Position numbers and translations under genes: made by a program. Below, in pieces: positions 1-64,000 of a stretch of 64,000 nt of DNA; within the stretch, counting starts at the first letter, position 1, and the number at the start of each line of letters is the position of its first letter. This DNA comes from Candidatus Manganitrophus noduliformans (GTDB lineage Bacteria > Nitrospirota > Nitrospiria > SBBL01 > Manganitrophaceae), in the NCBI RefSeq assembly GCF_012184425.1, contig NZ_VTOW01000004.1, forward strand, positions 124,001 to 188,000, in the 5' to 3' direction. Under the pieces are notes generated by a model, which was given only the letters and a program-made list of their open reading frames with translations, was not told the DNA's origin and did not search any database.

Positions 1-1
1 C

Positions 2-2125
2 TCCGCCGATCTGCTGGTCGAAGAGAAGCGGCCGGTGCCGCTTCGGAAGGGGATCTTCTGCAGGGGGAGCTTCTTCTATCAGGAGCACAACAGCCGGGAA
101 GAGGGGGAGGAGCGGTGGATCGAACTCTCCGGCCAGAGCGAGAATGATCTCTTCGTCCCCCTGGCCGCCTATCTGGGAGGAGAGAGAGGGGAATCGACCC
201 TTCTTTTCTTCAGAGACAAGCCCTCGGTCGAGAAGATGGCGGCAAGCCTTGCGGAGCGGATCGCCCTTCCGCCGGCGGAAAATGCAGTCGAAGAGCTTCT
301 CACCCTGGAGGAGACCGCGTCAAGAGAGTTTCTGGTCCGGCTACTTAAAAAAGGGATCGCCATCCACCACGCCGATCTCCCCTGGGAGCAGCGCGATCTG
401 GTGGAGCGATATTTCCGGACGGGCAACATCCGGGTCCTCTGCTCGACGTCCACCCTGTCGATGGGGATCAACTGCCCGGCGAAGAACGTCATCATCGAAT
501 CGAAACAGTGGCACTACTACCGGCAGTACGGACGGATGGGGATCCGCGATCTCCCCCGCGCTCTCTATGAGAACATGGCCGGACGGGGCGGGCGCTTCGG
601 ATATGTGGAAGACTTCGGAAGAGCGATTCTGGTAACGGCCTCTCCCTTTCAGGTCAAGGTCTGGATGGACAAGTATGTGAAGAGCCCCCTGGAGAAGGTC
701 GCCTCCGCTTTGGTTCCCGACGATCTCCCGGAGGTTCTCCTCAACATCATCGCCTCAAATGAAGGGACCTCGATGGAGGAGATCCTCACCTTTCTGGGCG
801 CCACCTTCGGCGGGGCGCCCCGTCGCATCCAGCGGTTTCATGGGGAGCCCGATCGCCTGGACACTGGAAAGCAGGAAGAGGCCGCCAGGGAGATATTGAG
901 GCGGGCCCTTGAAAAAGGGGTGGTCACGCAGGACGAGAAAGGCAAATACAGGGCGACGGAACTGGGGAAGATCACGGCGCTCAAGGGGGTTCATCTCTAT
1001 ACCGCCCTCTCTCTCGTCTCCTGGATGAAAGCAACCGATCCAAAAAGTCTCTCCGATCTGGAGATCCTCTATGCCCTCTCTCTGACGGAGGATGCAAAAG
1101 GAATCTACATCCCCCTCACCCGGCAGGAGCGGCGGCGAAAAAGTTTTCGGGAACTGATCAAAAGGGAGATCTTCGCCCAGCAGGAGGAGGGGAAGGCGAT
1201 CTTCAAGCCGCTCTCCGAGCCGATGAAGATGCTCGCTTATGAGGAGGACACGGCGATCAAGAAGACCCTCATCCTTTCGGAGTGGGTGACCGCCAAGGCG
1301 ACCTCCGAGATTGAGCAGGCGCATCAGATCCACTCCGGGGCGATCCGGCGGATCGGGGAGGAGTTCTCCTGGCTGGCGGAGGCGGCCAGCGCCATTGCGA
1401 GTGCGACCGGCTGGCCAAAAGGGGCGATCCGAAAGATGTCGGAGCTTTCCGAGCGGTTGATCTATGGTGTGACCGAGAAAGGGCTGGCGTTATCGAGGAT
1501 TCGGCTTCGGGGACTCGGACGGACCTACATTGCGCGTCTGATCCGGGAGGGGTACGACACCCCGGAGGCGATCTCCGAGCTTCCGGTCGAGGTCCTGCAG
1601 AAGCTTCTCCCGGAGCGGCTGGCACGGCAGCTTTATCTCCACTTCCATCCGGAAGAAACAGTGAGGATGAGAGAAGAAAACAAGGCTCGTCCACCGGCTC
1701 AGGTCAAGGAGGACCCCGCCTCCTACACACGGATTGCTTCTCCGGACTCGCCGATCCTGTCGATCGAACCCGGTCAGCAGGCCCTCTCCTACCGGGGCAT
1801 CCATGCCGATCTTTCTCTTTTTCCCTTTCGGTTTCTTCTGGCCCTGGCCCGGAGCCCCGGCAAGGTGGTGGCGAAGAGAGACCTCTACGAGGCGGTCTAC
1901 GGAAGCGCCGATGGGGAGGGGGAGGATGACCGTCCGTACGAGCGCCAGCTTTCGGATCACAAGCGGAAGATCCTGACGCAGATCCGGAAAGCGGTGAAAC
2001 GGCGGAAGGCGAAGGGGATCACGGCGGGGGAGATCAAAAGCCTGATCGTTGTCCGGCGGGGAGTGGGGTATATGTTGAATCTGGAAGAAGAAAAGGTCTT
2101 CGTATCGTCGTTCTCACCAGGATGA
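2..2125 (+). CDS. Ski2-like DEAD/DEAH helicase, 5'-truncated, with C-terminal winged-helix domain
   Basis: The reading frame is open from the left edge, so the N-terminal RecA domain with the Walker motifs lies outside the window. The visible part begins in a region typical of Ski2/Hel308 helicases (SADLLVEEKRPVPLRKG) and continues through the second RecA domain. There a CSTSTLSMGINCPA motif and the AGRGGRFGY motif (motif VI, Q/RxGR type) are clear. A helical region follows. The last ~130 residues look like an OmpR/PhoB-type DNA-binding winged helix (FPFRFLLALARSPGKVVAKRDLYEAVYG ending in RRGVGYML). That domain is an unusual fusion partner for a helicase. The likely role is nucleic-acid unwinding in repair, element maintenance or defence; the exact role is unknown. 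The gene overlaps the convergent small gene by 12 bp. Confidence 0.85.
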   Translation, partial: SADLLVEEKRPVPLRKGIFCRGSFFYQEHNSREEGEERWIELSGQSENDLFVPLAAYLGGERGESTLLFFRDKPSVEKMAASLAERIALPPAENAVEELLTLEETASREFLVRLLKKGIAIHHADLPWEQRDLVERYFRTGNIRVLCSTSTLSMGINCPAKNVIIESKQWHYYRQYGRMGIRDLPRALYENMAGRGGRFGYVEDFGRAILVTASPFQVKVWMDKYVKSPLEKVASALVPDDLPEVLLNIIASNEGTSMEEILTFLGATFGGAPRRIQRFHGEPDRLDTGKQEEAAREILRRALEKGVVTQDEKGKYRATELGKITALKGVHLYTALSLVSWMKATDPKSLSDLEILYALSLTEDAKGIYIPLTRQERRRKSFRELIKREIFAQQEEGKAIFKPLSEPMKMLAYEEDTAIKKTLILSEWVTAKATSEIEQAHQIHSGAIRRIGEEFSWLAEAASAIASATGWPKGAIRKMSELSERLIYGVTEKGLALSRIRLRGLGRTYIARLIREGYDTPEAISELPVEVLQKLLPERLARQLYLHFHPEETVRMREENKARPPAQVKEDPASYTRIASPDSPILSIEPGQQALSYRGIHADLSLFPFRFLLALARSPGKVVAKRDLYEAVYGSADGEGEDDRPYERQLSDHKRKILTQIRKAVKRRKAKGITAGEIKSLIVVRRGVGYMLNLEEEKVFVSSFSPG

Positions 2126-2395
2126 GATTGCCTTGATCTTTTCGATCTTCTCCGCTGCAAGACCCTTCAGATCCTCTTCGGTGATCCACCCTTCTCTGAG
2201 GAGCCCTGCAAAGACCGTCACGAGCACCGAATACCTGTAATCGTACATTTGATCGATCTCTACCCGTTTGTTCGTGAGATCGTCGTGAATTCTCCATAGA
2301 TCCTCCGGCCCGGAGATCTTTGCCGCCAGGGCCTTCAACTCGTTCGCGATCGCGCTGCACTCCCTTCGGTATGCATCTGTCCAGTTTTTTTTCAA
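2114..2395 (-). CDS. hypothetical small protein, promoter separated by IS insertion
   Basis: A 93-residue, mostly helical, soluble protein with a TTG start (MKKNWTD...). I do not recognise the family. The composition is protein-like (WRIHDDLTNKRVEIDQMY; LLREGWITEEDLKGL), and it converges on the helicase gene. An IS3-family element ends about 20 bp upstream. A good sigma-70 promoter lies on the far side of that element, so the gene has probably lost its native promoter. Confidence that it was a real gene is moderate. Confidence 0.55.
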   Translation of the reverse strand: MKKNWTDAYRRECSAIANELKALAAKISGPEDLWRIHDDLTNKRVEIDQMYDYRYSVLVTVFAGLLREGWITEEDLKGLAAEKIEKIKAISSW

Positions 2396-2414
2396 TGAGA
2401 CAAAAACAAAGAAT

Positions 2415-3374
2415 TTAGTGAGTCACTTTTTCAACGGTTCTCCAGTATTCTTTCCTTCTTTTTCTTGCCTCTTTTTTCATCTCCTTCAACTCGTCTAACA
2501 GAGCGGTCTTGTTATTGACCTGATGGACGTGATCAGGGGTGAAGTTCATCAGCGATTGGTGGGGACGATCGGTGTTGTAGTATCCAACATACCGACCGAT
2601 CTCCTCCCGCGCCGATTGCTCGTCCGGATAGCTCCCCACCAGGTAGATCTCCTCTTGCTTGATGGTTCCGTAGAATCGCTCGGTGATGGCGTTATCCGTA
2701 GGGCGTCGGACGCGTGCAAAGGAGAGCTCCGCCCCGATGATTTCAAAAAACTCCTTCGTCACCCATGAGGTGTTCGGCGAGCCCTGGTCCACCCGAAGCT
2801 CGGGCTTTCTCTCGGATGCAAGCAGAATCCCCTGTGCCAGCAATCCCTTTCGGTAGATTTGCTTCACATGCGAGGCGTTGACCGTCGGAACAATTTCAAA
2901 TGCAATGATCAGACGAGAGAAAAAGTCGATGAGCGTCAACAGATACCACCGCAGATCGCCGATCTTCAGCTTAGTCCAGTCGCACCCCCACATCAGATTC
3001 TTCTGCCACACCTCATACCGGGGCGTCTCCCAAGGGGCCGGCCTTCTCTCATACGGCTCAACCAGGCCTCTGCCCTTTAAATATTGGTAGATCGCCGAGA
3101 AGGAGAGATAGGTCCCTCCTTTCTGCAGGACCCCCTGAATCTGCCGATGCCTCAAGTGCGGATGCGCTGCTTTAACGGCCTCAATTCTCTCTTTCTCTTC
3201 AGGGGTCAGTGGATCGGCCCTATTCGCCCGGTCCGGCTGAGTCCCATTGGACTTCTTCCACCGGTAATACGTCGAGCGGGGAACACTCAGGGTCACCAGT
3301 GTCTCGCGCACCGGCCGCCCCCGCTCTTTCTGCTCCGCAACCAACTGCAGGACCGCTTCTTTCTGCGCGCTCAT
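2415..3374 (-). CDS. IS3-family transposase OrfB (DDE integrase core)
   Basis: A 319-residue protein starting at MSAQKEAV. It has an N-terminal HTH_21-like region (HPHLRHRQIQGVL) and an rve integrase core. The catalytic triad is visible: the first Asp in WGCDWTKLKIG, the second in LRVDQGSPNTS, and the Glu in NAITERFYGTIKQEE. The C-terminus has the usual YNTDRPHQSL motif. The same frame is open upstream to 3560, overlapping orfA, so a fused OrfAB by programmed frameshifting is possible, as is usual in IS3. Nothing is broken; the copy could be active. Confidence 0.93.
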   Translation of the reverse strand: MSAQKEAVLQLVAEQKERGRPVRETLVTLSVPRSTYYRWKKSNGTQPDRANRADPLTPEEKERIEAVKAAHPHLRHRQIQGVLQKGGTYLSFSAIYQYLKGRGLVEPYERRPAPWETPRYEVWQKNLMWGCDWTKLKIGDLRWYLLTLIDFFSRLIIAFEIVPTVNASHVKQIYRKGLLAQGILLASERKPELRVDQGSPNTSWVTKEFFEIIGAELSFARVRRPTDNAITERFYGTIKQEEIYLVGSYPDEQSAREEIGRYVGYYNTDRPHQSLMNFTPDHVHQVNNKTALLDELKEMKKEARKRRKEYWRTVEKVTH

Positions 3375-3721
3375 CAATCGGCCTCCTTCTCTTAATCCAA
3401 GTTCATCTCTTTTTTTAGCTCGTTGATGATCAAGGATTGATTGAGCACGACCTCTTTGAGCTTGCGATTCTCCGCTTCCAGCCGCTTTACATCCGCGGGC
3501 TTGATCGGCCTGCTGTTGCGAAGGGAGGCTCTCACCCCCACCTGTAGCTGTCGCTTCCATTTCCGATACACTGAATATTCAAGCTGATATCTCGCTAAAC
3601 CCTCCTTGACGGTTGCAAATGTCTCGATGTCTTTTAGAATCTCAAACTTCTGCTCCAACGTAAAAACCCGCCGCGCCTTCTTCTCTTCCATGTCGCTCTC
3701 CTCCTTAAGAGAACGACTCAC
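2418..3721 (-). mobile_element. IS3-family insertion sequence, apparently complete
   Basis: The element contains orfA and orfB of an IS3-type transposase on the minus strand. Its ends are imperfect inverted repeats beginning GTGAGTC at 2418 and ending GACTCAC at 3721. TTTA directly flanks both ends (2414-2417 and 3722-3725), which fits a 4-bp target duplication. The orfB stop codon TAA is supplied by this flanking TAAA (minus strand), so the coding frame runs to the very tip of the element. The precise ends are inferred from the repeats and the duplication. Confidence 0.85.
3392..3691 (-). CDS. IS3-family transposase OrfA (HTH)
   Basis: A 99-residue protein starting at MEEKKARRVF, chosen because GGAGGAGA lies 5-6 nt upstream. 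It has an HTH_Tnp_1-type helix-turn-helix (FTLEQKFEILKDIETFATVKEGLARYQL), then a C-terminal leucine-rich coiled coil (VKRLEAENRKLKEVVLNQSLIINELKKE) used for multimerisation. The frame also extends upstream past the IS end to 3733, but that part belongs to flanking DNA. Its transcription may come from the flanking promoter at 3722-3750. Confidence 0.9.
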   Translation of the reverse strand: MEEKKARRVFTLEQKFEILKDIETFATVKEGLARYQLEYSVYRKWKRQLQVGVRASLRNSRPIKPADVKRLEAENRKLKEVVLNQSLIINELKKEMNLD

Positions 3722-3750
3722 TTTATATCTCAATTTTGTCTATATATCAA
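3722..3750 (-). promoter_or_regulatory. sigma-70 promoter cut at its -10 by the IS3 insertion
   Basis: Read on the minus strand: TTGATA, exactly 17 nt, TATAAA. The TAAA of the -10 box is the IS target site and is duplicated, so the box survives at the IS edge and now points into orfA. Before insertion it would have read into the small gene at 2114-2395. This is sequence evidence only. Confidence 0.6.
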
Positions 3751-3876
3751 AAAAACAGGACAATCGTCGAACGCCTTTCGAGCGGTTTTCTTTTCTGCAT
3801 CAGTCCACTTCTCGTCCCGGGGTTCCTCGAGACGAATTTTTGCGTCCGGCTCCTCTGTTGGGCGGCATGACCCCCG

Positions 3877-4203
3877 TTATTTCTTATGCAGCCGGATGCC
3901 GCTTGGATCCGGAGTTTGACGCTTCGCCGACTCACCTGCTCGGCGCAGAAATCGGGGATCGACATTCCAGCGTTCTCCCGCGTCGGTGATGACCGTGACC
4001 GTCTTTTTGTTGTATCGGGTCAGCATGCCGACCACGAGCGGACGGCCTTCCGGCTGGAACTCAACGCGATCGCCGATGCGGAAGTCGAGCATCTCCGCAT
4101 GCGCACGCATCTGATGCAAAAACCTGAGCCGTTCGACGATTCGATGATTGAGGTCGATCAGTTCCGCTTCCGTAAGCTTATCAATATCGATCTTCATGGA
4201 CAC
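3877..4203 (-). CDS. conserved hypothetical protein with KOW/SH3-like motif
   Basis: 108 residues. The start is taken as GTG (AAGGAG six bases upstream), with an ATG two codons later as the alternative. The first 45 residues are helical (DKLTEAELIDLNHRIVERL). They are followed by a small beta module (FRIGDRVEFQPEGRPLVVGMLTRYNKKTVTVITDAGERWNV) of the type seen in nucleic-acid or ribosome-associated proteins. I recognise it as a recurring bacterial hypothetical protein but know of no established function. It is the first gene outside the cassette-like block and shares its orientation. Confidence 0.75.
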   Translation of the reverse strand: MSMKIDIDKLTEAELIDLNHRIVERLRFLHQMRAHAEMLDFRIGDRVEFQPEGRPLVVGMLTRYNKKTVTVITDAGERWNVDPRFLRRAGESAKRQTPDPSGIRLHKK

Positions 4204-4629
4204 TTCAAGCTCCTTCTAACCGGCGATTCCGGCACCAAAAATATGCTCCCGATGACGCCCGACAACCAGGCATCAGGCGTGGCCGGTTTTTCCGCTGTCG
4301 GCTGTATACCTTTGTTCTGTCCCTCTGCAGATCCTGAAGCGAACTTGAACGCTTCTTGTGTTCAGCCCGTCGCGTTGAATAGGACGGCGAGGGCACGGCA
4401 TCGTTTCCAGGTCGCAAAGAGCAACTTCGTCTTCGCATTCCCCTGATGAACGATCAAGGGGGGACTGAACCTCAATAAGTGTTTGGTGCAGGACATCTCC
4501 TGCACTCGATGGCGAAACCCAAGTCAGAACAAACGTTCTGTGTAAGGCAACTTCGCATTTAAAAAAAGACGAAAGAACTTTCGTCTCGGGCATCTTTTTT
4601 CCCTTGACTCTCGGAGGCCTTATAAGTGG
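4204..4629. other. non-coding interval
   Basis: I see no convincing gene here. Next to the upstream gene it holds a cassette-type core (GCCTAAC on the minus strand, 4622-4635 region) and a terminator-like hairpin. The right half of an attC is not recognisable, so the last cassette appears truncated or interrupted. Confidence 0.5.
4561..4585 (-). terminator. intrinsic terminator
   Basis: On the minus strand a perfect 8-bp stem, GACGAAAG / CTTTCGTC with a two-base TT loop, is followed by seven T residues. It lies about 45 bp downstream of the 4630-5535 gene and would end transcription of the cassette genes. Confidence 0.75.
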
Positions 4630-5535
4630 TTAGGCCATCTGAGCCTGCTTTTCATTCTTTTCGGCCTTCTTTGCCTTTGCTCGCTCGATCCAATCAATGT
4701 TCAGCTTTTCGAGTGCTTTAAACTCAAGCTTCTTCTCCGAAAGTGAGGAAACGATCTTCGTCATGTCGTCGATGACCTTATCCTTTCCAAGTGCAAGAAG
4801 CGTGTTCACGTGTGCACACGTGTCGCGCAAAAAGGAAATACCCGCTGCGAGATTCGGACCTACCCATTTGGGAGGCGGGACGACCAGGATATCGATCTTG
4901 TTCTCGGCCTTTGGGCGCGAATAGTTCAGGAGATCTGCTCCATGAGTGACAGCCGAAGTTAGGGGATAAAAAAGACGATATGTCTCCTCGGCCTGCAGGA
5001 TCACTGACAATTCGGCCATACTGACGAGAGTTGGCCCCTTCTCCAAGAATCTGGACCAGAGTTCACCGTATCTTGCCTTATCTTTCCCTAGTGCATCTGC
5101 GGAGAACAGCTTTTCCTTAAGGTCCTTCCAAACATCAGCGAAGGGGGCCAAATTCCGCACAGCCTTTTCGTCGCTTGCGAGATCCCAAAGCACCCAGTCG
5201 CGCGCAAATACCTCCGGGTCCTTTGAGTGCTCTAGTGCTTGAAGATGAAGTGCATGGGTGTACATGCTTCGCAAGATAAGGAATGACTCAAGGTCTAAAC
5301 CAGCGAGAGACAGCTTAAGGTTGGCAACGTACAAACGCAGTTGTTTTGTGTAATTGCCCGCGAGGCAAACGTTGTGGATCGTCGATTTGCCTTTACCGAC
5401 GACTTCACCTTCGATAATGAGCTCGTTCGCCAATCCCCAGGTCGCCTTTGCCGCGGATATAAGGCTTCGATGGGTGTCGAAAATGCCTCGCTCGAGTTCA
5501 TCTGCTTTTGGTAGAGCAACTCTTGTTTCTGCCAT
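4630..5535 (-). CDS. hypothetical cassette protein, DUF5677-like
   Basis: 301 residues, all helical, soluble. The C-terminal ~45 residues are Lys/Ala-rich (WIERAKAKKAEKNEKQAQMA). The motif YPLTSAVTHGADLL resembles the conserved His-Gly region of DUF5677 proteins, a family of unknown function found in defence and cassette contexts. The assignment is tentative. The stop codon TAA is inside the sequence GCCTAAC, and an attC-like site lies 26 bp upstream of the ATG. That arrangement is the classic layout of an integron cassette. Confidence 0.75.
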   Translation of the reverse strand: MAETRVALPKADELERGIFDTHRSLISAAKATWGLANELIIEGEVVGKGKSTIHNVCLAGNYTKQLRLYVANLKLSLAGLDLESFLILRSMYTHALHLQALEHSKDPEVFARDWVLWDLASDEKAVRNLAPFADVWKDLKEKLFSADALGKDKARYGELWSRFLEKGPTLVSMAELSVILQAEETYRLFYPLTSAVTHGADLLNYSRPKAENKIDILVVPPPKWVGPNLAAGISFLRDTCAHVNTLLALGKDKVIDDMTKIVSSLSEKKLEFKALEKLNIDWIERAKAKKAEKNEKQAQMA

Positions 5536-5560
5536 AGTGCGCCTGTCCTATCCGCAATTG

Positions 5561-5620
5561 GCCTAACGCGCGCGTCACGCGCCGCTTTCTGGCGCGTCGC
5601 TGTGGACGCGCTGGTTAAAA
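5561..5620 (-). other. attC-like integron cassette recombination site
   Basis: On the minus strand a 60-bp imperfect palindrome starts with a TTTTAAC-type core and ends with GTTAGGC. Its GC-rich arms are GCGCGTC...GACGCGC-like. It sits between the stop of the PLD nuclease gene and the ATG of the 4630-5535 gene. The geometry (R'' core, folded arms, R' core, then a gene start ~30 bp on) matches attC sites. Confidence 0.75.
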
Positions 5621-5642
5621 TTCTTCTTCCACATTACTACTG

Positions 5643-6686
5643 TCACTTTCTTCGACGTTTTTTTCTTGTGGGTAACATGCTCATCAGACGCTCGACGCCA
5701 GAAGGTCGGAGCTTTCGTGTTCGACGCACGTTTTTCTTCTTTATGTTAAAGCCAGACAATTCATTCCAAAACTTGTTTGTCATATTTCTTTTACGACGGC
5801 CTACACGAGTAAAAGCGACGAAATGTCTACCATCAGGCGTTGGAATCGATGATCGCGTCATATCTTTCACTTCAACAAGGTGAAACGTGTTTGCAGGAAA
5901 ATCAAACATGAAAATGCGGTCACCGTTTCGGTACTGATGCTGTCCGCTAGTGCCAAACCAGGAATAATATTTATCATCCCAGTTTGTAGATTCACTTATA
6001 ATTTTTTCTGTGCGATCTTTGACATAACCTGTAATGCCATCACGCCAAAATGTTATGGGCTCATCTTTTAGGATTGCCTTTTCGTGTTTTGGGTCAACAC
6101 CGAGAATCTTTTTCAGTTGGTTGGCCGTATAATTATCTTTATTCCCGGAAGCTGAGCGCGATTTATCATATCTTTCAATTTGGTCAGGTGTCAAAGGAAC
6201 TGCACGTCGCTTGTGCCAATCTTTTTCAAATACTTCTTTCAAGCGGCTGTAAGCGCGATGACTTTTTGAAAGAGAGGTCATTAAGCAAAGTTCGCCACCG
6301 CTTCTTAAACCTTCTCTGGTCAGATTAGATGAACCAATGATAGCGTTTGCATGAGTCCTATTTTCGACCAGGTATATTTTCCGATGAAACTGCGGTTCTC
6401 TGGAAAGCCGTACAGATAAATTTGAGCGCGTTTCCCTCTGAACACGAAGTAAAGTTTTCAACGCTTTCGGCTCTGTCACACGCTGATATAATCCTGTAAG
6501 TAATCGAACTTTGCCTCGTGACGCAGCTTGACGTAACGATTGGATAATTTCATCTAACCCAGATTCTGTAATAAACGCGACCGCTATAGAAACGTCGGAT
6601 GCATTGGCAAGTTTTGCTCGTAACGCATCTCTAAGATTATTTGGGCCGCTGTTTTCGATAATTTCGAGATTTGCTCCATTTGCCAT
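5643..6686 (-). CDS. phospholipase D-superfamily nuclease (NgoFVII-like)
   Basis: 347 residues. The start at MANGANLE is chosen because GGAGGTG lies six bases upstream; the frame's earlier GTG is inside that Shine-Dalgarno. The PLD nuclease motif is visible as HRKIYLVE followed by NAIIGSSNLTREGL (HxK...N/S..GSxN). The C-terminal part contains WFGTSGQHQYRNGDRI and a basic, Lys/Arg-rich end. Similar proteins are annotated as PLD-domain or restriction-endonuclease-like. The role is probably DNA cleavage, for defence or repair, and no methylase partner is adjacent. It is followed by an attC-like site. Confidence 0.85.
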   Translation of the reverse strand: MANGANLEIIENSGPNNLRDALRAKLANASDVSIAVAFITESGLDEIIQSLRQAASRGKVRLLTGLYQRVTEPKALKTLLRVQRETRSNLSVRLSREPQFHRKIYLVENRTHANAIIGSSNLTREGLRSGGELCLMTSLSKSHRAYSRLKEVFEKDWHKRRAVPLTPDQIERYDKSRSASGNKDNYTANQLKKILGVDPKHEKAILKDEPITFWRDGITGYVKDRTEKIISESTNWDDKYYSWFGTSGQHQYRNGDRIFMFDFPANTFHLVEVKDMTRSSIPTPDGRHFVAFTRVGRRKRNMTNKFWNELSGFNIKKKNVRRTRKLRPSGVERLMSMLPTRKKRRRK

Positions 6687-6712
6687 GATGATCACCTCCG
6701 AAATTAACGAGC

Positions 6713-7318
6713 CTGTAGAAAAAGTCTTTTTAAGTTTTTGTTTCTCTGTCTCCGGTTCTTTTCATTGGAGGAACCGGAATTCTTACTTGTAAAAGAGGTT
6801 ACTTCTATCTGCTGAGGTTCGTTGCGTGTCTTCGCAGGTCTTTGATGCAGGCTCTATTTATGGAGACTGCAGCCCATACCGATGAACTTTGATCAGGTTG
6901 TGTACGATGCAATAGAGTAACCATTGCGTGTTGACCTTCCTCTTCCCTCTGAGTGTAAACCGGTCCAACCCCAATGTGGAGCGGATATGGGCAAAGACCG
7001 GCTCGACGACTCCGATCCTCCTGTTATAAATGAGCCGCCCCTTTACCGTATCGATCTTCCTCTTCATTCTCTGCGTGAAGGTCTCTGGGGCTTGATTCGA
7101 CCTTCCAGCAAAAAAGTGCACCTGCCGCGCCTCGCTGCGATCCGGGTGTCTTAAGCATTTCTCTCGCAGTTCGCATCCCCGACAGTCGGTCTTTCTTCCC
7201 CGGAATTTGATGGCCCGATACCCTCTGATGAGAACGTTCCCGCCGTTGCGGTACAGCCGCTTGCCCGCCGGACAGATGAAAAGATCAGGCGGAAAAGGGA
7301 CAGGCTGGTTTTCTGTCG
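6713..7318 (-). mobile_element. IS1182-type insertion sequence remnant
   Basis: The fragment keeps one terminal repeat (plus strand TGTAGAAAAAGTCTTTTT near 6714) and the 3' half of the transposase gene. The 5' half is missing. The break lies close to the group II intron end (7363). It inserted just upstream of the PLD nuclease gene and probably displaced the start of that cassette. Confidence 0.7.
6858..7318 (-). pseudogene. IS1182-family transposase, C-terminal fragment
   Basis: Open frame of about 150 codons without a credible start. It reads FPPDLFICPAGKRLY, then a Cys-rich insert (KTDCRGCELREKC) typical of IS1182/IS5-like transposases. The DDE C-terminal region follows (YNRRIGVVEPVFAHIRSTLGLDRFTLRGK), ending in LLYCIVHNLIKVHRYG. 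The Glu of the triad (VEPVF) is present, but the N-terminal Asp residues are lost, so it is inactive. Confidence 0.85.
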
Positions 7319-7362
7319 ATCATCCTTAAGTTTCTCTGGCCAGTGCTTTTAGAAAACCAGCC

Positions 7363-9271
7363 ATCGCGGTAGGAATGCTCATTGCTGCGCACCCCCCGCA
7401 CAGATCCCGGCGTGCGTGATTGACGCACCGGGCTCCCACCTCGGGTGTCGGACGGCAAAGCGTACACTCGGCCAAGGATGAAGGATGCGCGGAACCGGCA
7501 GGAACTCCGCTGCGAGTCGTCTGATTTGATCCCATGCGGTGCGGTCCTTCTGGCTGTGCCGCCGAAGCGCTCGCCGCCATAGCTCCGTCACGTGGAACCG
7601 GAACGCACCCAGACTCTTATAGTTGGTCGGGACCGCATGATACGCGAAATAGCCCCGCACCACCTGACGCAGCCACTTCCCCTGCTGTGGGATCGGTTCA
7701 TGCATCCGCCGCCGCAGTTCTTCCTTGATCTCTCGCAATTTAGTCCGCATCCGATCCCGTCGCGTCTTCCGCATTAGCTGGAAGTTGCCTCTACGAGATC
7801 GGCCACAGATGTGCGTGAAACCAAGAAAGTTGAATGTCTTGGGTTTACCCAGGCCGCGCTTTGCTCGTTGCTCCGCCGCATAGCGACCAAACTCGATCAG
7901 GCGCGTCTTTTCTGGGTGCAGTGACAGTGAGAACTTCTCCATCCGCTTCTGAAAATCCGCCCAAAACCGCCTGGCCTCCGCCTCGTGTTCAAAACCAATC
8001 ACGATATCGTCCGCGTAGCGTGTGATCACCATATTGCCGTGGGCTTGGTGCTTTCGCCACCAACTTGCCCACTGGTCGAAGACGTAATGAAGATAGATAT
8101 TCGCCAACAGGGGTGAGGCGACTGCTCCTTGCGGAGTACCCACCTCGGTCGGCCTGACTTCTCCGTCCTCCATGACCCCGGCCTTCAGCCATTTGTGTAT
8201 CAGGCGAATCACCCGCCGATCCCCGATCCGATGCCCGACGAAGCGCTCTAACCATGTGTGTGAAACTTCATCGAAAAAGGATCGGATATCAGCGTCCAGA
8301 ATCCAGTTCACCTTCGTCCGGGTGATCCCGACGGCCAGTGCGTCCAGCGCATCGTGCTGGCCGCGCCCGGGCCGGAACCCGTACGAGAACCCCAGAAAGT
8401 CTTCCTCATAGATCGCATTGAGCACCTCCACCACGGCTCGCTGCACGATCTTCTTGTCCTCCAGCGCAGCAATCCCCAGCGGGCGTTGTCGCCCATCTGA
8501 TTTAGGGATGTATTGCCTCCGCGAAGGATACGCTCGATAAGCGCCCCGATGGATGCGCGTATGCAAATCTGCAAGGTTGTCTTTCAGGTTCTGCTCATAC
8601 TCCCGCCACGTGAGGCCATCCACTCCGGGTGCTGCATCCCGCTTGAGCCAGGAGTAGGCCGCCTTAAGCAGATCGACGGTCACGTGATGAAGTAGCGCGG
8701 TGAACTTCTCCTTCTTCCTTTGCCTTGCTGCTTCTCGTACACGGTCAAGCCCCTGGAACACGCTCTCCCGGCTCGGTGTCCGGCACGTGCGTGACCCGCC
8801 CGTGTTCCCCTCGGTCCTCCCCCTTGGCTCCGCCGACTCCGCCTCCGGTCGCCCAGATTTGTTCGCCGGCTTCTTTGCTACTATGGAGAGGTCTGACTTC
8901 TCCTGCTCGTGCATCTTCGGCTACGGCTCCTCGCCTTCCCGTTGCGGACCGCCCGGTGAGGCTGGCGGTCAATCAGGAGATCTCCCGGTTCCCGATCAGA
9001 GAGCGTACATACATGCCAGGGTCTCGGACCACGCAGGGTCGGCCAGGCACTCGCTTTACGCGCCGGGTCGTGTTGCCTTCCGCTGGGACAACGGCGTCGG
9101 CACCCTGATCTGAAAACTTTCGCGGCTCAATGGCTGGCCTGTATGCTCCCCTGTCAACGCTTCGCGCCACACCTCGCGGTGCGCCACGCATGACTCGGGG
9201 CCGGTATGGCTCGCTATGCCTTTACCGTAATGGACTTTCACCTTCTACTCTCTGCCGGTCTCCCGGCGCAC
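7363..9271 (-). mobile_element. group II intron (class C-like)
   Basis: The 5' end on the minus strand is GTGCGCCGGGAGACC at 9271, matching the group II GUGYG consensus; AGGTGAAAGTCC follows nearby, as usual in domain I. Domain V is recognisable at 7402-7435: an AGC triad, then paired CCCGG and CCGGG arms with a bulge. The 3' end is taken at the AT after CTACCGCG (7363). The intron encodes a reverse transcriptase. The arrangement and the ORF running over domain V fit bacterial class C introns. The exact exon junctions are inferred. Confidence 0.8.
7379..8914 (-). CDS. ltrA: group II intron reverse transcriptase/maturase
   Basis: 511 residues. The RT domain contains DAAPGVDGLTW (RT1), YIPKSDGRQRPLGI (RT2), FSYGFRPGRGQHDAL (RT3), WILDADIRSFFDEVSH (RT3/4), GTPQGAVASPLLANIYLHYVFD (RT4) and the catalytic ITRYADDIVIGF (RT5, YADD). 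These are followed by the HPEKT motif (RT6) and NFLGFTH (RT7). A maturase X domain follows, ending in HPRWEPG...AGICAGG, the typical end of class C intron proteins. No HNH endonuclease domain is seen. It promotes splicing and retrohoming of the surrounding intron. All RT motifs are intact. Confidence 0.95.
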   Translation of the reverse strand: MHEQEKSDLSIVAKKPANKSGRPEAESAEPRGRTEGNTGGSRTCRTPSRESVFQGLDRVREAARQRKKEKFTALLHHVTVDLLKAAYSWLKRDAAPGVDGLTWREYEQNLKDNLADLHTRIHRGAYRAYPSRRQYIPKSDGRQRPLGIAALEDKKIVQRAVVEVLNAIYEEDFLGFSYGFRPGRGQHDALDALAVGITRTKVNWILDADIRSFFDEVSHTWLERFVGHRIGDRRVIRLIHKWLKAGVMEDGEVRPTEVGTPQGAVASPLLANIYLHYVFDQWASWWRKHQAHGNMVITRYADDIVIGFEHEAEARRFWADFQKRMEKFSLSLHPEKTRLIEFGRYAAEQRAKRGLGKPKTFNFLGFTHICGRSRRGNFQLMRKTRRDRMRTKLREIKEELRRRMHEPIPQQGKWLRQVVRGYFAYHAVPTNYKSLGAFRFHVTELWRRALRRHSQKDRTAWDQIRRLAAEFLPVPRILHPWPSVRFAVRHPRWEPGASITHAGICAGGAQQ

Positions 9272-9333
9272 TGTCCCTTTTTCCTCTTTTCCACCACATG
9301 TTTGGCACACAAGATTGAGCCCAAGCCGCCGCA

Positions 9334-9750
9334 TCAGCGGCGTCGGCCGGAGCGATTTAAAAACTTGCTCTCAAATTCAACGATTTCGCCAACGACCCGA
9401 TCCATACGTTTATTCGACAAACTGCGCGCTTCATACTTTTCGACGATGCCAGTCCTCGCCAGCGAAGCATTGAAAAATTCGATGATCTTCAGTTTGTTCC
9501 ACCTTTTGTCTATCGTCAACGGACTGATGACCCCGTATTTAGGAACGAAACTCCAACCTTCTCCGGTTGCGTCGATGACCGTGTACGACTCCTTTTTCCC
9601 GAAAGCAGAGCCGCCCGCCAATCGCTCAATTTTCTGCGCATTTCGCGCGCCCGCGACCCGGAAATCTGTTTCGATCAGAATGGGATACTTCGGCTTACGA
9701 AACAGGTATTTGATCATTGCCGTTCTTTGGCGAGTGCTAACTTTTGCCAA
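9334..9750 (-). CDS. hypothetical cassette protein
   Basis: Up to 138 residues, but MIKYLFRKPKYPILIETDF (12th residue) is an equally good start. It has an alpha/beta pattern with LIETDFRVAG, SYTVIDATGEGWSFVPKYGVISP and a basic C-terminus. I do not recognise a family. Its 3' end coincides with a perfect GC hairpin (CGCCGC-TGAT-GCGGCG) that includes the stop codon; the group II intron starts about 60 bp downstream. It is a compact gene in the same orientation as the neighbouring cassette genes. Confidence 0.6.
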   Translation of the reverse strand: MAKVSTRQRTAMIKYLFRKPKYPILIETDFRVAGARNAQKIERLAGGSAFGKKESYTVIDATGEGWSFVPKYGVISPLTIDKRWNKLKIIEFFNASLARTGIVEKYEARSLSNKRMDRVVGEIVEFESKFLNRSGRRR

Positions 9751-9801
9751 TCAGCCGCCAGCGGCGCGAGGTTCACTTTCGGTCGATGAACCCAAAAGGT
9801 G

Positions 9802-10734
9802 TCAATAGTCTGCTGCAGCGGGCGGGTTAACCAGTCTGGGGGCTTCCTCTAGCTCTTTGAGCGTTCTTCCGGCTTCGTCAACTAATTCAATCCGGCCATT
9901 GGCGGACCGGCCAAGCACAACACTCGCTGCTGAGGATGGTGTTGCGAACAGGACATCGCGCTCGAATCGATACCGAGAGTCTTGCAAAACCAAAGCCCCT
10001 TCCTCCACAAGCTTTGCCCGAAGACGTCTGGTCGAGTCTGGTGTAGATTCAACCTCGTCCGCAGCAGCAAATGAACCTTCAAGCACAACAACGCCTTCGG
10101 CCGTGATGATTGCACAAGCCTCGGCCCGGCGAGCGCCACTTATGTGAAACTCGCGTACGGTTGGAACTTCGGCTGAAGAGGCTGGTTGTTGTTCCTCTTT
10201 ACGGTCGAAAACTGCCTGCGTCCTGGAAGCAACTAAAGGCTCGAACACCTTGTAGCCCAACGCTCCGGTCAAGAGACGCAATTGGTCGAAGAATTCCGAC
10301 ATCACAGCCATTTCGACCTCGGAAATAGCTGGCCTATTCGGTGTGTTGCTGTTCTCGAGTCGATACCGCCCCGCCGTCATGGCCGCTTGGTGGATGGTGT
10401 GTTCAAGAAACTTAATGTGTGCCTTATTTAGGTTTTCGTCTTTGCTCACGAAAATCAGTGCCTCGTTCCAAAATTCCTTGTCCTGATGCTGCTGCAATCG
10501 AGGGTAGATTTCTTCGGCCTCTCCCACATATGTGATTGCAATCTCGTTCGTAGTTTCGTCGCGTCCGAATAGAAAGTAGACACCAGCCCGATAGAGATCC
10601 ACTCTTTCCGAGGAGGTCCTCAGAAGGTGTCGAGGGATTTTGTAGGCCTTGCCTGTCCAGTTTAACAATTCGCAGACGACACGCCCATCAGCACTGCCAT
10701 CGAGCAGAAACATCGATATTGCTTTCCCTGGCAT
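9802..10734 (-). CDS. GIY-YIG nuclease-family protein with DUF4357-type C-terminus
   Basis: 310 residues. The first ~120 residues carry a GIY-YIG-like fold: AGVYFLFGRDETT as the GIY strand, AITYVGEAEEIYPRL as the YIG strand with the downstream Arg, and KFLEHTIHQAA with the catalytic Glu. The C-terminal part (HISGARRAEACAIITAEGVVVLEGS, then LRAKLVEEGAL) matches the DUF4357 module that often follows such nucleases. The domain pair is common in restriction-like or defence loci. Its ATG could be at residue 8 (MFLLDGS). It is a likely cassette gene. Confidence 0.85.
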   Translation of the reverse strand: MPGKAISMFLLDGSADGRVVCELLNWTGKAYKIPRHLLRTSSERVDLYRAGVYFLFGRDETTNEIAITYVGEAEEIYPRLQQHQDKEFWNEALIFVSKDENLNKAHIKFLEHTIHQAAMTAGRYRLENSNTPNRPAISEVEMAVMSEFFDQLRLLTGALGYKVFEPLVASRTQAVFDRKEEQQPASSAEVPTVREFHISGARRAEACAIITAEGVVVLEGSFAAADEVESTPDSTRRLRAKLVEEGALVLQDSRYRFERDVLFATPSSAASVVLGRSANGRIELVDEAGRTLKELEEAPRLVNPPAAADY

Positions 10735-11134
10735 TAGTGTGACTCCGCTTATACTTTCTGGCTAACCGATAAAAGCTAACCGGAGTGCGTTCTTTGCACG
10801 TCCGTTTCAGTGCCCGGTTGGTCAAATGTGTTAATGCAAGCCCCGCCTCCCTACGACCTACTCTTCCTTATTTCCCGTCCCGGTTTAAATGTGTTTGCTC
10901 CAAATATCCTAACCTTACGGGAATAGATGTCTAATGTCCGCCACCAACCAGCGGAAACGCTCTTACCGCCTCGTTTTGATACCGAGGTATGTGACCTGTT
11001 GCGATGGACAGCTATGCGGTCGACGCGCCTTTCCAAGCCCAGAGGGCCAGAAAGGCGCTGAGTATTTGGTGACTACGTCGGCAATCTTCGCGATAGATCT
11101 GATCGGTGCATCTTGCCATTTCCGACTTCACACT
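10735..11134. other. non-coding interval with hairpin
   Basis: I see no supported gene. A perfect 9-bp inverted repeat, GCGCCTTTC / GAAAGGCGC, lies at 11025-11033 and 11050-11058. Several CTAAC-type cores (10762, 10780 and 10908 regions) resemble degenerate cassette cores. The region may be a decayed cassette or a long, degraded attC. Confidence 0.45.
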
Positions 11135-11974
11135 TCACTGGTCAGTCCAACGTTCTGACGAAGGGTTAGGCCGGGCTTCCATTGGAGGCAACCCGAATCC
11201 TGTATTGAAATAGGGATGTATTGAGACGTCCATGTAATTGAGCCAATCGCAATATGAAGATAGGTCGTTAAGTAGTTGAACAAACGGATACCCACGCATA
11301 GGGTCTTCCAGTGTCATAAGGAAGAGGGTGTCCTTGGACACAACGTAACCTGATGAAGTGCGAGTTTCATCGCGAACGAAGCGAATCATGTAGCGTTTAT
11401 TAACCACTATCCCCTTTGGATATCTGCGAAGCGGGATTTCAGGGTGAACTCTATAAAACTCTTGCACTTCCATAAGGCATCGTTCTCCACTCATTCCATC
11501 GTATGCAAAAACGTAAAACGAAGGATGGCGGTCGAGAAACGCCTCGAATGCATTGCCCGTGAGCACCTTGAATCCCAGAGCCGCTTGACTTGGATCGGGG
11601 ATGCTCGCCAAGTTCTGAAGGGCGTTAATTAATGTGTCGCGATTTAGCGTTGACTTAACAGTAATGGCTCCTGCCACGCTTTCCACTGTTACGAATGTCT
11701 TGTCATTCTCATCGAATCTAATGCCAATGTCATTTACAACCACAACATCAATCTGCCTTGACTCACGTCCATCATGGGAAATAACCTGTCCACCGAGGCA
11801 AGCTGAAAGTCGCCTCGGAAGATGACGCTGTAAAAAATCTCTGATAATCACTTCCCTGTTTGACCCAATATCTGGTTGGTGGTGGGCAGTACTCGCTATA
11901 AGCGAAGCACTTTCAAATTTGTCAGCCACGCCATTAAAGTAGTTCTGGATTCTTGCCACAGCGAGTTCTTTCAT
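11135..11974 (-). CDS. DUF6602-like protein, possible PD-(D/E)XK nuclease fold
   Basis: 279 residues from MKELAVARIQNYFNG, which starts directly after a GTTAGGC attC core; the longer frame would begin inside the attC. Residues ~30-110 hold SNREVIIRDFLQRHLPRRLSA, then GRESRQIDVVVVND and VESVAGAITVKSTL. That E...D...(E)xK pattern fits a PD-(D/E)XK fold, as annotated for DUF6602 proteins. The C-terminus reads through another GCCTAAC core at 11165-11171 and ends in attC-derived sequence. Function is unknown; a nuclease or effector role is inferred. Confidence 0.75.
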   Translation of the reverse strand: MKELAVARIQNYFNGVADKFESASLIASTAHHQPDIGSNREVIIRDFLQRHLPRRLSACLGGQVISHDGRESRQIDVVVVNDIGIRFDENDKTFVTVESVAGAITVKSTLNRDTLINALQNLASIPDPSQAALGFKVLTGNAFEAFLDRHPSFYVFAYDGMSGERCLMEVQEFYRVHPEIPLRRYPKGIVVNKRYMIRFVRDETRTSSGYVVSKDTLFLMTLEDPMRGYPFVQLLNDLSSYCDWLNYMDVSIHPYFNTGFGLPPMEARPNPSSERWTDQ

Positions 11975-11976
11975 TG

Positions 11977-12144
11977 GCCTAACAAGCTCAGCGGCATGCA
12001 ACGGTGGAATGACGTTGTACGTCGGCTGGAGCGCCAGACTGTGTGAAAAGTCAATTTTTGAAAGATATACTTTCGTAAAATCAACAAATTACAAAGCGCA
12101 AGACTATAAAAAAGGTTTTCACACAGTCTGGCAAATGGTTAGGC
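11977..12144 (-). other. attC-like site interrupted by a MITE-like element
   Basis: The minus strand runs from GCCTAAC (12138-12144, containing the upstream gene's TAA stop) to GTTAGGC (11977-11983, directly before the next ATG). Removing the 100-bp inverted-repeat element inside leaves a 68-bp site. Its arms pair as GCTCCAGC and GCTGAGC, which is the usual attC size and shape. Confidence 0.75.
12033..12132. mobile_element. 100-bp MITE-like element with 17-bp perfect terminal inverted repeats
   Basis: GCCAGACTGTGTGAAAA at 12033-12049 and its exact reverse complement at 12116-12132 bracket an AT-rich, non-coding 66-bp core. It sits within an attC site. No transposase is encoded, and target duplications are not obvious. 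Confidence 0.65.
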
Positions 12145-12969
12145 TGTACCTTCACCAGCCTTGACCTCTTTGAGCACCTCATTCGACTGGCGCAGTATTT
12201 CGGCAGCCTGCACAATACTTGCCTTGTCGGCCTCGGCACCGGTGAGCATCTTCTGGATTTCGGCAATTAGCTGGGAGTCCAGTGCTTCGAGGATGTAGTA
12301 GTAGACCGATGGTCCGTTCTTGTCTATGTATTCCGCATAGTGTGGGAGTGCTGTCTTAATGAGCTTGTTAATTGCTTCGTGATCAGCAAAGTCACGAGAT
12401 CCAAGGCCCCCTTTGAGGACCTGCCAACGCATCACGCTATGTACTGTCACTGCCTGCATGGCCGAAAAGATTGCCCATACCATCGGTGAAACGAACGGTC
12501 GGGCCTTTGCTGCACCACTTTGATCGAGGGTTCTCGGATCGAAACCCGCACCAATCATTTCAAAGAATTGACGGGTCTTTGGATCTTTCTCGGCCAATGG
12601 TGCAGCGGTCTCGAACTTGATAACTGACATTGTGGCCGCGAGTGCACGAGCAGGGGCAAGTGCAGAAACTGAAGACCAAAGCTGATCAACCGCCTCAAGA
12701 CGGCGCTTATCAAGGGCTGCTTGCCTACTCGCGAGGGCGGAAAGAGCACCACTCCGTAGGGCCGAAATCTCTGCCTCTTTAGCACGTAGCTCCGCTTTTA
12801 ACCGCTCTTCACTATCGCGCAGTTGTGCGCGCAGAGTTTCGAGTTTTGTATTGAACTCGTGCTCGACACTCTTCGTCAATCTGGTCGCAATCAAATTGCG
12901 CCCGAGCCAGAGAGCGGCGGCAAGCAGGCCGGTAGTTGTGAGCGCTGGAAACCAGGGGATAAGTTCCAT
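12139..12969 (-). CDS. membrane-anchored coiled-coil protein, cassette gene
   Basis: 276 residues. One N-terminal transmembrane helix (ALTTTGLLAAALWLG) is followed by a charged coiled coil to about residue 90 (HEFNTKLETLRAQLRDSEERLKAELRAKEAEI). A helical cytoplasmic domain follows. It resembles a widespread family of phage- and defence-associated hypothetical proteins, but I cannot assign a function. The stop codon lies within the GCCTAAC core of the attC site, and an attC end lies 25 bp upstream of the ATG. It is therefore a complete cassette. Confidence 0.8.
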   Translation of the reverse strand: MELIPWFPALTTTGLLAAALWLGRNLIATRLTKSVEHEFNTKLETLRAQLRDSEERLKAELRAKEAEISALRSGALSALASRQAALDKRRLEAVDQLWSSVSALAPARALAATMSVIKFETAAPLAEKDPKTRQFFEMIGAGFDPRTLDQSGAAKARPFVSPMVWAIFSAMQAVTVHSVMRWQVLKGGLGSRDFADHEAINKLIKTALPHYAEYIDKNGPSVYYYILEALDSQLIAEIQKMLTGAEADKASIVQAAEILRQSNEVLKEVKAGEGTA

Positions 12970-12993
12970 GTTTCGTGTAAGAGTGATTTGCGG

Positions 12994-13100
12994 CCTAACG
13001 CCCAGCCCTTCAGCGGCAAGGCTCCAAACAGGGACCGTTCACTTTCTCTCCAAACCGCAATAGGAGCCGCGTCCGCTGCAGGGGCGTGATACTGATTAAG
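12994..13100 (-). other. attC-like site upstream of the membrane-protein cassette
   Basis: The minus-strand right core GTTAGGC is at 12994-13000. The arms pair imperfectly: CCCTGCAGCGG near 13080 with CCGCTGAAGGG near 13010. The left core is degenerate (around 13094-13100). It is the outermost recognisable site of the array on this side; no integrase gene follows in the window. Confidence 0.55.
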
Positions 13101-13403
13101 TCGTCCGGGAAGCATACCGGTATATGCTTCCAAGGTCAACTCGAACCTAAGAGGAAAGCTTATACGATTCTATACCCGAACGGCGGATTGAGCTGAAAAA
13201 CGGCAACCCCGCCGTCAACCTGGGCGTTCAAAACCGATGCCCTACCGGGCACGGCTTAGCTCCGCATTATCTTCCTCCAGTCATTGCCGGAATGCTATCG
13301 AATACCGTGGCGGATGTCAAGAAATTCGGTTAGAATCATGTTGACATTCGGGAAGTCCATTCAGTTTTCTTCCAATGTTTTTCAGGCCCATCCAGGGTAG
13401 CGA

Positions 13404-14180
13404 TTGAATAGAAAGTTTCAGTCCAATGGCGAGGATAAAAAAGGCGGCCTCTACCACCTCCTGCTCCGTCTTCCTCGGAAGATTCAGATTCGGGTCGGAG
13501 CCCTGGACCGAAAGATCTTTCCTTCCGGCTACTACATCTATACCGGCAGCGCCAGGCGGGGGCTGTCCCATCGGCTTGGCCGCCACCTTCGGAGGAGAAA
13601 GAAACGGCACTGGCACATCGATTTTCTCACCACCGTTGCTCCGTTGAAACAGATTCTGATCGACGTCAGCGATCGTTTCACCGAATGCCAGGCGCATCAG
13701 ACCATCATGAATGCGCCGGGAGCGGAGGTGATTGTGGCGGGGTTCGGTTCCTCCGACTGCCGCTGCCGATCTCATCTTGCCTACTTCAAGAAGCGGCCCC
13801 CATTGCGGGAGGCAGCCTTGATTTCATCGCCGGGACATGCTAAGAAGATCCGTCCTTTGCTGTTGATATCCATATTTGGAACTGAAATTCTACGAGGAGG
13901 AAGCGCCATGACCAAAGGAGATCTGATCGAATCGATTCGGAATTCGAGCAACGGTCTCAGCAAGAAAGCCGCTGAGGAGGTTGTCGGAGCAGTATTTTCT
14001 ACTCTCAGCAAGACCCTCAAGAAAGAGGGGCGCTTTGCCTATCCCGGTTTCGGGGTCTTCACCGTGAAGAAGCGGAAGGCCCGGAAGGGGAGAAATCCGA
14101 AGACGGGAGAGGCGATCACGATCAAAGCTTCAAAAACCGTCGGATTCAAGCCGGCCCCCTCGTTGAAGAAAAGCCTTTAA
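13404..14180 (+). CDS. DUF123 GIY-YIG domain fused in frame to HU
   Basis: A continuous 258-codon frame starting with TTG. Residues ~15-135 are a DUF123/GIY-YIG-type domain: GLYHLLLRLP, FPSGYYIYTGSA (the GIY-YIG core), RRKKRHWHIDFL, TECQAHQTIM, and SSDCRCRSHLAYF near its end. A ~30-residue linker then leads, with no stop codon, into a complete HU protein. An internal ATG with a strong GAGGAGG lets HU also be made alone. Stand-alone DUF123 proteins end near this point, so the stop was either lost or the fusion is functional. The second copy of the HU module lacks the DUF123 part. Confidence 0.7.
   Translation: MNRKFQSNGEDKKGGLYHLLLRLPRKIQIRVGALDRKIFPSGYYIYTGSARRGLSHRLGRHLRRRKKRHWHIDFLTTVAPLKQILIDVSDRFTECQAHQTIMNAPGAEVIVAGFGSSDCRCRSHLAYFKKRPPLREAALISSPGHAKKIRPLLLISIFGTEILRGGSAMTKGDLIESIRNSSNGLSKKAAEEVVGAVFSTLSKTLKKEGRFAYPGFGVFTVKKRKARKGRNPKTGEAITIKASKTVGFKPAPSLKKSL
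13908..14180 (+). CDS. HU-family nucleoid/DNA-bending protein, copy 1
   Basis: 90 residues from MTKGDLIESI, with GAGGAGG seven bases upstream. It has the HU/IHF fold: an N-terminal helix pair (LSKKAAEEVVGAVFSTLSKTL), then GRFAYPGFGVFTVKKRKARKGRNPKTGEAI with the conserved GRNPKTG arm motif, and a KTVGFKPAPSLKKSL tail. It binds and bends DNA non-specifically; on mobile elements it supports maintenance or regulation. It forms a module with the archaemetzincin gene downstream and is nearly identical to the HU at 20379-20651. Confidence 0.92.
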   Translation: MTKGDLIESIRNSSNGLSKKAAEEVVGAVFSTLSKTLKKEGRFAYPGFGVFTVKKRKARKGRNPKTGEAITIKASKTVGFKPAPSLKKSL

Positions 14181-14201
14181 CGATTCGGAGAGGCAGAGAC
14201 C

Positions 14202-14741
14202 TTGATCCATCTTCTCCCCTTCGGCGACGTCTCCCAGGCGACATCCCAGACCCTTGCCGCATCGCTCCATCCGATCTTCGGGGTTCCGGTCATCCCGCAC
14301 GATCCGGTCGATCTTCCCCCCTCCAGTTATGATTCCGAGCGGCGCCAGCACGCCGCCGCCCAGATACTGAAAGGGCTGGCCCGGTTTAAGACCTCCTTGA
14401 CCCAGGTGGAGCGGGTCCTGGGGATCGTGTCGGTCGATCTCTTTGCCCCGGACCTGAACTTCGTCTTCGGAGAGGCCGATCCGAGGGAAGGGGTGGCAGT
14501 GATCTCCATCGCGCGGCTGAAGCCGGAGTTCTACGGCCTCCCACCGAATGGATCGCTCCTTCGGCTGCGGATCTTGAAGGAAGCGGTCCATGAGTTGGGG
14601 CACACCTACGGCCTGGGACACTGCCCCGATCCGGTCTGCGTCATGCGCTTCTCCAACGAGCTCCAGGAGACCGACCGCAAGGGAGCCTCCTTCTGCCCGG
14701 AGTGCGCCTCCCGCCGATTATCCTCCCAATCAACAATGTGA
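14202..14741 (+). CDS. archaemetzincin-like zinc metalloprotease, copy 1
   Basis: 179 residues with a TTG start (TTGATCCATCTT), also used in copy 2. The zinc site HELGHTYGLGHC fits the HExxHxxGxxHC signature, followed by CVMRFSNELQETD and a CPEC pair, as in archaemetzincins. Family length is about 180 residues, so it looks complete. It is an intracellular metalloprotease of poorly known substrate. It lies 21 bp after HU in what looks like an operon, with a terminator immediately downstream. Confidence 0.92.
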   Translation: MIHLLPFGDVSQATSQTLAASLHPIFGVPVIPHDPVDLPPSSYDSERRQHAAAQILKGLARFKTSLTQVERVLGIVSVDLFAPDLNFVFGEADPREGVAVISIARLKPEFYGLPPNGSLLRLRILKEAVHELGHTYGLGHCPDPVCVMRFSNELQETDRKGASFCPECASRRLSSQSTM

Positions 14742-14756
14742 GAAAATAAATCCTCC

Positions 14757-14786
14757 GGTTAAAAACGGAAGAGAGCCGTTTTTTCA
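14757..14786 (+). terminator. intrinsic terminator after archaemetzincin
   Basis: AAAAACGG, a short loop and CCGTTTTTT form a stem with a T-tract about 18 bp after the archaemetzincin stop codon. Confidence 0.7.
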
Positions 14787-15463
14787 AAGGTTCAAATCCG
14801 CATTCGACCGCCAGCAAACCATCTTTTCCCCAAAATCGCGCCGTCCACCCTCCGATCTCGCCATCATCTTCCCTTCTCTATGATCACTTTGGGTACAAAA
14901 TCGGAAGAACGCCGCCAGTCCCGACGAGGGACCAAGAAAATCCCCAACAAGAAACCGATTAAAAACCGGCGTCACACCGAGATTCTCTTCCTTCGGTCTG
15001 CTATCGTCTCAGCGAAAACCGGCCAGAAAGAGCTCTTTTCTGGCGCGATTTCCGCCGCCGGTAGATTGAGGCGTTAGATTAGATTTCTCCACAAGATGTT
15101 TATTGGAGCAAAGGACCCACTGGGGGAGGGTGGATGAGAGATGAAGGGGGCGCGTCGAGCGTTGGAGGGTAGACGGATTGAAGTCACTTGCGGGGGATTC
15201 AGCTTTGCATTCCGGGTTGGGAGGTGTCGCAGATCCGCTACCAAAGTCACATCCCCGCTACACCCTCCATCCCGCGCAAGTCTTTTCTTCCCTTTGGAAA
15301 TGAAGAACGTTTTTGGGCTCTATTCCGTCTATTTCATTGATTTTTAAAAAAGAATCGACTCGTCCAGTGACGTCCTTCGAAGTCAGGGAAGAAAGAATAT
15401 GCAAAGGCACATCCTTTGCCTAATAGATACGGAAGTTCTTTTCGCAGGAGGGGGCCACATTTG
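14787..15463. other. 677-bp non-coding interval with inverted repeats
   Basis: I find no convincing gene. A near-perfect palindrome (GCCAGAAA-GAGCTC-TTTTCTGGC) lies around 15022-15045. Wider arms, GGAGGGTAG near 15165 with CTACACCCTCC near 15260 and GCGGGGGAT with ATCCCCGC, lie before the regulator/ParB gene set. It could hold an operator, a parS-like centromere or an origin; this is inference. Confidence 0.4.
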
Positions 15464-15664
15464 ATGAACGCAATGGACCGGAAGATCCTCATGTTGCGGA
15501 AAGGGATCACCCAGGCGGAGATTGCGCGGAGGCTGGGGGTCAGCGGCGCGACCGTCTCCCTCGTCGTCAGCGGCAGGATGAGATCGAGACGGGTCGAGCA
15601 GGCGATTGCGGAGACACTGGGTCTTCCCCGCGAGATCCTCTGGCCCGATCGGAGGGGGCGATGA
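15464..15664 (+). CDS. small HTH (Ner/Cro-like) DNA-binding protein
   Basis: 66 residues from MNAMDRKILM, preceded by AGGAGGGGG. The helix-turn-helix is clear: ITQAEIARRLGVSGATVSLVVSGR. The C-terminal SRRVEQAIAETLGLPREILW resembles Ner-like phage and plasmid regulators. It overlaps the next gene by 4 bp (ATGA), so the two are translationally coupled. It is likely an autoregulator of the downstream genes up to ParB. Confidence 0.85.
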   Translation: MNAMDRKILMLRKGITQAEIARRLGVSGATVSLVVSGRMRSRRVEQAIAETLGLPREILWPDRRGR

Positions 15665-16458
15665 GGGAAGACCAGAGACCCCCGGACCGGCGTTATGAAA
15701 CCTTGAAGCAGCGCCTCTGGAATCAACCCCGGGCGCTGAAGTTCTTGGAGCCGCTGGAGCGGCACGGGGCCCGCCCCGCCCTGCTGGAGCGGGTCGCCGA
15801 ATTATTCAGTGCGGGGCAGCATGGGGAGGCCGAAATCCAGGCAGCCATCTACTATAACCTGCTCCGGCACCGGGATCGCGCCGATTTGCTCAGGCGTGTC
15901 GCCGATCTCCGGGCGATCACCTCACAACTGCGGCAAGACCTTTTGTTTCTGGCGAACGAATTTAGCTCCATCGAAGACATGGATGCCTTCGGGTTATCAA
16001 ACAGGATGATCAGCGCCCTGACTGCTTTAAGGGAAACTCCTCCTGCCGGCCTGGAACTCTTTCTGCAGAGATTGGCCGGGGAGTATCGGAAGAGAACCGG
16101 AACCCATTTCCACAGGACGGAAAGCACGGAAGAAGGAGGAAAAATCGTCACGATCATCGAACTCAAAAAGAAAGCCGACCTGAGACAGGCCATCTCAAGA
16201 ACGCACCGAAACCTCCTCCGCCTCATTCGTGATTTCTACCTGCTCAGGCATCTGAAGGGATACCAGACGGCGGGATATGCGCATTTTTCCGAATTCGCAG
16301 AGAAGGAGATCGGGTTATCGGGGAGAGTCGCCGGGGGCCTGGTCATCGTTCGAAAACAGATTTATCGGATCGATCTCGACACGCTCCTTCAGGTCCTCAT
16401 CAAGGAGTGTTGTGGGCCGAACCAGAAGGAGGGGCATGGCGACCCCAAGGCCTCCTGA
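15661..16458 (+). CDS. hypothetical protein coupled to the HTH regulator
   Basis: 265 residues, highly helical, Arg/Leu-rich, no membrane segment or signal. The C-terminal third reads FYLLRHLKGYQTAGYAHFSEFAEKEIGLSGRVAGGLVI. That is a short motif resembling the 'FxSFxEYxExxLGLS' helix pair seen in some DNA-binding hypothetical proteins. No family is recognised with confidence. It lies between an HTH regulator (4-bp overlap) and a zinc-ribbon protein (23-bp overlap), so it is part of one operon. Confidence 0.7.
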   Translation: MREDQRPPDRRYETLKQRLWNQPRALKFLEPLERHGARPALLERVAELFSAGQHGEAEIQAAIYYNLLRHRDRADLLRRVADLRAITSQLRQDLLFLANEFSSIEDMDAFGLSNRMISALTALRETPPAGLELFLQRLAGEYRKRTGTHFHRTESTEEGGKIVTIIELKKKADLRQAISRTHRNLLRLIRDFYLLRHLKGYQTAGYAHFSEFAEKEIGLSGRVAGGLVIVRKQIYRIDLDTLLQVLIKECCGPNQKEGHGDPKAS

Positions 16459-16936
16459 AGCATGGTGCTGGCAGACCTTCAGAGCGATCCGCTGGGGCGG
16501 CAGGGTCTTCTGCCCCTGCTGCGGGGAGAAAGCCAGACGTCACTGCCGGCGGGGAGAGGCCTATTGCTACTGGTGCCGGAACTGTAACCGGATCTTCTCG
16601 GATCTGACCGGCACCCCGTTTGAAGGGACAAAAGTCCCCCTTTCGACCTGGTTTATGGCGATCGATCTGCTCGGATCTGAAAGAGAGATCACCGTGAACG
16701 GTCTTGCCCATCTTGCGGGAATTGACCGGAATACGGCCCGGATCATGAAGAAGAAGCTCGAAGGTCTGCGGGATGATCCGCTGATCCGGTCGATCGGAGT
16801 CGATCTCTTCTGCCTAAGGCGCAACGACCTGCCAGGGAGGAGAGATGAAAATAGGATGGATGACGATGGGGTGGATGCGCATACGGTGCGTTTGTCTCAT
16901 GGTGAGAAAACCGCACCGTCTTCTCATCCACTATAA
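16436..16936 (+). CDS. zinc-ribbon/HTH protein related to IS1595-type transposase N-terminus
   Basis: 166 residues from MATPRPPEAW, with AGGAGG just upstream. A zinc ribbon CPCCGEKARRHC...CYWCRNC is followed by SDLTGTPFEGTKVPLSTWFMAIDLL. A helix-turn-helix then reads ITVNGLAHLAGIDRNTARIMKKKL. This is the N-terminal layout of IS1595 transposases, but the DDE core is absent. It is therefore probably a domesticated regulator or accessory protein rather than an active transposase. It precedes parB by 24 bp. Confidence 0.75.
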   Translation: MATPRPPEAWCWQTFRAIRWGGRVFCPCCGEKARRHCRRGEAYCYWCRNCNRIFSDLTGTPFEGTKVPLSTWFMAIDLLGSEREITVNGLAHLAGIDRNTARIMKKKLEGLRDDPLIRSIGVDLFCLRRNDLPGRRDENRMDDDGVDAHTVRLSHGEKTAPSSHPL

Positions 16937-16960
16937 TCCTGACCTAGAAGGAGGTCTCCC

Positions 16961-18346
16961 ATGATTGAGGAAAAAGGCGAGGCAGAGAAAGACCGGGCCG
17001 AACCCGAGATCGACGAACTGATCGACCTGCTGATCAAAGATCCGAAAGGTCTCTCACTGGAAGAGGGCCGGCGGGTCTATCAGCACTTTCTCGATCAGGT
17101 CGATCCCATAAGCCGGCAGGCCGAAACGCTCAGAGAGGCGATCGAGGAGATCGATGGCCACCTTGAGCGGGTGAAACGGGGCGATCCCAACTATCTGATC
17201 ACACCACAAGGGACTTTCTTCAAGCCGGCTGTTGAAATCAGAGTCGTCCCCACAGATCAGCTGATTCCCGATACAAATTATCAGGATCTCTTTCGGGACA
17301 TGGAGGGGGAGGATTTCGAGCAGCTCAAAGCCTCCATTCAGGAAAACGGGATCATCCAACCGATCATCGTCGACCCGAAAATGGGGGTCATCTGCGGCCA
17401 CCAGAGATTGCGCGCGGCCAAAGAGATCGGACTTCCATCGATTCCGGTGGTCGTCCGGTCGGTGGAGAAAGAAGAGACCCGGGGGATCATGGCGATTGAG
17501 GAGAACATCCGCCGCCGGCAGCTTCAACCTTCTGAGATGGCGCGGGCTGTCAAGAAGCTGACCGAACTGGAGGAGAGGAAGAACAGGGCGGATCTGGTTG
17601 CAAAAGAGATCAATCTCTCCCGATCGCAGACCTACCGGTATCGCGACCTCTCCGCTCTGATTCCGGAGATTTCATCCCTTCTCGATGGAGGAAAGCTGAC
17701 CCAACAGACGGCGCTTCAGATCGCCCAACTGGATGAAGATGTTCAGAGGGTCCTCTATGAGGCGCTGGGAGAGCGGATCAGCGGACAGAAAGTAGACGAA
17801 TTTAAACGGGCGAATGCCGATCTGATCAAGCAGGCCGAAAGACTGAACGTCGAGATCGAGCGGAGAAAAGCGCGAGAAACCAAGCTGGAGGCCGAAAAAA
17901 ACAGATTGCAGAACGATCTTGAGCAGGCGAAGTCCGAGGCCACCGACGAGATCACAAGAAGACTGCGTTTAGAAGAAGAGCTGAAAGAGACCCGGGCCGA
18001 ATCCTACCAGAAGTTGCAGGAAAAGCAGGCGGTCCTCGACAAAATCACGCGAAATGCCGAACCCAAGGTCGTTCCGCCGCCTGACTACAAGGTGGTGAAA
18101 GAGGAGAATGCGAAGCTCAGGACCGAACTGAAAGAGCTGAAGGGGAAAGGGGGAAGACATCCCGACGTTATCCTGACAGAACTCTATGGCGTATTCACCG
18201 GTCAGATCCTCTCTGTAGATCTTGAGGCCATGAAAGGAAAACCCGATTCATCCATCCGGGCGCTCTTTTTCCCGCTGATGCCGAGGATCAAGACCTGGAT
18301 CGACCGCTTGGAGGAACTGATCGAGCCGCAGACAAAGCCGAGATGA
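16961..18346 (+). CDS. parB: ParB/RepB/Spo0J-family protein with long coiled-coil C-terminus
   Basis: 461 residues. The ParB N-terminal domain is clear: VVPTDQLIPDTNY, LKASIQENGIIQPIIVD, GVICGHQRLRAAKEIG (CTP/phosphate-binding GxxRxxA type) and EENIRRRQLQPSEMARAV. The central HTH is RADLVAKEINLSRSQTYRYRDLSALIPE. Residues ~285-400 are a long coiled coil (ERRKARETKLEAEKNRLQNDLEQAK), which most ParBs lack. No ParA is adjacent. It may act in partition or as a transcription regulator of the element. A GGAGG Shine-Dalgarno is present. Confidence 0.9.
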   Translation: MIEEKGEAEKDRAEPEIDELIDLLIKDPKGLSLEEGRRVYQHFLDQVDPISRQAETLREAIEEIDGHLERVKRGDPNYLITPQGTFFKPAVEIRVVPTDQLIPDTNYQDLFRDMEGEDFEQLKASIQENGIIQPIIVDPKMGVICGHQRLRAAKEIGLPSIPVVVRSVEKEETRGIMAIEENIRRRQLQPSEMARAVKKLTELEERKNRADLVAKEINLSRSQTYRYRDLSALIPEISSLLDGGKLTQQTALQIAQLDEDVQRVLYEALGERISGQKVDEFKRANADLIKQAERLNVEIERRKARETKLEAEKNRLQNDLEQAKSEATDEITRRLRLEEELKETRAESYQKLQEKQAVLDKITRNAEPKVVPPPDYKVVKEENAKLRTELKELKGKGGRHPDVILTELYGVFTGQILSVDLEAMKGKPDSSIRALFFPLMPRIKTWIDRLEELIEPQTKPR

Positions 18347-18347
18347 G

Positions 18348-18458
18348 ATGGCAGGACCAAAGGAGGAACTTCCTCCTGAAGTCGATACCTTGAACATGCA
18401 CAGCGAGCGCAATGCCCGGCCTTTTCGTCAGGCGGTTCCCTTATATCCGGATGATTAA
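18348..18458 (+). CDS. possible 36-residue small protein
   Basis: The frame MAGPKEELPPEVDTLNMHSE... starts one base after the parB stop codon and ends three bases before the next gene's ATG, so it tiles the gap exactly. No family is recognised and it may be spurious. Confidence 0.35.
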   Translation: MAGPKEELPPEVDTLNMHSERNARPFRQAVPLYPDD

Positions 18459-18461
18459 ACC

Positions 18462-18992
18462 ATGGGGCGACAGGCGCCAACCCACAACGACCCGATCGTG
18501 GAAGAAGAGAGTCGGTGCCATCAGAAGCCGGGGGTTCTTTCTGAAGAGGAGCGCACCCTTCTGGTGGAATACCTCCTTGTCGAAAACCTCCCGCCGCGGG
18601 AGATCATCCGGGTTGCCGGTGTTTCCAGCCGGACCGTCTCCCGCGTCATGCAGCGGCTGGGGCTTCGGCGAAGGAATGTGGGGAGGGTCTCATCTTCAAG
18701 GAAACGACATACGCAGCGTCTCCACGAGATCCTCTCCCAGTATTATGCCCTGGAAGAGGTCACTTTGGACGCACTGGATCAGCTCGCCGGGGGAAATGAC
18801 CTCTCTCTTAAAGTGCTCTTGGACCTTATCCGCGAGCATGTCTCCCCTTCCCGCTGGGCCATCCGTGCCTGTCTTGGACCCTGCGGACAACCGGCCCTGA
18901 CCCCTTCTCCCGGCGATCGGTATTGTCCCGCCTGTAAAAAGAAGATAAAAAAAGACCGAATGGGGATTCAGGAAGACATGTTGTACAGTTGA
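18462..18992 (+). CDS. hypothetical DNA-binding protein (HTH plus C-terminal zinc ribbon)
   Basis: 176 residues. An HTH lies at ~40-70 (VENLPPREIIRVAGVSSRTVSRVMQRLGL). A helical middle follows (LHEILSQYYALEEVTLDALDQLAGG). The C-terminal Cys pairs CLGPC and CPACKKKIKK probably bind zinc. It resembles small regulators of mobile elements, but I cannot name it. It closes the operon that begins at 15464. Confidence 0.7.
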   Translation: MGRQAPTHNDPIVEEESRCHQKPGVLSEEERTLLVEYLLVENLPPREIIRVAGVSSRTVSRVMQRLGLRRRNVGRVSSSRKRHTQRLHEILSQYYALEEVTLDALDQLAGGNDLSLKVLLDLIREHVSPSRWAIRACLGPCGQPALTPSPGDRYCPACKKKIKKDRMGIQEDMLYS

Positions 18993-19297
18993 TGGGCTAT
19001 TTTACTTCACGCGGAGATTACAACTTGCAAGGAGTCAATAGGGTGAAAAGGATAGCGAAATATGGGATGGGCGTGGAGCGCAGATCTGAGAATGGGATTT
19101 TTCTTTTTGTCAAAACCAAAATCTGTGGCGATCATCCCTACACCGCAATGTATTGGAAAGCGGTGAGAACGGGAGCCCGAATTCCTTCAGAGGAGGAGAC
19201 GCAAAGCGGGGTTTCGTTGTGGAAAAAGAGAGGCAGTGCTGCCCGTGTGTGTCCATTGGCCGGAATTTTTCCTGATAGATAGGAACAATGAGGGAGC
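18993..19297. other. interval without a supported gene
   Basis: A 97-codon frame exists (18989-19282), but its composition is not convincing and it has no good ribosome-binding site. Nothing else is evident. Confidence 0.4.
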
Positions 19298-19876
19298 CTA
19301 CTGTTCCAAGATTCTGCCGGTTGCGTTGCCACGTGCCAGTTCTTCAAGCCATGGAAACAAGACTTCGCGTGGCTTTAGTTCGAGTCTATAGGGGATGAAT
19401 GGTCTGATATAATCGTCCTTCATAATGCGTGGGGCAAATGTAGAGGTTGTTGTTATGATGCCTTTCGAGACATTCTGGGCTCCAGTGATGACGCCTATCA
19501 TGGCCCTTATCTCCTCGGCTGTGACCACATGTCCTGGTTTGTACGCCTTCACTTGGTCAAAAATGCGGATAGAACCAACCCCAAATTTTGTTGCCACGAT
19601 ATCACGGCCCTTGTCGCCGCTTCTCGGAGTAAGAATCACTTCATCAAATCCGGCTTGCCTGTAGGCACCGGCGATTATCTCCTCCCAAGTCCGTGGATCA
19701 ATTTGATATATCCCCTGTGGATCACAGCGAATTAAGTTCAGAATTTCGAACCATGGTCGGGCAACGGCCTGGACCAAGGTCCCCTCTTTCGTACGATCAC
19801 CAAGATCGAGCAGTGCTTTGAGCGTGATCTCAGGGATCTGGTCGTCTTCGAAAGAGTTGAGAAGTAGAAGGCTCAT
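19298..19876 (-). CDS. Mrr-like restriction endonuclease domain protein
   Basis: 192 residues. The C-terminal half is an Mrr_cat PD-(D/E)XK domain. Its helix is TWEEIIAGAYRQAGFDEVILTPRSGDKGRDIVAT with the catalytic Asp; QVKAYKPGHVV is the Gln-x-Lys motif, and GIITTTSTFAP is the conserved downstream strand. Full Mrr proteins are ~300 residues; this one has a short, different N-terminus. It is likely a stand-alone defence or repair nuclease. It is in opposite orientation to its neighbours and so was probably acquired separately. Confidence 0.88.
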   Translation of the reverse strand: MSLLLLNSFEDDQIPEITLKALLDLGDRTKEGTLVQAVARPWFEILNLIRCDPQGIYQIDPRTWEEIIAGAYRQAGFDEVILTPRSGDKGRDIVATKFGVGSIRIFDQVKAYKPGHVVTAEEIRAMIGVITGAQNVSKGIITTTSTFAPRIMKDDYIRPFIPYRLELKPREVLFPWLEELARGNATGRILEQ

Positions 19877-20378
19877 TATATATCTATGCCAGAAGGCTGA
19901 TTGCGATAGAGTAAGGCTTCACGGTCCCACTCCTCGTACACCCCAAAATCTCTCGACTGAAAGCGCCGATTGCTTGTAGCATGCTCGCTAGGCCGCCTAA
20001 GTTCTCCGCGTCTAGTTCCACTTCTTATCTACCCATCAAAATTCCTTTGGAAGGTCTCTATGGAGAGACTGTCGGCCTAATCCGACATATCATTAACAAA
20101 GTTAGTAACCGAAACTTTTCTTTAGGTCATTCCTTCTTTCTACCCGCTGAACGCCGGAACTGAGTGACGAGACCGCGATCCATTGCCGGAATGCTATAGA
20201 AACGCTCAGCGAATGTCAAGGGAAGCGATTACCTTTATTCCGGCAGCGGAGGGGATTGGAACGACAAATTTTCTTCTCTACGAGAACCTTGATTTCGTTA
20301 TTCTGACATGGTAAGAAGATGCGTCGTTTGTTATTCGCCCTACGGTTCGGAACCGATCCTCTACGAGGCGGAGTGGTC
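19877..20378. other. upstream region of the second HU module, partly duplicated
   Basis: No gene is supported. The motif CATTGCCGGAATGCTAT and a following AATGTCAAG / GATGTCAAG occur here (20181 on) and also upstream of copy 1 (13283 on). The duplication therefore includes control DNA. The DUF123 coding sequence found in copy 1 is absent. Confidence 0.6.
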
Positions 20379-20651
20379 ATGACCAAAGGAGAGCTGATCG
20401 AGTCGATTCGGAAGTCGAGCAACGGTTTGAGCAGGAAAGCCGCTGAAGAGGTTGTCGGAGCAGTATTTTCGACTCTGAGCAAGACCCTCAAGAAGGAGGG
20501 GCGCGTCGCCTACCCCGGGTTTGGGGTCTTCACCGTGAAGAAGAGAAAGGCCCGGAAGGGGAGAAATCCGAAGACGGGAGAGGCGATCACCATCAAAGCT
20601 TCCAAGACCGTAGGATTCAAGCCGGCTCCTTCGCTGAAGAAAAGCCTTTAA
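20379..20651 (+). CDS. HU-family DNA-binding protein, copy 2
   Basis: 90 residues from MTKGELIESI, almost identical to the HU at 13908-14180. Differences include D5E, N12K and F43V, and the KK pair in the LSKK segment is RK here. All core HU features, including GRNPKTG, are conserved. This copy is an independent gene, although a 20-codon in-frame extension upstream exists. It precedes a broken archaemetzincin copy, so HU may be the part kept under selection. Confidence 0.9.
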   Translation: MTKGELIESIRKSSNGLSRKAAEEVVGAVFSTLSKTLKKEGRVAYPGFGVFTVKKRKARKGRNPKTGEAITIKASKTVGFKPAPSLKKSL

Positions 20652-20680
20652 TTCATCCCGATTCCGGAAAGGGGAGCGCC

Positions 20681-21216
20681 TTGATTCATCTTCTCCCGCT
20701 CGGTGAGGTCTCCGAGGCGACGCTCCGGGTTCTTGCCTCGTCCTTGCAACGGATCTTCGACCTTCCTGTCATCCCGCATGATCCGGTCGATCTTCCCCCC
20801 TCCAGCTACGATCCGCAGCGGCACCAATATACTTCCGGCCCAATCCTGAAGGACTGGCTCGGTTTAAGGCCTCTCTGACTCAAGTGGAACGGGTCTTGGG
20901 GGTCGTGGCCCTCGATCTTTACGCCGCTGACCTGAACTTCGTCTTCGGAGAGGCCGACTCACGGGAGGGGGTGGCGGTGGTCTCCGTCGCCCGGCTGAAG
21001 CCGGAGTTCTATGGCCTCCCGCCTGATGATGCGCTCCTTCATCTACGGCTTCTGAAGGAAGCGGTCCATGAGTTGGGACACACCTACGGCCTGGGACATT
21101 GCCCCGATCTCACCTGCGTCATGCACTTTTCCAATGAGCTCAAAGAGACCGATCAGAAGGGGGAGTCTTTTTGTCCGGAGTGCGCCCTCCTTTGGACGGT
21201 TGCCCGGGCTCTGTAA
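20681..21216 (+). pseudogene. archaemetzincin-like protease, copy 2, frameshifted
   Basis: The first part (TTG start, MIHLLPLGEVSEATLRVL) ends at a stop codon at 20878. The rest continues in another frame from about 20884 (MERVLGVVALDL) to 21216 and keeps HELGHTYGLGHC. Aligned with copy 1, a single base is missing near 20850 (CTGAAGGACTGG versus CTGAAAGGGCTGG). The zinc site is intact, but the product would be truncated before it unless frameshifting occurs. Confidence 0.85.
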
Positions 21217-21787
21217 CGGCGGGAAATCAGTGGCACCAGATCAATGTGATCGCCGTTGAAGAGGCGGTGCCGCGCGGGAGGTATCCGAAGGCGATCAAGC
21301 GGGTTGGCGAGAGCCCTCCACAATATATTGACGAGGAGGAGGAAGACGAGGGATGAACAACGACATTAAGCGCATCGAGTATCGCTGCGGCATGCTTGAA
21401 GGGGCTACGCAAGGAGTATATATCCCAGAAGCGTGAGGAGAGACTGGAGGATTTTTCGTCTCCCTGGCCTACGGTCAAACTGGTTCTTCTATCCCATATT
21501 TATTGATCTTTTTGCGTTTTTCAATTATCCTACATCCGTTATTATAAAAAATTCCTACCCTGAAAGAGCCAGTCGGTTGAAAAAATATAATCTGCTTCAT
21601 TCTATGCGTGTTATGAGGCTTTCTGGTTGATTGATTCAGATGAGCCAGGCTTCTGCAAGGAAATCGTCAGGTAACAACCGATGGAGGAGGTAAAGTCCAG
21701 TGGCCACCGGGGGTGGAGCTCCATTTGGTAGACCGATAGAAAATCAAGATTGATCAAGCAGGCGAACAATTTGGACAGGGTAGACCT
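21217..21787. other. AT-rich interval upstream of the BREX operon
   Basis: Two tiny overlapping frames exist (acidic, ending in YIDEEEEDEG at 21356, then a 27-codon frame), but neither is convincing. From ~21480 the DNA becomes AT-rich and probably holds the BREX promoter. A TATAAT -10 candidate is at 21586-21591 without a clear -35 at 17 bp. Confidence 0.4.
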
Positions 21788-22270
21788 GTGATGGCTCAAC
21801 TTTTAGCGGAAGAAGTCATTCGAAAAATAGAAGAATCGGCCGGGCTGTATTATCGGTTGACTCTGTTGGTCGCTCCGTCAGGTGGAGGGAAAACCTCAGT
21901 TCTACAGGACGCAAAAGAGCGCATCGGCGTACCGCTCATCAATCTCAACTTAGAACTTTCCCGACGAATGTTGGATCTTACAGCGCGGCAGAGGGCGCTC
22001 CAAATTCCGAAGCTGTCAGAGGAGATTGTCATCCAAGCTGGCAACAGCGTGATCCTGTTGGACAATACCGAAATTCTTTTCGATATATCTTTAAAGCAAG
22101 ATCCGCTTCGCCTCTTTCAGGGAATCTCACGGAATAGAACGGTGGTTGCCGCCTGGAATGGTTCGGTAGAGAACAACTATATACTATATGCGGAACCGGG
22201 CCATCCGGAATACCGAAGATATCCCATTCGCGATTTATTGCTGGTCTGCCCGGCGAGGACGATCGCGTAA
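21788..22270 (+). CDS. brxF: BREX-3 P-loop protein BrxF
   Basis: 160 residues; the start is GTG or the ATG directly after it. Its Walker A is LLVAPSGGGKTSVLQD, and a Walker-B-like strand is NSVILLDNTEILF. The C-terminus (YRRYPIRDLLLVCPAR) matches BrxF, a small ATPase found only in type 3 BREX. It is the first gene of the operon, 21 bp before brxC. Its biochemical role in defence is not well defined. Confidence 0.85.
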   Translation: MMAQLLAEEVIRKIEESAGLYYRLTLLVAPSGGGKTSVLQDAKERIGVPLINLNLELSRRMLDLTARQRALQIPKLSEEIVIQAGNSVILLDNTEILFDISLKQDPLRLFQGISRNRTVVAAWNGSVENNYILYAEPGHPEYRRYPIRDLLLVCPARTIA

Positions 22271-22291
22271 TATACTTTAAGAGGTTGCGTA

Positions 22292-25200
22292 ATGAAATAC
22301 GGCGATCTGATTCAGTTTGAACCTATCGAATCCGTGGTTCAGCTGCGGGCTGCGGACGAGACCGCTGCCGCCCGGCAGCTTGTCCGGACCTATGTCATCT
22401 CCGCGGAGATGGCCGAGAAGCTGGTCAACCTTGTCGTTCCTCAGCTTCAGTTCGACCAGCCCATGGACAACAAGGGGCTGCTGGTCGTCGGCAACTACGG
22501 CACCGGTAAGTCGCACCTCATGTCTGTGATCTCCGCGCTGGCGGAGAACGGTGATCTGTCCGCACATCTCAACGACGGCAATGTCGCTCAAGCAGCGGGC
22601 AAGATCGGAGGCCGTTTTAAGGTGGTCCGGACCGAGATCGGGGCGACCACCATGTCCCTGCGCGAGATCCTTGTGGCCGAGATGGAGGAACATCTGGCCA
22701 CCATGGGCGTGTCCTACTCCTTCCCGTCCGCTGACAAGGCGCCGAATAACAAGCGGGCCTTCGAGGAGATGATGGCCGCGTTCCATCAGGAGTATCCCGA
22801 CCACGGCCTGCTCCTGGTGGTGGACGAGATGCTCGATTACCTGCGCACCCGCAAGGATCAGGAACTCATCCTCGATCTCAACTTCCTGCGCGAGATCGGC
22901 GAGGTCTGCAAGTACCTGCGGTTCCGCTTCATCGCCGGTGTCCAGGAAGCCATCTTCGACAGCCCGCGCTTTTCCTTTGTGGCCGACAGCATCCGCCGGG
23001 TGAAAGACCGCTTCGAGCAAATCCTCATCGCCCGCAAGGACGTCAAGTTCGTCGTGGCCGAGCGTCTACTCAAGAAGACTGCCGACCAACAGGTGAAAAT
23101 CCGGGAGTACCTGACTCCCTTCGCCAAGTTCTATGGCCGCATGAACGAGCGCATGGATGAGTTCGTGCGCCTCTTCCCCGTGCATCCGGACTACATCGAT
23201 ACCTTCGAGCGGGTCACCGCGGTGGAAAAGCGCGAGGTGCTCAAGACTCTTTCGCTGGCCATGAAGAAGCTGCTCAGCCAGAACGTTCCGGACGACCGGC
23301 CCGGAGTCATCGCCTATGACGGTTACTGGATGACCTTGCGCGAGAACCCGTCCTTCCGCGCCGTCCCGGACATCAAGGCGGTCATCGACTGCAGCCAGGT
23401 GCTCGAATCCCGCATCCAGCAGGCTTTCACCCGTCCGGCCTATAAACCCATGGCGATCCAGCTCATCCATGCGCTCTCCGTTCACCGGCTTACGACGGGC
23501 GACATTTACGCCACCCTGGGCGCGACGGCTGAGGAGCTGCGCGATGCCTTGTGCCTCTTTCAGCCGGGCATCGAGGAACTGGGCGGCGATCCGGCCGATG
23601 ACCTGCTCTCCCAGGTGGAGACCGTTCTACGGGAAATCCACAAGACAGTGAGCGGGCAGTTCATCTCGTCCAACCCTGATAACCGCCAGTACTACCTGGA
23701 CCTCAAGAAGACCGACGACTTCGACGCTGTGATCGAGAAGCGGGCCGAAAGCCTCGATTCTTCGCAGCTCGACCGCTACTACTACGAGGCGCTTCGGCGG
23801 GTCATGGAGTGTACCGACCAGACCTACGTGACGGGCTACAGGATTTGGCAGCATGAGCTCGAATGGCTGGAGCGCAAGGCCGCGCGCCAAGGATACCTCT
23901 TCTTCGGCGCGCCCAACGAGCGTTCCACCGCAGTGCCACCGCGGGATTTCTATGTCTACTTCATCCAACCCTTTGACGCTCCGCACTTCAAGGACGAGAA
24001 GAAGCCCGACGAGCTGTTCCTGCGCCTGACGAACATGGACGAGGCGTTCCGCACAGCGCTTCGAAGCTACGCCGCAGCTCTGGACCTCGCGTCCACCTCC
24101 TCGGGCCACGCCAAGTCCACCTACGAATCCAAGGCGTCGAACTTCCTGCGGGACCTGGTGCAATGGCTGCAAAAGAACATGGCCACCGCCTTCGAGGTGA
24201 CCTACCAGGGGCGCGCCAAGTCCCTGACAGAGTGGGCCAAGGGCAAGTCCCTCCGCGAGCTATCGGGCATCGGCTCCCACGAGCGCATCAACTTCCGTGA
24301 CCTGGTGAACACCACCGCGGGCATCTGTCTCGGGACCAACTTCCAGGACCAAGCTCCCGAATACCCCTTCTTCTCGGTGCTCATCACCGGAACGAACCGG
24401 GCCCAGGCCGCGCAGGATGCCCTGCGCGCCATCGCAGGCCAGAACCGCACCAAACAGGCCACCGCGGTGCTGGACGCCCTTGAGCTTCTCGACGGTGACC
24501 GGCTCGACCCCTACCGGTCGAAGTACGGCAGGCACATCCTCGGCATCGCGAAGAAAAAGGGCCACGGCCAGGTGGTCAACCGCTCCGAACTGATCCATGA
24601 CATCCTCGGCATCGAGTACCTTGCCCCGCAGACCCTCCGGCTGGAGCCCGAATGGGCCGTGGTTGTCCTAGCTGCGTTAATCTACTCCGGCGAGGTGGTG
24701 CTGGCCATCCCGGGCAAGAAATTCGACGCCACCGGCCTGCCGCAACTGGCCGGGATCGGTATCGACGAGCTGGCCCAGTTCAAGCACATCGAGCGGCCCA
24801 AGGACTGGAACCTCCCGGCGCTCAAGGCGCTTTTCGAACTGCTCGGACTTACGCCGGGCATGGCCCAACTGGTCACTCAGGGAAAGGACGAGCCGGTTCA
24901 GGAGCTACAGAAGGCCGTCACCACCACCGTGGAACGGCTGGTGCTCGTGCAGCAGAGCCTGCAGACCGGGCTGTTCTTCTGGGGCCGCAACCTGCTGGCC
25001 GAGGACGAAGTCAAGAAGCTGCGCGCCAAACTGGATGAGACCAAGACCTTCCTTGAATCCCTGCAAGCCTACACCACGACCGGCAAGCTCAAGAACTTCC
25101 GCTACGACGCCTCGGAAGTAACAGCGCATCGGGACGGGCTCAGTTCCCTTGCCGAGATCAAATCGCTTGAGGAACTGGTGGTCGACCTCGGGTCCACGGC

Positions 25201-26020
25201 ATCGTACCTCTCCACCGCCGAGGCGGTCCTGCCCACCGGCCACGAGTGGATCGACAAGATGAAGGCGACGCGGGACGAAGTCCTCGCTCAGATCAGCGAT
25301 CCGGCGAAGCGAAGCGCGGTCACCTTCCGCCAGCAAATCCAGCGCAAGCTCAACGACCTCAAAAAGACCTACCTGCTGGCCTACCTCTCCATGCACGCGA
25401 GAGCACGCCTGGGGGTGAACGAGGACAGGCACAAAGCCCAGCTCATGGGCGACGAGCGGCTCAAGGACCTGCAGAAACTTTCCACTATCGACCTGATGCC
25501 GCGCCAGCACCTCTCGAACTTCCAGAATCGGCTCGCCGAGTTGAAGAGCTGCTTCGCAGTCACCGAGCAGGAACTGGATGCGTCGCCGGTCTGCCCGCAC
25601 TGCAACTTCAAGCCCGGTGCGGAACCGCCTGCGGCTCCCGCTGCGACGATGCTGGACGCCCTGGACGGCGAGCTCGATAAGCTGGTCGAGAACTGGACTC
25701 AGACGCTGCTCGCCAACCTCGAAGATCCGACCACCAAGGGCAACCTGAGCCTGCTCAAGCCCGAACCGCGCAAGCTGGTGGACGGCTTCATCAAGAAGCG
25801 GACCCTGCCGGACGACCTCAACCAGGACTTCATTCACGCCTTGCAGGAGGCGCTCTCCGGGCTCACAAAGGTCTCGGTCAAGATCGGGGATCTGCGCGAC
25901 GCCTTGCTCGCGGGCGGCTCGCCGGCCACCCCGGCGGAGATGTGGAAGCGGTTCGAGGAATACCTGGACGGGCTTACCAAGGGCAAGGAGCCCGGCAAAG
26001 TGCGGATCGTACTCGAGTAA
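22292..26020 (+). CDS. brxC: BREX ATPase BrxC (DUF6079 family)
   Basis: 1242 residues, the usual BrxC/PglY size. Walker [12 protein letters not shown] lies near residue 67 and Walker [13 protein letters not shown] near 171. A large helical middle follows, with a CPHC pair near residue 1110. It is the AAA-type ATPase core common to BREX systems, needed for both methylation-dependent self-marking and phage exclusion. It is followed by pglXI after 10 bp. It has no frameshift and looks functional. Confidence 0.92.
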
Positions 26021-26030
26021 GGGGCGGCTG

Positions 26031-28832
26031 ATGGCTAAGAATCCATACGATCAGAGCATCTTCGACATGCAACCTGCCGCCAAGTCGCAGGGTCCTATCG
26101 AATGCCTCGGGATGGCGTTTGAGAACAATGAGAAGCGCAGGGAATACTTCCTGGAAAAGCTGCGCGAGAAGCTGAAGGACCCCGAGTTCCGCAAGATCGA
26201 GGGATTTCCCATTGGATCGGACGAGGACATCCTGGCGCTGTCCGACCCGCCGTACTACACCGCCTGCCCGAACCCGTTCATCGCCGACTTCATCAAGCGC
26301 TACGGCAAGCCCTACGACCCGAGCAAGCCGTACAGCCGTGAGCCGTTTGCCGCAGATGTGAGCGAGGGCAAGAACGACCCGATTTACAACGCCCACTCCT
26401 ACCACACCAAGGTCCCGCACAAGGCGATCATGCGGTACATCCTCCATTACACCGAGCCGGGGGATGTGGTCTTCGATGGGTTCTGCGGGACCGGGATGGC
26501 TGGGGTAGCCGCTCAGTTATGTGGAGACCGAAGGGCAATATCATCCCTTGGTTATCCGCTGACCGCGGATGGAAGCATCTTGGATCAGGACAAGCAGGAG
26601 ATTTCTCGATGCGGGGAACGAGTCCCTGTCCTAAACGACCTCTCCCCCGCCGCAACATTGATAGCCGCTGGTTACAATCTGACAACTGATTCGAAGGGGT
26701 TTGCGCAACTCGCCAAGAAGCTTCTGGACAAATTCAACGGCAAATACGGATGGATGTATGAGACGTGGGACCCCAAGACCGGCGCGACTTGTCCGATTGA
26801 CTTCACCATCTGGTCGGAAGTCTTTTCCTGCCCCCATTGCGCCGGTGAATTGGAGTTTTGGAACTTGGCTTGGGATGAAGAATCGGGAACGTTAGCCGAT
26901 CAGCCCATCTGTACGCATTGCTCTGCAGAGGTGTCCAAGCGCGATCTCGTCAGACGCACAACTACCTATTATGACAAGGCGGTAAAGGCTACTCGGACGC
27001 GTCAGGTCCTGCGTCCAGTGGAGATCCGATACCAGCACCAAGGAACCAAGAAGAGCAAGAAGCCCGACAAAGACGATATTGCAGCCCTTGAGAAGATAGA
27101 AAAACTGATCGGGTCCATCGAATACCCGAAGGAATTGATGATGTTTGTGCCGGAGGGGGAAGAATGGGGCGATCTCTATCGTGGTTATCACGAAGGGATA
27201 AGCAGAACGCACGATTTTCATTTGCCGCGCCAGCTCGTCGCCTTCTCTCTGCTCTGGCGAATGGCTGATGATCTGCCCAAAGAAGAGATGAAGCGGCTCT
27301 GGCGGTTTACTTTGCAGAGCGTTGTTGTGAGCTTTACGCGTCGGAATCGATTTCGCAAGAAAGCCTATTCACAAGTAAACACTAACCTGAGCGGCACACT
27401 CTACGTCGGATCAACAATCAGTGAACCGAGTCCAACCTATGTGTTGACCGGCAAGATCAAGCGATTTGGCAACGCAATTCCAAAGGGTGGATCTGCTGTG
27501 GCCATAACCACCCAGTCTCTCGCCTCAGTGCTGATCCCTGAAAACTCAGTTGATTATGTCTTCATCGATCCGCCCTTCGGTGACAACCTGCCTTACGCCG
27601 AGTTGAATTTCTTGTGGGAGGCTTGGCTCCGTGTTTTCACGAACTCGGGGCAGGATGCCGTTGTCAGCGGCAAGCAGCGGAAAGACCTGGCCGTCTACGC
27701 GAACATGATGACGGACTGCCTGAAACAGGTTTATCGCGTCCTCAAGCCGGGCCGGTGGGTGACGGTTGAGTTTCACAATTCCAAGAACGCCGTTTGGACC
27801 GCGATACAGGAGGCTTTGGGACGGGCCGGTTTAATCATCGCCGATGTCAGCGTGCTCGATAAGGGGATGAAGACCAAGAAGCAGATGCACGCCAAGGCGG
27901 TCGACAAGGACCTGGTCATCTCCGCCTACAAACCGAACGGCGGTCTCGAAAAGCGATTCCAACTCCAGGCTGGAACCGAAGAGGGAGTGTGGGATTTCAT
28001 TCGAACTCACCTTCGGCAGCTTCCCGTGTTCATCGTTAAGGGCGGGTTCGGGCAAATGATAGCGGAGCGACAACAAGTTCTGTTGTTCGACCGCATGGTA
28101 GCCTTCCACGTTCAGCGCGGAGTCAGCGTACCCCTCTCTGCGGGCGACTTTTACCAGGGACTGGCCCAGCGCTTCCCCGAGCGTGACGGTATGTATTTCC
28201 TGCCGGAACAGGTTGCCGAATACGAACGCAAGCGGATGACATCGCGTGAGCTACTGCAGCTCGACCTCTTCGTGTCCGATGAAGCCTCAGCCATCCAATG
28301 GCTCAAGCAGCAAATCGTCAGAAAGCCCCAGACCTTCCAGGAACTTCAACCACAGTTCATGCGAGAGACTCAAGGCGGTTGGCAGAAGTACGAAAAGCCG
28401 CTGGAGCTTTCCGAGTTGCTTGAGCAGAACTTTCTTCGCTACGACGGTAACGGCGAAGTCCCGAGCCAGACACACAGCTACCTCTCCACGAATTTCAAAG
28501 AGCTGCGCAACCTGCCCAAGGACGACGAGCGCCTGCGCGCCAAGGGCAAAGACCGCTGGTACGTGCCCGACCCGAACAAGGTCGGCGACTTGGAGAAGCT
28601 ACGCGAGAGGTCCCTGCTCAAGGAATTCGAAGACTACCGAACCTCAAGCCAGAAGCGCCTGAAGATTTTCCGCATTGAGGCAGTCCGCGCCGGTTTTAAG
28701 AAGGCGTGGCAGGAGCGCGACTATGCCACCATCATCACCGTGGCCCGCAAGATTCCCGAGGACGTCCTGCAGGAGGACCCGAAACTCCTCATGTGGTACG
28801 ACCAGGCGATGACGAGAACAGGAAGGGAATAG
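26031..28832 (+). CDS. pglXI: BREX-3 adenine-specific DNA methyltransferase PglXI
   Basis: 933 residues. The N-terminus has LSDPPYYTACPNPF. The SAM-binding motif is GDVVFDGFCGTGMAGVAAQ, and a second catalytic-type motif is YVFIDPPFGDNLPYAEL, followed by VYRVLKPGRWVTVEFHN. A zinc-finger-like insert (CPHC...CTHC) lies near residues 265-305. The C-terminal ~200 residues are probably for target recognition. It methylates host DNA at a non-palindromic site in BREX. An extra gene starts two bases after its stop codon. Confidence 0.92.
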   Translation: MAKNPYDQSIFDMQPAAKSQGPIECLGMAFENNEKRREYFLEKLREKLKDPEFRKIEGFPIGSDEDILALSDPPYYTACPNPFIADFIKRYGKPYDPSKPYSREPFAADVSEGKNDPIYNAHSYHTKVPHKAIMRYILHYTEPGDVVFDGFCGTGMAGVAAQLCGDRRAISSLGYPLTADGSILDQDKQEISRCGERVPVLNDLSPAATLIAAGYNLTTDSKGFAQLAKKLLDKFNGKYGWMYETWDPKTGATCPIDFTIWSEVFSCPHCAGELEFWNLAWDEESGTLADQPICTHCSAEVSKRDLVRRTTTYYDKAVKATRTRQVLRPVEIRYQHQGTKKSKKPDKDDIAALEKIEKLIGSIEYPKELMMFVPEGEEWGDLYRGYHEGISRTHDFHLPRQLVAFSLLWRMADDLPKEEMKRLWRFTLQSVVVSFTRRNRFRKKAYSQVNTNLSGTLYVGSTISEPSPTYVLTGKIKRFGNAIPKGGSAVAITTQSLASVLIPENSVDYVFIDPPFGDNLPYAELNFLWEAWLRVFTNSGQDAVVSGKQRKDLAVYANMMTDCLKQVYRVLKPGRWVTVEFHNSKNAVWTAIQEALGRAGLIIADVSVLDKGMKTKKQMHAKAVDKDLVISAYKPNGGLEKRFQLQAGTEEGVWDFIRTHLRQLPVFIVKGGFGQMIAERQQVLLFDRMVAFHVQRGVSVPLSAGDFYQGLAQRFPERDGMYFLPEQVAEYERKRMTSRELLQLDLFVSDEASAIQWLKQQIVRKPQTFQELQPQFMRETQGGWQKYEKPLELSELLEQNFLRYDGNGEVPSQTHSYLSTNFKELRNLPKDDERLRAKGKDRWYVPDPNKVGDLEKLRERSLLKEFEDYRTSSQKRLKIFRIEAVRAGFKKAWQERDYATIITVARKIPEDVLQEDPKLLMWYDQAMTRTGRE

Positions 28833-28833
28833 A

Positions 28834-30471
28834 TTGCCGTTGTTGGAAGATAATAAATGCAAGATTAACGACAGAGATATCTATTTAGAGTTTGATAAAT
28901 TTAAAAAGATTTGCGGCGAATGTAATGTCTCTGTCAGCGATAGATTGTTGGAAACATACGAAAGACATGGGTTGCTTTACCCGTCATATAGGATCATCAG
29001 ACCTAAGGAATACCTCCAAAAGCTATTCGAGCAACATCACGGTCCTGACAGATACAAGAATGTAATTGAGGTGCCTGATGAATATGGAAATTTATTAAAG
29101 TTCGAGCATGAAGAACTAGATAGGTGGCAGCACTCAATTTTCCCGGAATTTAATAAAGCTTTAATGGAAGGTCATCCTCTCGACCAGGCATATAAAAGGG
29201 GTGAATCCTTCATTCAAAGGCCATTAATCGAGGTATACAGGAATTGGGATGAGTATAAAATTGTTTTAGAAATAACGATTGAAGGAAATCCCATAAGAAA
29301 AACCGACACACTTGCCAGACATTTCTATTCTCCCTGGCAAATATATCTCCTTGAAGAGGCAAATCAGAAGCATATTCGTAGAATTAATGTGCTCATACCT
29401 CTTGAAGAGGGTAAACAATATACTGCTCCTAAAGAACCCCAGAAAATAGCAGTTGCAGAATGGATGGAGCACTTCAAATCTCTCTGGGAATACAGGCTAA
29501 AGGAAAATCTTCTCTTTGCCAAAGCCCTTGAAGGGGTAAAAGGGAATGTCCTTAAAGGCGATGATTTGAAACAATTCTATAATGATCGCGAAGCGCTATC
29601 TTCTGACATTTGTGCAAGAAATCCCTACGATTTATGGATTAAGTTCCTGCAAGCTTTATGTGGGCTTTATTTCGATTACAGAGAAGAGGAGAAATATAGA
29701 CTCTCAGAATGCCTGAGAAACGATATTAAAAGTGTCGTTAATATTTTGATGCATGGTTCAAAGAAACTATATAGAGATATTATTAACGATGTGGGGACGC
29801 ACCTTGGTGGAAGAACCTATTTTCATGTTCTGCCACTTGAAAGGATATATCCGGAATATGAAAGCCATCTAAAGAGAGAAGCGAAGCTGTACCTCGAATC
29901 GGTATTAAAGGACTATAACGGTGAAGTGCCATATTCTTTGAAAATTGATAATAATAGTGCAATTGATGAAATTATAGACTTCGCATTTATTTCAGGAAAC
30001 GAAACACTTCTTGTTTCCGTTATCGGCATTAATAAAGAATATTTCTCACCGTCATACTTTGGTGATGAAGCAATCTGGTCTTTTGTCAGGTCACTTGCAG
30101 TTGCCGTTGAGTCATGGGTTAAAGAGATATCACAACAGAATGATTTTAGAGGCGCTATTGTCAAGATAACTGCAGGAGACTTTGATTTGTGTTGCAACAA
30201 GCTGCAGAAAAGCTGTGGAAAGACAAATATGGAGGTTTATAATTATTCCGATCTTAAACAATTCTTAAATTCTATCCCTGCAACTCAGTTTGAAAGATGC
30301 GGGAAAGATTTATCGTGGATGAAATATATCGTTCGGGCATACCTGATAAGAAACTATGCTGCTCACCATACCCGATTAGATCCTGAATTATTTGGCAACA
30401 CGTTGATTGAGTTATACAAATCACTTTTATTTTTATTGTTCTATGCGTGGAAGGCTAAGCCGAAACCATGA
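28834..30471 (+). CDS. novel BREX-embedded protein with C-terminal HEPN-type Rx4H motif
   Basis: 545 residues with a TTG start; GGAAGGG lies six bases upstream. It starts one base after pglXI and overlaps brxHII by ATGA, so it is fully integrated in the operon. The N-terminal ~60 residues look like an HTH (FDKFKKICGECNVSVSDRLLETYERHGLLYPS, MerR-like). The middle is alpha/beta and unassigned. The C-terminal helical domain carries RNYAAH (506-511), the Rx4H motif of HEPN RNases, followed by LIELYKSLLFLLFYAW. The gene is clearly AT-richer than its BREX neighbours, suggesting later acquisition. It is not part of canonical BREX-3. RNase function is inference. Confidence 0.8.
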   Translation: MPLLEDNKCKINDRDIYLEFDKFKKICGECNVSVSDRLLETYERHGLLYPSYRIIRPKEYLQKLFEQHHGPDRYKNVIEVPDEYGNLLKFEHEELDRWQHSIFPEFNKALMEGHPLDQAYKRGESFIQRPLIEVYRNWDEYKIVLEITIEGNPIRKTDTLARHFYSPWQIYLLEEANQKHIRRINVLIPLEEGKQYTAPKEPQKIAVAEWMEHFKSLWEYRLKENLLFAKALEGVKGNVLKGDDLKQFYNDREALSSDICARNPYDLWIKFLQALCGLYFDYREEEKYRLSECLRNDIKSVVNILMHGSKKLYRDIINDVGTHLGGRTYFHVLPLERIYPEYESHLKREAKLYLESVLKDYNGEVPYSLKIDNNSAIDEIIDFAFISGNETLLVSVIGINKEYFSPSYFGDEAIWSFVRSLAVAVESWVKEISQQNDFRGAIVKITAGDFDLCCNKLQKSCGKTNMEVYNYSDLKQFLNSIPATQFERCGKDLSWMKYIVRAYLIRNYAAHHTRLDPELFGNTLIELYKSLLFLLFYAWKAKPKP

Positions 30472-33311
30472 ACGCTGGCGACTGGGTTTGGAGCGATGAC
30501 CACGGGCAGCTCTGTCAGGTCATCGAGACCCAGGCGCTCTGGGGTGAGACCACCTGCCGTGTCTGGCTGCCCGGGCGTGACTCCGTGGTCCGTATCCCGG
30601 CTTCCAAGCTCAAGTCCATGGAAAGCGCTGGCACCGGCTCGCCGGATGCCATCGCCTACATCGCCGCAGCCGCGCGGGTGGCCGACGCCCTGACCCAGGA
30701 CGTTCTGCTCGCGCCCATCGAGTCCTCCGTCATCCCGCTGCCGCACCAGATCCGTGCTCTATCCCGAGCCATCGCCAACGACCGGGTGCGCTATCTCCTG
30801 GCGGACGAGGTCGGCTTGGGCAAGACCATCGAGGCTGGTCTCATCATGCGGGAACTTAAGCTCCGCGGGCTGGTCAAGCGGACGCTGGTCATCGCCCCGA
30901 AGGGACTGGTGAGCCAGTGGGTCAGCGAGATGCGCTTCCACTTTGGAGAGACCTTCCAGCTCGTGCTCCCCGAGGACATCAAAACGCTTAAACGGATCGC
31001 CCCTGCATCCAGTCCGGAAAACGGGGACAAGGGGAATCATGATCCCGAGGCTCTGCCCGCCAACGCCTGGCAGATGTTCTCCCAGATAGTCGTGCCGATG
31101 GATTCGGTCAAGCCCCTGGACAAGCGCCGTGGCTGGACCGCGGCCCAGGTGGGCGAGCACAACCGCGAACGGTTCGAGGACCTGATCTCCGCCGGCTGGG
31201 ACCTGATCATCATAGACGAAGCGCACAGACTCGGTGGCAGCACCGACCAGGTGGCCCGCTTCAAGCTGGGCCAAGGACTCGCCGAGGCCGCACCGTATTT
31301 CCTCCTGCTTTCGGCCACCCCTCACCAGGGCAAGACCGACGCCTTTCATCGGCTGGTTTCCCTGATCGACGCCCAGGAGTTCCCGGACATCGGCAGCGTC
31401 ACCCGCGAGCGGGTCCAGCCGCATGTCATCCGCACCGAGAAGCGCCGCGCCATCGATGCCGATGGGAAGCCCCTGTTCAAACCCCGGCGCACGCAGCTTG
31501 GCCCGGTCTCCTGGGAAGAGCGTCACCGCAGTCAGCAGCTCCTCTATGAGGCGGTCACCGAATACGTCCGCGAAGGATACAACCAGGCCATGCGGGAGAA
31601 GCGGAGCTACATCGGCTTTCTGATGATCCTGATGCAGCGTCTGGTGGTCTCCAGCACAAGCGCCATCCGCACCACACTCGAAAGGCGGCTTGAAGCGCTG
31701 GCCGCACCCCAGGAGCAACTGACCCTGTTCCCTGCCACGACCGAAGAGGAGTGGGCGGACCTGGACGGCCAGGAGCAGATCGATGTGCTACTACGCACCC
31801 GCCTCAAGGCGCTAAAAAACGAGCGCGCCGAGGTCAAGCTGCTCTTGGAGGCCGCGGCCCGTTGCGAGCAGATCGGCCCGGACGCCAAGGCCGAGGCGCT
31901 GCTCGACTGGCTCTATCGCCTCCAGTCCGAAGAGAGCGACCCGGAGCTCAAGGCGCTGGTGTTCACCGAGTTCGTGCCCACCCAGGAGATGTTGCGTCGT
32001 TTCCTGACTGAGCGCGGATTCTCGGTCGTCTGTCTGAACGGCTCCATGGACATGGAAGAACGCAAGCGGGTCCAGGAGGCATTCGCCAAGGATACCCGCA
32101 TTCTAATCTCCACCGACGCCGGCGGGGAGGGATTGAACCTCCAGTTTTGCCACGTGGTGATCAACTATGACATCCCCTGGAACCCGATGCGTCTCGAACA
32201 GCGGATCGGCCGGGTGGATCGTATCGGCCAGGCCCATGCGGTGCGTGCGGTCAACTTCGTCTTCGAGGACTCGGTCGAGCACCGGGTCCGTGAGGTTCTG
32301 GAGCAGAAGCTCGCCGTCATCTTCGAGGAATTCGGCATCGACAAGACCGGCGACGTCCTCGACTCGGCCCAAGCGGGCCACATGTTCGACGAAATGTATG
32401 TCGAGGCGATCCTCAACCCCGAAAAGGTGGAGGACTCCGTGGAGAGCGTGGTTGCCCGCCTGCAGGAGCAGGCCCGCGAGGCTCGCGCTACCGCATCCGT
32501 GCTCGGCGCGACCGAGGACCTGGAGCCTGGCGAAGCCCAGCGGCTGCTGACCCACCCCTTGCCGTATTGGGTCGAGCGCATGACCGTAAGCTACCTGAAG
32601 GCGCATGGCGGCCAGGCCGAGAGGAGAAGCCAGAGCTGGAACCTCACCTGGCCCGACGGCGAAACCTACGAGAATGTGGTCTTCACCGGCAAGGAAGCCG
32701 AGAGGCTTCCGGCCGCCCGGCACCTCACCCTGGAAGAGCCGAAGGTCCGCGGACTGGCCATGCGGCTCCCACGTTTCGCGCCGGGCCAGCCGGTCCCCAT
32801 TGTGTCGATCCCAGGTCTCTCCGCGGAAGTTCAAGGCGTCTGGTCCTTGTGGCGAATCGCGATTGCCACCATGGAGTGGAACCGTAAAAGGATCATGCCT
32901 CTCTTCCTGGCCGACAACGGCATGGTCTATACGCCGACCGCCAGACACGTGTGGGACCAGCTCCTCGCGGCAAGCACACAGGTCCGGTCCATTCTTGACG
33001 CCGCAGTCTCCCAAGCCGCTTTCGCAAAGCTGCAGAACGCCGCGGAAGAACACGGGAAGCCCATCTACGAAGTGCTCGTGCAAGAGCACCGGGGCCGCAT
33101 CGCACGCGAGCGCGAGAAAGCCGATTACGCCTTTGCCGCGCGCCGCAAGACTGTCGAACGGATCGGCCTGCCCCAGGTCCGCAACTATCGCCTGAACCTC
33201 CTCTCGCAGGAAGAGCGAACCTTCCGGGAACAGCTTGATCAGAAGGCCCATGCCTATCCCGAAATGGTGCCGCTGCTTGTGATTCGGGTGGAGGGCGGTG
33301 GCCATGAATAG
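30468..33311 (+). CDS. brxHII: BREX-3 SNF2/DEAH helicase BrxHII
   Basis: 947 residues. The motifs are LADEVGLGKTIEAGLIMREL (I), LIIIDEAHRLGG (II, DEAH), LLLSATPHQGKTDAFHRL (III), a second RecA domain with ISTDAGGEGLNLQ (V) and EQRIGRVDRIGQ (VI). The C-terminal ~300 residues are BREX-specific. It is an SNF2-type DNA translocase. It is coupled to the upstream HEPN-type gene by a 4-bp overlap and overlaps pglZ by 14 bp. Confidence 0.92.
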   Translation: MNAGDWVWSDDHGQLCQVIETQALWGETTCRVWLPGRDSVVRIPASKLKSMESAGTGSPDAIAYIAAAARVADALTQDVLLAPIESSVIPLPHQIRALSRAIANDRVRYLLADEVGLGKTIEAGLIMRELKLRGLVKRTLVIAPKGLVSQWVSEMRFHFGETFQLVLPEDIKTLKRIAPASSPENGDKGNHDPEALPANAWQMFSQIVVPMDSVKPLDKRRGWTAAQVGEHNRERFEDLISAGWDLIIIDEAHRLGGSTDQVARFKLGQGLAEAAPYFLLLSATPHQGKTDAFHRLVSLIDAQEFPDIGSVTRERVQPHVIRTEKRRAIDADGKPLFKPRRTQLGPVSWEERHRSQQLLYEAVTEYVREGYNQAMREKRSYIGFLMILMQRLVVSSTSAIRTTLERRLEALAAPQEQLTLFPATTEEEWADLDGQEQIDVLLRTRLKALKNERAEVKLLLEAAARCEQIGPDAKAEALLDWLYRLQSEESDPELKALVFTEFVPTQEMLRRFLTERGFSVVCLNGSMDMEERKRVQEAFAKDTRILISTDAGGEGLNLQFCHVVINYDIPWNPMRLEQRIGRVDRIGQAHAVRAVNFVFEDSVEHRVREVLEQKLAVIFEEFGIDKTGDVLDSAQAGHMFDEMYVEAILNPEKVEDSVESVVARLQEQAREARATASVLGATEDLEPGEAQRLLTHPLPYWVERMTVSYLKAHGGQAERRSQSWNLTWPDGETYENVVFTGKEAERLPAARHLTLEEPKVRGLAMRLPRFAPGQPVPIVSIPGLSAEVQGVWSLWRIAIATMEWNRKRIMPLFLADNGMVYTPTARHVWDQLLAASTQVRSILDAAVSQAAFAKLQNAAEEHGKPIYEVLVQEHRGRIAREREKADYAFAARRKTVERIGLPQVRNYRLNLLSQEERTFREQLDQKAHAYPEMVPLLVIRVEGGGHE

Positions 33312-35307
33312 CTGGCGCGATCAAATCCTGAAGGAGTTCACCCCGAAGGTCGCACTACTTACCTTGGTGGCCGACCCGGACGGGCTTCTGCTTGAAGAGC
33401 GGATTCTCGAGGGTATCCGCGAGCGTGGATTCGATCTCATCCCCTTTGAGGACCACGTTGCTTTCCGCTACGCCTATGAATCGAAATTCCGCGCCAGGTG
33501 GGATCGTGGTGAACAGACCGACCTTGTGGTGGTGTTGCGGTCACCATCAAACGACCTCGCCGCTCTGCCCTATGACCTCCTTCAGGTCGGTCGCAAGCTT
33601 TCCTTCAACCTGGGCGACATCTTCCCTAATCTCAGCTATCCGATTGTTACAGCCCTGGACCGGGGAGACCTCGATTCCCTCTATGAGGCCCAGACAAAAC
33701 ATGCACCCGGTCAGATGGGCGACAATGCGACCAAAGATTTTATTCTCCGGCACGTTTTTGAAATCGCCCCGGAGCTAATCAAGCAGCCATCGGATTTGCT
33801 TCGAGTTCTCCTCCGGCGCCATTACCATGCTCAGCGAATTCCAGCGATCCTTGATGATCGGTTGATCCAGCTGCTGCGCCAAAGGAATACCTTTGACGAC
33901 TGGCCGCTTGAAACCCTCGTTCCGGACCGGGAGGCCTTCTTTATGTTCCTTCAGGAGCGCTGGCCGATCTTCCTCGACCGCGAGGCAGCCAAAGGGTTCG
34001 GCGTCCGGGAAGACAAAGGGCCCTATGGTTTGGCTGTGGAGGGTCCTGTTGACCTCCCATTCGATCACCAAGATATCCGGGGCTACATCGATAATCTGTT
34101 TCTCGAGGGGTTGCTTCACCCTGTGTTCCACGAGTATACGGATATCCTTTCTAAAATATGGGTGAATATCGGCATTCGAACTGACCCATCCCAAGACCGA
34201 TCCAGTCGCCTTAAGAAGCTCATTGAGAGCTTACAGGCATCCACCCCGGCAGAGGACGCGAGGTACATAGATTGGTTTCATTTTGCTCGTGGGTGGGCAG
34301 AGATGGTATTACTGTCGAATCAGCAAGGCGAGGTCATCTCTGAAAAGACCACCTTGAGCATCGAGAGTCTGCAAACTCACGTGGATGCCCGTTTCGCCGC
34401 ATGGCTTGAGAAGCGGTACGCCGGCCTCGTGAACTTGCCGCCGGTCCCGCCGGTTATGCTTCACCACGTTCCTCGTTTCTTGGCCCGCCAGATCGGAGGG
34501 GATCGGGTCGCTAAGATTGCGCTGCTCCTGGTAGATGGCCTTTCTCTGGACCAATGGATTGTCGTCCGTGAAGCGCTTGCCTCACGACAGTCCGGTCTCC
34601 TCTTCAGGGAGGAAATGGTGTTCGCCTGGATTCCCTCGATTACCTCCGTTTCGCGGCAGGCCGCTTTCTCTGGCAAGCCGCCGATCTTCTTTCCGAATAG
34701 CATTCAGACCACTGATAAGGAGTCGGCGCTGTGGACGCAGTTTTGGGCCGACGAAGGGTTCTTGCCGAGCCAAGTTGTGTACGCAAGGGGATTGGGTGAC
34801 GGCAGCCTGGAAAGCATCACGGAGGCACTTTCCCATCCCCAAGCAAGAGTCGCCGGGCTGGTCATCGACAAGGTCGACAAGATCATGCACGGGATGGAAC
34901 TGGGCACAGCGGGCATGCACAACCAGGTGTGCCAATGGGCTCAGCAGTCTTACATAAATACGCTTCTCGGTCTCCTTCTGGATCGGGGATTCCGCATCTA
35001 CCTGACCTCTGACCATGGCAATATCGAAGCGGAAGGGTGCGGCCATCCCGCGGAAGGGGCCGTAGCAGATTTGCGCGGTGAACGCGTTCGCGTTTATTCC
35101 GACGCAGTTCTTCGTAACAAAGTGAAGGAGCGTTTTCCTACGGCGCTGGAATGGAACCCTATAGGCCTCCCGGAGGACTATCTTGCCCTCCTGGCCCCTG
35201 CTCGGCAGGCGTTTGTTCGCAAAGGAGAAGGCATCGTCAGTCATGGCGGAATTTCGATCGAGGAGCTCATTGTCCCTCTAGTCCAAATCGAAAGGAGGGT
35301 CTCATGA
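33298..35307 (+). CDS. pglZ: BREX phosphatase-fold protein PglZ
   Basis: 669 residues. The alkaline-phosphatase-superfamily core is in the C-terminal half: IALLLVDGLSLDQW (metal-binding Asp), SITSVSRQAAFSGK, and LTSDHGNIEAEGCGHP (DHG metal-binding motif), then SHGGISIEELIVPLV at the end. PglZ is the hallmark of all BREX types and is likely a metal-dependent nuclease or phosphatase; its exact substrate is uncertain. It overlaps brxA by 4 bp. Confidence 0.93.
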   Translation: MAMNSWRDQILKEFTPKVALLTLVADPDGLLLEERILEGIRERGFDLIPFEDHVAFRYAYESKFRARWDRGEQTDLVVVLRSPSNDLAALPYDLLQVGRKLSFNLGDIFPNLSYPIVTALDRGDLDSLYEAQTKHAPGQMGDNATKDFILRHVFEIAPELIKQPSDLLRVLLRRHYHAQRIPAILDDRLIQLLRQRNTFDDWPLETLVPDREAFFMFLQERWPIFLDREAAKGFGVREDKGPYGLAVEGPVDLPFDHQDIRGYIDNLFLEGLLHPVFHEYTDILSKIWVNIGIRTDPSQDRSSRLKKLIESLQASTPAEDARYIDWFHFARGWAEMVLLSNQQGEVISEKTTLSIESLQTHVDARFAAWLEKRYAGLVNLPPVPPVMLHHVPRFLARQIGGDRVAKIALLLVDGLSLDQWIVVREALASRQSGLLFREEMVFAWIPSITSVSRQAAFSGKPPIFFPNSIQTTDKESALWTQFWADEGFLPSQVVYARGLGDGSLESITEALSHPQARVAGLVIDKVDKIMHGMELGTAGMHNQVCQWAQQSYINTLLGLLLDRGFRIYLTSDHGNIEAEGCGHPAEGAVADLRGERVRVYSDAVLRNKVKERFPTALEWNPIGLPEDYLALLAPARQAFVRKGEGIVSHGGISIEELIVPLVQIERRVS

Positions 35308-36077
35308 GCCCTTGGGTGAATCAGATCGGGTTCAGTCAGCGGGTCCGTTTGGAGTGGTTTGAGCAGACGGCTAATCTCGTTTTGGCGGGGAACGATAAAT
35401 CCGCTGTCAACAACGCGCTGCAAAAGCTCCTGAAGGACAAGGTCTCTGTCAATGGCCAAGCAGAGCGGGGGAATCGCGAGAAGATCATCACGATCCTTTT
35501 GAAGGTATGGCTCAATGCGCCGGCCAAGCTCGAGTCGTTGCGCGTCCGAGGACTGGAGCTGCTCAGGGGTCTTCCGCGAGCGGACCACATGGCCGTTCAT
35601 TGGGGGATGGTCATGGCCGTCTACCCGTTCTGGTCGGGTGTAGCCACACAGGTCGGCCGCCTTCTGAAGCTGCAAGGGTCCGCGACCGCAGCTCATGTCC
35701 AGCGGCGGGTCCGCGAGCAATATGGTGAGCGGGAGACGGTCTCCCGTGCCACCCGTCGCGTGCTTCGCTCCTATCTGGACTGGGGCGTACTCCAGAAGAC
35801 AGACACGAAGGGAATCTATACCGCCGGAACGACGCAGCCCGTTGATGACTCTCTTCTGATTGCGTGGCTGGTCGAAGCGGCCATGCATGCGAGGGCCAAT
35901 GGCTTGACCACTCTCAAGGACCTACTCGACAGCCCCAGCTTCTTCCCGTTCCGACTCAAGCCGACACACGCCGAAAGCCTTGTGGGCGCCTCATCCAGAC
36001 TCGATATTCTTCGTCATGGATTGGACGACGATCTGATCATGTTGCGGAAGCAACCTACCAAGAGAGATTCACCATGA
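35304..36077 (+). CDS. brxA: BREX protein BrxA (DUF1819)
   Basis: 257 residues from MSPWVNQIGF, with AAAGGAGG seven bases upstream and an ATGA overlap with pglZ. All helical, DNA-binding-like: ALQKLLKDKVSVNG, REKIITILLKVWLNAP, then a winged-helix-like region (YGERETVSRATRRVLRSYLDWGVL). It matches the BrxA family (DUF1819), an HTH-type protein of BREX types 1, 3, 5 and 6. As the last gene it completes the brxF-C-pglXI-HII-Z-A order of BREX type 3. Confidence 0.88.
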   Translation: MSPWVNQIGFSQRVRLEWFEQTANLVLAGNDKSAVNNALQKLLKDKVSVNGQAERGNREKIITILLKVWLNAPAKLESLRVRGLELLRGLPRADHMAVHWGMVMAVYPFWSGVATQVGRLLKLQGSATAAHVQRRVREQYGERETVSRATRRVLRSYLDWGVLQKTDTKGIYTAGTTQPVDDSLLIAWLVEAAMHARANGLTTLKDLLDSPSFFPFRLKPTHAESLVGASSRLDILRHGLDDDLIMLRKQPTKRDSP

Positions 36078-36270
36078 TGGTGATCCGATGTGTCGATCTT
36101 TTTGGGGATGGAGAGAGCTTTCTGAGATGAAAGCACCTCAAAACTCGGACAAATAAAACAATGGCCTTTCGTTTTTGGCGCAGGGTAAGGATTGCTCCGG
36201 GCGTGACGATCAACCTGATTAGGTCCGGGCGTCGCTGTCGGTCTGCCAACGGATTGTAGGTTAACCTGCT

Positions 36271-37509
36271 ATGCCACGGGATGTCACTGATTATTTGCGA
36301 GGACCAGAAGTCGATCTTTCTGAAATGATATGGCAGATGCCTCCAGCCTATCACCAACGGAGAGAAGAAGATAATACCATCACTTTTTTTCGATCGGGTC
36401 AGCCTAAGGGTGAAGAAAATTTTGCTCTTCGTCTTACAATCAAAAATGGACACATAACAAAAGTAATTCAAGGTCCTGCTCTCTCAGATGAAGATCTGGA
36501 ACAAATCCATAATAAAATTGAGCAGAATCTTCTCCAGCTAACCGGTGATCACTTTCATCGAGGTGTTCTCTTCAGCTCCACTCCTATACAGGGAAGTTGG
36601 AGATACAAAGATAAGTTTCAAATTCTACCGCCTCCGCCTGAAAGCCCCATGCCTGGCCCAGGCCATGACTTTGGTTTTGCTAGATACCCATTCGTTTTAG
36701 AGCTGAAATATTCAGGAAGTGCTAATTTTAAGATTAATATGATGAGAGGAACGAAAACCACGGAAGAATTAAGCTATCTGTTTTCTAGTCTTCTTGAAGG
36801 TTCTATTTATGGTCTTGGGCAGAGGCCGCGATCACATTGGGTCCTCTTGCCAGAACGTAGATCTTTTTGGCAACGTTTGTTCGCTAAGACGAGGAGATGG
36901 GATGTTGGCTTTTGTAATGAATTCTATACATTAGGGGATATGGGGAAAATTCATAAATTTTCTTCTAATGATCACCTCCCACCACTTCCTTTTGAGGAAT
37001 CAAAGAAATATTATCTTGAGCGGTGTGATAGCCTGAATAGTGATGGTTTGAAGTTGCCAGAGAATTTTGAGGAGTCGCTTGACCGATTTTTTTCACTCCC
37101 TATTGAGAAGAGGGAGTCTTATCTGCGTGCAGGATACTACTTTCAACGTTCTTCAATGATATTTGATTACTCTTCGTCAATTTCCTACATAGCATTGATT
37201 CAAGCTGTTGAAGCAATTATGCCGTCAATTTCTTCCTCAGAGGTATGTGAGACATGTAAAAGCACCCTTCGTAAGGGGCCAACATCATTGTTTGCTGAAT
37301 TTTTAGAAAGCCTTCTGGGAAATTCTTCTGACGCGCATCGCCACCTGAAGGTTTTTTATAGTGTTCGATCTGCTCTAAGCCACGGTGGAAAGATTCTCCA
37401 TCTAGATAGAGTTGGAGGGGGAGGAGTTCTTTCTATGGGAGAGCTTGCAAGGTTTATAAATTTGAGGCGAATTGTGCGTTTGGCATTAGTAAAATGGTTG
37501 TATGAGTAA
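36271..37509 (+). CDS. hypothetical protein with C-terminal HEPN-like (Apea/Rx4H) domain
   Basis: 412 residues, AT-richer than BREX and tra. The N-terminal ~250 residues are alpha/beta and unassigned (RLTIKNGHITKVIQG; FVLELKYSGSANFKI). The C-terminal helical domain has SYIALIQAVEAIMPS, a CETC pair and FYSVRSALSHGGKI. The RSALSH segment (366-371) is an Rx4H motif, and the pattern resembles Apea-like HEPN domains. It lies 190 bp after brxA in the same orientation. It may be a separate cargo gene or a BREX accessory; RNase activity is inference. Confidence 0.7.
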   Translation: MPRDVTDYLRGPEVDLSEMIWQMPPAYHQRREEDNTITFFRSGQPKGEENFALRLTIKNGHITKVIQGPALSDEDLEQIHNKIEQNLLQLTGDHFHRGVLFSSTPIQGSWRYKDKFQILPPPPESPMPGPGHDFGFARYPFVLELKYSGSANFKINMMRGTKTTEELSYLFSSLLEGSIYGLGQRPRSHWVLLPERRSFWQRLFAKTRRWDVGFCNEFYTLGDMGKIHKFSSNDHLPPLPFEESKKYYLERCDSLNSDGLKLPENFEESLDRFFSLPIEKRESYLRAGYYFQRSSMIFDYSSSISYIALIQAVEAIMPSISSSEVCETCKSTLRKGPTSLFAEFLESLLGNSSDAHRHLKVFYSVRSALSHGGKILHLDRVGGGGVLSMGELARFINLRRIVRLALVKWLYE

Positions 37510-37555
37510 TTTAATAATCGATTGTCTTTCCTGATTGAAACCATTTGCCTGTAAA

Positions 37556-39085
37556 TCACTCAGCCTTTTTTTCTCTGTTCATTTCGTTCCTTATGTCCTG
37601 GTAGATCTTCCGATTAATCCTCTCCCACAATCCCAACGGCGTCGGCTCTTTCCGCCTGAAGCGGGGAAGGACCCTTGCATAATCCCATCCCGGAGGGATC
37701 TCCGGCTCCACCCAGGAGAGCTTCACCTTGACCGGCTCCCTTTGCCAGTTGATGAATGCCTCTCCCACCTCGAGTTGATGAAGAAGAATCTCCGGCCGGA
37801 CCTTCTGATCATACATTTGCCGCTGAGCGAGGGATGAGGATTGCCCTTCGGTCCGCCGGGGATTCACATAGCGGCTCAGGCTGATCACCTGTTCGCTATC
37901 CGAAGTCGATTGCCCTTCCGAGACCTGGGCAAACCACCGGATCTCCTGCCCGAAGAAATCCGAGGCCCAGAGCGCCGACTCCAGACTCTTCAATTTCAGG
38001 AAGACTTTTGTTTCCGTGTTCCCCATCACTGTCTCCAGAAATCCTTTCGAGAGTCCCTTCTCGATATCCGAAAGCTGGGAGGTCAACTGAAAGGCCGCCA
38101 CCACCGCGATTCCGGCCTCCCGCGCTTGCTCAAAAACAACCGAGAAATCGGGGATGGCATAAGAGCCGAATTCATCCAGAACGACCAGAGCCGGCATCAG
38201 AGGTTGGAAGTCTTTTTCACTGTAGATCGCCCCGATGGAAGACTGAAGATCGGTCAGAATCACCTTCCCCAGTTTCTCGGATTTCTTGGTTTCTTGGAGT
38301 CTCGGCAACGCGGCGTAGATGATCTGTCCTTTTTTAATCGCCTGGTAGAAATCGACATCGCTCACCGGCCGGCAGAGGAAGTCCCCCATCGGCCTACTGG
38401 AAATCGCTCCCAACTCAGAGATCAGCCCGGAGAGAAGATCGCTCATCTGCCCCATCGTCTTGAACTTCCGGACGAACTTCTCAACCTCGATCAGCGATTC
38501 GAAATTGCTGTCATTGTAGAGCTCTTGCCTCAGAATCCGGAAGGCCTGGTCGGGGCTTTCAAACAGTGCCAGGACATCCCGGTAGCTGAAGCTCCGCTTC
38601 AACCGGTGGAGCGCCCGGACCATCTTGAGGATCGCCTCGTAGGCGAGGTTGGAATAGTACGACGCGGGATGGCCTTCCGGGACAGAAGGCATCAGCTTGT
38701 GTATCTTGCTGGCGACGACGCCCGCCTCCTTCTCCGCGTCTTTGGCCAGGAGGGGATTGTAGGCATGGGAGAGGGTCGGATCCTGCGGATCGATCACCCT
38801 CAGATCGGCGGCCCGGCCGCAGGCCTGCGCCAGCCAGGCCATCTTGGCAAACCCGGAGTGCCGCCGCTTCCCATCCATGAAGATCACCGCCCCTCCCCGC
38901 CGGATCTGCTGATAGATGAGCGAGAGAAGAAAGCATGTCTTCCCGGCCCCCGATGAGCCGACCACCGCCATGTGCTGGGTCAGCAGCCGGTCGGAAAGAA
39001 AGATTTCCCTCCCGCTTTCTCCGTTATATCCCAGGACAACGCCGGGACGAGGCCCGAAATAGTCGATGCGTTCCGCTTCCGACAT
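37556..39085 (-). CDS. traD: type IV coupling protein (TraD/VirD4-like ATPase)
   Basis: 509 residues. The Walker A is VVGSSGAGKTCFLLSL (residues 41-56), and the substrate strand AVIFMDGKRR follows. Walker B is MPALVVLDEFGSYAIPDF, and the conserved GIAVVAAFQLTSQL follows it. There is no N-terminal transmembrane segment; instead a small two-helix membrane protein is encoded immediately upstream. It couples the DNA-relaxase complex to the T4SS. It is shorter than F TraD (~717) but the ATPase is complete. Confidence 0.9.
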   Translation of the reverse strand: MSEAERIDYFGPRPGVVLGYNGESGREIFLSDRLLTQHMAVVGSSGAGKTCFLLSLIYQQIRRGGAVIFMDGKRRHSGFAKMAWLAQACGRAADLRVIDPQDPTLSHAYNPLLAKDAEKEAGVVASKIHKLMPSVPEGHPASYYSNLAYEAILKMVRALHRLKRSFSYRDVLALFESPDQAFRILRQELYNDSNFESLIEVEKFVRKFKTMGQMSDLLSGLISELGAISSRPMGDFLCRPVSDVDFYQAIKKGQIIYAALPRLQETKKSEKLGKVILTDLQSSIGAIYSEKDFQPLMPALVVLDEFGSYAIPDFSVVFEQAREAGIAVVAAFQLTSQLSDIEKGLSKGFLETVMGNTETKVFLKLKSLESALWASDFFGQEIRWFAQVSEGQSTSDSEQVISLSRYVNPRRTEGQSSSLAQRQMYDQKVRPEILLHQLEVGEAFINWQREPVKVKLSWVEPEIPPGWDYARVLPRFRRKEPTPLGLWERINRKIYQDIRNEMNREKKAE

Positions 39086-39328
39086 CTACTTCTCTCCTTT
39101 TTGGATTCCGGTCCTCATCCATTTCTTGATTCCGGCGTGGATCACCATCACGAAGAGTATCTCGTCCACAAGGACGAGGCCGATTCCCCACCAGGGATCT
39201 GATTCAGGGGCAACCGGCACAAACGCGCGGAGCGGGAGGAAGAAGGCGAGGTGGGACGCAATCAACCCTGTGATCCCGATCGTCCGTGGCCAGCGCCGGG
39301 TCTTGCCGGCGCGGCGCGGCTGCGTCAT
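39086..39328 (-). CDS. small two-helix membrane protein, possible coupling-protein anchor
   Basis: 80 residues from MTQPRRAGKT; longer frames upstream overlap the HD gene. Two hydrophobic helices are visible: TIGITGLIASHLAFFLPL and WGIGLVLVDEILFVMVIHAG. The ends are positively charged. The stop codon abuts the traD ATG (TAGATG). The topology is that of the N-terminal membrane domain of VirD4/TraD, so it may supply the anchor missing from the ATPase. Confidence 0.65.
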   Translation of the reverse strand: MTQPRRAGKTRRWPRTIGITGLIASHLAFFLPLRAFVPVAPESDPWWGIGLVLVDEILFVMVIHAGIKKWMRTGIQKGEK

Positions 39329-39332
39329 CGGT

Positions 39333-40862
39333 TCATTCTGCTCTCTGGATCGATCCTCCATACCTTCCCCCTGCGATCTGGACCTCATACGGCGGGCACT
39401 GCCTCCACCGCTCCACCGCCTCCGGAGCCAGTGACATCAGGGCCTCCGATGAAAGGGCCACCACGCACTTGTAGGTTGTCCCGCTGGCGGTGATATTGAA
39501 CAGGGCGGAGGGGTTGGCCTTTCTCCCCTCGACCTCTTCTATCAAAACCTTCTTCTCTTTCAACATCTCCACCAGAACCGGCCAGGCAGGATGGAGCTTG
39601 CCTACGGGTCTTCGGATCGGAAGCCGCTGTTGCAGCTCCTGTGGAAGTTGATCGAGCGTCCTCTCCCGGAGGGCATGCTCCAGGACAAATACAATCTCCC
39701 CGGCCGTAAATCCTTCTGGATAGCCCCCCTTGTACCGATTGACATTGATCTTGGGGAGCGCCGAGAGAAACGCTTCCCAGAGATAAGGCTTGACCCCCTC
39801 CACCTGCTCCCGCCCGAGTTGCTGCTCCGCTTCGTGTGAGGCGGCGTCGGCCTTGTGCATTAACTCCAGCAGGGTATAGGCCAGCGGCGGGGCGGCGGTC
39901 GGAAGCTCCTCCGGGTTGTGGTAGTAGCGGAGCGATAAAAAGAGCGCCTCCCGGTGGATCGGCGTCATCTCGCTATAGAACTCCGGAAGGCCGGCGACGA
40001 TCAGGGCGGAGATCCGGTCATGAGGGAGTTTTCGGTCGATCCACCGGTCTCCCTCTTTCCGGTAGGCAAAGAGTTTTCCGAGATCATGGGAGAGGGCCAT
40101 CAGGTAACAGAGTCTTTTTCCCTCCTCCGGGTGATCTTCGGCAATCCGGACCATCGCCTCCACGGTCCGGGCGGTATGCTCGATGAGACCGCCGGGGATG
40201 TTCAGATGGTCCGAGAGGGAGGCGGGGTGATCGGGAGAAGCGGCAAACGCGGAGAGGATCTTCTCAACCAGGGGAGAGAGAACCCCGAGTTCAGCCGCCT
40301 GCCGGTGAAGCCGGGTTTCTTTCGGATCGGAGAGGCGAACACGGAACTCGAGAGGGTGATCCGGAATGACGGGGAGCCGGGAGAATGACGGCAGGGCCTC
40401 TCCCCCTTTCCGGTTTCCCCACTGGCGAAGGCCCAACCAAACAGCCCCGCCGGCCGGAAGGACGATCATCAGCATTCCAAAAGCGCTATCTCTCAGAAAG
40501 ATCCACCGCAGTCGGTTCTCCGCCAGCCAGAGCCGCCATGTCGATCCAGCCATTTTCTCGACGCCATCCCATTCCGGGACGGTTTTTAATTTCTGAAGAA
40601 TGACTTCCTCTCCGGCATTTCCGTAAACCGCCTGATAGGAGGCCCATGCTGCCTCACGGTGCTGGAGGTGAATCTTCCCGGAGAAGAAAGCGCCGGCCTG
40701 TGCAGGAGGCGACTGAGGGCCACTGGAGATCGTCTCCGTGCGCTCCCTGCTCTTTTCAATCTGGGCTTCAAACAGCTCCGGTAATCCGGCTTCGGCGCGC
40801 AGCGTCATCCCCGCCAGAAGAACGGCCGCCAGCGCAGCAGATGCAAGATGTTGCTTCATCAA
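39333..40862 (-). CDS. HD-domain protein (TraI_2/MobH-like)
   Basis: 509 residues. It has a signal-like N-terminus (ALAAVLLAGMTLRAEAG) and a second membrane helix near residue 130 (FGMLMIVLPAGGAVWLGL). The HD domain follows: IPGGLIEHTARTVEAMVRI, LSHDLGKLFAYR (the HD pair), LPHDRISALIVAG and KADAASHEAEQ. The C-terminal ~120 residues resemble the TraI_2 C-terminal region. MobH-type relaxases share this HD fold, so it could be the relaxase or a related conjugation factor. The membrane segments argue for an accessory role. It is the first gene of a three-gene minus-strand operon divergent from tra. Confidence 0.75.
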   Translation of the reverse strand: MMKQHLASAALAAVLLAGMTLRAEAGLPELFEAQIEKSRERTETISSGPQSPPAQAGAFFSGKIHLQHREAAWASYQAVYGNAGEEVILQKLKTVPEWDGVEKMAGSTWRLWLAENRLRWIFLRDSAFGMLMIVLPAGGAVWLGLRQWGNRKGGEALPSFSRLPVIPDHPLEFRVRLSDPKETRLHRQAAELGVLSPLVEKILSAFAASPDHPASLSDHLNIPGGLIEHTARTVEAMVRIAEDHPEEGKRLCYLMALSHDLGKLFAYRKEGDRWIDRKLPHDRISALIVAGLPEFYSEMTPIHREALFLSLRYYHNPEELPTAAPPLAYTLLELMHKADAASHEAEQQLGREQVEGVKPYLWEAFLSALPKINVNRYKGGYPEGFTAGEIVFVLEHALRERTLDQLPQELQQRLPIRRPVGKLHPAWPVLVEMLKEKKVLIEEVEGRKANPSALFNITASGTTYKCVVALSSEALMSLAPEAVERWRQCPPYEVQIAGGRYGGSIQRAE

Positions 40863-41044
40863 TCCGAACCCCCACCCTGAACCCTTCCACTGTAATCCAT
40901 CTTCCCTTGCCTTCCTGAACCCAAACCCTGCCAGAAATCTCCCTTCCCTGTCCCGATTCAGGCAATCCGAAGGACGGCCCCTCCGGTAAGGTATCCCTCA
41001 ACGGCGATATGGTGTCGCCGCAAATGACAGGGAGGAATCAAACC
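40863..41044. promoter_or_regulatory. divergent control region between tra and coupling operons
   Basis: 182 bp separate the HD gene (minus) from the pilin gene (plus) and must hold both promoters. A small inverted repeat, GGCGA...TCGCC, lies around 41000-41018. No convincing -35/-10 pair is visible. Confidence 0.45.
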
Positions 41045-41350
41045 GTGAAGAGTCTGAAAAATAAAAAGTGGGTGGGGATGGTGGCCGTGCTTCTCATTGC
41101 GATCGCGCTGGTCCCGGCGATGGCGCTGGCTGGGACGGCGGATACCGAGTTTCAGCCGATGTTCCAGAAGATCCTCGACTGGACCCAGGGTTTCCTTGGG
41201 AAATCGCTGGCGGTCGGGGCGGTGCTGGTCGGGGCCGGGATGGCGATCTACTACCAGAGCGCCGGTCCTGCCGTGATGGGGATCGCCATGGCCTTGATCC
41301 TGGCCTTTGGGCCCGGCGCGATCCAGGGGGTGGTGACGGCGACGTTTTGA
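41045..41350 (+). CDS. traA: conjugative pilin (TraA/VirB2-like)
   Basis: 101 residues. The start is GTG at 41045 with AGGGAGG nine bases upstream; the longer frame is less likely. The signal peptide is VAVLLIAIALVPAMALAG, cut after MALA. Mature pilin has two hydrophobic helices: LAVGAVLVGAGMAIYY and AVMGIAMALILAFGPGAI. Size and topology match F- and P-type cyclic or acetylated pilins. It is the first gene of the tra operon, where the pilin usually sits, and is therefore probably highly expressed. Confidence 0.88.
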   Translation: MKSLKNKKWVGMVAVLLIAIALVPAMALAGTADTEFQPMFQKILDWTQGFLGKSLAVGAVLVGAGMAIYYQSAGPAVMGIAMALILAFGPGAIQGVVTATF

Positions 41351-41389
41351 TCGAGAGAGACGGGGGCCGGAGAAGGAAGGGAGAAACGG

Positions 41390-41656
41390 ATGGAGACACA
41401 GATTCCGAGATATATCGACGATCCCTCCCAGTTTCTTTTCTGGGATCTGGATGAGGCCCTCATCATGATCGGAAGTTTCTGTTTCGGCATTCTTCTGGGC
41501 TATCCGTTCTGGGGCGGGGTTGCCGGGCTCGTCTCAGGACGGGCGCTCAGAAAGCTGAGATCGGGAAAGGCGGAGGGTTATTTCTGGCACGCCCTCTACC
41601 GGGCTGGGATCGTGAAGGGAAGCCCGCCGGGATATATCCGGGAGATGGTTGAGTGA
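41390..41656 (+). CDS. traL: TraL pilus assembly protein
   Basis: 88 residues. It matches TraL: an N-terminal IPRYIDDPSQFLFWDLDEALI, then the hydrophobic FCFGILLGYPFWGGVAGLVSG, and the basic C-terminus GYFWHALYRAG. It is an inner-membrane component at the base of the F-type pilus. Position after the pilin and before TraE is canonical. Confidence 0.92.
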   Translation: METQIPRYIDDPSQFLFWDLDEALIMIGSFCFGILLGYPFWGGVAGLVSGRALRKLRSGKAEGYFWHALYRAGIVKGSPPGYIREMVE

Positions 41657-41681
41657 GGGAAGCGGGGGCCGGGAGTATTTC

Positions 41682-42260
41682 ATGGAGCTGAATCAGTACC
41701 GGGCGGGCAAGAGGGAACAGGGCCTGCTGAAATTCGTGATCCTGGTCCTGACGGTGGCGCTGATCGCGGAGGGATTCTTTCTCATCGAGCTGGCGCGGCG
41801 GCAGCGGATTGTCCTGGTCCCGCCAGGATTGGGTGAAGTGCAGGAGGGATGGATCAGCGACCGGCAGGCCGGCCCGGAGTACCTCAAGCAGATGACCCGG
41901 TTCCTTCTTCCCCTGGTGACCAGTTTCCATCCCAGAACCCTGGACCCCCAGCTCTCCCTCTTTCTTCACCACGTGGCCCCGGAGCAGTACGGGTCGGTGA
42001 AGGCGCAGCTTCTGTCGCAGGGGGAGCGGGCCGTGAAGAACGACCTCTCCCAGGTCTTCTACATCCAGGAGGTGGAGGTCAAAGGAAATATCGCCCGGGC
42101 CACCGGCCTCCTGAAGCGTTTTGTCGGCAAGAACCAGACATCCGAAGAGGTGATGACTTATGAAATCAGTTACGAGATTCGTCATGGCCGGCCTTATGTC
42201 GCTGGGATTGTTCTTACTCCCACGGCCGGGATCGGCGCTTCAAACCGTCACAGGGAATGA
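41682..42260 (+). CDS. traE: TraE pilus assembly protein
   Basis: 192 residues from MELNQYRAGK, with GGGAG seven bases upstream. It has one N-terminal membrane helix (FVILVLTVALIAEGFFLIEL) and a VirB8-like periplasmic domain (VKAQLLSQGERAVKNDLSQVFYIQEVEV). The last ~34 codons overlap the 5' end of traK by 101 bp, much more than usual. Confidence 0.9.
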   Translation: MELNQYRAGKREQGLLKFVILVLTVALIAEGFFLIELARRQRIVLVPPGLGEVQEGWISDRQAGPEYLKQMTRFLLPLVTSFHPRTLDPQLSLFLHHVAPEQYGSVKAQLLSQGERAVKNDLSQVFYIQEVEVKGNIARATGLLKRFVGKNQTSEEVMTYEISYEIRHGRPYVAGIVLTPTAGIGASNRHRE

Positions 42261-42849
42261 AACAGCCATTGTCCGGGTCAGCAACCGGGACCTGAACCGC
42301 TTTGTGGCCCCGCACCGGTTGAGGAAAGGTTTCTCCAACAAGCCGATCGAGGTCACGGTCGACGGGAACGAGGCCTATGTCAATATCCCTCCGACCATCG
42401 CGGGTCCGGTGGAGCTTCACCTCCTGACCGAGAGGGAGACCTACACCCTGCTTCTGATCCCCGCACCGATCCCGGCGGAGACGATCGTGATCCGGGGCGG
42501 GACGGAACTTCACCCGGCTCCCGGGTCCGGGGATTACATCCGGCAGATCAAGTCGCTGATCCGGGCGGCGGCGAACCACGTGCCCCTCTCCGGATATGAC
42601 GCGATCCTGATCGCCGATGCCAGGGAGGAGTGCCCCGTCAACGAATGTTCCCTGATTGCGGTCTGGCGCTACACCGGGAGGGATCTGGCCGTCACCGAGT
42701 ACCGGCTCTCCAATCCCACGAAGGAGCCCCGCGTCTACCGTGAGACGCTCTTTGCCCGTCAGGGGACCCGCGCCATTGCCATTGAAGCGCATCATGTCGG
42801 GCCGGGTAGTGCGACCCGGCTCTTCCGGGTCGAAGGGGCGGACCGATGA
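42160..42849 (+). CDS. traK: TraK secretin-like outer-membrane factor
   Basis: 229 residues with a signal peptide (VMAGLMSLGLFLLPRPGSA). The TraK domain is clear: NETAIVRVSNRDLNRF, YVNIPPTIAGPVELHLLTERETYTLLLIP. It is a VirB9/secretin-like protein that bridges TraB and TraV. The start at 42160 lies well inside traE; ATGs at codons 9 and 13 are alternatives that still overlap. It overlaps traB by 4 bp. Confidence 0.9.
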   Translation: MKSVTRFVMAGLMSLGLFLLPRPGSALQTVTGNETAIVRVSNRDLNRFVAPHRLRKGFSNKPIEVTVDGNEAYVNIPPTIAGPVELHLLTERETYTLLLIPAPIPAETIVIRGGTELHPAPGSGDYIRQIKSLIRAAANHVPLSGYDAILIADAREECPVNECSLIAVWRYTGRDLAVTEYRLSNPTKEPRVYRETLFARQGTRAIAIEAHHVGPGSATRLFRVEGADR

Positions 42850-43976
42850 ACATCAAGAATCTGACAGAAAAGCTTTCAGGCAGATATCTCCTCGGGTTGG
42901 CCGTCCTCGCCGGCATTCTCATTGTCATCTTCATGATGATGACCGGCCGGGATGAGCCGGCCCCGGCAAAGAAAAAGGTGGAGGTCAACCTTCTTGGAAA
43001 CGCCGACGTGGAGAAGGAGCGCTGGCGGGCGACGGCGGAGAAAGAACTGGAGACGGTCAAGACGCAGCAGAAGGAGATCGCGGAGCAGTTGAAAGTCCTG
43101 ACGGAGCAGGTCAAAGAGAAAGAGAAACGGCCCCCTGAGCCTCCCAAGGGACAACCGGCTCAAAGGGACTTTCCCCCGATCCCCTCTTTTCCGCCGCTCG
43201 ATCTAAACAGACCGGCGGCCCAGAAGCCGCCCGCTCCTTCCCCACAGGCTCCACCGCAGACCGCCCGGTCGATCCGTACCTTTCTGCCGGAGACTGGCGC
43301 CGCTCCGGCGAAGGAGCCGGCAGGCGCAAAAAAAGAGGAGCAGATCTATCTCCCTTCGGGAAGCTTTATCTCCGGCGTTCTTCTTTCCGGCCTTGACGCT
43401 CCGGCGGGGGTGAACTCTTCCAGGGAACCCCACCCGGTCCTCATCAAGCTGACGAATCTGGCGGTCCTTCCCAATCGCTTCCGGTTTGACATCAAAGAGT
43501 GCTTCGTCACCGGAGAGGGTTACGGGGACCTCTCCTCCGAGCGGGCCTATATCCGGACGGTGGGCCTCTCCTGCGTCCGAAGCGACGGCAACAGCATCGA
43601 TGTCCCTCTCAAGGGATTCGTCGCTGGGGAGGATGGGAAGAACGGCCTGCGCGGCCGGGTGGTCTCCAAAGAGGGACAGATCATCTCCAAGGCGTTGCTG
43701 GCCGGTTTTGCCGAAGGGGTGTCGAAGGCGTTTTCCCTCTCGGCCACGACCGTCGCTGTCTCCCCATTGGGAACAACGCAGACGGTCGATCCCGACCGGG
43801 CACTAGAGATGGGGGCCCTCACCGGGGTCAGCCGCTCCGCCGACCGGCTCTCGCAGTATTACATCCGGATGGCCGAGCGGATCTTCCCGGTCATCGAGAT
43901 CGACGCCGGCCGGAAGGTCGACGTCGTTGTCCTTCAGGGGAGGCCGTTACATACCATAGAGGAGAAGACGAAATGA
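42846..43976 (+). CDS. traB: TraB (VirB10-like) channel scaffold
   Basis: 376 residues. An N-terminal membrane helix (GLAVLAGILIVIFMMM) is followed by a coiled coil (EKELETVKTQQKEIAEQLKVLTEQV). A Pro-rich linker follows (PPEPPKGQPAQRDF...), then the TrbI/VirB10 beta domain (IYLPSGSFISGVLLSGLDAP; GRVVSKEGQIISKALLAG). It spans from the inner to the outer membrane. It overlaps the DsbC gene by 4 bp. Confidence 0.93.
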   Translation: MNIKNLTEKLSGRYLLGLAVLAGILIVIFMMMTGRDEPAPAKKKVEVNLLGNADVEKERWRATAEKELETVKTQQKEIAEQLKVLTEQVKEKEKRPPEPPKGQPAQRDFPPIPSFPPLDLNRPAAQKPPAPSPQAPPQTARSIRTFLPETGAAPAKEPAGAKKEEQIYLPSGSFISGVLLSGLDAPAGVNSSREPHPVLIKLTNLAVLPNRFRFDIKECFVTGEGYGDLSSERAYIRTVGLSCVRSDGNSIDVPLKGFVAGEDGKNGLRGRVVSKEGQIISKALLAGFAEGVSKAFSLSATTVAVSPLGTTQTVDPDRALEMGALTGVSRSADRLSQYYIRMAERIFPVIEIDAGRKVDVVVLQGRPLHTIEEKTK

Positions 43977-44716
43977 AGAAGCGACAGGATGGAACACTGC
44001 ATGTGAATGAGACCCGCTCTGTTTTACCGTGGATGGTTTGCGTCGCCATGATCGCCGGAATTCTTCCGTATTCCGCCCTTGCCGACGAGATCCTGCCGGT
44101 CGTCCAGAAGGCCCTTCCCCGGGTGGAGATCCAGCATGTCGAGACCCTGGAGATCAGCCCGACGGTCTATATCGTGACGACCTCGCAGGGTGTTCTCTAC
44201 CTCGACGGCAGCGGCCGGTATCTCTTCACGGGGGAGCTGTACGACCTGGTTGCCCAGGAGAACCTGACGCAGGCCCATCGGATGGGGAGGGAGCGGATTC
44301 GGTTCGACGACCTGCCGCTTGCCGACGCGATTCTCTACAAGAAGGGGAAACAGAGAATCGCCGTCTTTGCCGATCCCGACTGCCCCTTCTGCCAGAAGAT
44401 CCACCCGGAACTGAGAGATCTGGATGCGGACGTGTATGTTTTTCTCTTCCCACTGACCGAACTGCACCCGCTCGCCTACCGGAAATCGGTCTCGGCCTGG
44501 TGCAGCGAAGACCGGATTGCGGCGCTCGATGCCGTCATGTCCAAGCAGCCTCTCCCTTTCCGGAATTGCGAGCATCCGGTGGACCGGACGCTGACGCTGG
44601 CGGCAAAGCTCGGACTTCGCGCCACGCCGACCGTGATCCTGGAAGACGGCAGCGTGATCGAAGGCTACCGGCCGGCCAGGGAACTGGCCCGGCTGCTGGA
44701 GAAGAAGGCCCCTTAA
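43973..44716 (+). CDS. dsbC: DsbC-type thiol:disulfide isomerase
   Basis: 247 residues from MKKRQDGTLH, overlapping traB by ATGA. Its signal helix is VCVAMIAGILPYSALA, then a DsbC N-terminal dimerisation domain (YIVTTSQGVLYLDGSGRYLFTGELYDL). The thioredoxin domain has the active site ADPDCPFCQKIHPE (CPFC) and the cis-Pro region RATPTVI. It likely isomerises disulfides of Cys-rich TraN, TraU and TraV. Its location in the tra operon is common in F-like systems. Confidence 0.92.
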   Translation: MKKRQDGTLHVNETRSVLPWMVCVAMIAGILPYSALADEILPVVQKALPRVEIQHVETLEISPTVYIVTTSQGVLYLDGSGRYLFTGELYDLVAQENLTQAHRMGRERIRFDDLPLADAILYKKGKQRIAVFADPDCPFCQKIHPELRDLDADVYVFLFPLTELHPLAYRKSVSAWCSEDRIAALDAVMSKQPLPFRNCEHPVDRTLTLAAKLGLRATPTVILEDGSVIEGYRPARELARLLEKKAP

Positions 44717-44774
44717 CCCGGTTTCCCGGAAAGGGATACATAAAAACCCAACGACTGAACAGGGAGGTAAAAGG

Positions 44775-44897
44775 ATGTTGCAGGAGTGGCTCTATTTCTC
44801 GATGTTGCTGGTTCCGATCGTTCCGGGATTGATCGTGCTCTGTCTCGAAGCAGACCGGACCGGAAAAGATCAAACGAAGGGGGAGGGAAAACGATGA
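44775..44897 (+). CDS. 40-residue membrane protein in the tra operon
   Basis: The gene has a strong AGGGAGG and overlaps traV by ATGA. One membrane helix (LYFSMLLVPIVPGLIVLCL) is followed by a charged tail. Size and position (before TraV) recall tiny Tra proteins of F-like systems, but it has no clear homologue I can name. Confidence 0.65.
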   Translation: MLQEWLYFSMLLVPIVPGLIVLCLEADRTGKDQTKGEGKR

Positions 44898-45391
44898 AAC
44901 TGCGGGCTGTTCTGCTCTTCTCTTTCACTCTGGCGGGAGCGCTTTCGGGCTGTGCCGTGAAATACGGCTGCCCGGCCCCAGATGGGGTGACCTGCAAACC
45001 GATCTCCGAGGTCTATTCAAGTAACGGGGGTCGGGGGCCAGGGGTCGGAGATCGGGAAAGGCCGGGACCGGGGTCCAGGGATTCGAGATCGGCAGAAGAA
45101 AATCTTTCACTGACCCCCGGCCCCCGACCCCCGGCCCCTGATTCTGCAGCGGTCCCGCTCCGGTCGGCCCCGAAGGTCCTGCGGGTTTGGGTCGCCCCCT
45201 GGATCGATGAGGAGGGGGATCTGCATCAGGAAGGGGACCTTTACGTGGTGGTCGATCACGGCGCCTGGGCGGTCGGTCTGCAGGAGCTCGAATCGGGGCT
45301 GGCTTCCCGTCCTGGGATTATCCCGCCAGAAGGGGGGCTTTCCGAACAGCTGTCCCGGCCCGAGAGAGGGGAGGGCGATGATCAGCAGTGA
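44894..45391 (+). CDS. traV: TraV outer-membrane lipoprotein with repeat-derived linker
   Basis: 165 residues. The lipobox is LAGALSGCAV; a second Cys pair (YGCPAPDGVTC) is typical of TraV. The C-terminal domain (LRVWVAPWIDEEGDLHQEGDLYVVV) matches TraV. The middle (residues ~45-85) is low complexity and encoded by degenerate 7-bp repeats in both orientations. It anchors the TraK/TraB complex in the outer membrane. Its 3' end overlaps traC by 14 bp. Confidence 0.88.
   Translation: MKLRAVLLFSFTLAGALSGCAVKYGCPAPDGVTCKPISEVYSSNGGRGPGVGDRERPGPGSRDSRSAEENLSLTPGPRPPAPDSAAVPLRSAPKVLRVWVAPWIDEEGDLHQEGDLYVVVDHGAWAVGLQELESGLASRPGIIPPEGGLSEQLSRPERGEGDDQQ
45024..45140. repeat. degenerate 7-bp tandem repeats inside traV, in inverted arms
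   Basis: Heptamers of TCGGGGG type run from 45024 to 45058 (ACGGGGG, TCGGGGG, CCAGGGG, TCGGAGA, TCGGGAA). The opposite-strand form follows at ~45112-45139 (GACCCCC, GGCCCCC, GACCCCC, GGCCCCT). Both keep the traV frame open and together could form a strong hairpin. Confidence 0.65.
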
Positions 45392-47750
45392 GAAGCTCAC
45401 AGCGCTCTTTGCCCGGGAGAGCCTCTCCTCCTACCTCCCCTACGAGGCCTGGGATCCGGCGTCCGGCATTTACATCGCCGATCATGGCCCGGCGGTGATC
45501 TTCGAGTGCCTTCCGAAGGTCGGCGCCGGGATGGAGACCCTGCAGGTCCTGGAGGCGCTCTACGCCGCCGGTTTCCTCCCTTCGGGGACCACGATTCAGG
45601 TCCTCCTCTACGCCTCCCCGAACGTCGAGGCGCTTCTCTCCCTCTGGCGAGACGCCCGGCAGAGGGGCGATCTCTTCAGACAGATGGCCGAACGCCGGAC
45701 CGAAATGCTCCGCCGGATGGACGGCGCCGATGGAGAAGCGCCGCTGAGGAACTTCCGGCTCCTCTTCAGCGTCGGGCTCCCTGTCCATCCCGATCAGGCA
45801 CCGCCGGAGGAGAGGGTCCGAAGGGCCTCCGAGATCTCCGCCAAGATCGAGGGGCTGCTGGTCTCGATGCGCCTTTATCCCCGGAAGCTCTCCGCCCAGG
45901 GGCTGATCGCCCTCCTCTTCGAGCTGCTCAACCCGGATCATCCCACGGAGAGGATTCCGGCATGGGATCCGTCTCTTCCGATCCGGGAGCAGGTGATCTT
46001 CGCCGACAGCCCCCTGCGGATTGAAGCGGACCGGTTGATTCTGGATCGCCGCGTGGTCAAAAGCTTTTCGGTGAAACAGTATCCCACCGAACCGGCCGGA
46101 ACGCTCAACCAGGTGATCGGGAACGCCGTGAAGGGGATCGATCAGATCGCCACCCCCTTTCTTCTCGCCTTCAATGCCGTGCTGTTGGATCAGGACAAGG
46201 ATGTCCGGGCCGTCGAGCAGAAGGCGGGGCTGGTCACCTACCAGTCGGTCGGATTTCTGGCAAGGATCCTCCCGAAGATCCAGGAGAAGAAGGAGAACTT
46301 CGACCTCCTGCTGAGGGGGATCGGCAACGGCCACCGGCTGATCCGGGGCTATCTCCATCTGGTCCTCTACGGCAGAGAGGAGAAGGCGCTCGATCTGGTC
46401 TCCCAGCAGGTCCACGGCCTCTTCCGGAAAAACAGATTCATTCTTCAGGAAGATCATTTCGTTACCCTTCCCCTCTTTCTGGCGAGCCTTCCTTCCGGGC
46501 TCGCGCCGGAGGCGGAGCGGAAGCTTCTCAGGCGCGGAAGGACGCTCCTTTCCTCCAACGGCGCCGTCCTCTCCCCGGTCTGCGCCGACTGGAAGGGGAC
46601 CGGCTCTCCGGGACTCCTTCTTGTCTCCCGGAGGGGCCAGATGATGCTGGTCGACCTCTTCGACTCCCCCGGCAATTACAACGCCGTGGTCGCGGCGGCC
46701 CCCGGCAGCGGGAAGAGCTTTCTGGTCAACGAGCTCTGCCTGACCTATCTGGCGGCGGGGGGCCGGGTCTGGGTCATCGACATCGGGAGAAGCTACCTGA
46801 AGCTCTGCCATCTTTTAGGGGGCGACTTCATCGAGTTCAGGCCGGAGAAGCCCCCCTGTCTCAATATCTTCTCCCGGATCCGGAACCTGGAAGAGGAGAT
46901 CGATCTTCTGATCCCGACCGTCGGCCAGATGGCCTCCCCCTCCCGACCGCTCTCCGATCTGGAACGCTCCTTCGTGGAAAAGGCGATCCGTCAGGCCCAT
47001 GAGAGACGGGCCGCGCAAACGACCATCACCGCCGTGGCGGAGGAACTGAACCGGATGGACGATGCGCGGGCGAAAGACCTGGCCACCATGCTCTATCCCT
47101 ACACCAAAGGAGGGCGCTACGGCCATTTCTTCGAAGGGGAGATGAAGTCCCTCTCCGAGTCCCCCTTTGTGGTCCTGGAGTTGGAAGAGCTCCGATCCAA
47201 AGGGGATCTGAAAGGGGCGGTCCTCCTTCTCCTCATGTACACCATCCAGACCGAGATGTATGAAGGGGACCGGTCCAGAAGAAAGCTGGTGATGATCGAC
47301 GAGGCGTGGGATCTGCTGGGGGAGGGGAACGCCGCCAAGTTCATCGAGCACGGTTACCGGCGCTTCCGGAAGTATGGCGGGGGGATCCTCACGATCACGC
47401 AGGGGGTGGACGACCTGGCCAGAACCTCCGCAGGCACGGCCGCGCTCGCCAGCAGCGATCATCTCTTTCTCCTCCGTCAGAAGGAGGAGAGCCTGATGTC
47501 TCTGAGAGAAAAGAACCTGGTGATGATGGATGAGGCCCTCTTCCGGCTCCTCTCCACTCTTCACACCCTTCCCGGAAGATACTCCGAGGTCTACGTCCGG
47601 ACCCCCGCCGGATCGGGGATCGGCCGGCTGATGGTCGACCGGTTCACCCAACTCGTCTACACGACACGCGCGGAAGAGTTCGCGCGGATCGAGGCATACC
47701 GGAAAGAGGGCTTGAGTCTGGTGGAGGCGATTGAGCGATGTTTAGAGTAA
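45378..47750 (+). CDS. traC: TraC (VirB4-like) ATPase
   Basis: 790 residues from MISSEKLTAL. Its N-terminal TraC domain includes YEAWDPASGIYIADHG. Walker A is AAPGSGKSFLVNELCL, and Walker B is RKLVMIDEAWDLLGEG; FRKYGGGILTITQGVDDL is the conserved segment after it. It powers pilus assembly and is the largest energy component of the T4SS. Family length is ~800-870, so it is complete. Confidence 0.95.
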   Translation: MISSEKLTALFARESLSSYLPYEAWDPASGIYIADHGPAVIFECLPKVGAGMETLQVLEALYAAGFLPSGTTIQVLLYASPNVEALLSLWRDARQRGDLFRQMAERRTEMLRRMDGADGEAPLRNFRLLFSVGLPVHPDQAPPEERVRRASEISAKIEGLLVSMRLYPRKLSAQGLIALLFELLNPDHPTERIPAWDPSLPIREQVIFADSPLRIEADRLILDRRVVKSFSVKQYPTEPAGTLNQVIGNAVKGIDQIATPFLLAFNAVLLDQDKDVRAVEQKAGLVTYQSVGFLARILPKIQEKKENFDLLLRGIGNGHRLIRGYLHLVLYGREEKALDLVSQQVHGLFRKNRFILQEDHFVTLPLFLASLPSGLAPEAERKLLRRGRTLLSSNGAVLSPVCADWKGTGSPGLLLVSRRGQMMLVDLFDSPGNYNAVVAAAPGSGKSFLVNELCLTYLAAGGRVWVIDIGRSYLKLCHLLGGDFIEFRPEKPPCLNIFSRIRNLEEEIDLLIPTVGQMASPSRPLSDLERSFVEKAIRQAHERRAAQTTITAVAEELNRMDDARAKDLATMLYPYTKGGRYGHFFEGEMKSLSESPFVVLELEELRSKGDLKGAVLLLLMYTIQTEMYEGDRSRRKLVMIDEAWDLLGEGNAAKFIEHGYRRFRKYGGGILTITQGVDDLARTSAGTAALASSDHLFLLRQKEESLMSLREKNLVMMDEALFRLLSTLHTLPGRYSEVYVRTPAGSGIGRLMVDRFTQLVYTTRAEEFARIEAYRKEGLSLVEAIERCLE

Positions 47751-48082
47751 TCGCAGTCGGATTTGTCAGTGCGATGATCGGATCTCTTGTGATGGGAGCG
47801 GTGCTGATCATGAAGCTTCTGCCGCCGCCGGAGCCGCGCCTCGCGCTGGCGACGGTCGATCTGGTCGGAATCGTCGAGCGGCTGCGGGCGGGGGCGTTGA
47901 AAGAGGCGGCCGATCCGGAGGGGGTGGAGAGAGCGGTGGCAAGACGGATGGACCGGCTGGCGCAGCTTCTCTCCGAGATGGGGGAGGAGCGGGTGATTCT
48001 GAACAGGGCGGCGGTGGTGAGCAGGAGACTCCCGGATCTCACACGGCAGATTGAAGAGCGGTTGAAAGAGAAGGATGAGTGA
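47738..48082 (+). CDS. trbI: TrbI-type (F) conjugation protein
   Basis: 114 residues. One N-terminal membrane helix (VIAVGFVSAMIGSLVMGAVLI) and a periplasmic domain with LATVDLVGIVERLR and VILNRAAVVSRRLPDLT, the F-type TrbI pattern. It follows traC with a 13-bp overlap, as in F. The start ATG lies inside traC. Confidence 0.85.
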   Translation: MFRVIAVGFVSAMIGSLVMGAVLIMKLLPPPEPRLALATVDLVGIVERLRAGALKEAADPEGVERAVARRMDRLAQLLSEMGEERVILNRAAVVSRRLPDLTRQIEERLKEKDE

Positions 48083-48101
48083 TGGGTGATAGGTGATGGG
48101 T
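48074..48101 (+). repeat. degenerate 7-bp tandem repeat at the trbI/trhF junction
   Basis: Four heptamers in a row: GATGAGT, GATGGGT, GATAGGT, GATGGGT. They cover the stop codon of trbI and the start codon of the next gene. Confidence 0.7.
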
Positions 48102-48575
48102 GAGAGGAAGTGGCGATATTTGGCTCTTGGGACCGCCTTGGTCCTGGCCAGTCTCTTTTTCGTGATGCTGCTTTACGGCGTCTCGGTTGGGGTGAACCTG
48201 ACACGCTCACAGCCCTACCGGCTGTTCCTCATTCTCGGGGATCGGCCGTTCGGGCGGGGCGATCTGGTCGCCTTTTGCTTTCCCGGAAGCCGGTATTACG
48301 AAGAGGGGACCCTTTTCGTCAAAGAGGTCCGGGGAGGGCCGGGGGATCGTCTGGAGATCGGGGAGGACCGGACCGTCTGGCTGAACGGGGCGTTCCTCGA
48401 TACCGTGCGGGCGACCGACAGCAAGGGAAGGCCGGTGGAGCCGTTTTACTTCCGTGGGGCGATCCCGGAGGGGTTCTACTTTCTCTACGCCGGAGTTCCG
48501 AACAGTTACGACAGCCGGTACTATGGGCTGGCCGAAAGAGAAAGGATTGTGGGAAAAGTCATCCCCCTGTTTTGA
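48096..48575 (+). CDS. trhF: TrhF/TraF-type S26 signal peptidase
   Basis: 159 residues; ATG 48096 or GTG 48093. An N-terminal membrane helix (LGTALVLASLFFVMLLYG) is followed by LTRSQPYRLFLI with the catalytic Ser and FVKEVRGGPGDRLEIG with the catalytic Lys. The end is YYGLAERERIVGKVIPLF. This is the conjugation-specific peptidase that matures the pilin. Its start codon lies within the heptamer tract. Confidence 0.9.
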   Translation: MGERKWRYLALGTALVLASLFFVMLLYGVSVGVNLTRSQPYRLFLILGDRPFGRGDLVAFCFPGSRYYEEGTLFVKEVRGGPGDRLEIGEDRTVWLNGAFLDTVRATDSKGRPVEPFYFRGAIPEGFYFLYAGVPNSYDSRYYGLAERERIVGKVIPLF

Positions 48576-48584
48576 GGAGGTCAC

Positions 48585-49271
48585 ATGAAATCGATCATCT
48601 TTGTTCTGATCACCAGCGGTATTCTGGCAGGCTGCGCCGGCACGGCAAAGGAAGAGACGCGGGATCCGTATTTCAAGAACAGGGAGTCTCCCTTGGTCGT
48701 TCCGATGAGGCATCCCTTTCCGCCATCGCAGGGGGTGGCTTATCTGGTTTCGGAACAGTTCTTCCTCTGCCGGGAAAAAGACTTCTGTCCTGTCCCGCAA
48801 CAGAAATTTACGGAGCGTTTCTTCCTTCCGGAACTGCCGAAGCCGGTCCGGGAGGAGCCGATTGTGGAACAACCCGCGATCCTCAAGAAGAGACTTCCTG
48901 AGACGATTGCGGCCACTGTTCTGTTCGATAAAGAGGATGCAACACTGACCGAGGAGACTTCAAAGGTATTGGATGAACTGTTCGATCGGATCAAAGAAGT
49001 CGATCCGCTCACGCTTCGGATCGTCATTGCCGGTTACACCGATGGAGCGGGGTCCGTGGAGGTCAACACGAAACTTGCAGAGGAACGGGCGGAGGCAGTT
49101 GCCGACTACTTTATCCGGAATGGGATTCCAAAGGGGAGTATTACCGTGGGGGGACGACCCCTCTGTTGTTACGTCGCGCCCAACGATACAGAGGAAGGCC
49201 GGGGGAAGAACCGCCGGGTAGAAGTCTTTGTGGAGCAGATGGAGGAGGAGAAAAGTGAGAAGAAAAACTAA
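48585..49271 (+). CDS. OmpA-family lipoprotein
   Basis: 228 residues. The lipobox is LAGCAG after a signal peptide (IIFVLITSGI). The C-terminal OmpA domain binds peptidoglycan: TVLFDKEDATLTEETSKVLDELFDRI, AGYTDGAGSVEVNTKLAEERAEAV, and RGKNRRVEVFVE. It probably stabilises the secretion channel in the cell wall. It lies inside the tra operon between trhF and traW, which is not a standard F position. Confidence 0.9.
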   Translation: MKSIIFVLITSGILAGCAGTAKEETRDPYFKNRESPLVVPMRHPFPPSQGVAYLVSEQFFLCREKDFCPVPQQKFTERFFLPELPKPVREEPIVEQPAILKKRLPETIAATVLFDKEDATLTEETSKVLDELFDRIKEVDPLTLRIVIAGYTDGAGSVEVNTKLAEERAEAVADYFIRNGIPKGSITVGGRPLCCYVAPNDTEEGRGKNRRVEVFVEQMEEEKSEKKN

Positions 49272-49875
49272 AGCCGTGATGGCGATGATCCTGCTTGCGT
49301 TGTTCACGCTTCCACTTCGTGGAAGCGGGTCTGTCGGTCCGGTGGAGCGTCTGGGGCCGGTCTTCTATCCGATCATCGAGCCGGACTGGTCCACCTGGCT
49401 TCCGCGGCAGGCGGAGAAGCATCTGAGAGAAAGGCCCCTGACCTTCTCCAGGGATCAGGTCAGGGAGGCAATCAAACAGAAGATGCCGGAGATCGATCTT
49501 TCCGAGGTGAAGGTTCCCCGAACGTATACGGTGGACCCCTCCGTACAGGTCGGCCGGCCGGTGACGGATCACACCGGAAAGATCGTGGTTCCGGCCGGCG
49601 CCCGCGTCAATCCTCTGGAACGTTTTCCCGCTTTCCGGCCCATCGTCATCATCAACGGGATGAAGAAAAAGCAGGTAGGCTGGGCGGCCGGACTTCAGGA
49701 AAGTCCTCTGGCCCTCATCACGTCCGGGGATGTCTTTGAGCTGAGTCAGCGGCTCGGCAGGCCGGTCTATCCGGCTCCGAAGGCGCTCCTTGATCGGTTC
49801 GCCATCGAACGGGCGCCGGTAATGCTGTCCTCCAAAGGCGGGATGATCGAAATCGAGGAGGTGGCCCTTCCATGA
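49255..49875 (+). CDS. traW: TraW pilus assembly protein
   Basis: 206 residues, with GTG 49255 as the likely start after GAGGAG. A signal helix (VMAMILLALFTLPLRGSG) is followed by the TraW domain: VFYPIIEPDWSTWLPRQ, RTYTVDPSVQV, NPLERFPAFRPIVIING and FELSQRLGRPVYPA. It is periplasmic and works with TrbC and TraU. In F traU follows directly; here the next gene is a YbjQ-like gene and then the inserted cargo block. Confidence 0.92.
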   Translation: MRRKTKAVMAMILLALFTLPLRGSGSVGPVERLGPVFYPIIEPDWSTWLPRQAEKHLRERPLTFSRDQVREAIKQKMPEIDLSEVKVPRTYTVDPSVQVGRPVTDHTGKIVVPAGARVNPLERFPAFRPIVIINGMKKKQVGWAAGLQESPLALITSGDVFELSQRLGRPVYPAPKALLDRFAIERAPVMLSSKGGMIEIEEVALP

Positions 49876-50219
49876 ATGGAGAGATATTGATTGCCACAGT
49901 CGATCTGCTGGATGGGTATCGTGTGGAATCATACAACGGGCTGGTCACCGCCCATGTCTCCTGCGGGATCAATTTCATGCGGGGGTGGTTTGTGGCGTTC
50001 CGCGATTTCTTCGGCGGCCGGGTGGGGACTTTTGAAAAGGAATCGGCCCGGCTGGAGGAGCGGGCCACGGCGGAGATGATCCGGAAGGCGTCGGAGCATC
50101 CCGGCGTCAATGCCATTCTGGGTTTGCGGCTCTCTTACCATCACGTTGGCGATGGGAAGAGATCGATGCTGATCCTTCACGCGGTGGGGACGAAGTGCAG
50201 GGTGCGGCAGGCTGAATGA
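49872..50219 (+). CDS. YbjQ/UPF0145-like heavy-metal-binding-domain protein
   Basis: 115 residues with 4-bp overlap to traW. It resembles YbjQ: TVDLLDGYRVESYNGLVTAHV, FFGGRVGTFEKESARLEERATAEM, and HPGVNAILGLRLSYHHVG. It is a small cytosolic family of unknown role. It is an unexpected member of the tra operon and the last gene before the inverted block. Confidence 0.8.
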   Translation: MNGEILIATVDLLDGYRVESYNGLVTAHVSCGINFMRGWFVAFRDFFGGRVGTFEKESARLEERATAEMIRKASEHPGVNAILGLRLSYHHVGDGKRSMLILHAVGTKCRVRQAE

Positions 50220-50465
50220 GGGGAAACGAGACAATCAAATCAATATCTGAATAAGTCTAGACCGACACTTTCACCTACGATTCAATATATTGTAGAAGAC
50301 TAAGAACCGAGAATTTCGGAAAGAAAGGAGGGATAATGCTCCGGCTGCAACGGACGGGCCGCTATGACCGGTTGTTATGTCTCGCCGCCGTCCCGATCGA
50401 CCGGACAGGGTCGTATTAGCCCGGGTGTTCCCGGCCGCGCTCCTTATGACAGCTTCCCGGCGACC

Positions 50466-53054
50466 TCATTTGCGGCGCTTGCGAATGCCGGACACCCAAT
50501 TTTCCAGCGCATCGATATCAGCCTTGAGAACATTCGGCTCCGGAACTTCGGCCCGTGCCGCTGCAGCCTGGTCATGGCCGGGCAGCCATTTGGAGCATTT
50601 CGTCATGGCGGCTTCCAGGGCCTTGCAATCTTCTTCCGAGATATCCGCAATCTTGGTGACCTGCTGCGTCTGCACGCCTGGTCTATAGCGTTCGACGACA
50701 CCTCCGAGAAGAACCTCCTCAAGGCCGCGCTCCCACGCCTCGCGCAGGTAACCGTAAATGACGCTGGCTTCTCTCTCATAAGCCGACTGATGTCCGTCGC
50801 GGTGCAGTTTTTCCGCGTCCTGAATGAGTTTCTTCAGATGGCCGATCCGCATTGACACCTTGAGCGCTACCCACGGCAATTCCTCCGCGCAGACACCCGA
50901 GCCCTTGGAGAGTTGCCGGACGTGTTGATCAAGTTGCTGGACCCCGAGTTCATCGGACAACTGCCTCAAGAATAGCAAGAACACGATGTCATGTGTAAAG
51001 ACGATGACTTGCCGTGTCTTTGCCTCCTCAACGAGCCGTCGAGCAACACCCTCTCGCCATTTGTAATCGAGGGATGACACCGGATCATCGAACACAATTC
51101 CGGACGGGTCATCCGCCGTGCTAAGCTCTGCAAAGAAAGCAGCAATGGATAGGCAGCGCTGTTCGCCCTCGCTGACGACTTTGGGCAGGTCTACGCCCGG
51201 CGCCCTGGTCAGGATAAGCTTGTGATAGAGGATTCCCTGTTCTCCGCCGACTTCCTTCAACTCGACTTCGACATGCCGGAAGGAAAGACGACCCAGTTCA
51301 TCTTGGAAGCTCTTCTTGAGTCTCTGCGTGACCGAAGTCTTGGTCACGGCCGAGCTCTTTTGCGTTATGGTATGGGTCTTCGTATCGTTGAGGCATAGCT
51401 CATAGGCAGCCACTTTCTTTTTGCGCTCGATTTCGGCCAGGACCTGCTCTTCATGCTTTGCGAGGACCTTGCGGGAGCTCAATTCCTGCACCTCGGTGGT
51501 CATGGCCTTCTTTTGCTCTTCGTTCGAACTGCTTCGGAGCGTCTTGACCCGTTCTTGAAGGTGTTCGGCAAGCGCGTCGGTCTCCTGCGATACAGCTACT
51601 AACGCGGGAAGATCGGAAGGACTCTCCTTCCCCATAGATAGCGCTTCGATCACACTCAGTCTTCGTTTTTCGCTCGCGGCAAGAAAATCGGATATTTTGT
51701 CAGCGAGGGACTCGTACTCGATGCGAATTTCTTTGACTGCCTCGTCGGCAGTGTCGTTCGCTGTCTTGAGATCGGTAAAAGCTTTTTGTAGCCGTGCAAA
51801 TTCTCCCCGGACTTCCCGGAGTTCCTGTTCCGTTTTCGAAATGACAAACGCTTCGAACTGCCTGAGCCTGTGGCCAGAGGCGTGATCAAGGTCCTGTTGG
51901 CATAGCACGCAGCGCGCGCCATTGTTCACAACAGGGAATGCTTGCCCGGGATAAGCCAGTTCTTCCGAGAACTGACGGGCCGACTCCCACAGAAGCGACC
52001 AACGCTCCGATCCCGTTCCCGTGAACAACCCTTCCGGAAACGTAGCATTCCGGAGGCGTTGTGCTTCTTCACCCTTTCGCCCGGATTCTTTCCGCACCTC
52101 GAACACGCCCGATACGGCGTCTGCCGACAGCGCCATCTCCACATCTTTTAGATGCCGGGCAAGGGAGCGGACCCTTCCGGCGCGGAGCGTTAGTTGCCGC
52201 GCCAGTTTCTCGGGATCGTTGGCCTGCAAGTCCACGAGCGACCTTTCCAGTAGCGAAAGGCGGGATTCTTCCTCTGGAGACAGGAGCGTAAGAGCTTTCA
52301 CCGCATCCGGTTTCGTCAGCGAGGACAATCCGGCCAAAAGCCTTGCGACCGATGTTCCTTCTGGTGTCTGAAAAGCAGTGATTGCCGCCGAGCGGAGCAC
52401 ACTCTGTTCACTCTCCAGCTGCGATCGTACCAATCGGCACGCCTTGACGAGCTTGTCAAACAGGTCCAGGCCAAAAGGCCGGAATGCGACATCGGTCTTT
52501 TCTGTAAGATAAACGGCGGCGCACTGACTATCGAAAACGCTGACGCGTGAGATAAATTCATCTCCACCTCCGCCAGCCCATTCCCGTATATTCGCGTCCG
52601 TTCCGACTTCGTACTTAATCGCGACGGCCGGCTTTTGCGGGGCTGCGCCAGACACGACGTTACCCAGGATTTCTTCTGTTCCCCTCGCGCGGCACGCGCT
52701 CTTGAGGATCCTGATGTACCCGGTCTTGCCGGCTGCGTTGTCACCATAAACCGCAGTGAGGCTGGGCCCGAACTTCAACGTCTGGTCCTCTGCCAGCGCG
52801 TTCACTCCGCGATGATGAAAAATTGACAACAGTGTGACTCGCCCCAATCCCGTGCCTTGGTCGGGTATGTGATCTGCTGCCAATGGAACGACATCTTGTT
52901 GATCGGCCAGGCCATGCGCGCTTTTACAAATCTCGGTCAGATCGTGGACATCATCGTTGGAGAGCTCGCCATTCAGCACGAGGCGCCGTAGCGCGTCGCG
53001 CTGCCATGCCGGGCGGCCTTTCGACCATTCAAGGATTTCTTTTAGGACACTCAC
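50466..53054 (-). CDS. AAA_13-type ATPase with zinc hook, RloC/PrrC-like
   Basis: 862 residues. Walker A is AVYGDNAAGKTGYIRILKSA (near residue 93), and long coiled-coil arms are joined by a CVLCQQ zinc hook near residue 395. The ABC signature is VVSEGEQRCLSIAAFFAEL, and Walker B is GIVFDDPVSSLDYKWRE, followed by IVFTHDIVFL. The C-terminal helical domain contains LREAWERGL (R-x3-E) and, 52 residues on, a His (WLPGHDQ). That arrangement recalls the Arg-Glu-His set of PrrC/RloC anticodon nucleases. It is a probable DNA-damage or phage-sensing defence protein; nuclease function is inference. Confidence 0.85.
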   Translation of the reverse strand: MSVLKEILEWSKGRPAWQRDALRRLVLNGELSNDDVHDLTEICKSAHGLADQQDVVPLAADHIPDQGTGLGRVTLLSIFHHRGVNALAEDQTLKFGPSLTAVYGDNAAGKTGYIRILKSACRARGTEEILGNVVSGAAPQKPAVAIKYEVGTDANIREWAGGGGDEFISRVSVFDSQCAAVYLTEKTDVAFRPFGLDLFDKLVKACRLVRSQLESEQSVLRSAAITAFQTPEGTSVARLLAGLSSLTKPDAVKALTLLSPEEESRLSLLERSLVDLQANDPEKLARQLTLRAGRVRSLARHLKDVEMALSADAVSGVFEVRKESGRKGEEAQRLRNATFPEGLFTGTGSERWSLLWESARQFSEELAYPGQAFPVVNNGARCVLCQQDLDHASGHRLRQFEAFVISKTEQELREVRGEFARLQKAFTDLKTANDTADEAVKEIRIEYESLADKISDFLAASEKRRLSVIEALSMGKESPSDLPALVAVSQETDALAEHLQERVKTLRSSSNEEQKKAMTTEVQELSSRKVLAKHEEQVLAEIERKKKVAAYELCLNDTKTHTITQKSSAVTKTSVTQRLKKSFQDELGRLSFRHVEVELKEVGGEQGILYHKLILTRAPGVDLPKVVSEGEQRCLSIAAFFAELSTADDPSGIVFDDPVSSLDYKWREGVARRLVEEAKTRQVIVFTHDIVFLLFLRQLSDELGVQQLDQHVRQLSKGSGVCAEELPWVALKVSMRIGHLKKLIQDAEKLHRDGHQSAYEREASVIYGYLREAWERGLEEVLLGGVVERYRPGVQTQQVTKIADISEEDCKALEAAMTKCSKWLPGHDQAAAARAEVPEPNVLKADIDALENWVSGIRKRRK

Positions 53055-53209
53055 GATCTCATCACCGAATTGATATCAGTGCCACTATCACTGATCGGTT
53101 GAAGTCATCATCACCTTCTCGGTTTCGATCGCAGCGGCAATGGTGGAAAAATTACACAGCTTCCTGCCAATCAGAGGCCATCCAAAGGTCGGGTCCGCTA
53201 ATTGGCGTG

Positions 53210-53806
53210 TTAGCCACTCCCAGGGCCCGTGCGAAACTGATTATAGTAGAACTTGCTCTGCTTGTCGTCTCCAAGGGCGATGTCGAAGAGAAGTTGCATG
53301 CCCATGACCGGACCCGGAATGAGTCCGTCTTCATCGATGTCGCTGCCGTCGTAGTCGGGGTTGGTCGGAATATCAACGTTGGTGATCCACCACACTTCGA
53401 TCTTGCGTAGCAGCGAAACCATATCGGTGAAGCACTGCTCGAAATCAGCTGGCAAACCCTCCGTGCCCAGCGCGGAGAACAGCTTGTGTGCGAGGGTGTT
53501 GCGGCAAGCCTTGACGCGATCGAACGTACTTAGGTCGTGGTCATTGATCGCGTTCATTTCCTTCAACCAGTCAAGGCTGGCATAGAGGGGACTCTTATTC
53601 CGGGACAAGACGTCCGACATGTACTTCGGATCAATCTTATCGCCTGATTTATCGAAGCCCACCCAAAAGAAGTCGCGAATACGCCCTACGACGGAGTCCC
53701 TTAGGGCCTGGAAGCCAGCGATGTAGATGGATGCCGCCATCAGGCGGGGCCGCATGACCTCAGGATTCAAGAACTCCTCCCACGACCGCCTTACCTTAGT
53801 GTCCAT
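53210..53806 (-). CDS. HEPN-like hypothetical protein upstream of the ATPase
   Basis: 198 residues. Helical N-terminal two thirds: MAASIYIAGFQALRDSVVGRI, SPLYASLDWLKEM, and VKACRNTLAHKLF, which contains RNTLAH (102-107), an Rx4H HEPN motif. The C-terminal tail is acidic (DGSDIDEDG). It lies 155 bp upstream of the zinc-hook ATPase in the same orientation, so the two are probably transcribed together. It may be an RNase effector or a catalytic partner regulated by the ATPase. Confidence 0.75.
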   Translation of the reverse strand: MDTKVRRSWEEFLNPEVMRPRLMAASIYIAGFQALRDSVVGRIRDFFWVGFDKSGDKIDPKYMSDVLSRNKSPLYASLDWLKEMNAINDHDLSTFDRVKACRNTLAHKLFSALGTEGLPADFEQCFTDMVSLLRKIEVWWITNVDIPTNPDYDGSDIDEDGLIPGPVMGMQLLFDIALGDDKQSKFYYNQFRTGPGSG

Positions 53807-54271
53807 GTTGCTCTATTCGTGTGGAAAACTATTGAGTGAGCCGGAAGGTATAATTTGGTCCTTGAATTTCCAACAATCGGAGATATATTCACTCTTTATC
53901 GGGAACTTGTCAAGGCCTATAGGAACCTATTGTTGGCGACAAATACCGATCTGCATTATTCCGTTATGGGGCGACCGGCATAATCCCATTATGGCTACAG
54001 GCAATTGGGCATCGACATCAGCCGATCGACTGGACTCCGCGGTTCCTTTCCATCTAGATTCAGACATGGGTGTGGAAGAGAAATGGGTCGAATCTTTATT
54101 TCCATTTGGAATCTGCATATTTGGGCAGTTTATTAAAATTAAGGAGTTCAGGAAGAAGGTAGGCTAAAAGGATGAGCTAAAAGAATGCGGGATAGAAATT
54201 CGTACGAATATCACAACGTCGAATAAATGAACCTATACCAGAAATACTCAAAACCTTTACTTGTCAGTGGC
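53807..54271. other. non-coding interval
   Basis: No convincing gene is seen. It is AT-rich and probably holds the promoter of the HEPN-ATPase pair. A 146-codon plus frame here has poor composition. Confidence 0.4.
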
Positions 54272-55126
54272 TTAAAAAGGGAGTGAGAGGACCTTCATAC
54301 GCCCCTTCCTCTTGTTCACCTTCTTTGCCAAAGCCACGAGTTTCTTGGTCTTCGGAGCATAAATCTCATGCAAGATGTGTTCGATAAGGTCATACGAATC
54401 CATAACGTCGTCCATCGTAATTACTCCTTTCGCGTCACCATTTCCATGACTTCCGGAGTTGCCTAACCACTTAATCGCGAGGATAAGATCCTTGAGGTGA
54501 GCATACTTCGGTGGGAGCAGATAGATTCTTTGGTGCAAGCTTATAAACCTGCGTTTACCTTTTATTATGTTAAATCGCTTTACCTTAAGGTGGGTGAGTA
54601 ACTCCTCAATGGCGATCCGAACATTGTTGGACGCCGCATTCGGTACGGAAAAGAACAATGTAAACGACTCATGGAGCGGCGACGAGACAGACTCTGGGCA
54701 CTTTTCAGGAATGTCTAGTAGTATGAGATGAGGCTCGAAGAACTTGGGTCTGAAGAGGTCATGGTATTCTTGAACCCATTTACCATTCTCATCCTCGTAG
54801 CAGTCCAAATTAAGAGAACCAATACCCGTGTTAGCAACAACCTCTTGGCATTGATCATTTGTGCAGATCAGGAGACATGAATACACATACTCAATCCATT
54901 CGGGATCCCAGTCCTTCTGAGAGCGGTTTCTCGACCCATAACGTTCTTCTTTGAAGAAAGATGCCTTCTTAATGCGCAGTACGCCCCTTGTGCAAGTCGG
55001 ACAGATCCAATCTGGTGGCACACCCAGGATGAACGGGAGCTTTAAAACATTTCGATTCATCACAGTCTTTTCTCCGACGCCAGTAAGTTGATATCTAATT
55101 TTGGATAGTAACGAATCAGATTCCAA
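54272..55126 (-). CDS. DUF4145-like protein with N-terminal zinc ribbon
   Basis: 284 residues. A zinc-ribbon pattern CPTCTRG...CTNDQC lies in the first 95 residues. The helical C-terminal part has NVRIAIEELLTHLKV, then ILAIKWLGNSGSHG, which is the DUF4145 pattern (a family of the HEPN clan). Similar proteins are frequent in defence islands. The basic C-terminus (KKVNKRKGRMKVL) is notable. It is the third gene of the inverted block in the tra operon. Confidence 0.75.
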   Translation of the reverse strand: MESDSLLSKIRYQLTGVGEKTVMNRNVLKLPFILGVPPDWICPTCTRGVLRIKKASFFKEERYGSRNRSQKDWDPEWIEYVYSCLLICTNDQCQEVVANTGIGSLNLDCYEDENGKWVQEYHDLFRPKFFEPHLILLDIPEKCPESVSSPLHESFTLFFSVPNAASNNVRIAIEELLTHLKVKRFNIIKGKRRFISLHQRIYLLPPKYAHLKDLILAIKWLGNSGSHGNGDAKGVITMDDVMDSYDLIEHILHEIYAPKTKKLVALAKKVNKRKGRMKVLSLPF

Positions 55127-55548
55127 ACCGCAACGCTATTGATATAGAACCGCAATTGCCTTGATATTAGTCCGGGTATTGTGGCATTTCTGTGGACTTC
55201 AGTTCGGGGATGGGGCTGTGATTACCAACAATCATACGCAACAACTTTTCAGAGAAAAATCGTATATAGTCTTCAATTGGTAACGATTTACCGGTGAATT
55301 CTACCATATTAAGAGTTGCTCTTTGTCCGATTGTTTCAGGAAGGATGCTTGATCTTACAGTGACTAAAAATGAATCCACGACGAGTTAAACCGGTTTTAG
55401 ATACAAGATAGAGTTCCATCAGTTAAAACAAGAAAGTCCGATTCAGAAACACCGCCAGAAATGCCTTGATCCTGGCCGATTTCTTCTCTTCCTGGAACTC
55501 CTTTCCCCACTACACTGATCTCACCACCAAACCGAAGGAGTTCGAGTT
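55127..55548. other. interval between inverted block and traU
   Basis: A 70-codon minus frame at 55167-55379 (MDSFLVTVRSSILPE...) may be a gene fragment, but I cannot support it. The last ~100 bp lead to traU with a good GAAGGAG. A promoter for the second half of the tra operon would have to lie here. Confidence 0.45.
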
Positions 55549-56547
55549 ATGAGGAGGAATCGCTGGGTCATCGTCACGTTCATTTTAACCCTCTTGCTAT
55601 TCGCAGCAGTTCAGGATACCTCCGCCTGCCCCGGCCGGGTCTTCAATCCCGTCACCGATGTCGACTGGACGGGGATCTTTCCCATCAAGATCGGCGGGGT
55701 CACGGTGGCGGGCTTCGGCCAGGAGGATACCGAGACTGTAAACCAGTCCCCGGTCTGTTTTTGTGCCGACCGGCCGCCGCCGTTGAATCTGACCCCCGGT
55801 ATTCCTGTTTCTTTCTGGGAACCGGTCTACCTAATCGAGGTCACACGGGACCCCTACTGCTTTCCCTCCCTAGGCGGGGTCGATCTTTCATCCACGATCC
55901 AGGGTTTCGGAACCAATACCGGCTCACACGGGGCCCGCGATCACCAGGCCTTCTACCAGGCCCACTTCTATGCCTATCCGATCTTCTACCTGATCGGGCT
56001 GGTCATGGACTTTGCCTGTCTGCAAACCGGCGGATTTGACCTCGGCTACATCACGGAACTCGATCCCCTCTGGAACTCGCCGGAGTTGGCCGCGCTGCTG
56101 ACGCCGGAGGTGTTTCTCTTTGCCAACCCGGCCTCGATTGCGGTCTGCGCCGCCGATTGCGCCGCCGCGACGGCGGGATTTTCCCTGGACCCCCTCTTCT
56201 GGTGCAGCGGCTGCTGGGGAGGGACCTATCCCTTGAACGGGGCGCTCTCCGCCGGCAATGCCGGTCCTCCCCAGGCCTCCGCGCTGGTTGCTTCCCGGAT
56301 GCTCTTCAAGCTCCACCGGGAGGGACTTTTGCTCGGAACCGTTGGGAAGGCGGGGCTGTGCAACAGGTATCCGATGCCGGTTATCCGCAAGAGCCAGTAC
56401 AAGCTGCAGCTGGTCTATCCCAAGGTGGGGAAGGTCTTTCCCATCGGAAGAAGCGATTTTGTCTGGGGGATCGGCGCTTCATTTCCGGTGGCGGGGGAGG
56501 ATTTTGTTTATCTGGTTTGGAGAAAGAGAGATTGCTGTGTGCTGTGA
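55549..56547 (+). CDS. traU: TraU
   Basis: 332 residues. The signal peptide is VTFILTLLLFAAVQDTSA. It has the TraU pattern CPGRVFNPVTDVDWTGIFPIKIGG, CFCADRPPPLNLTPGIPVSFWEPVYLIEVTRDPYC and many Cys residues (CAADCAAA, FWCSGCWGG). It is periplasmic and needed for mating-pair formation and DNA transfer. Full length, intact, with GAAGGAG upstream. Confidence 0.95.
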   Translation: MRRNRWVIVTFILTLLLFAAVQDTSACPGRVFNPVTDVDWTGIFPIKIGGVTVAGFGQEDTETVNQSPVCFCADRPPPLNLTPGIPVSFWEPVYLIEVTRDPYCFPSLGGVDLSSTIQGFGTNTGSHGARDHQAFYQAHFYAYPIFYLIGLVMDFACLQTGGFDLGYITELDPLWNSPELAALLTPEVFLFANPASIAVCAADCAAATAGFSLDPLFWCSGCWGGTYPLNGALSAGNAGPPQASALVASRMLFKLHREGLLLGTVGKAGLCNRYPMPVIRKSQYKLQLVYPKVGKVFPIGRSDFVWGIGASFPVAGEDFVYLVWRKRDCCVL

Positions 56548-56549
56548 AA

Positions 56550-56584
56550 GCGAGTTGCGAGTTTCGAGTTCGGGGTTTGGAGTT
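56550..56584 (+). repeat. degenerate 7-bp tandem repeat at the traU/trbC junction
   Basis: Five heptamers: GCGAGTT, GCGAGTT, TCGAGTT, CGGGGTT, TGGAGTT. They start just after the traU stop codon. Confidence 0.65.
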
Positions 56585-56632
56585 AAGAGATTTAACCCGG
56601 AGCCCGGAACCAGCCACTCGAAACGGATCCTG

Positions 56633-57085
56633 ATGATGGGCTTCACCGTTGCCATCCTCTTAATGCCGTACCCGGCTCAAGCCGTCGACAGGCTCTACTA
56701 TTTCTTCTCTTTCTCGATGCCGGAGGAGAGTATCCAGGCGGCCTTTTCCGATGGAGAGAAGATCGGCCTGGTCGCGGTGCTGCGTGGATTGCCGGAAGGA
56801 TCGCCCAAGGAGTCGCTCCTCAGGCTGAAACAGTTGATCGGGGGGAGGAAGGTGGAGGTCCTTATCGATCCCCTTCTGTTCCGGCTCTACGACATCACCG
56901 AGGTTCCTGCGCTCGTCTACGCGGAAGGGGTCAACCCCTCCTGCGAGCACTGTGAACCTGTGCCGAGGTACTGGAAAAGGGTGGGAGATATTCCACTGGT
57001 GGCGGGTTTGGAAAATCTGGCCCGCTCTGCGCCATCGGTGGACCGGTACTTAAAGAAGCTTCGCGAGGGATTTTTTACAAAGTGA
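56633..57085 (+). CDS. trbC: TrbC (F-type)
   Basis: 150 residues from MMGFTVAILLMPYPAQA, a signal peptide. The F-type TrbC pattern is YYFFSFSMPEESIQAAF, GLVAVLRGLPEGS, IDPLLFRLYDITEVPALVYA, and a CEHC pair. The start is chosen because the frame upstream lies in the heptamer repeat region. It assists pilus assembly together with TraW. It overlaps traN by 4 bp if the GTG start is used. Confidence 0.88.
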   Translation: MMGFTVAILLMPYPAQAVDRLYYFFSFSMPEESIQAAFSDGEKIGLVAVLRGLPEGSPKESLLRLKQLIGGRKVEVLIDPLLFRLYDITEVPALVYAEGVNPSCEHCEPVPRYWKRVGDIPLVAGLENLARSAPSVDRYLKKLREGFFTK

Positions 57086-58995
57086 GGAATGCAATGGTTC
57101 GACGCGGATTACCGCAGGCCATGTCCAGATGGATTTTCCTGTTCACCGGTTTGATAGTATGGACGCCCGCGCTCGCCTCTGCTCAGATGACCTTTGAAGA
57201 GGCCCTTCAGGAAGGGAGGTCTTTCGGCAGTACGGCGCCGAAGGGGAAGGATGCCGCCAATGCCCTGATCACTGATGGTCAGAGCCGGGGCATCCCCGGC
57301 CTGACCCCTGAAGCGCAGTCGGATGCCGAGACGCAGGGGAGCTTTTTCCTCGACAATCCAGATCAGTTGACCCCCCAGGGGGAGAATGCCCTCTCCGCGA
57401 CCGAGAGCGGCCGGTTTCTCCAGGAATCCTACAATCTCCGCCCCCGAATTACAATTGCCCCGGACGATCCGATCGTGACCTTCTCCGAAGGGGCGGCCAG
57501 CGGGGAGTCCTGCATCACCCGGCGGGTCTGCACCAATCCTGTCACCGAGACGATCACGACAACACAGCAGATCGCCTGCACCATCGAATATGCCGAGACG
57601 GGAGGGCAGTGCAGCTATCCCCTGCCGCGACCCACAACCGTGCAGGGGAATGGTTCGGGCTCCCTCTGCGTCGATCATCACCTCTATGCGAGGATTCACA
57701 GGGCGAGCGCGACGGTCTATCACCTCCAGCTCCTCGACACCGGCCCACGAGGAGATTTACACCGCAACTGCGGAGGATCGGGCTCCGGAGGGGGGATCGG
57801 AGATTGGCACACGATTGAAATCCTCACCCTGTCGGCCTCGCCCACCGTGATGCGCCTCGATGTGAGCGCTTCGGGACGGGGATGCCCCAGCGCCTCCGTC
57901 ACGATCTCCTCGCCGGACCAGTCGGTCCTGGTGGTCACCTGTGGAAGGGGGGGCGCGCAACTCCCCTCGTATACCTACACCTACCGGTTCGATCTCCCCC
58001 CGCCGCCGCTCTCCCCTGAGACGGTTCGAGCGGCCTGTAGCTCCTTCATGAACGAGCGGTGCGCTCTGATCAATGAGCAGTGTACGTCGGCCTCCTGCAC
58101 CCGCTCCTATGTCTGTATCGATCCCGCCCGGCAGATCGACGGCTGCGCTGCCTACCGGAGCCAGCCCTCCTGCACCATTCATGGGGGCAGCTGTCTTCTG
58201 AGCAATGCATACGGCCAGTGCTTCAGCCGTCAGGAGAGCTACGCCTGCACCACCCAGACCCATCAGGAGCGGTGCGCCGAGGAGGGGATCGAGACGATCT
58301 GTCCGGGAAGCGTGGAAGGGATCCGATGCCTCGATCCGAACGAGTGCGCCGATACGGCTTCCATCCCCAACACCGATCTCCCGCTGGCCGCAAGCAACAT
58401 CGGGGCGCTGGCCGCTGCGGAAGACGATCATACCGGCGATCCGGTGATCATCTTCACCGGAAGCAGAGAATTCTGCCGGAAGACGATCGCCAGCGGAGTC
58501 ACGAGGGACTGCTGCGCGTTGGAGACCCTCCTTCTCGGCTGCAACAGCGCCGAAGAGACCCTTCAGGCCCACCGGAATGCGGGCCAGTGCGTGGAGGTCG
58601 GGACCTACTGCAGCCGGCGGGTTGATCTGGAGTTCACAACCGTCTGCGTGGAGCGATCGACCGGATTCTGCTGCTTCTCGTCGAAGCTGACCCGGATCAT
58701 CCAGGAGCAGGGGAGGAGTCAGCTTGGGATCGGCTGGGGGACGCCGCAGGCCCCCGACTGCCGGGGGCTGACGGTGGAGGAGCTTCAGCGGATCGACTTC
58801 GAGCGGGTCGATTTCTCGGAATACTACGCCGACATCATGGCCGATCCCCCCGACCCGGATGAGCTGGCTGCTCAGGCCCAAAGCTCGGGAGCGCTGACTC
58901 CGAACCCGGAGGGTGTCCCCCCTCCGCCGCTTGGGATCAGCCCGGATCAGGTTCAGCGGGATCTCGAACAATTTTTCGGGACGCGCGCGCCATGA
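57082..58995 (+). CDS. traN: TraN, Cys-rich mating-pair stabilisation protein
   Basis: 637 residues with GTG 57082 or ATG 57094. A signal helix (WIFLFTGLIVWTPALASA) is followed by an extended, Cys-rich domain (CTSASCTRSYVC, CAAYRSQPSC, CCALETLLLGC, CCFSSKLTRIIQEQG). TraN is the outer-membrane adhesin that stabilises recipient contact and determines host preference. The C-terminus (QLGIGWGTPQAPDCRGLTVEELQRIDF) is the most conserved TraN part. It overlaps traF by 4 bp. Confidence 0.94.
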   Translation: MRNAMVRRGLPQAMSRWIFLFTGLIVWTPALASAQMTFEEALQEGRSFGSTAPKGKDAANALITDGQSRGIPGLTPEAQSDAETQGSFFLDNPDQLTPQGENALSATESGRFLQESYNLRPRITIAPDDPIVTFSEGAASGESCITRRVCTNPVTETITTTQQIACTIEYAETGGQCSYPLPRPTTVQGNGSGSLCVDHHLYARIHRASATVYHLQLLDTGPRGDLHRNCGGSGSGGGIGDWHTIEILTLSASPTVMRLDVSASGRGCPSASVTISSPDQSVLVVTCGRGGAQLPSYTYTYRFDLPPPPLSPETVRAACSSFMNERCALINEQCTSASCTRSYVCIDPARQIDGCAAYRSQPSCTIHGGSCLLSNAYGQCFSRQESYACTTQTHQERCAEEGIETICPGSVEGIRCLDPNECADTASIPNTDLPLAASNIGALAAAEDDHTGDPVIIFTGSREFCRKTIASGVTRDCCALETLLLGCNSAEETLQAHRNAGQCVEVGTYCSRRVDLEFTTVCVERSTGFCCFSSKLTRIIQEQGRSQLGIGWGTPQAPDCRGLTVEELQRIDFERVDFSEYYADIMADPPDPDELAAQAQSSGALTPNPEGVPPPPLGISPDQVQRDLEQFFGTRAP

Positions 58996-59909
58996 GAAGA
59001 ACGCTTTGTCTTCGACGAAGGGAGAGGAGATCTTCGGCTTCTATAGGATCTGCCCTTTCACTCGTTTTATTGCTGATCGGGATCCTCCCAGTATGGGCGG
59101 GGGAGAATGAGATCACTCGATTGCCATCAAAGGGAAGTCTTTCGCCGGGGTCCTCCCAAGATGGGCTTCTCGGGATGAAAGAGGCCCCCGAAGCGGAACC
59201 GGACCCTTGGGACGAGAATCGCTTTTTCGACAAAAACCGGGAGGGGTGGTTCTGGTATCTGGAAATGAAAAAGGAGGAGAAACGGGTGCGAAAGAGGGAA
59301 GCGCCTTCCAGACAGCTTCCCCCTACCCTGAACGAGATGCGGAAGCAGGCGGAGAAACTGCTGTCACGCGCGGTCGAAGAGCCCACAGAAGCGCATCTCT
59401 TGGCCTATATACAGTACCAGCGTCTGGTCATGCAGAGGGCCGAAGCGTTTGCCCATACCTGGCAGCGGGTGCTGTGGGAGCATCCGGATCTCGATCCGAC
59501 GGTGGAAAATCCGGTCGTCACGGCGGGACTCTCCGTCGCCCGGGCCGAGAAGGCGAAGAAAAGGGATGCGAAACTTCTGAACCTCGCCCGCTCCTCCGGT
59601 ATTTTTTATTTCTTCGCCGGAGACTGTCCGCTGTGTGAGATCCAGTCCCCCCTCCTGGCCGGCTTCGCCCGCTCTTACGGATTTTCTGTCGTGCCGATCA
59701 GCCTGGACGGGGCGGAAGATCCTCTCTTCGGTTCCGCAAAGGTCGACCGGGGCGCGGCGGAGAGGCTCGGCGTGAGTGCGGCCCCTGCCATCTTTCTGGT
59801 CAGACCGCAGACCGGGGAGGTCCTCCGTGTGGGGACCGGCCTCCTATCCATGGAAGAACTGGGGGAGCGGCTCGACCGGCTGGCCGGACATGTTGAGGAA
59901 GAGAGATGA
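58992..59909 (+). CDS. traF: TraF thioredoxin-like conjugation protein
   Basis: 305 residues. A signal helix (ALSLVLLLIGILPVWAG) is followed by NRFFDKNREGWFWYL, typical of F TraF. The thioredoxin-like domain has YFFAGDCPLCEIQSPLLAGF (CPLC) and VSAAPAIFLVRPQTG. Many F TraF proteins lack both Cys; the present pair suggests redox activity. It overlaps traH by 4 bp. Confidence 0.92.
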   Translation: MRRTLCLRRRERRSSASIGSALSLVLLLIGILPVWAGENEITRLPSKGSLSPGSSQDGLLGMKEAPEAEPDPWDENRFFDKNREGWFWYLEMKKEEKRVRKREAPSRQLPPTLNEMRKQAEKLLSRAVEEPTEAHLLAYIQYQRLVMQRAEAFAHTWQRVLWEHPDLDPTVENPVVTAGLSVARAEKAKKRDAKLLNLARSSGIFYFFAGDCPLCEIQSPLLAGFARSYGFSVVPISLDGAEDPLFGSAKVDRGAAERLGVSAAPAIFLVRPQTGEVLRVGTGLLSMEELGERLDRLAGHVEEER

Positions 59910-61264
59910 AGATCAAGACAAAGATTCTGTTTCTGATCGTCCTGTTCTGGATCGTGCTCCAGAGCAGACCTGCCCATGCTGATCTCCAGCGGCAGTTGAA
60001 CGAACTGGCCGATTCCCTCGGCGCGATGAGCGCCACCACAGTACCGGGGGTCTACGAGGGTCAGACCCGGGGGTATCTCTCCGGCGGGGGGCTCTCCATG
60101 CGCTTTCCGCAGCGGAGTCTGAACCTCGCCTCCCTCAGCCTTCCCAAACTCAGGGCGGGTTGCGAGGGGATCGATATCTACCTGGGGGCGTTCAGCTACA
60201 TCAACGCCCAGCAGTTGATCGACAAGCTTCAGGCGATCGGAAGCGCCTCGCTGGGGTATGCCTTCGGGATCGCCCTGCAGTCGATCTCTCCTCAGATCTA
60301 CGGGGTGATGCAGGACCTGGAGAAATACAGCCAGGCGATCAACAGCACGAACTTTTCATCCTGTCAGGCGGCCAGAGCCCTGGTCGACGGCACCCTCGGG
60401 CTGGTCGAGAAGATCGGCTCTTCCCAGGTGAGCCGCTGCACCGGGGCACGTACCGCCTCCGGGGCGAGCGCCGATTTTAATGCCGCCCGGCAGGAGTGTG
60501 TCGCCGATCCCGCCGCGGGGGCGTCGGTGGGGGACGCCGAGGATCAGGCTGTGGGAAGGATCGAGCGCAACTATCTCTGGGACGCCCTCTTCAACCTCGT
60601 CGGACTCGACTGGACATCGCAGGAGTTGATTTTGTCTGCCGTCGGGACGATCGTGGTGACGCAGAGCAGCGGGGTGACGACCTGGCCGCCGCTGATCAGC
60701 GTCGACATGCTGTTGGACGGCGGGGCCGTCAGCCGGTACAGCTGCGACGCCGCCTGCCTGAACATGAATGTGGTGAGCGAAGGAAATGTAACAGGCCTGA
60801 TCGTCCTGGTCCGGGACCGGCTGACGGCGATCCTTTCTAGTGTTCAGGCCAGGGGGGATTTGAGCCCGTCCGACATCGACTTCGTCACCACCGCCCCCTT
60901 CCCGCTCTACCGGATGGTCAACGCCCTCTCCACCCTGACGCCGGCCGTGGCGGAGGCATACCTTCACAAATGGGCCGAGCCGCTCGCCCTGCTGATGGTC
61001 CAGGAGTGGATCGACACCACCGCCCGGGAGGCCCGCCGGGCGCTCTCCAAGGCGAGGATCGATGAAGCGGTTCAAAAGGAGCTGTTTCACATGATCGAGG
61101 AGGCGCAGAGGGAGGTCCGGGGCCGGATGGCCCGGACCCGTTTCGTGGCCGAGTCGATCGTCACGGAGATCGAGACGCTGGAGCGCCTGGAACGGGCGAT
61201 CACCAGCAGCCTGAAGAGGCACGATCTGGCCAAGGCGTACGACTTCGGAAAGAAGGGGAGATAG
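59906..61264 (+). CDS. traH: TraH
   Basis: 452 residues. A signal helix (LFLIVLFWIVLQSRPAHA) leads to the conserved GVYEGQTRGYLSGGGLSMRFP, PKLRAGCEGIDIYLGAFSYI and SSCQAARALVDG. It ends in a coiled coil (FHMIEEAQREVRGRMARTRFV). It works with TraF, TraU and TraG in pilus extension and mating. Full length. The traG start codon is 4 bp downstream. Confidence 0.94.
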   Translation: MKIKTKILFLIVLFWIVLQSRPAHADLQRQLNELADSLGAMSATTVPGVYEGQTRGYLSGGGLSMRFPQRSLNLASLSLPKLRAGCEGIDIYLGAFSYINAQQLIDKLQAIGSASLGYAFGIALQSISPQIYGVMQDLEKYSQAINSTNFSSCQAARALVDGTLGLVEKIGSSQVSRCTGARTASGASADFNAARQECVADPAAGASVGDAEDQAVGRIERNYLWDALFNLVGLDWTSQELILSAVGTIVVTQSSGVTTWPPLISVDMLLDGGAVSRYSCDAACLNMNVVSEGNVTGLIVLVRDRLTAILSSVQARGDLSPSDIDFVTTAPFPLYRMVNALSTLTPAVAEAYLHKWAEPLALLMVQEWIDTTAREARRALSKARIDEAVQKELFHMIEEAQREVRGRMARTRFVAESIVTEIETLERLERAITSSLKRHDLAKAYDFGKKGR

Positions 61265-61267
61265 AAA

Positions 61268-64000
61268 ATGGTCTATGAGATCCATACCTACGGAGGAGGA
61301 GAGGGGCTCTTCTTCATATTGAACGGCATCAAGATGATCTTTGGCTCCAGCGCCTATGTCACGCTGATCCGGATCGTCAGCGTCGCGGGGATTCTATTTG
61401 CCGTCGGCTACACAGCGATTTCGCAGCGGATCACGCCTCACTATTTCATGGCGTGGGCCCTGGCCTATCTGATGCTGTTTACCCCCAAGGCCGACGTGGC
61501 GATTGTGGATCACATCAAACCGGCCGGCAATCAGGTCATCACCAGGGTCCCGGCCTCGCTCGCGGTCATCAGTTCCTACTCTTCCTGGGTGGGGGATGCC
61601 CTGACCCGTCTGATGGAGCAGGCCTACTCCCTCCCGCCTGAGATCGGATCGCGTTCTTCAGGGAACGGGACGGCGATCAGTCTCATCCAATCGACCCTCC
61701 ACGAGCGGATTGCAGAGCCCTATGTCTCTGCCAGCGCGCCGCAGTATATCCGGAACTGCGTCTTCTACGACGTCCTGGACGGAACCCGGCCCGCCAGCGC
61801 GATTCTGAAAAGCCCGAATCTCCTGGCCGACTTCGAGGTGGTTCATCCGAGCCGGTTCACCGAAACGCTGATCGATGAGGACGGTACGGAGATCACGGGC
61901 CATCCCGATGTGGTGACCTGCACAGAAGGATATCGGCGCCTCCGGCTGGGGCTCGGTACGATCTATCCCGCCTGGTGGGAGCGGTTTGCCCGGAACGTAG
62001 CTGGATCGGCCGGGGTCCCTCCGGAGACCGTCGGGTCGGTCCTTCCCCTCTCCTATGAAAGCCTGATGAACCTCGCCGCCACCCCTCAGGAGATCCTCTT
62101 TCAGTCGGCGATGATCCATGCCTACGATGAGGCCCTGGAGCTTCAGGCCAAACTGACCGGCTCCTCGACGGAGCTCCTCGGCATGATCCTCTCTCAGGCG
62201 GAATACCAGCAGACGAACGCCTGGTTCACGGCGGGGCAGATGGCGCGGGAATATCTTCCGGCCATGAGAAACCTCGCGGAGATCTTCATTCACGGCCTCT
62301 TCGTCGTCATCCTTCTCCTTGCGTTCACCCCACTCTTCCCCGCCGTCCTGAAGATGTTCGGCGTCGGCTTCCTCTGGCTCCAGCTCTGGGGCCCGATTCT
62401 TTCCATTATCAATTTTCAGGTGGCCCTCTGGACCCGGGAGGCGCTGCTGTCCACCGATCAGGTCACGATCATGACCCTCTATCAAATCGACTCCGCGCTG
62501 GCGGGGAAGCTGGCGCTCGCCTGGGGGATGTCGGCCGCCGCCGTGACCATTGCCTGGTGGATCGCCAACTTTTCTTTCAACGGTGTCGCCTCGGCCATCG
62601 CATCCGCGGCAGGGGTCTCGCAGTCGGCGGCCGGCCAGGCCGCATCCACCAGCGGGATGGGGAATATCAGCATGGGGAATGTCCATCTGAGCAGCATGAC
62701 GGCGAACAAGGAGAACACCGCAGTGGAGAGGACGGCAGGATGGAGAGAGGAGCGGCACGGCGGGTGGATGGAGGGAGGATACGGGCCGGCCGCGTATACA
62801 AACATCACCCCCTGGACCGAGGAAGGGGCGGTCCGGGCGACCCTCAGCAACGTGGGGGGCGCGCTGAATCTCAAAGTGGACGATACCGATACACAGCTTC
62901 GCAAGACAGCCTACAACGATTCGAAGCAGCAGGTTCAGGAGATGTTCGGCTCCGAAGCGGCGCAGTTTCGCCAGACCCTGGCCCGGCAGTCGGAGCAGCA
63001 GGCCTCGTCCGGGACGGAGCAGGGTTACGGAGAGAGCATCGAGTCCGGACAATCGGCCCAGTGGCAGAGAACCAACCGGGCTGCAGACCGGGTGGCAAAT
63101 CAGATTGCGGAGAAGTACGGCGTCTCGGCGGATACGGCAAGAGAGATCGCCGAGGAAGCCCTTTTCACGAAAGCGATCAGCGGGGAACTCGGATTTGATG
63201 GTTCGTTGGGACTTCACGCACCCGGGATTGGAGGGGCCGGAATCAAAGGAAAGGTGGAAGGAACATTAGGAGGTCAAAAACGCGGTGAGGAATCATCCGG
63301 TATTCAGGCAAAGAGGCAACACGCTTTTGACGAGGCCCTCAATTCCTTCACCGCACAAGAATCTGAGGAGGCCTGGTCGCTCCATGAGCAGGCCAGGCAG
63401 TCCGAGCAGGCCCGGCATGTACAATCGACTTCCACGGGAGGCCGGGAAAGCACGACGGCCGGCAGCGCCAGGGAGAGCCAGAGCCTGCAGGGCTTCCGGG
63501 AAGGGGTGGCCAGTCTGAACTCCCTTGCGCACGAGATCAGCCAGGCCGAAGGAAGGTCCATTGTCCTGAGCCAGGACCAGATACCGGGGTTCATCAACTA
63601 CATCGGCAAACAGGGCGGGGAGCAGGAAAGCTTTGTGGTGCGGAAGGTGATCGATGCCGCGAGAGAAGGCCGTGTGGACGACACCCACATTGCAGGGAAA
63701 ACAGTGGCAGACTGGATCCGGGAATACAAAACCGATCTTGACAGAAAGCACCTTGCCGGTCCCGAACGGGCGGAGCTTTTTGGAAAGGGATCTTCTCTGG
63801 AAAGAGGCGTGGACGCACGGATCAAGGGCGATAAAGATATGACCTCTCGCGAGCAGGGTCAAATCCGGTCCTGGGTGGAAGATCGTCAGACAGTGACACG
63901 CGATCAAATTGAGGGTGGAAAAAGCAACGTCAGCTCGAAGAGGGAGGGGGTCGAGCAGAAGGTGGAAGATACTCGCGGAAAGGCCGGAGCCGAAGTCGAG
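61268..64000 (+). CDS. traG: TraG, N-terminal 911 codons (runs off the right edge)
   Basis: The frame opens at ATG 61268 and has no stop codon to the window end. The N-terminal ~450 residues are the TraG_N membrane domain: FFILNGIKMIFGSSAYVTLIR, YFMAWALAYLMLFTP, CTEGYRRLRLG, VVILLLAFTPLFPAVLKMFG, ALAWGMSAAAVTIAWWI. The rest is a long, Gln/Ser/Glu-rich periplasmic or cytoplasmic region (ARQSEQQASSGTEQG; HEQARQSEQARHVQ). It takes part in pilus assembly, mating-pair stabilisation and entry exclusion. Confidence 0.92.
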   Translation, partial: MVYEIHTYGGGEGLFFILNGIKMIFGSSAYVTLIRIVSVAGILFAVGYTAISQRITPHYFMAWALAYLMLFTPKADVAIVDHIKPAGNQVITRVPASLAVISSYSSWVGDALTRLMEQAYSLPPEIGSRSSGNGTAISLIQSTLHERIAEPYVSASAPQYIRNCVFYDVLDGTRPASAILKSPNLLADFEVVHPSRFTETLIDEDGTEITGHPDVVTCTEGYRRLRLGLGTIYPAWWERFARNVAGSAGVPPETVGSVLPLSYESLMNLAATPQEILFQSAMIHAYDEALELQAKLTGSSTELLGMILSQAEYQQTNAWFTAGQMAREYLPAMRNLAEIFIHGLFVVILLLAFTPLFPAVLKMFGVGFLWLQLWGPILSIINFQVALWTREALLSTDQVTIMTLYQIDSALAGKLALAWGMSAAAVTIAWWIANFSFNGVASAIASAAGVSQSAAGQAASTSGMGNISMGNVHLSSMTANKENTAVERTAGWREERHGGWMEGGYGPAAYTNITPWTEEGAVRATLSNVGGALNLKVDDTDTQLRKTAYNDSKQQVQEMFGSEAAQFRQTLARQSEQQASSGTEQGYGESIESGQSAQWQRTNRAADRVANQIAEKYGVSADTAREIAEEALFTKAISGELGFDGSLGLHAPGIGGAGIKGKVEGTLGGQKRGEESSGIQAKRQHAFDEALNSFTAQESEEAWSLHEQARQSEQARHVQSTSTGGRESTTAGSARESQSLQGFREGVASLNSLAHEISQAEGRSIVLSQDQIPGFINYIGKQGGEQESFVVRKVIDAAREGRVDDTHIAGKTVADWIREYKTDLDRKHLAGPERAELFGKGSSLERGVDARIKGDKDMTSREQGQIRSWVEDRQTVTRDQIEGGKSNVSSKREGVEQKVEDTRGKAGAEVE

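Follow-up and report, generated by a model that had tools for sequence, protein, structure and literature searches.

A candidate HEPN-type gene carried as cargo within the type 3 BREX operon of Candidatus Manganitrophus noduliformans

A gene of Candidatus Manganitrophus noduliformans that separates pglXI from brxHII in a type 3 BREX operon, here termed P0001, is reasonably likely to encode a two-part abortive-infection protein, in which an N-terminal sensing or adaptor module would be combined with a C-terminal HEPN-type RNase, and which would be carried as exchangeable BREX-3 cargo. The family to which it belongs is described here for the first time, and searches of Pfam, NCBIfam, PADLOC and the PDB sequences returned no significant match to the protein. 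The DNA analysed is a stretch of 64,000 nucleotides (hereafter the window), to which coordinates refer unless another locus is named.

The host operon has the order brxF-brxC-pglXI-P0001-brxHII-pglZ-brxA, with all genes on the forward strand. Its type 3 BREX set, present in order, consists of brxF (21788-22270; PADLOC BrxF 3.6e-66, NCBIfam BREX_3_BrxF 4.3e-56), brxC/pglY with DUF6079 (22292-26020; PADLOC BrxC 2078 bits, Pfam DUF6079 E=0), the type 3 BREX adenine methyltransferase gene pglXI (26031-28832; PADLOC PglXI 1333 bits), the helicase gene brxHII (30468-33311; PADLOC BrxHI|BrxHII 1583 bits) and pglZ (33298-35307; PADLOC PglZ 1026 bits). The operon had been called complete in a preliminary description; these five genes score as type 3 BREX, and brxA (35304-36077, 257 aa, with an ATGA overlap with pglZ) is placed by position only, as this open reading frame matches no BrxA model.

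P0001 itself (28834-30471, forward strand) encodes 545 aa from a TTG start. The open reading frame listing and the translation agree with the geometry first reported for it, since the pglXI stop codon TAG occupies 28830-28832 and is followed after a single base by the P0001 start at 28834, and the P0001 stop is overlapped by the brxHII ATG (30468) as ATGA. The stretch AGGAAGGG 5' of the TTG is a plausible ribosome-binding site, and GGAAGG ahead of the brxHII ATG resembles one. The base composition of P0001 is foreign to its BREX neighbours, as had also been noted at the outset: its GC content is 0.377 compared with 0.557 for pglXI and 0.640 for brxHII, and its GC3 is 0.37 compared with 0.70 and 0.82, respectively, with a GC3 range of 0.64-0.84 across brxC, pglXI, brxHII, pglZ and brxA. 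Promoter-like sites inside P0001 show no excess (4, with 4.2 expected from shuffles) and terminator-like sites are little above expectation (4, with 2.3 in shuffles).

Several other genes of the window were noted as well. Directly 3' of brxA lies an AT-rich gene of 412 aa (36271-37509, forward strand; 41.5% GC, GC3 0.34) with no family match, which carries VFYSVRSALSHGG near its C-terminus and is thereby a further HEPN-like (Rx4H) candidate, located where the BREX operon ends on its 3' side. Just downstream of BREX, the reverse strand at 37556-40862 encodes a TraD-like coupling ATPase (TIGR03743, 7.3e-32) and a further protein with weak relaxase and Cas3-HD matches, together a possible remnant of a conjugative element. 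Also on the reverse strand, a 284-aa protein of the HEPN-superfamily DUF4145 (54272-55126, 6.6e-11) adjoins a 198-aa protein with a weak DUF4145 match (53210-53806), and next to these DUF4145 genes stands an 862-aa ABC-type ATPase (50466-53054) that matches the PADLOC candidate PDC-S06 (2.5e-229). A DUF5677 protein and a PLD-fold protein with similarity to RE_NgoFVII (1.1e-10), encoded on the reverse strand at 4630-6695, form a possible defence pair.

The C-terminal part of P0001 was modelled confidently with AF2: residues 340-545 (the C-terminal 206) are predicted to be all-helical (pLDDT 85, pTM 0.85), and the HEPN-like helical domain is placed at residues 404-545 (30043-30468). It holds RNYAAH at residues 506-511 (30349-30366), an Rx4H motif with N after R and the predicted RNase site, as well as ESWVK at residues 426-430 (30109-30123), which corresponds to the second HEPN hallmark, Ex3K. 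In the model, E426 falls within helix 406-433, helix 496-509 ends with R506 and N507, H511 lies in a loop and the last helix spans 522-541, so that RNYAAH stands at the end of the penultimate helix. According to the motif description in a survey of the HEPN superfamily, the Rx4-6H motif has N, D or H after R and sits at the end of the penultimate helix, and the Ex3[KR] acid lies upstream in helix 2 (PMC3710099).

RNYAAH is the sole Rx4-6H of the protein. A bare Rx4-6H was rejected as evidence of HEPN, given that 93% of P0001 shuffles contain one, while 4% of shuffles contain RN-x3-H and 1.7% have an R[NDH]x3H among their last 60 residues. The motif is retained in the homologues, as RNYVVH in a protein 63% identical to P0001 and as RNYFSH in one that is 29% identical, which is the conservation that had been asked of it beforehand. 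RNY..H and the upstream glutamate, E426 in P0001, are invariant in all three full-length proteins, on which the catalytic argument for the family is based, and Ex3K is present in two of them. Only 16% of C-terminal columns are invariant, with R, N, H and the upstream E among them, and at this conservation rate the chance of R, N and H all being invariant is about 0.4%. Membership of DUF4145 was ruled out by profile comparison with ten DUF4145 proteins from Nitrospirota, in which the similarity found by hhalign extends no further than the motif and falls short of significance. The HEPN family models in Pfam give no match to P0001 at E up to 10, and comparison of the confident C-terminal model with PDB and BFVD by Foldseek gave no significant match (best E 0.48). 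Thus, the C-terminal HEPN-type domain proposed initially agrees with RNYAAH, Ex3K, the helices and the placement of the motif, and a HEPN fold is highly likely, yet unproven because of the Foldseek result; RNase activity is quite probable.

Whole-protein AF2 modelling from two sequences reached a pLDDT of 43.7, with the N-terminal 246 residues uninterpretable. The helix-turn-helix proposed for the N-terminus is suggested only by the MerR-like stretch LETYERHGLLYP, and no library match confirms it. Relatives of this half were found with a profile of the three aligned full-length proteins, which returned proteins of 610 aa in G011 (2.4e-6) and 601 aa in G389 (2.5e-4) that are 42% identical to each other. 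What they have in common with P0001 is a module at residues 16-174 (28879-29355) comprising the MerR-like candidate HTH and the motif H-[FY]-Y-x-P-W-Q. This module is found by hmmsearch (6.8e-7 and 2.3e-5), beating all 2000 shuffled decoys in both directions, and hhalign of residues 16-174 against these forms, with a third from G094 added, gives a probability of 95 and E 4e-8; outside these residues no similarity of P0001 to the G011 and G389 proteins is demonstrable. The C-termini of the latter match an OLD-like TOPRIM (PF20469) at 1.1e-4 and 5.8e-4, both slightly below the curated cut-off, and a C-terminus of this form matches the TOPRIM region of GajA (1.3e-5). A shared module with differing C-termini usually points to a sensor whose effectors can be exchanged, and the alignments thus suggest one N-terminal module that is joined to either of two unrelated and exchangeable killer domains, a HEPN-like domain or an OLD-type TOPRIM.

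The homologue search went deep in a single phylum, Nitrospirota. Among 396 Nitrospirota genomes, one homologue of P0001 was detected, the 63% identical protein of the metagenome-assembled genome 'Nitrospirae bacterium Kmv42' (G347), and a profile of the two sequences retrieved the third full-length member, the 29% identical protein of G414 (E 7.7e-72). The G414 gene lies 12 nt behind a type IIG restriction-modification (R-M) gene of 1032 aa (PADLOC 4.7e-241). The Kmv42 protein is encoded by a solitary gene on a 3.5 kb contig, next to what looks like a toxin-antitoxin pair (judged as such from the sequences), in a 100%-complete genome in which no type 3 PglXI or PglZ is found; it is the one full-length member in three without an adjoining R-M or BREX gene. 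As to the TOPRIM forms, that of G389 lies 220 nt behind a type IIG/ISP gene of 1164 aa, and those of G011 and G094 are solo. Plasmids and phages searched by tblastn with P0001 and its homologue L045 gave no match, IMG/VR scans with P0001, A1, A6, A7 and A8 gave no relative, and a contig scan of all genomes with two short patterns returned only the known Kmv42 contig, a result that says little on other phyla.

The P0001 family is therefore not BREX-specific, because the G414 protein adjoins a type IIG R-M gene and the Kmv42 protein stands alone. The dedicated BREX partner envisaged in the preliminary description is not upheld by these neighbourhoods, and the occurrence of homologues outside BREX, which it had regarded as adverse to its proposal, is observed in part: two of the three full-length members lie outside, one of these beside type IIG. 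A link of the family to DNA methyltransferases is suggestive only.

The junction in which P0001 lies was surveyed in 12 loci carrying both pglXI and brxHII, a small and non-random sample made up of the window, four Nitrospirota loci (L011-L014), three plasmids (L017-L019) and four viral contigs (L022, L024-L026). E. coli genomes, screened with an Aeromonas pglXI, yielded no BREX-3 DNA. Five loci (the window, L012, L013, L014 and L022) carry genes at the pglXI|brxHII junction, which is empty in the other seven, and outside the window its cargo is unrelated to P0001: three genes ahead of a truncated brxHII in L012, one 231-aa gene in L013, eight open reading frames in L014, among them those of a NACHT-type protein, a protein of 276 aa with REYRHHLVH and a DUF433-like pair, and a HEC-02A ATPase with a 169-aa gene in L022. 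Eight loci have genes at the brxC|pglXI junction, with Schlafen AlbA_2, DUF6602, HEC-01A/B and others. The site between pglXI and brxHII serves as a general cargo slot, and tight packing is a property of this slot and not of P0001, because the unrelated L013 gene overlaps brxHII in much the same way. The translational wiring into BREX first proposed for P0001 is consistent with the tight geometry but is not particular to this gene.

Some of these loci merit separate mention. The 276-aa gene of L014 (2675-3505; 31.5% GC) has a sub-threshold HEPN_Apea match (E 0.53) and is possibly another HEPN cargo of the slot. The IMG/VR contig L022 holds HEC-01A/B in brxC|pglXI and HEC-02A with the 169-aa gene in pglXI|brxHII (5473-7316 and 10078-11618), which makes its BREX-3 locus one operon with two embedded systems. 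In L012 (11321-11692; G357), brxHII keeps only the first 123 codons, which are joined to pglZ; either the helicase has truly been lost or the assembly is faulty.

According to the favoured explanation, P0001 would be translated together with pglXI and brxHII, and its N-terminal module would hold the RNase domain silent until this is released upon phage infection, perhaps once its partner system (BREX or R-M) has been overwhelmed or inhibited; a metal-independent HEPN-type endoRNase would then cut cellular and phage RNA, with tRNA as a likely target, and the infected cell would be halted. The adenine methyltransferase encoded directly upstream (pglXI here, type IIG in G414 and type IIG/ISP in G389) counts in favour of this explanation, and BxaP, a protein with abortive-type protection in the same slot, is a precedent. 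An abortive outcome is moderately probable, whereas failure of BREX or R-M as the trigger is doubtful. Somewhat more doubtful still is the proposal that the N-terminal module guards DNA-modification systems, monitoring PglXI or a type IIG R-M enzyme and freeing the HEPN RNase or the OLD-type TOPRIM when a phage disables them; if true, it would be an ATPase-free counterpart of PARIS and PrrC.

It is only the trigger in the favoured explanation that is contested by an alternative falling a little short of an even chance, namely that P0001 is an independent, solo abortive-infection gene which lies in a cargo-accepting slot and shares BREX transcription, neither sensing nor needing BREX. Such independence is consistent with the unrelated cargo in the occupied junctions (five of 12), with the solitary Kmv42 homologue in a genome devoid of type 3 PglXI and PglZ, and with the protection that BxaP confers in the absence of BREX or type I R-M (PMC10799925), although two HEPN-form members and one TOPRIM-form member directly behind adenine methyltransferases are more than random placement would suggest, in a tiny sample. 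Improbable is a non-catalytic BREX accessory, whose helical domain would bind DNA, RNA or a BREX protein and whose MerR-like N-terminus would target DNA, for example to widen the target range of BREX: some HEPN domains are non-catalytic RNA binders, as stated in the survey's treatment of the superfamily (PMC3710099), and both the MerR-like stretch and the missing Foldseek match to known RNases are in keeping with this role, but the motif R, N, H and upstream E are invariant while 84% of C-terminal columns vary, and family members exist without BREX. An HTH-like N-terminus and a location inside the operon would also suit a regulator restraining BREX expression; however, the size of the protein, its RNase-type C-terminal motif, the TOPRIM nuclease C-terminus of its relatives and the lack of a match to any regulator family make this very improbable.

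With the two-part abortive-infection protein as the preferred reading, P0001 adds a HEPN-type family to the few suicide effectors found inside BREX operons and provides a testable case of one N-terminal module with two killer domains beside different DNA-modification systems. Sensing of BREX or R-M inhibition by the module, if it occurs, would account for the presence of such genes as cargo in operons. The census further suggests that genes are exchanged at BREX-3 junctions, where a search for defence genes would be worthwhile.

Pfam includes a model of the N-terminal domain of HEPN/Toprim-NTD1, and residues 1-339 of P0001 match no Pfam model at E up to 10, because of which the P0001 N-terminus appears to be a different module that follows the same principle. 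In HEPN/Toprim-NTD1, as listed in Table 2 of the survey, one N-terminal module is combined with a HEPN, a TOPRIM or an Mrr-like effector (PMC3710099), a design that the P0001 family resembles in its alternative HEPN and TOPRIM effectors. The arrangement of P0001 had been taken as never described; this claim has to be withdrawn in view of three precedents (PMC3710099, PMC10799925, PMC12839542), with which the accompanying suggestion of an RNA-cleaving, abortive-type back-up agrees. HEPN genes of the pEK499_p136 and RloC families, embedded in Pgl operons with PglX, PglY and PglZ, were proposed in 2013 as a suicide or RNA-cleaving back-up; like P0001 they are co-encoded with Pgl/BREX genes, but they are other HEPN families, and the survey's passages on them do not describe the type 3 pglXI|brxHII slot (PMC3710099). 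HEPN and other back-up effectors, many inside the operon, were reported across BREX types in 2026 (PMC12839542). The closest likeness in position is BxaP, described in 2024 as a HEPN-superfamily protein between pglXI and brxHII of type 3 BREX, with abortive-type protection in tests and homologues also in R-M loci (PMC10799925). BxaP has an N-terminal HEPN domain (DUF4145) and a HEAT-like C-terminus, whereas P0001 has a C-terminal HEPN-like domain without a DUF4145 match, a distinction drawn from the published description of BxaP. The embedded candidates of PADLOC (HEC/PDC) are likewise accessory defence genes inside defence operons, and 'guilt by embedding' has been put forward as a route to such genes (PMC12988326); P0001 and its homologue L045 differ from them in matching no HEC/PDC model. 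Finally, PrrC-EcoprrI and PARIS (AriA/AriB) share with P0001 the idea of a back-up that cleaves RNA and is linked to an R-M or BREX-type system: their sensor is an ABC-type ATPase, of which P0001 has none, whereas their effectors, HEPN in PrrC and TOPRIM in AriB, are the two types that occur in the P0001 family.
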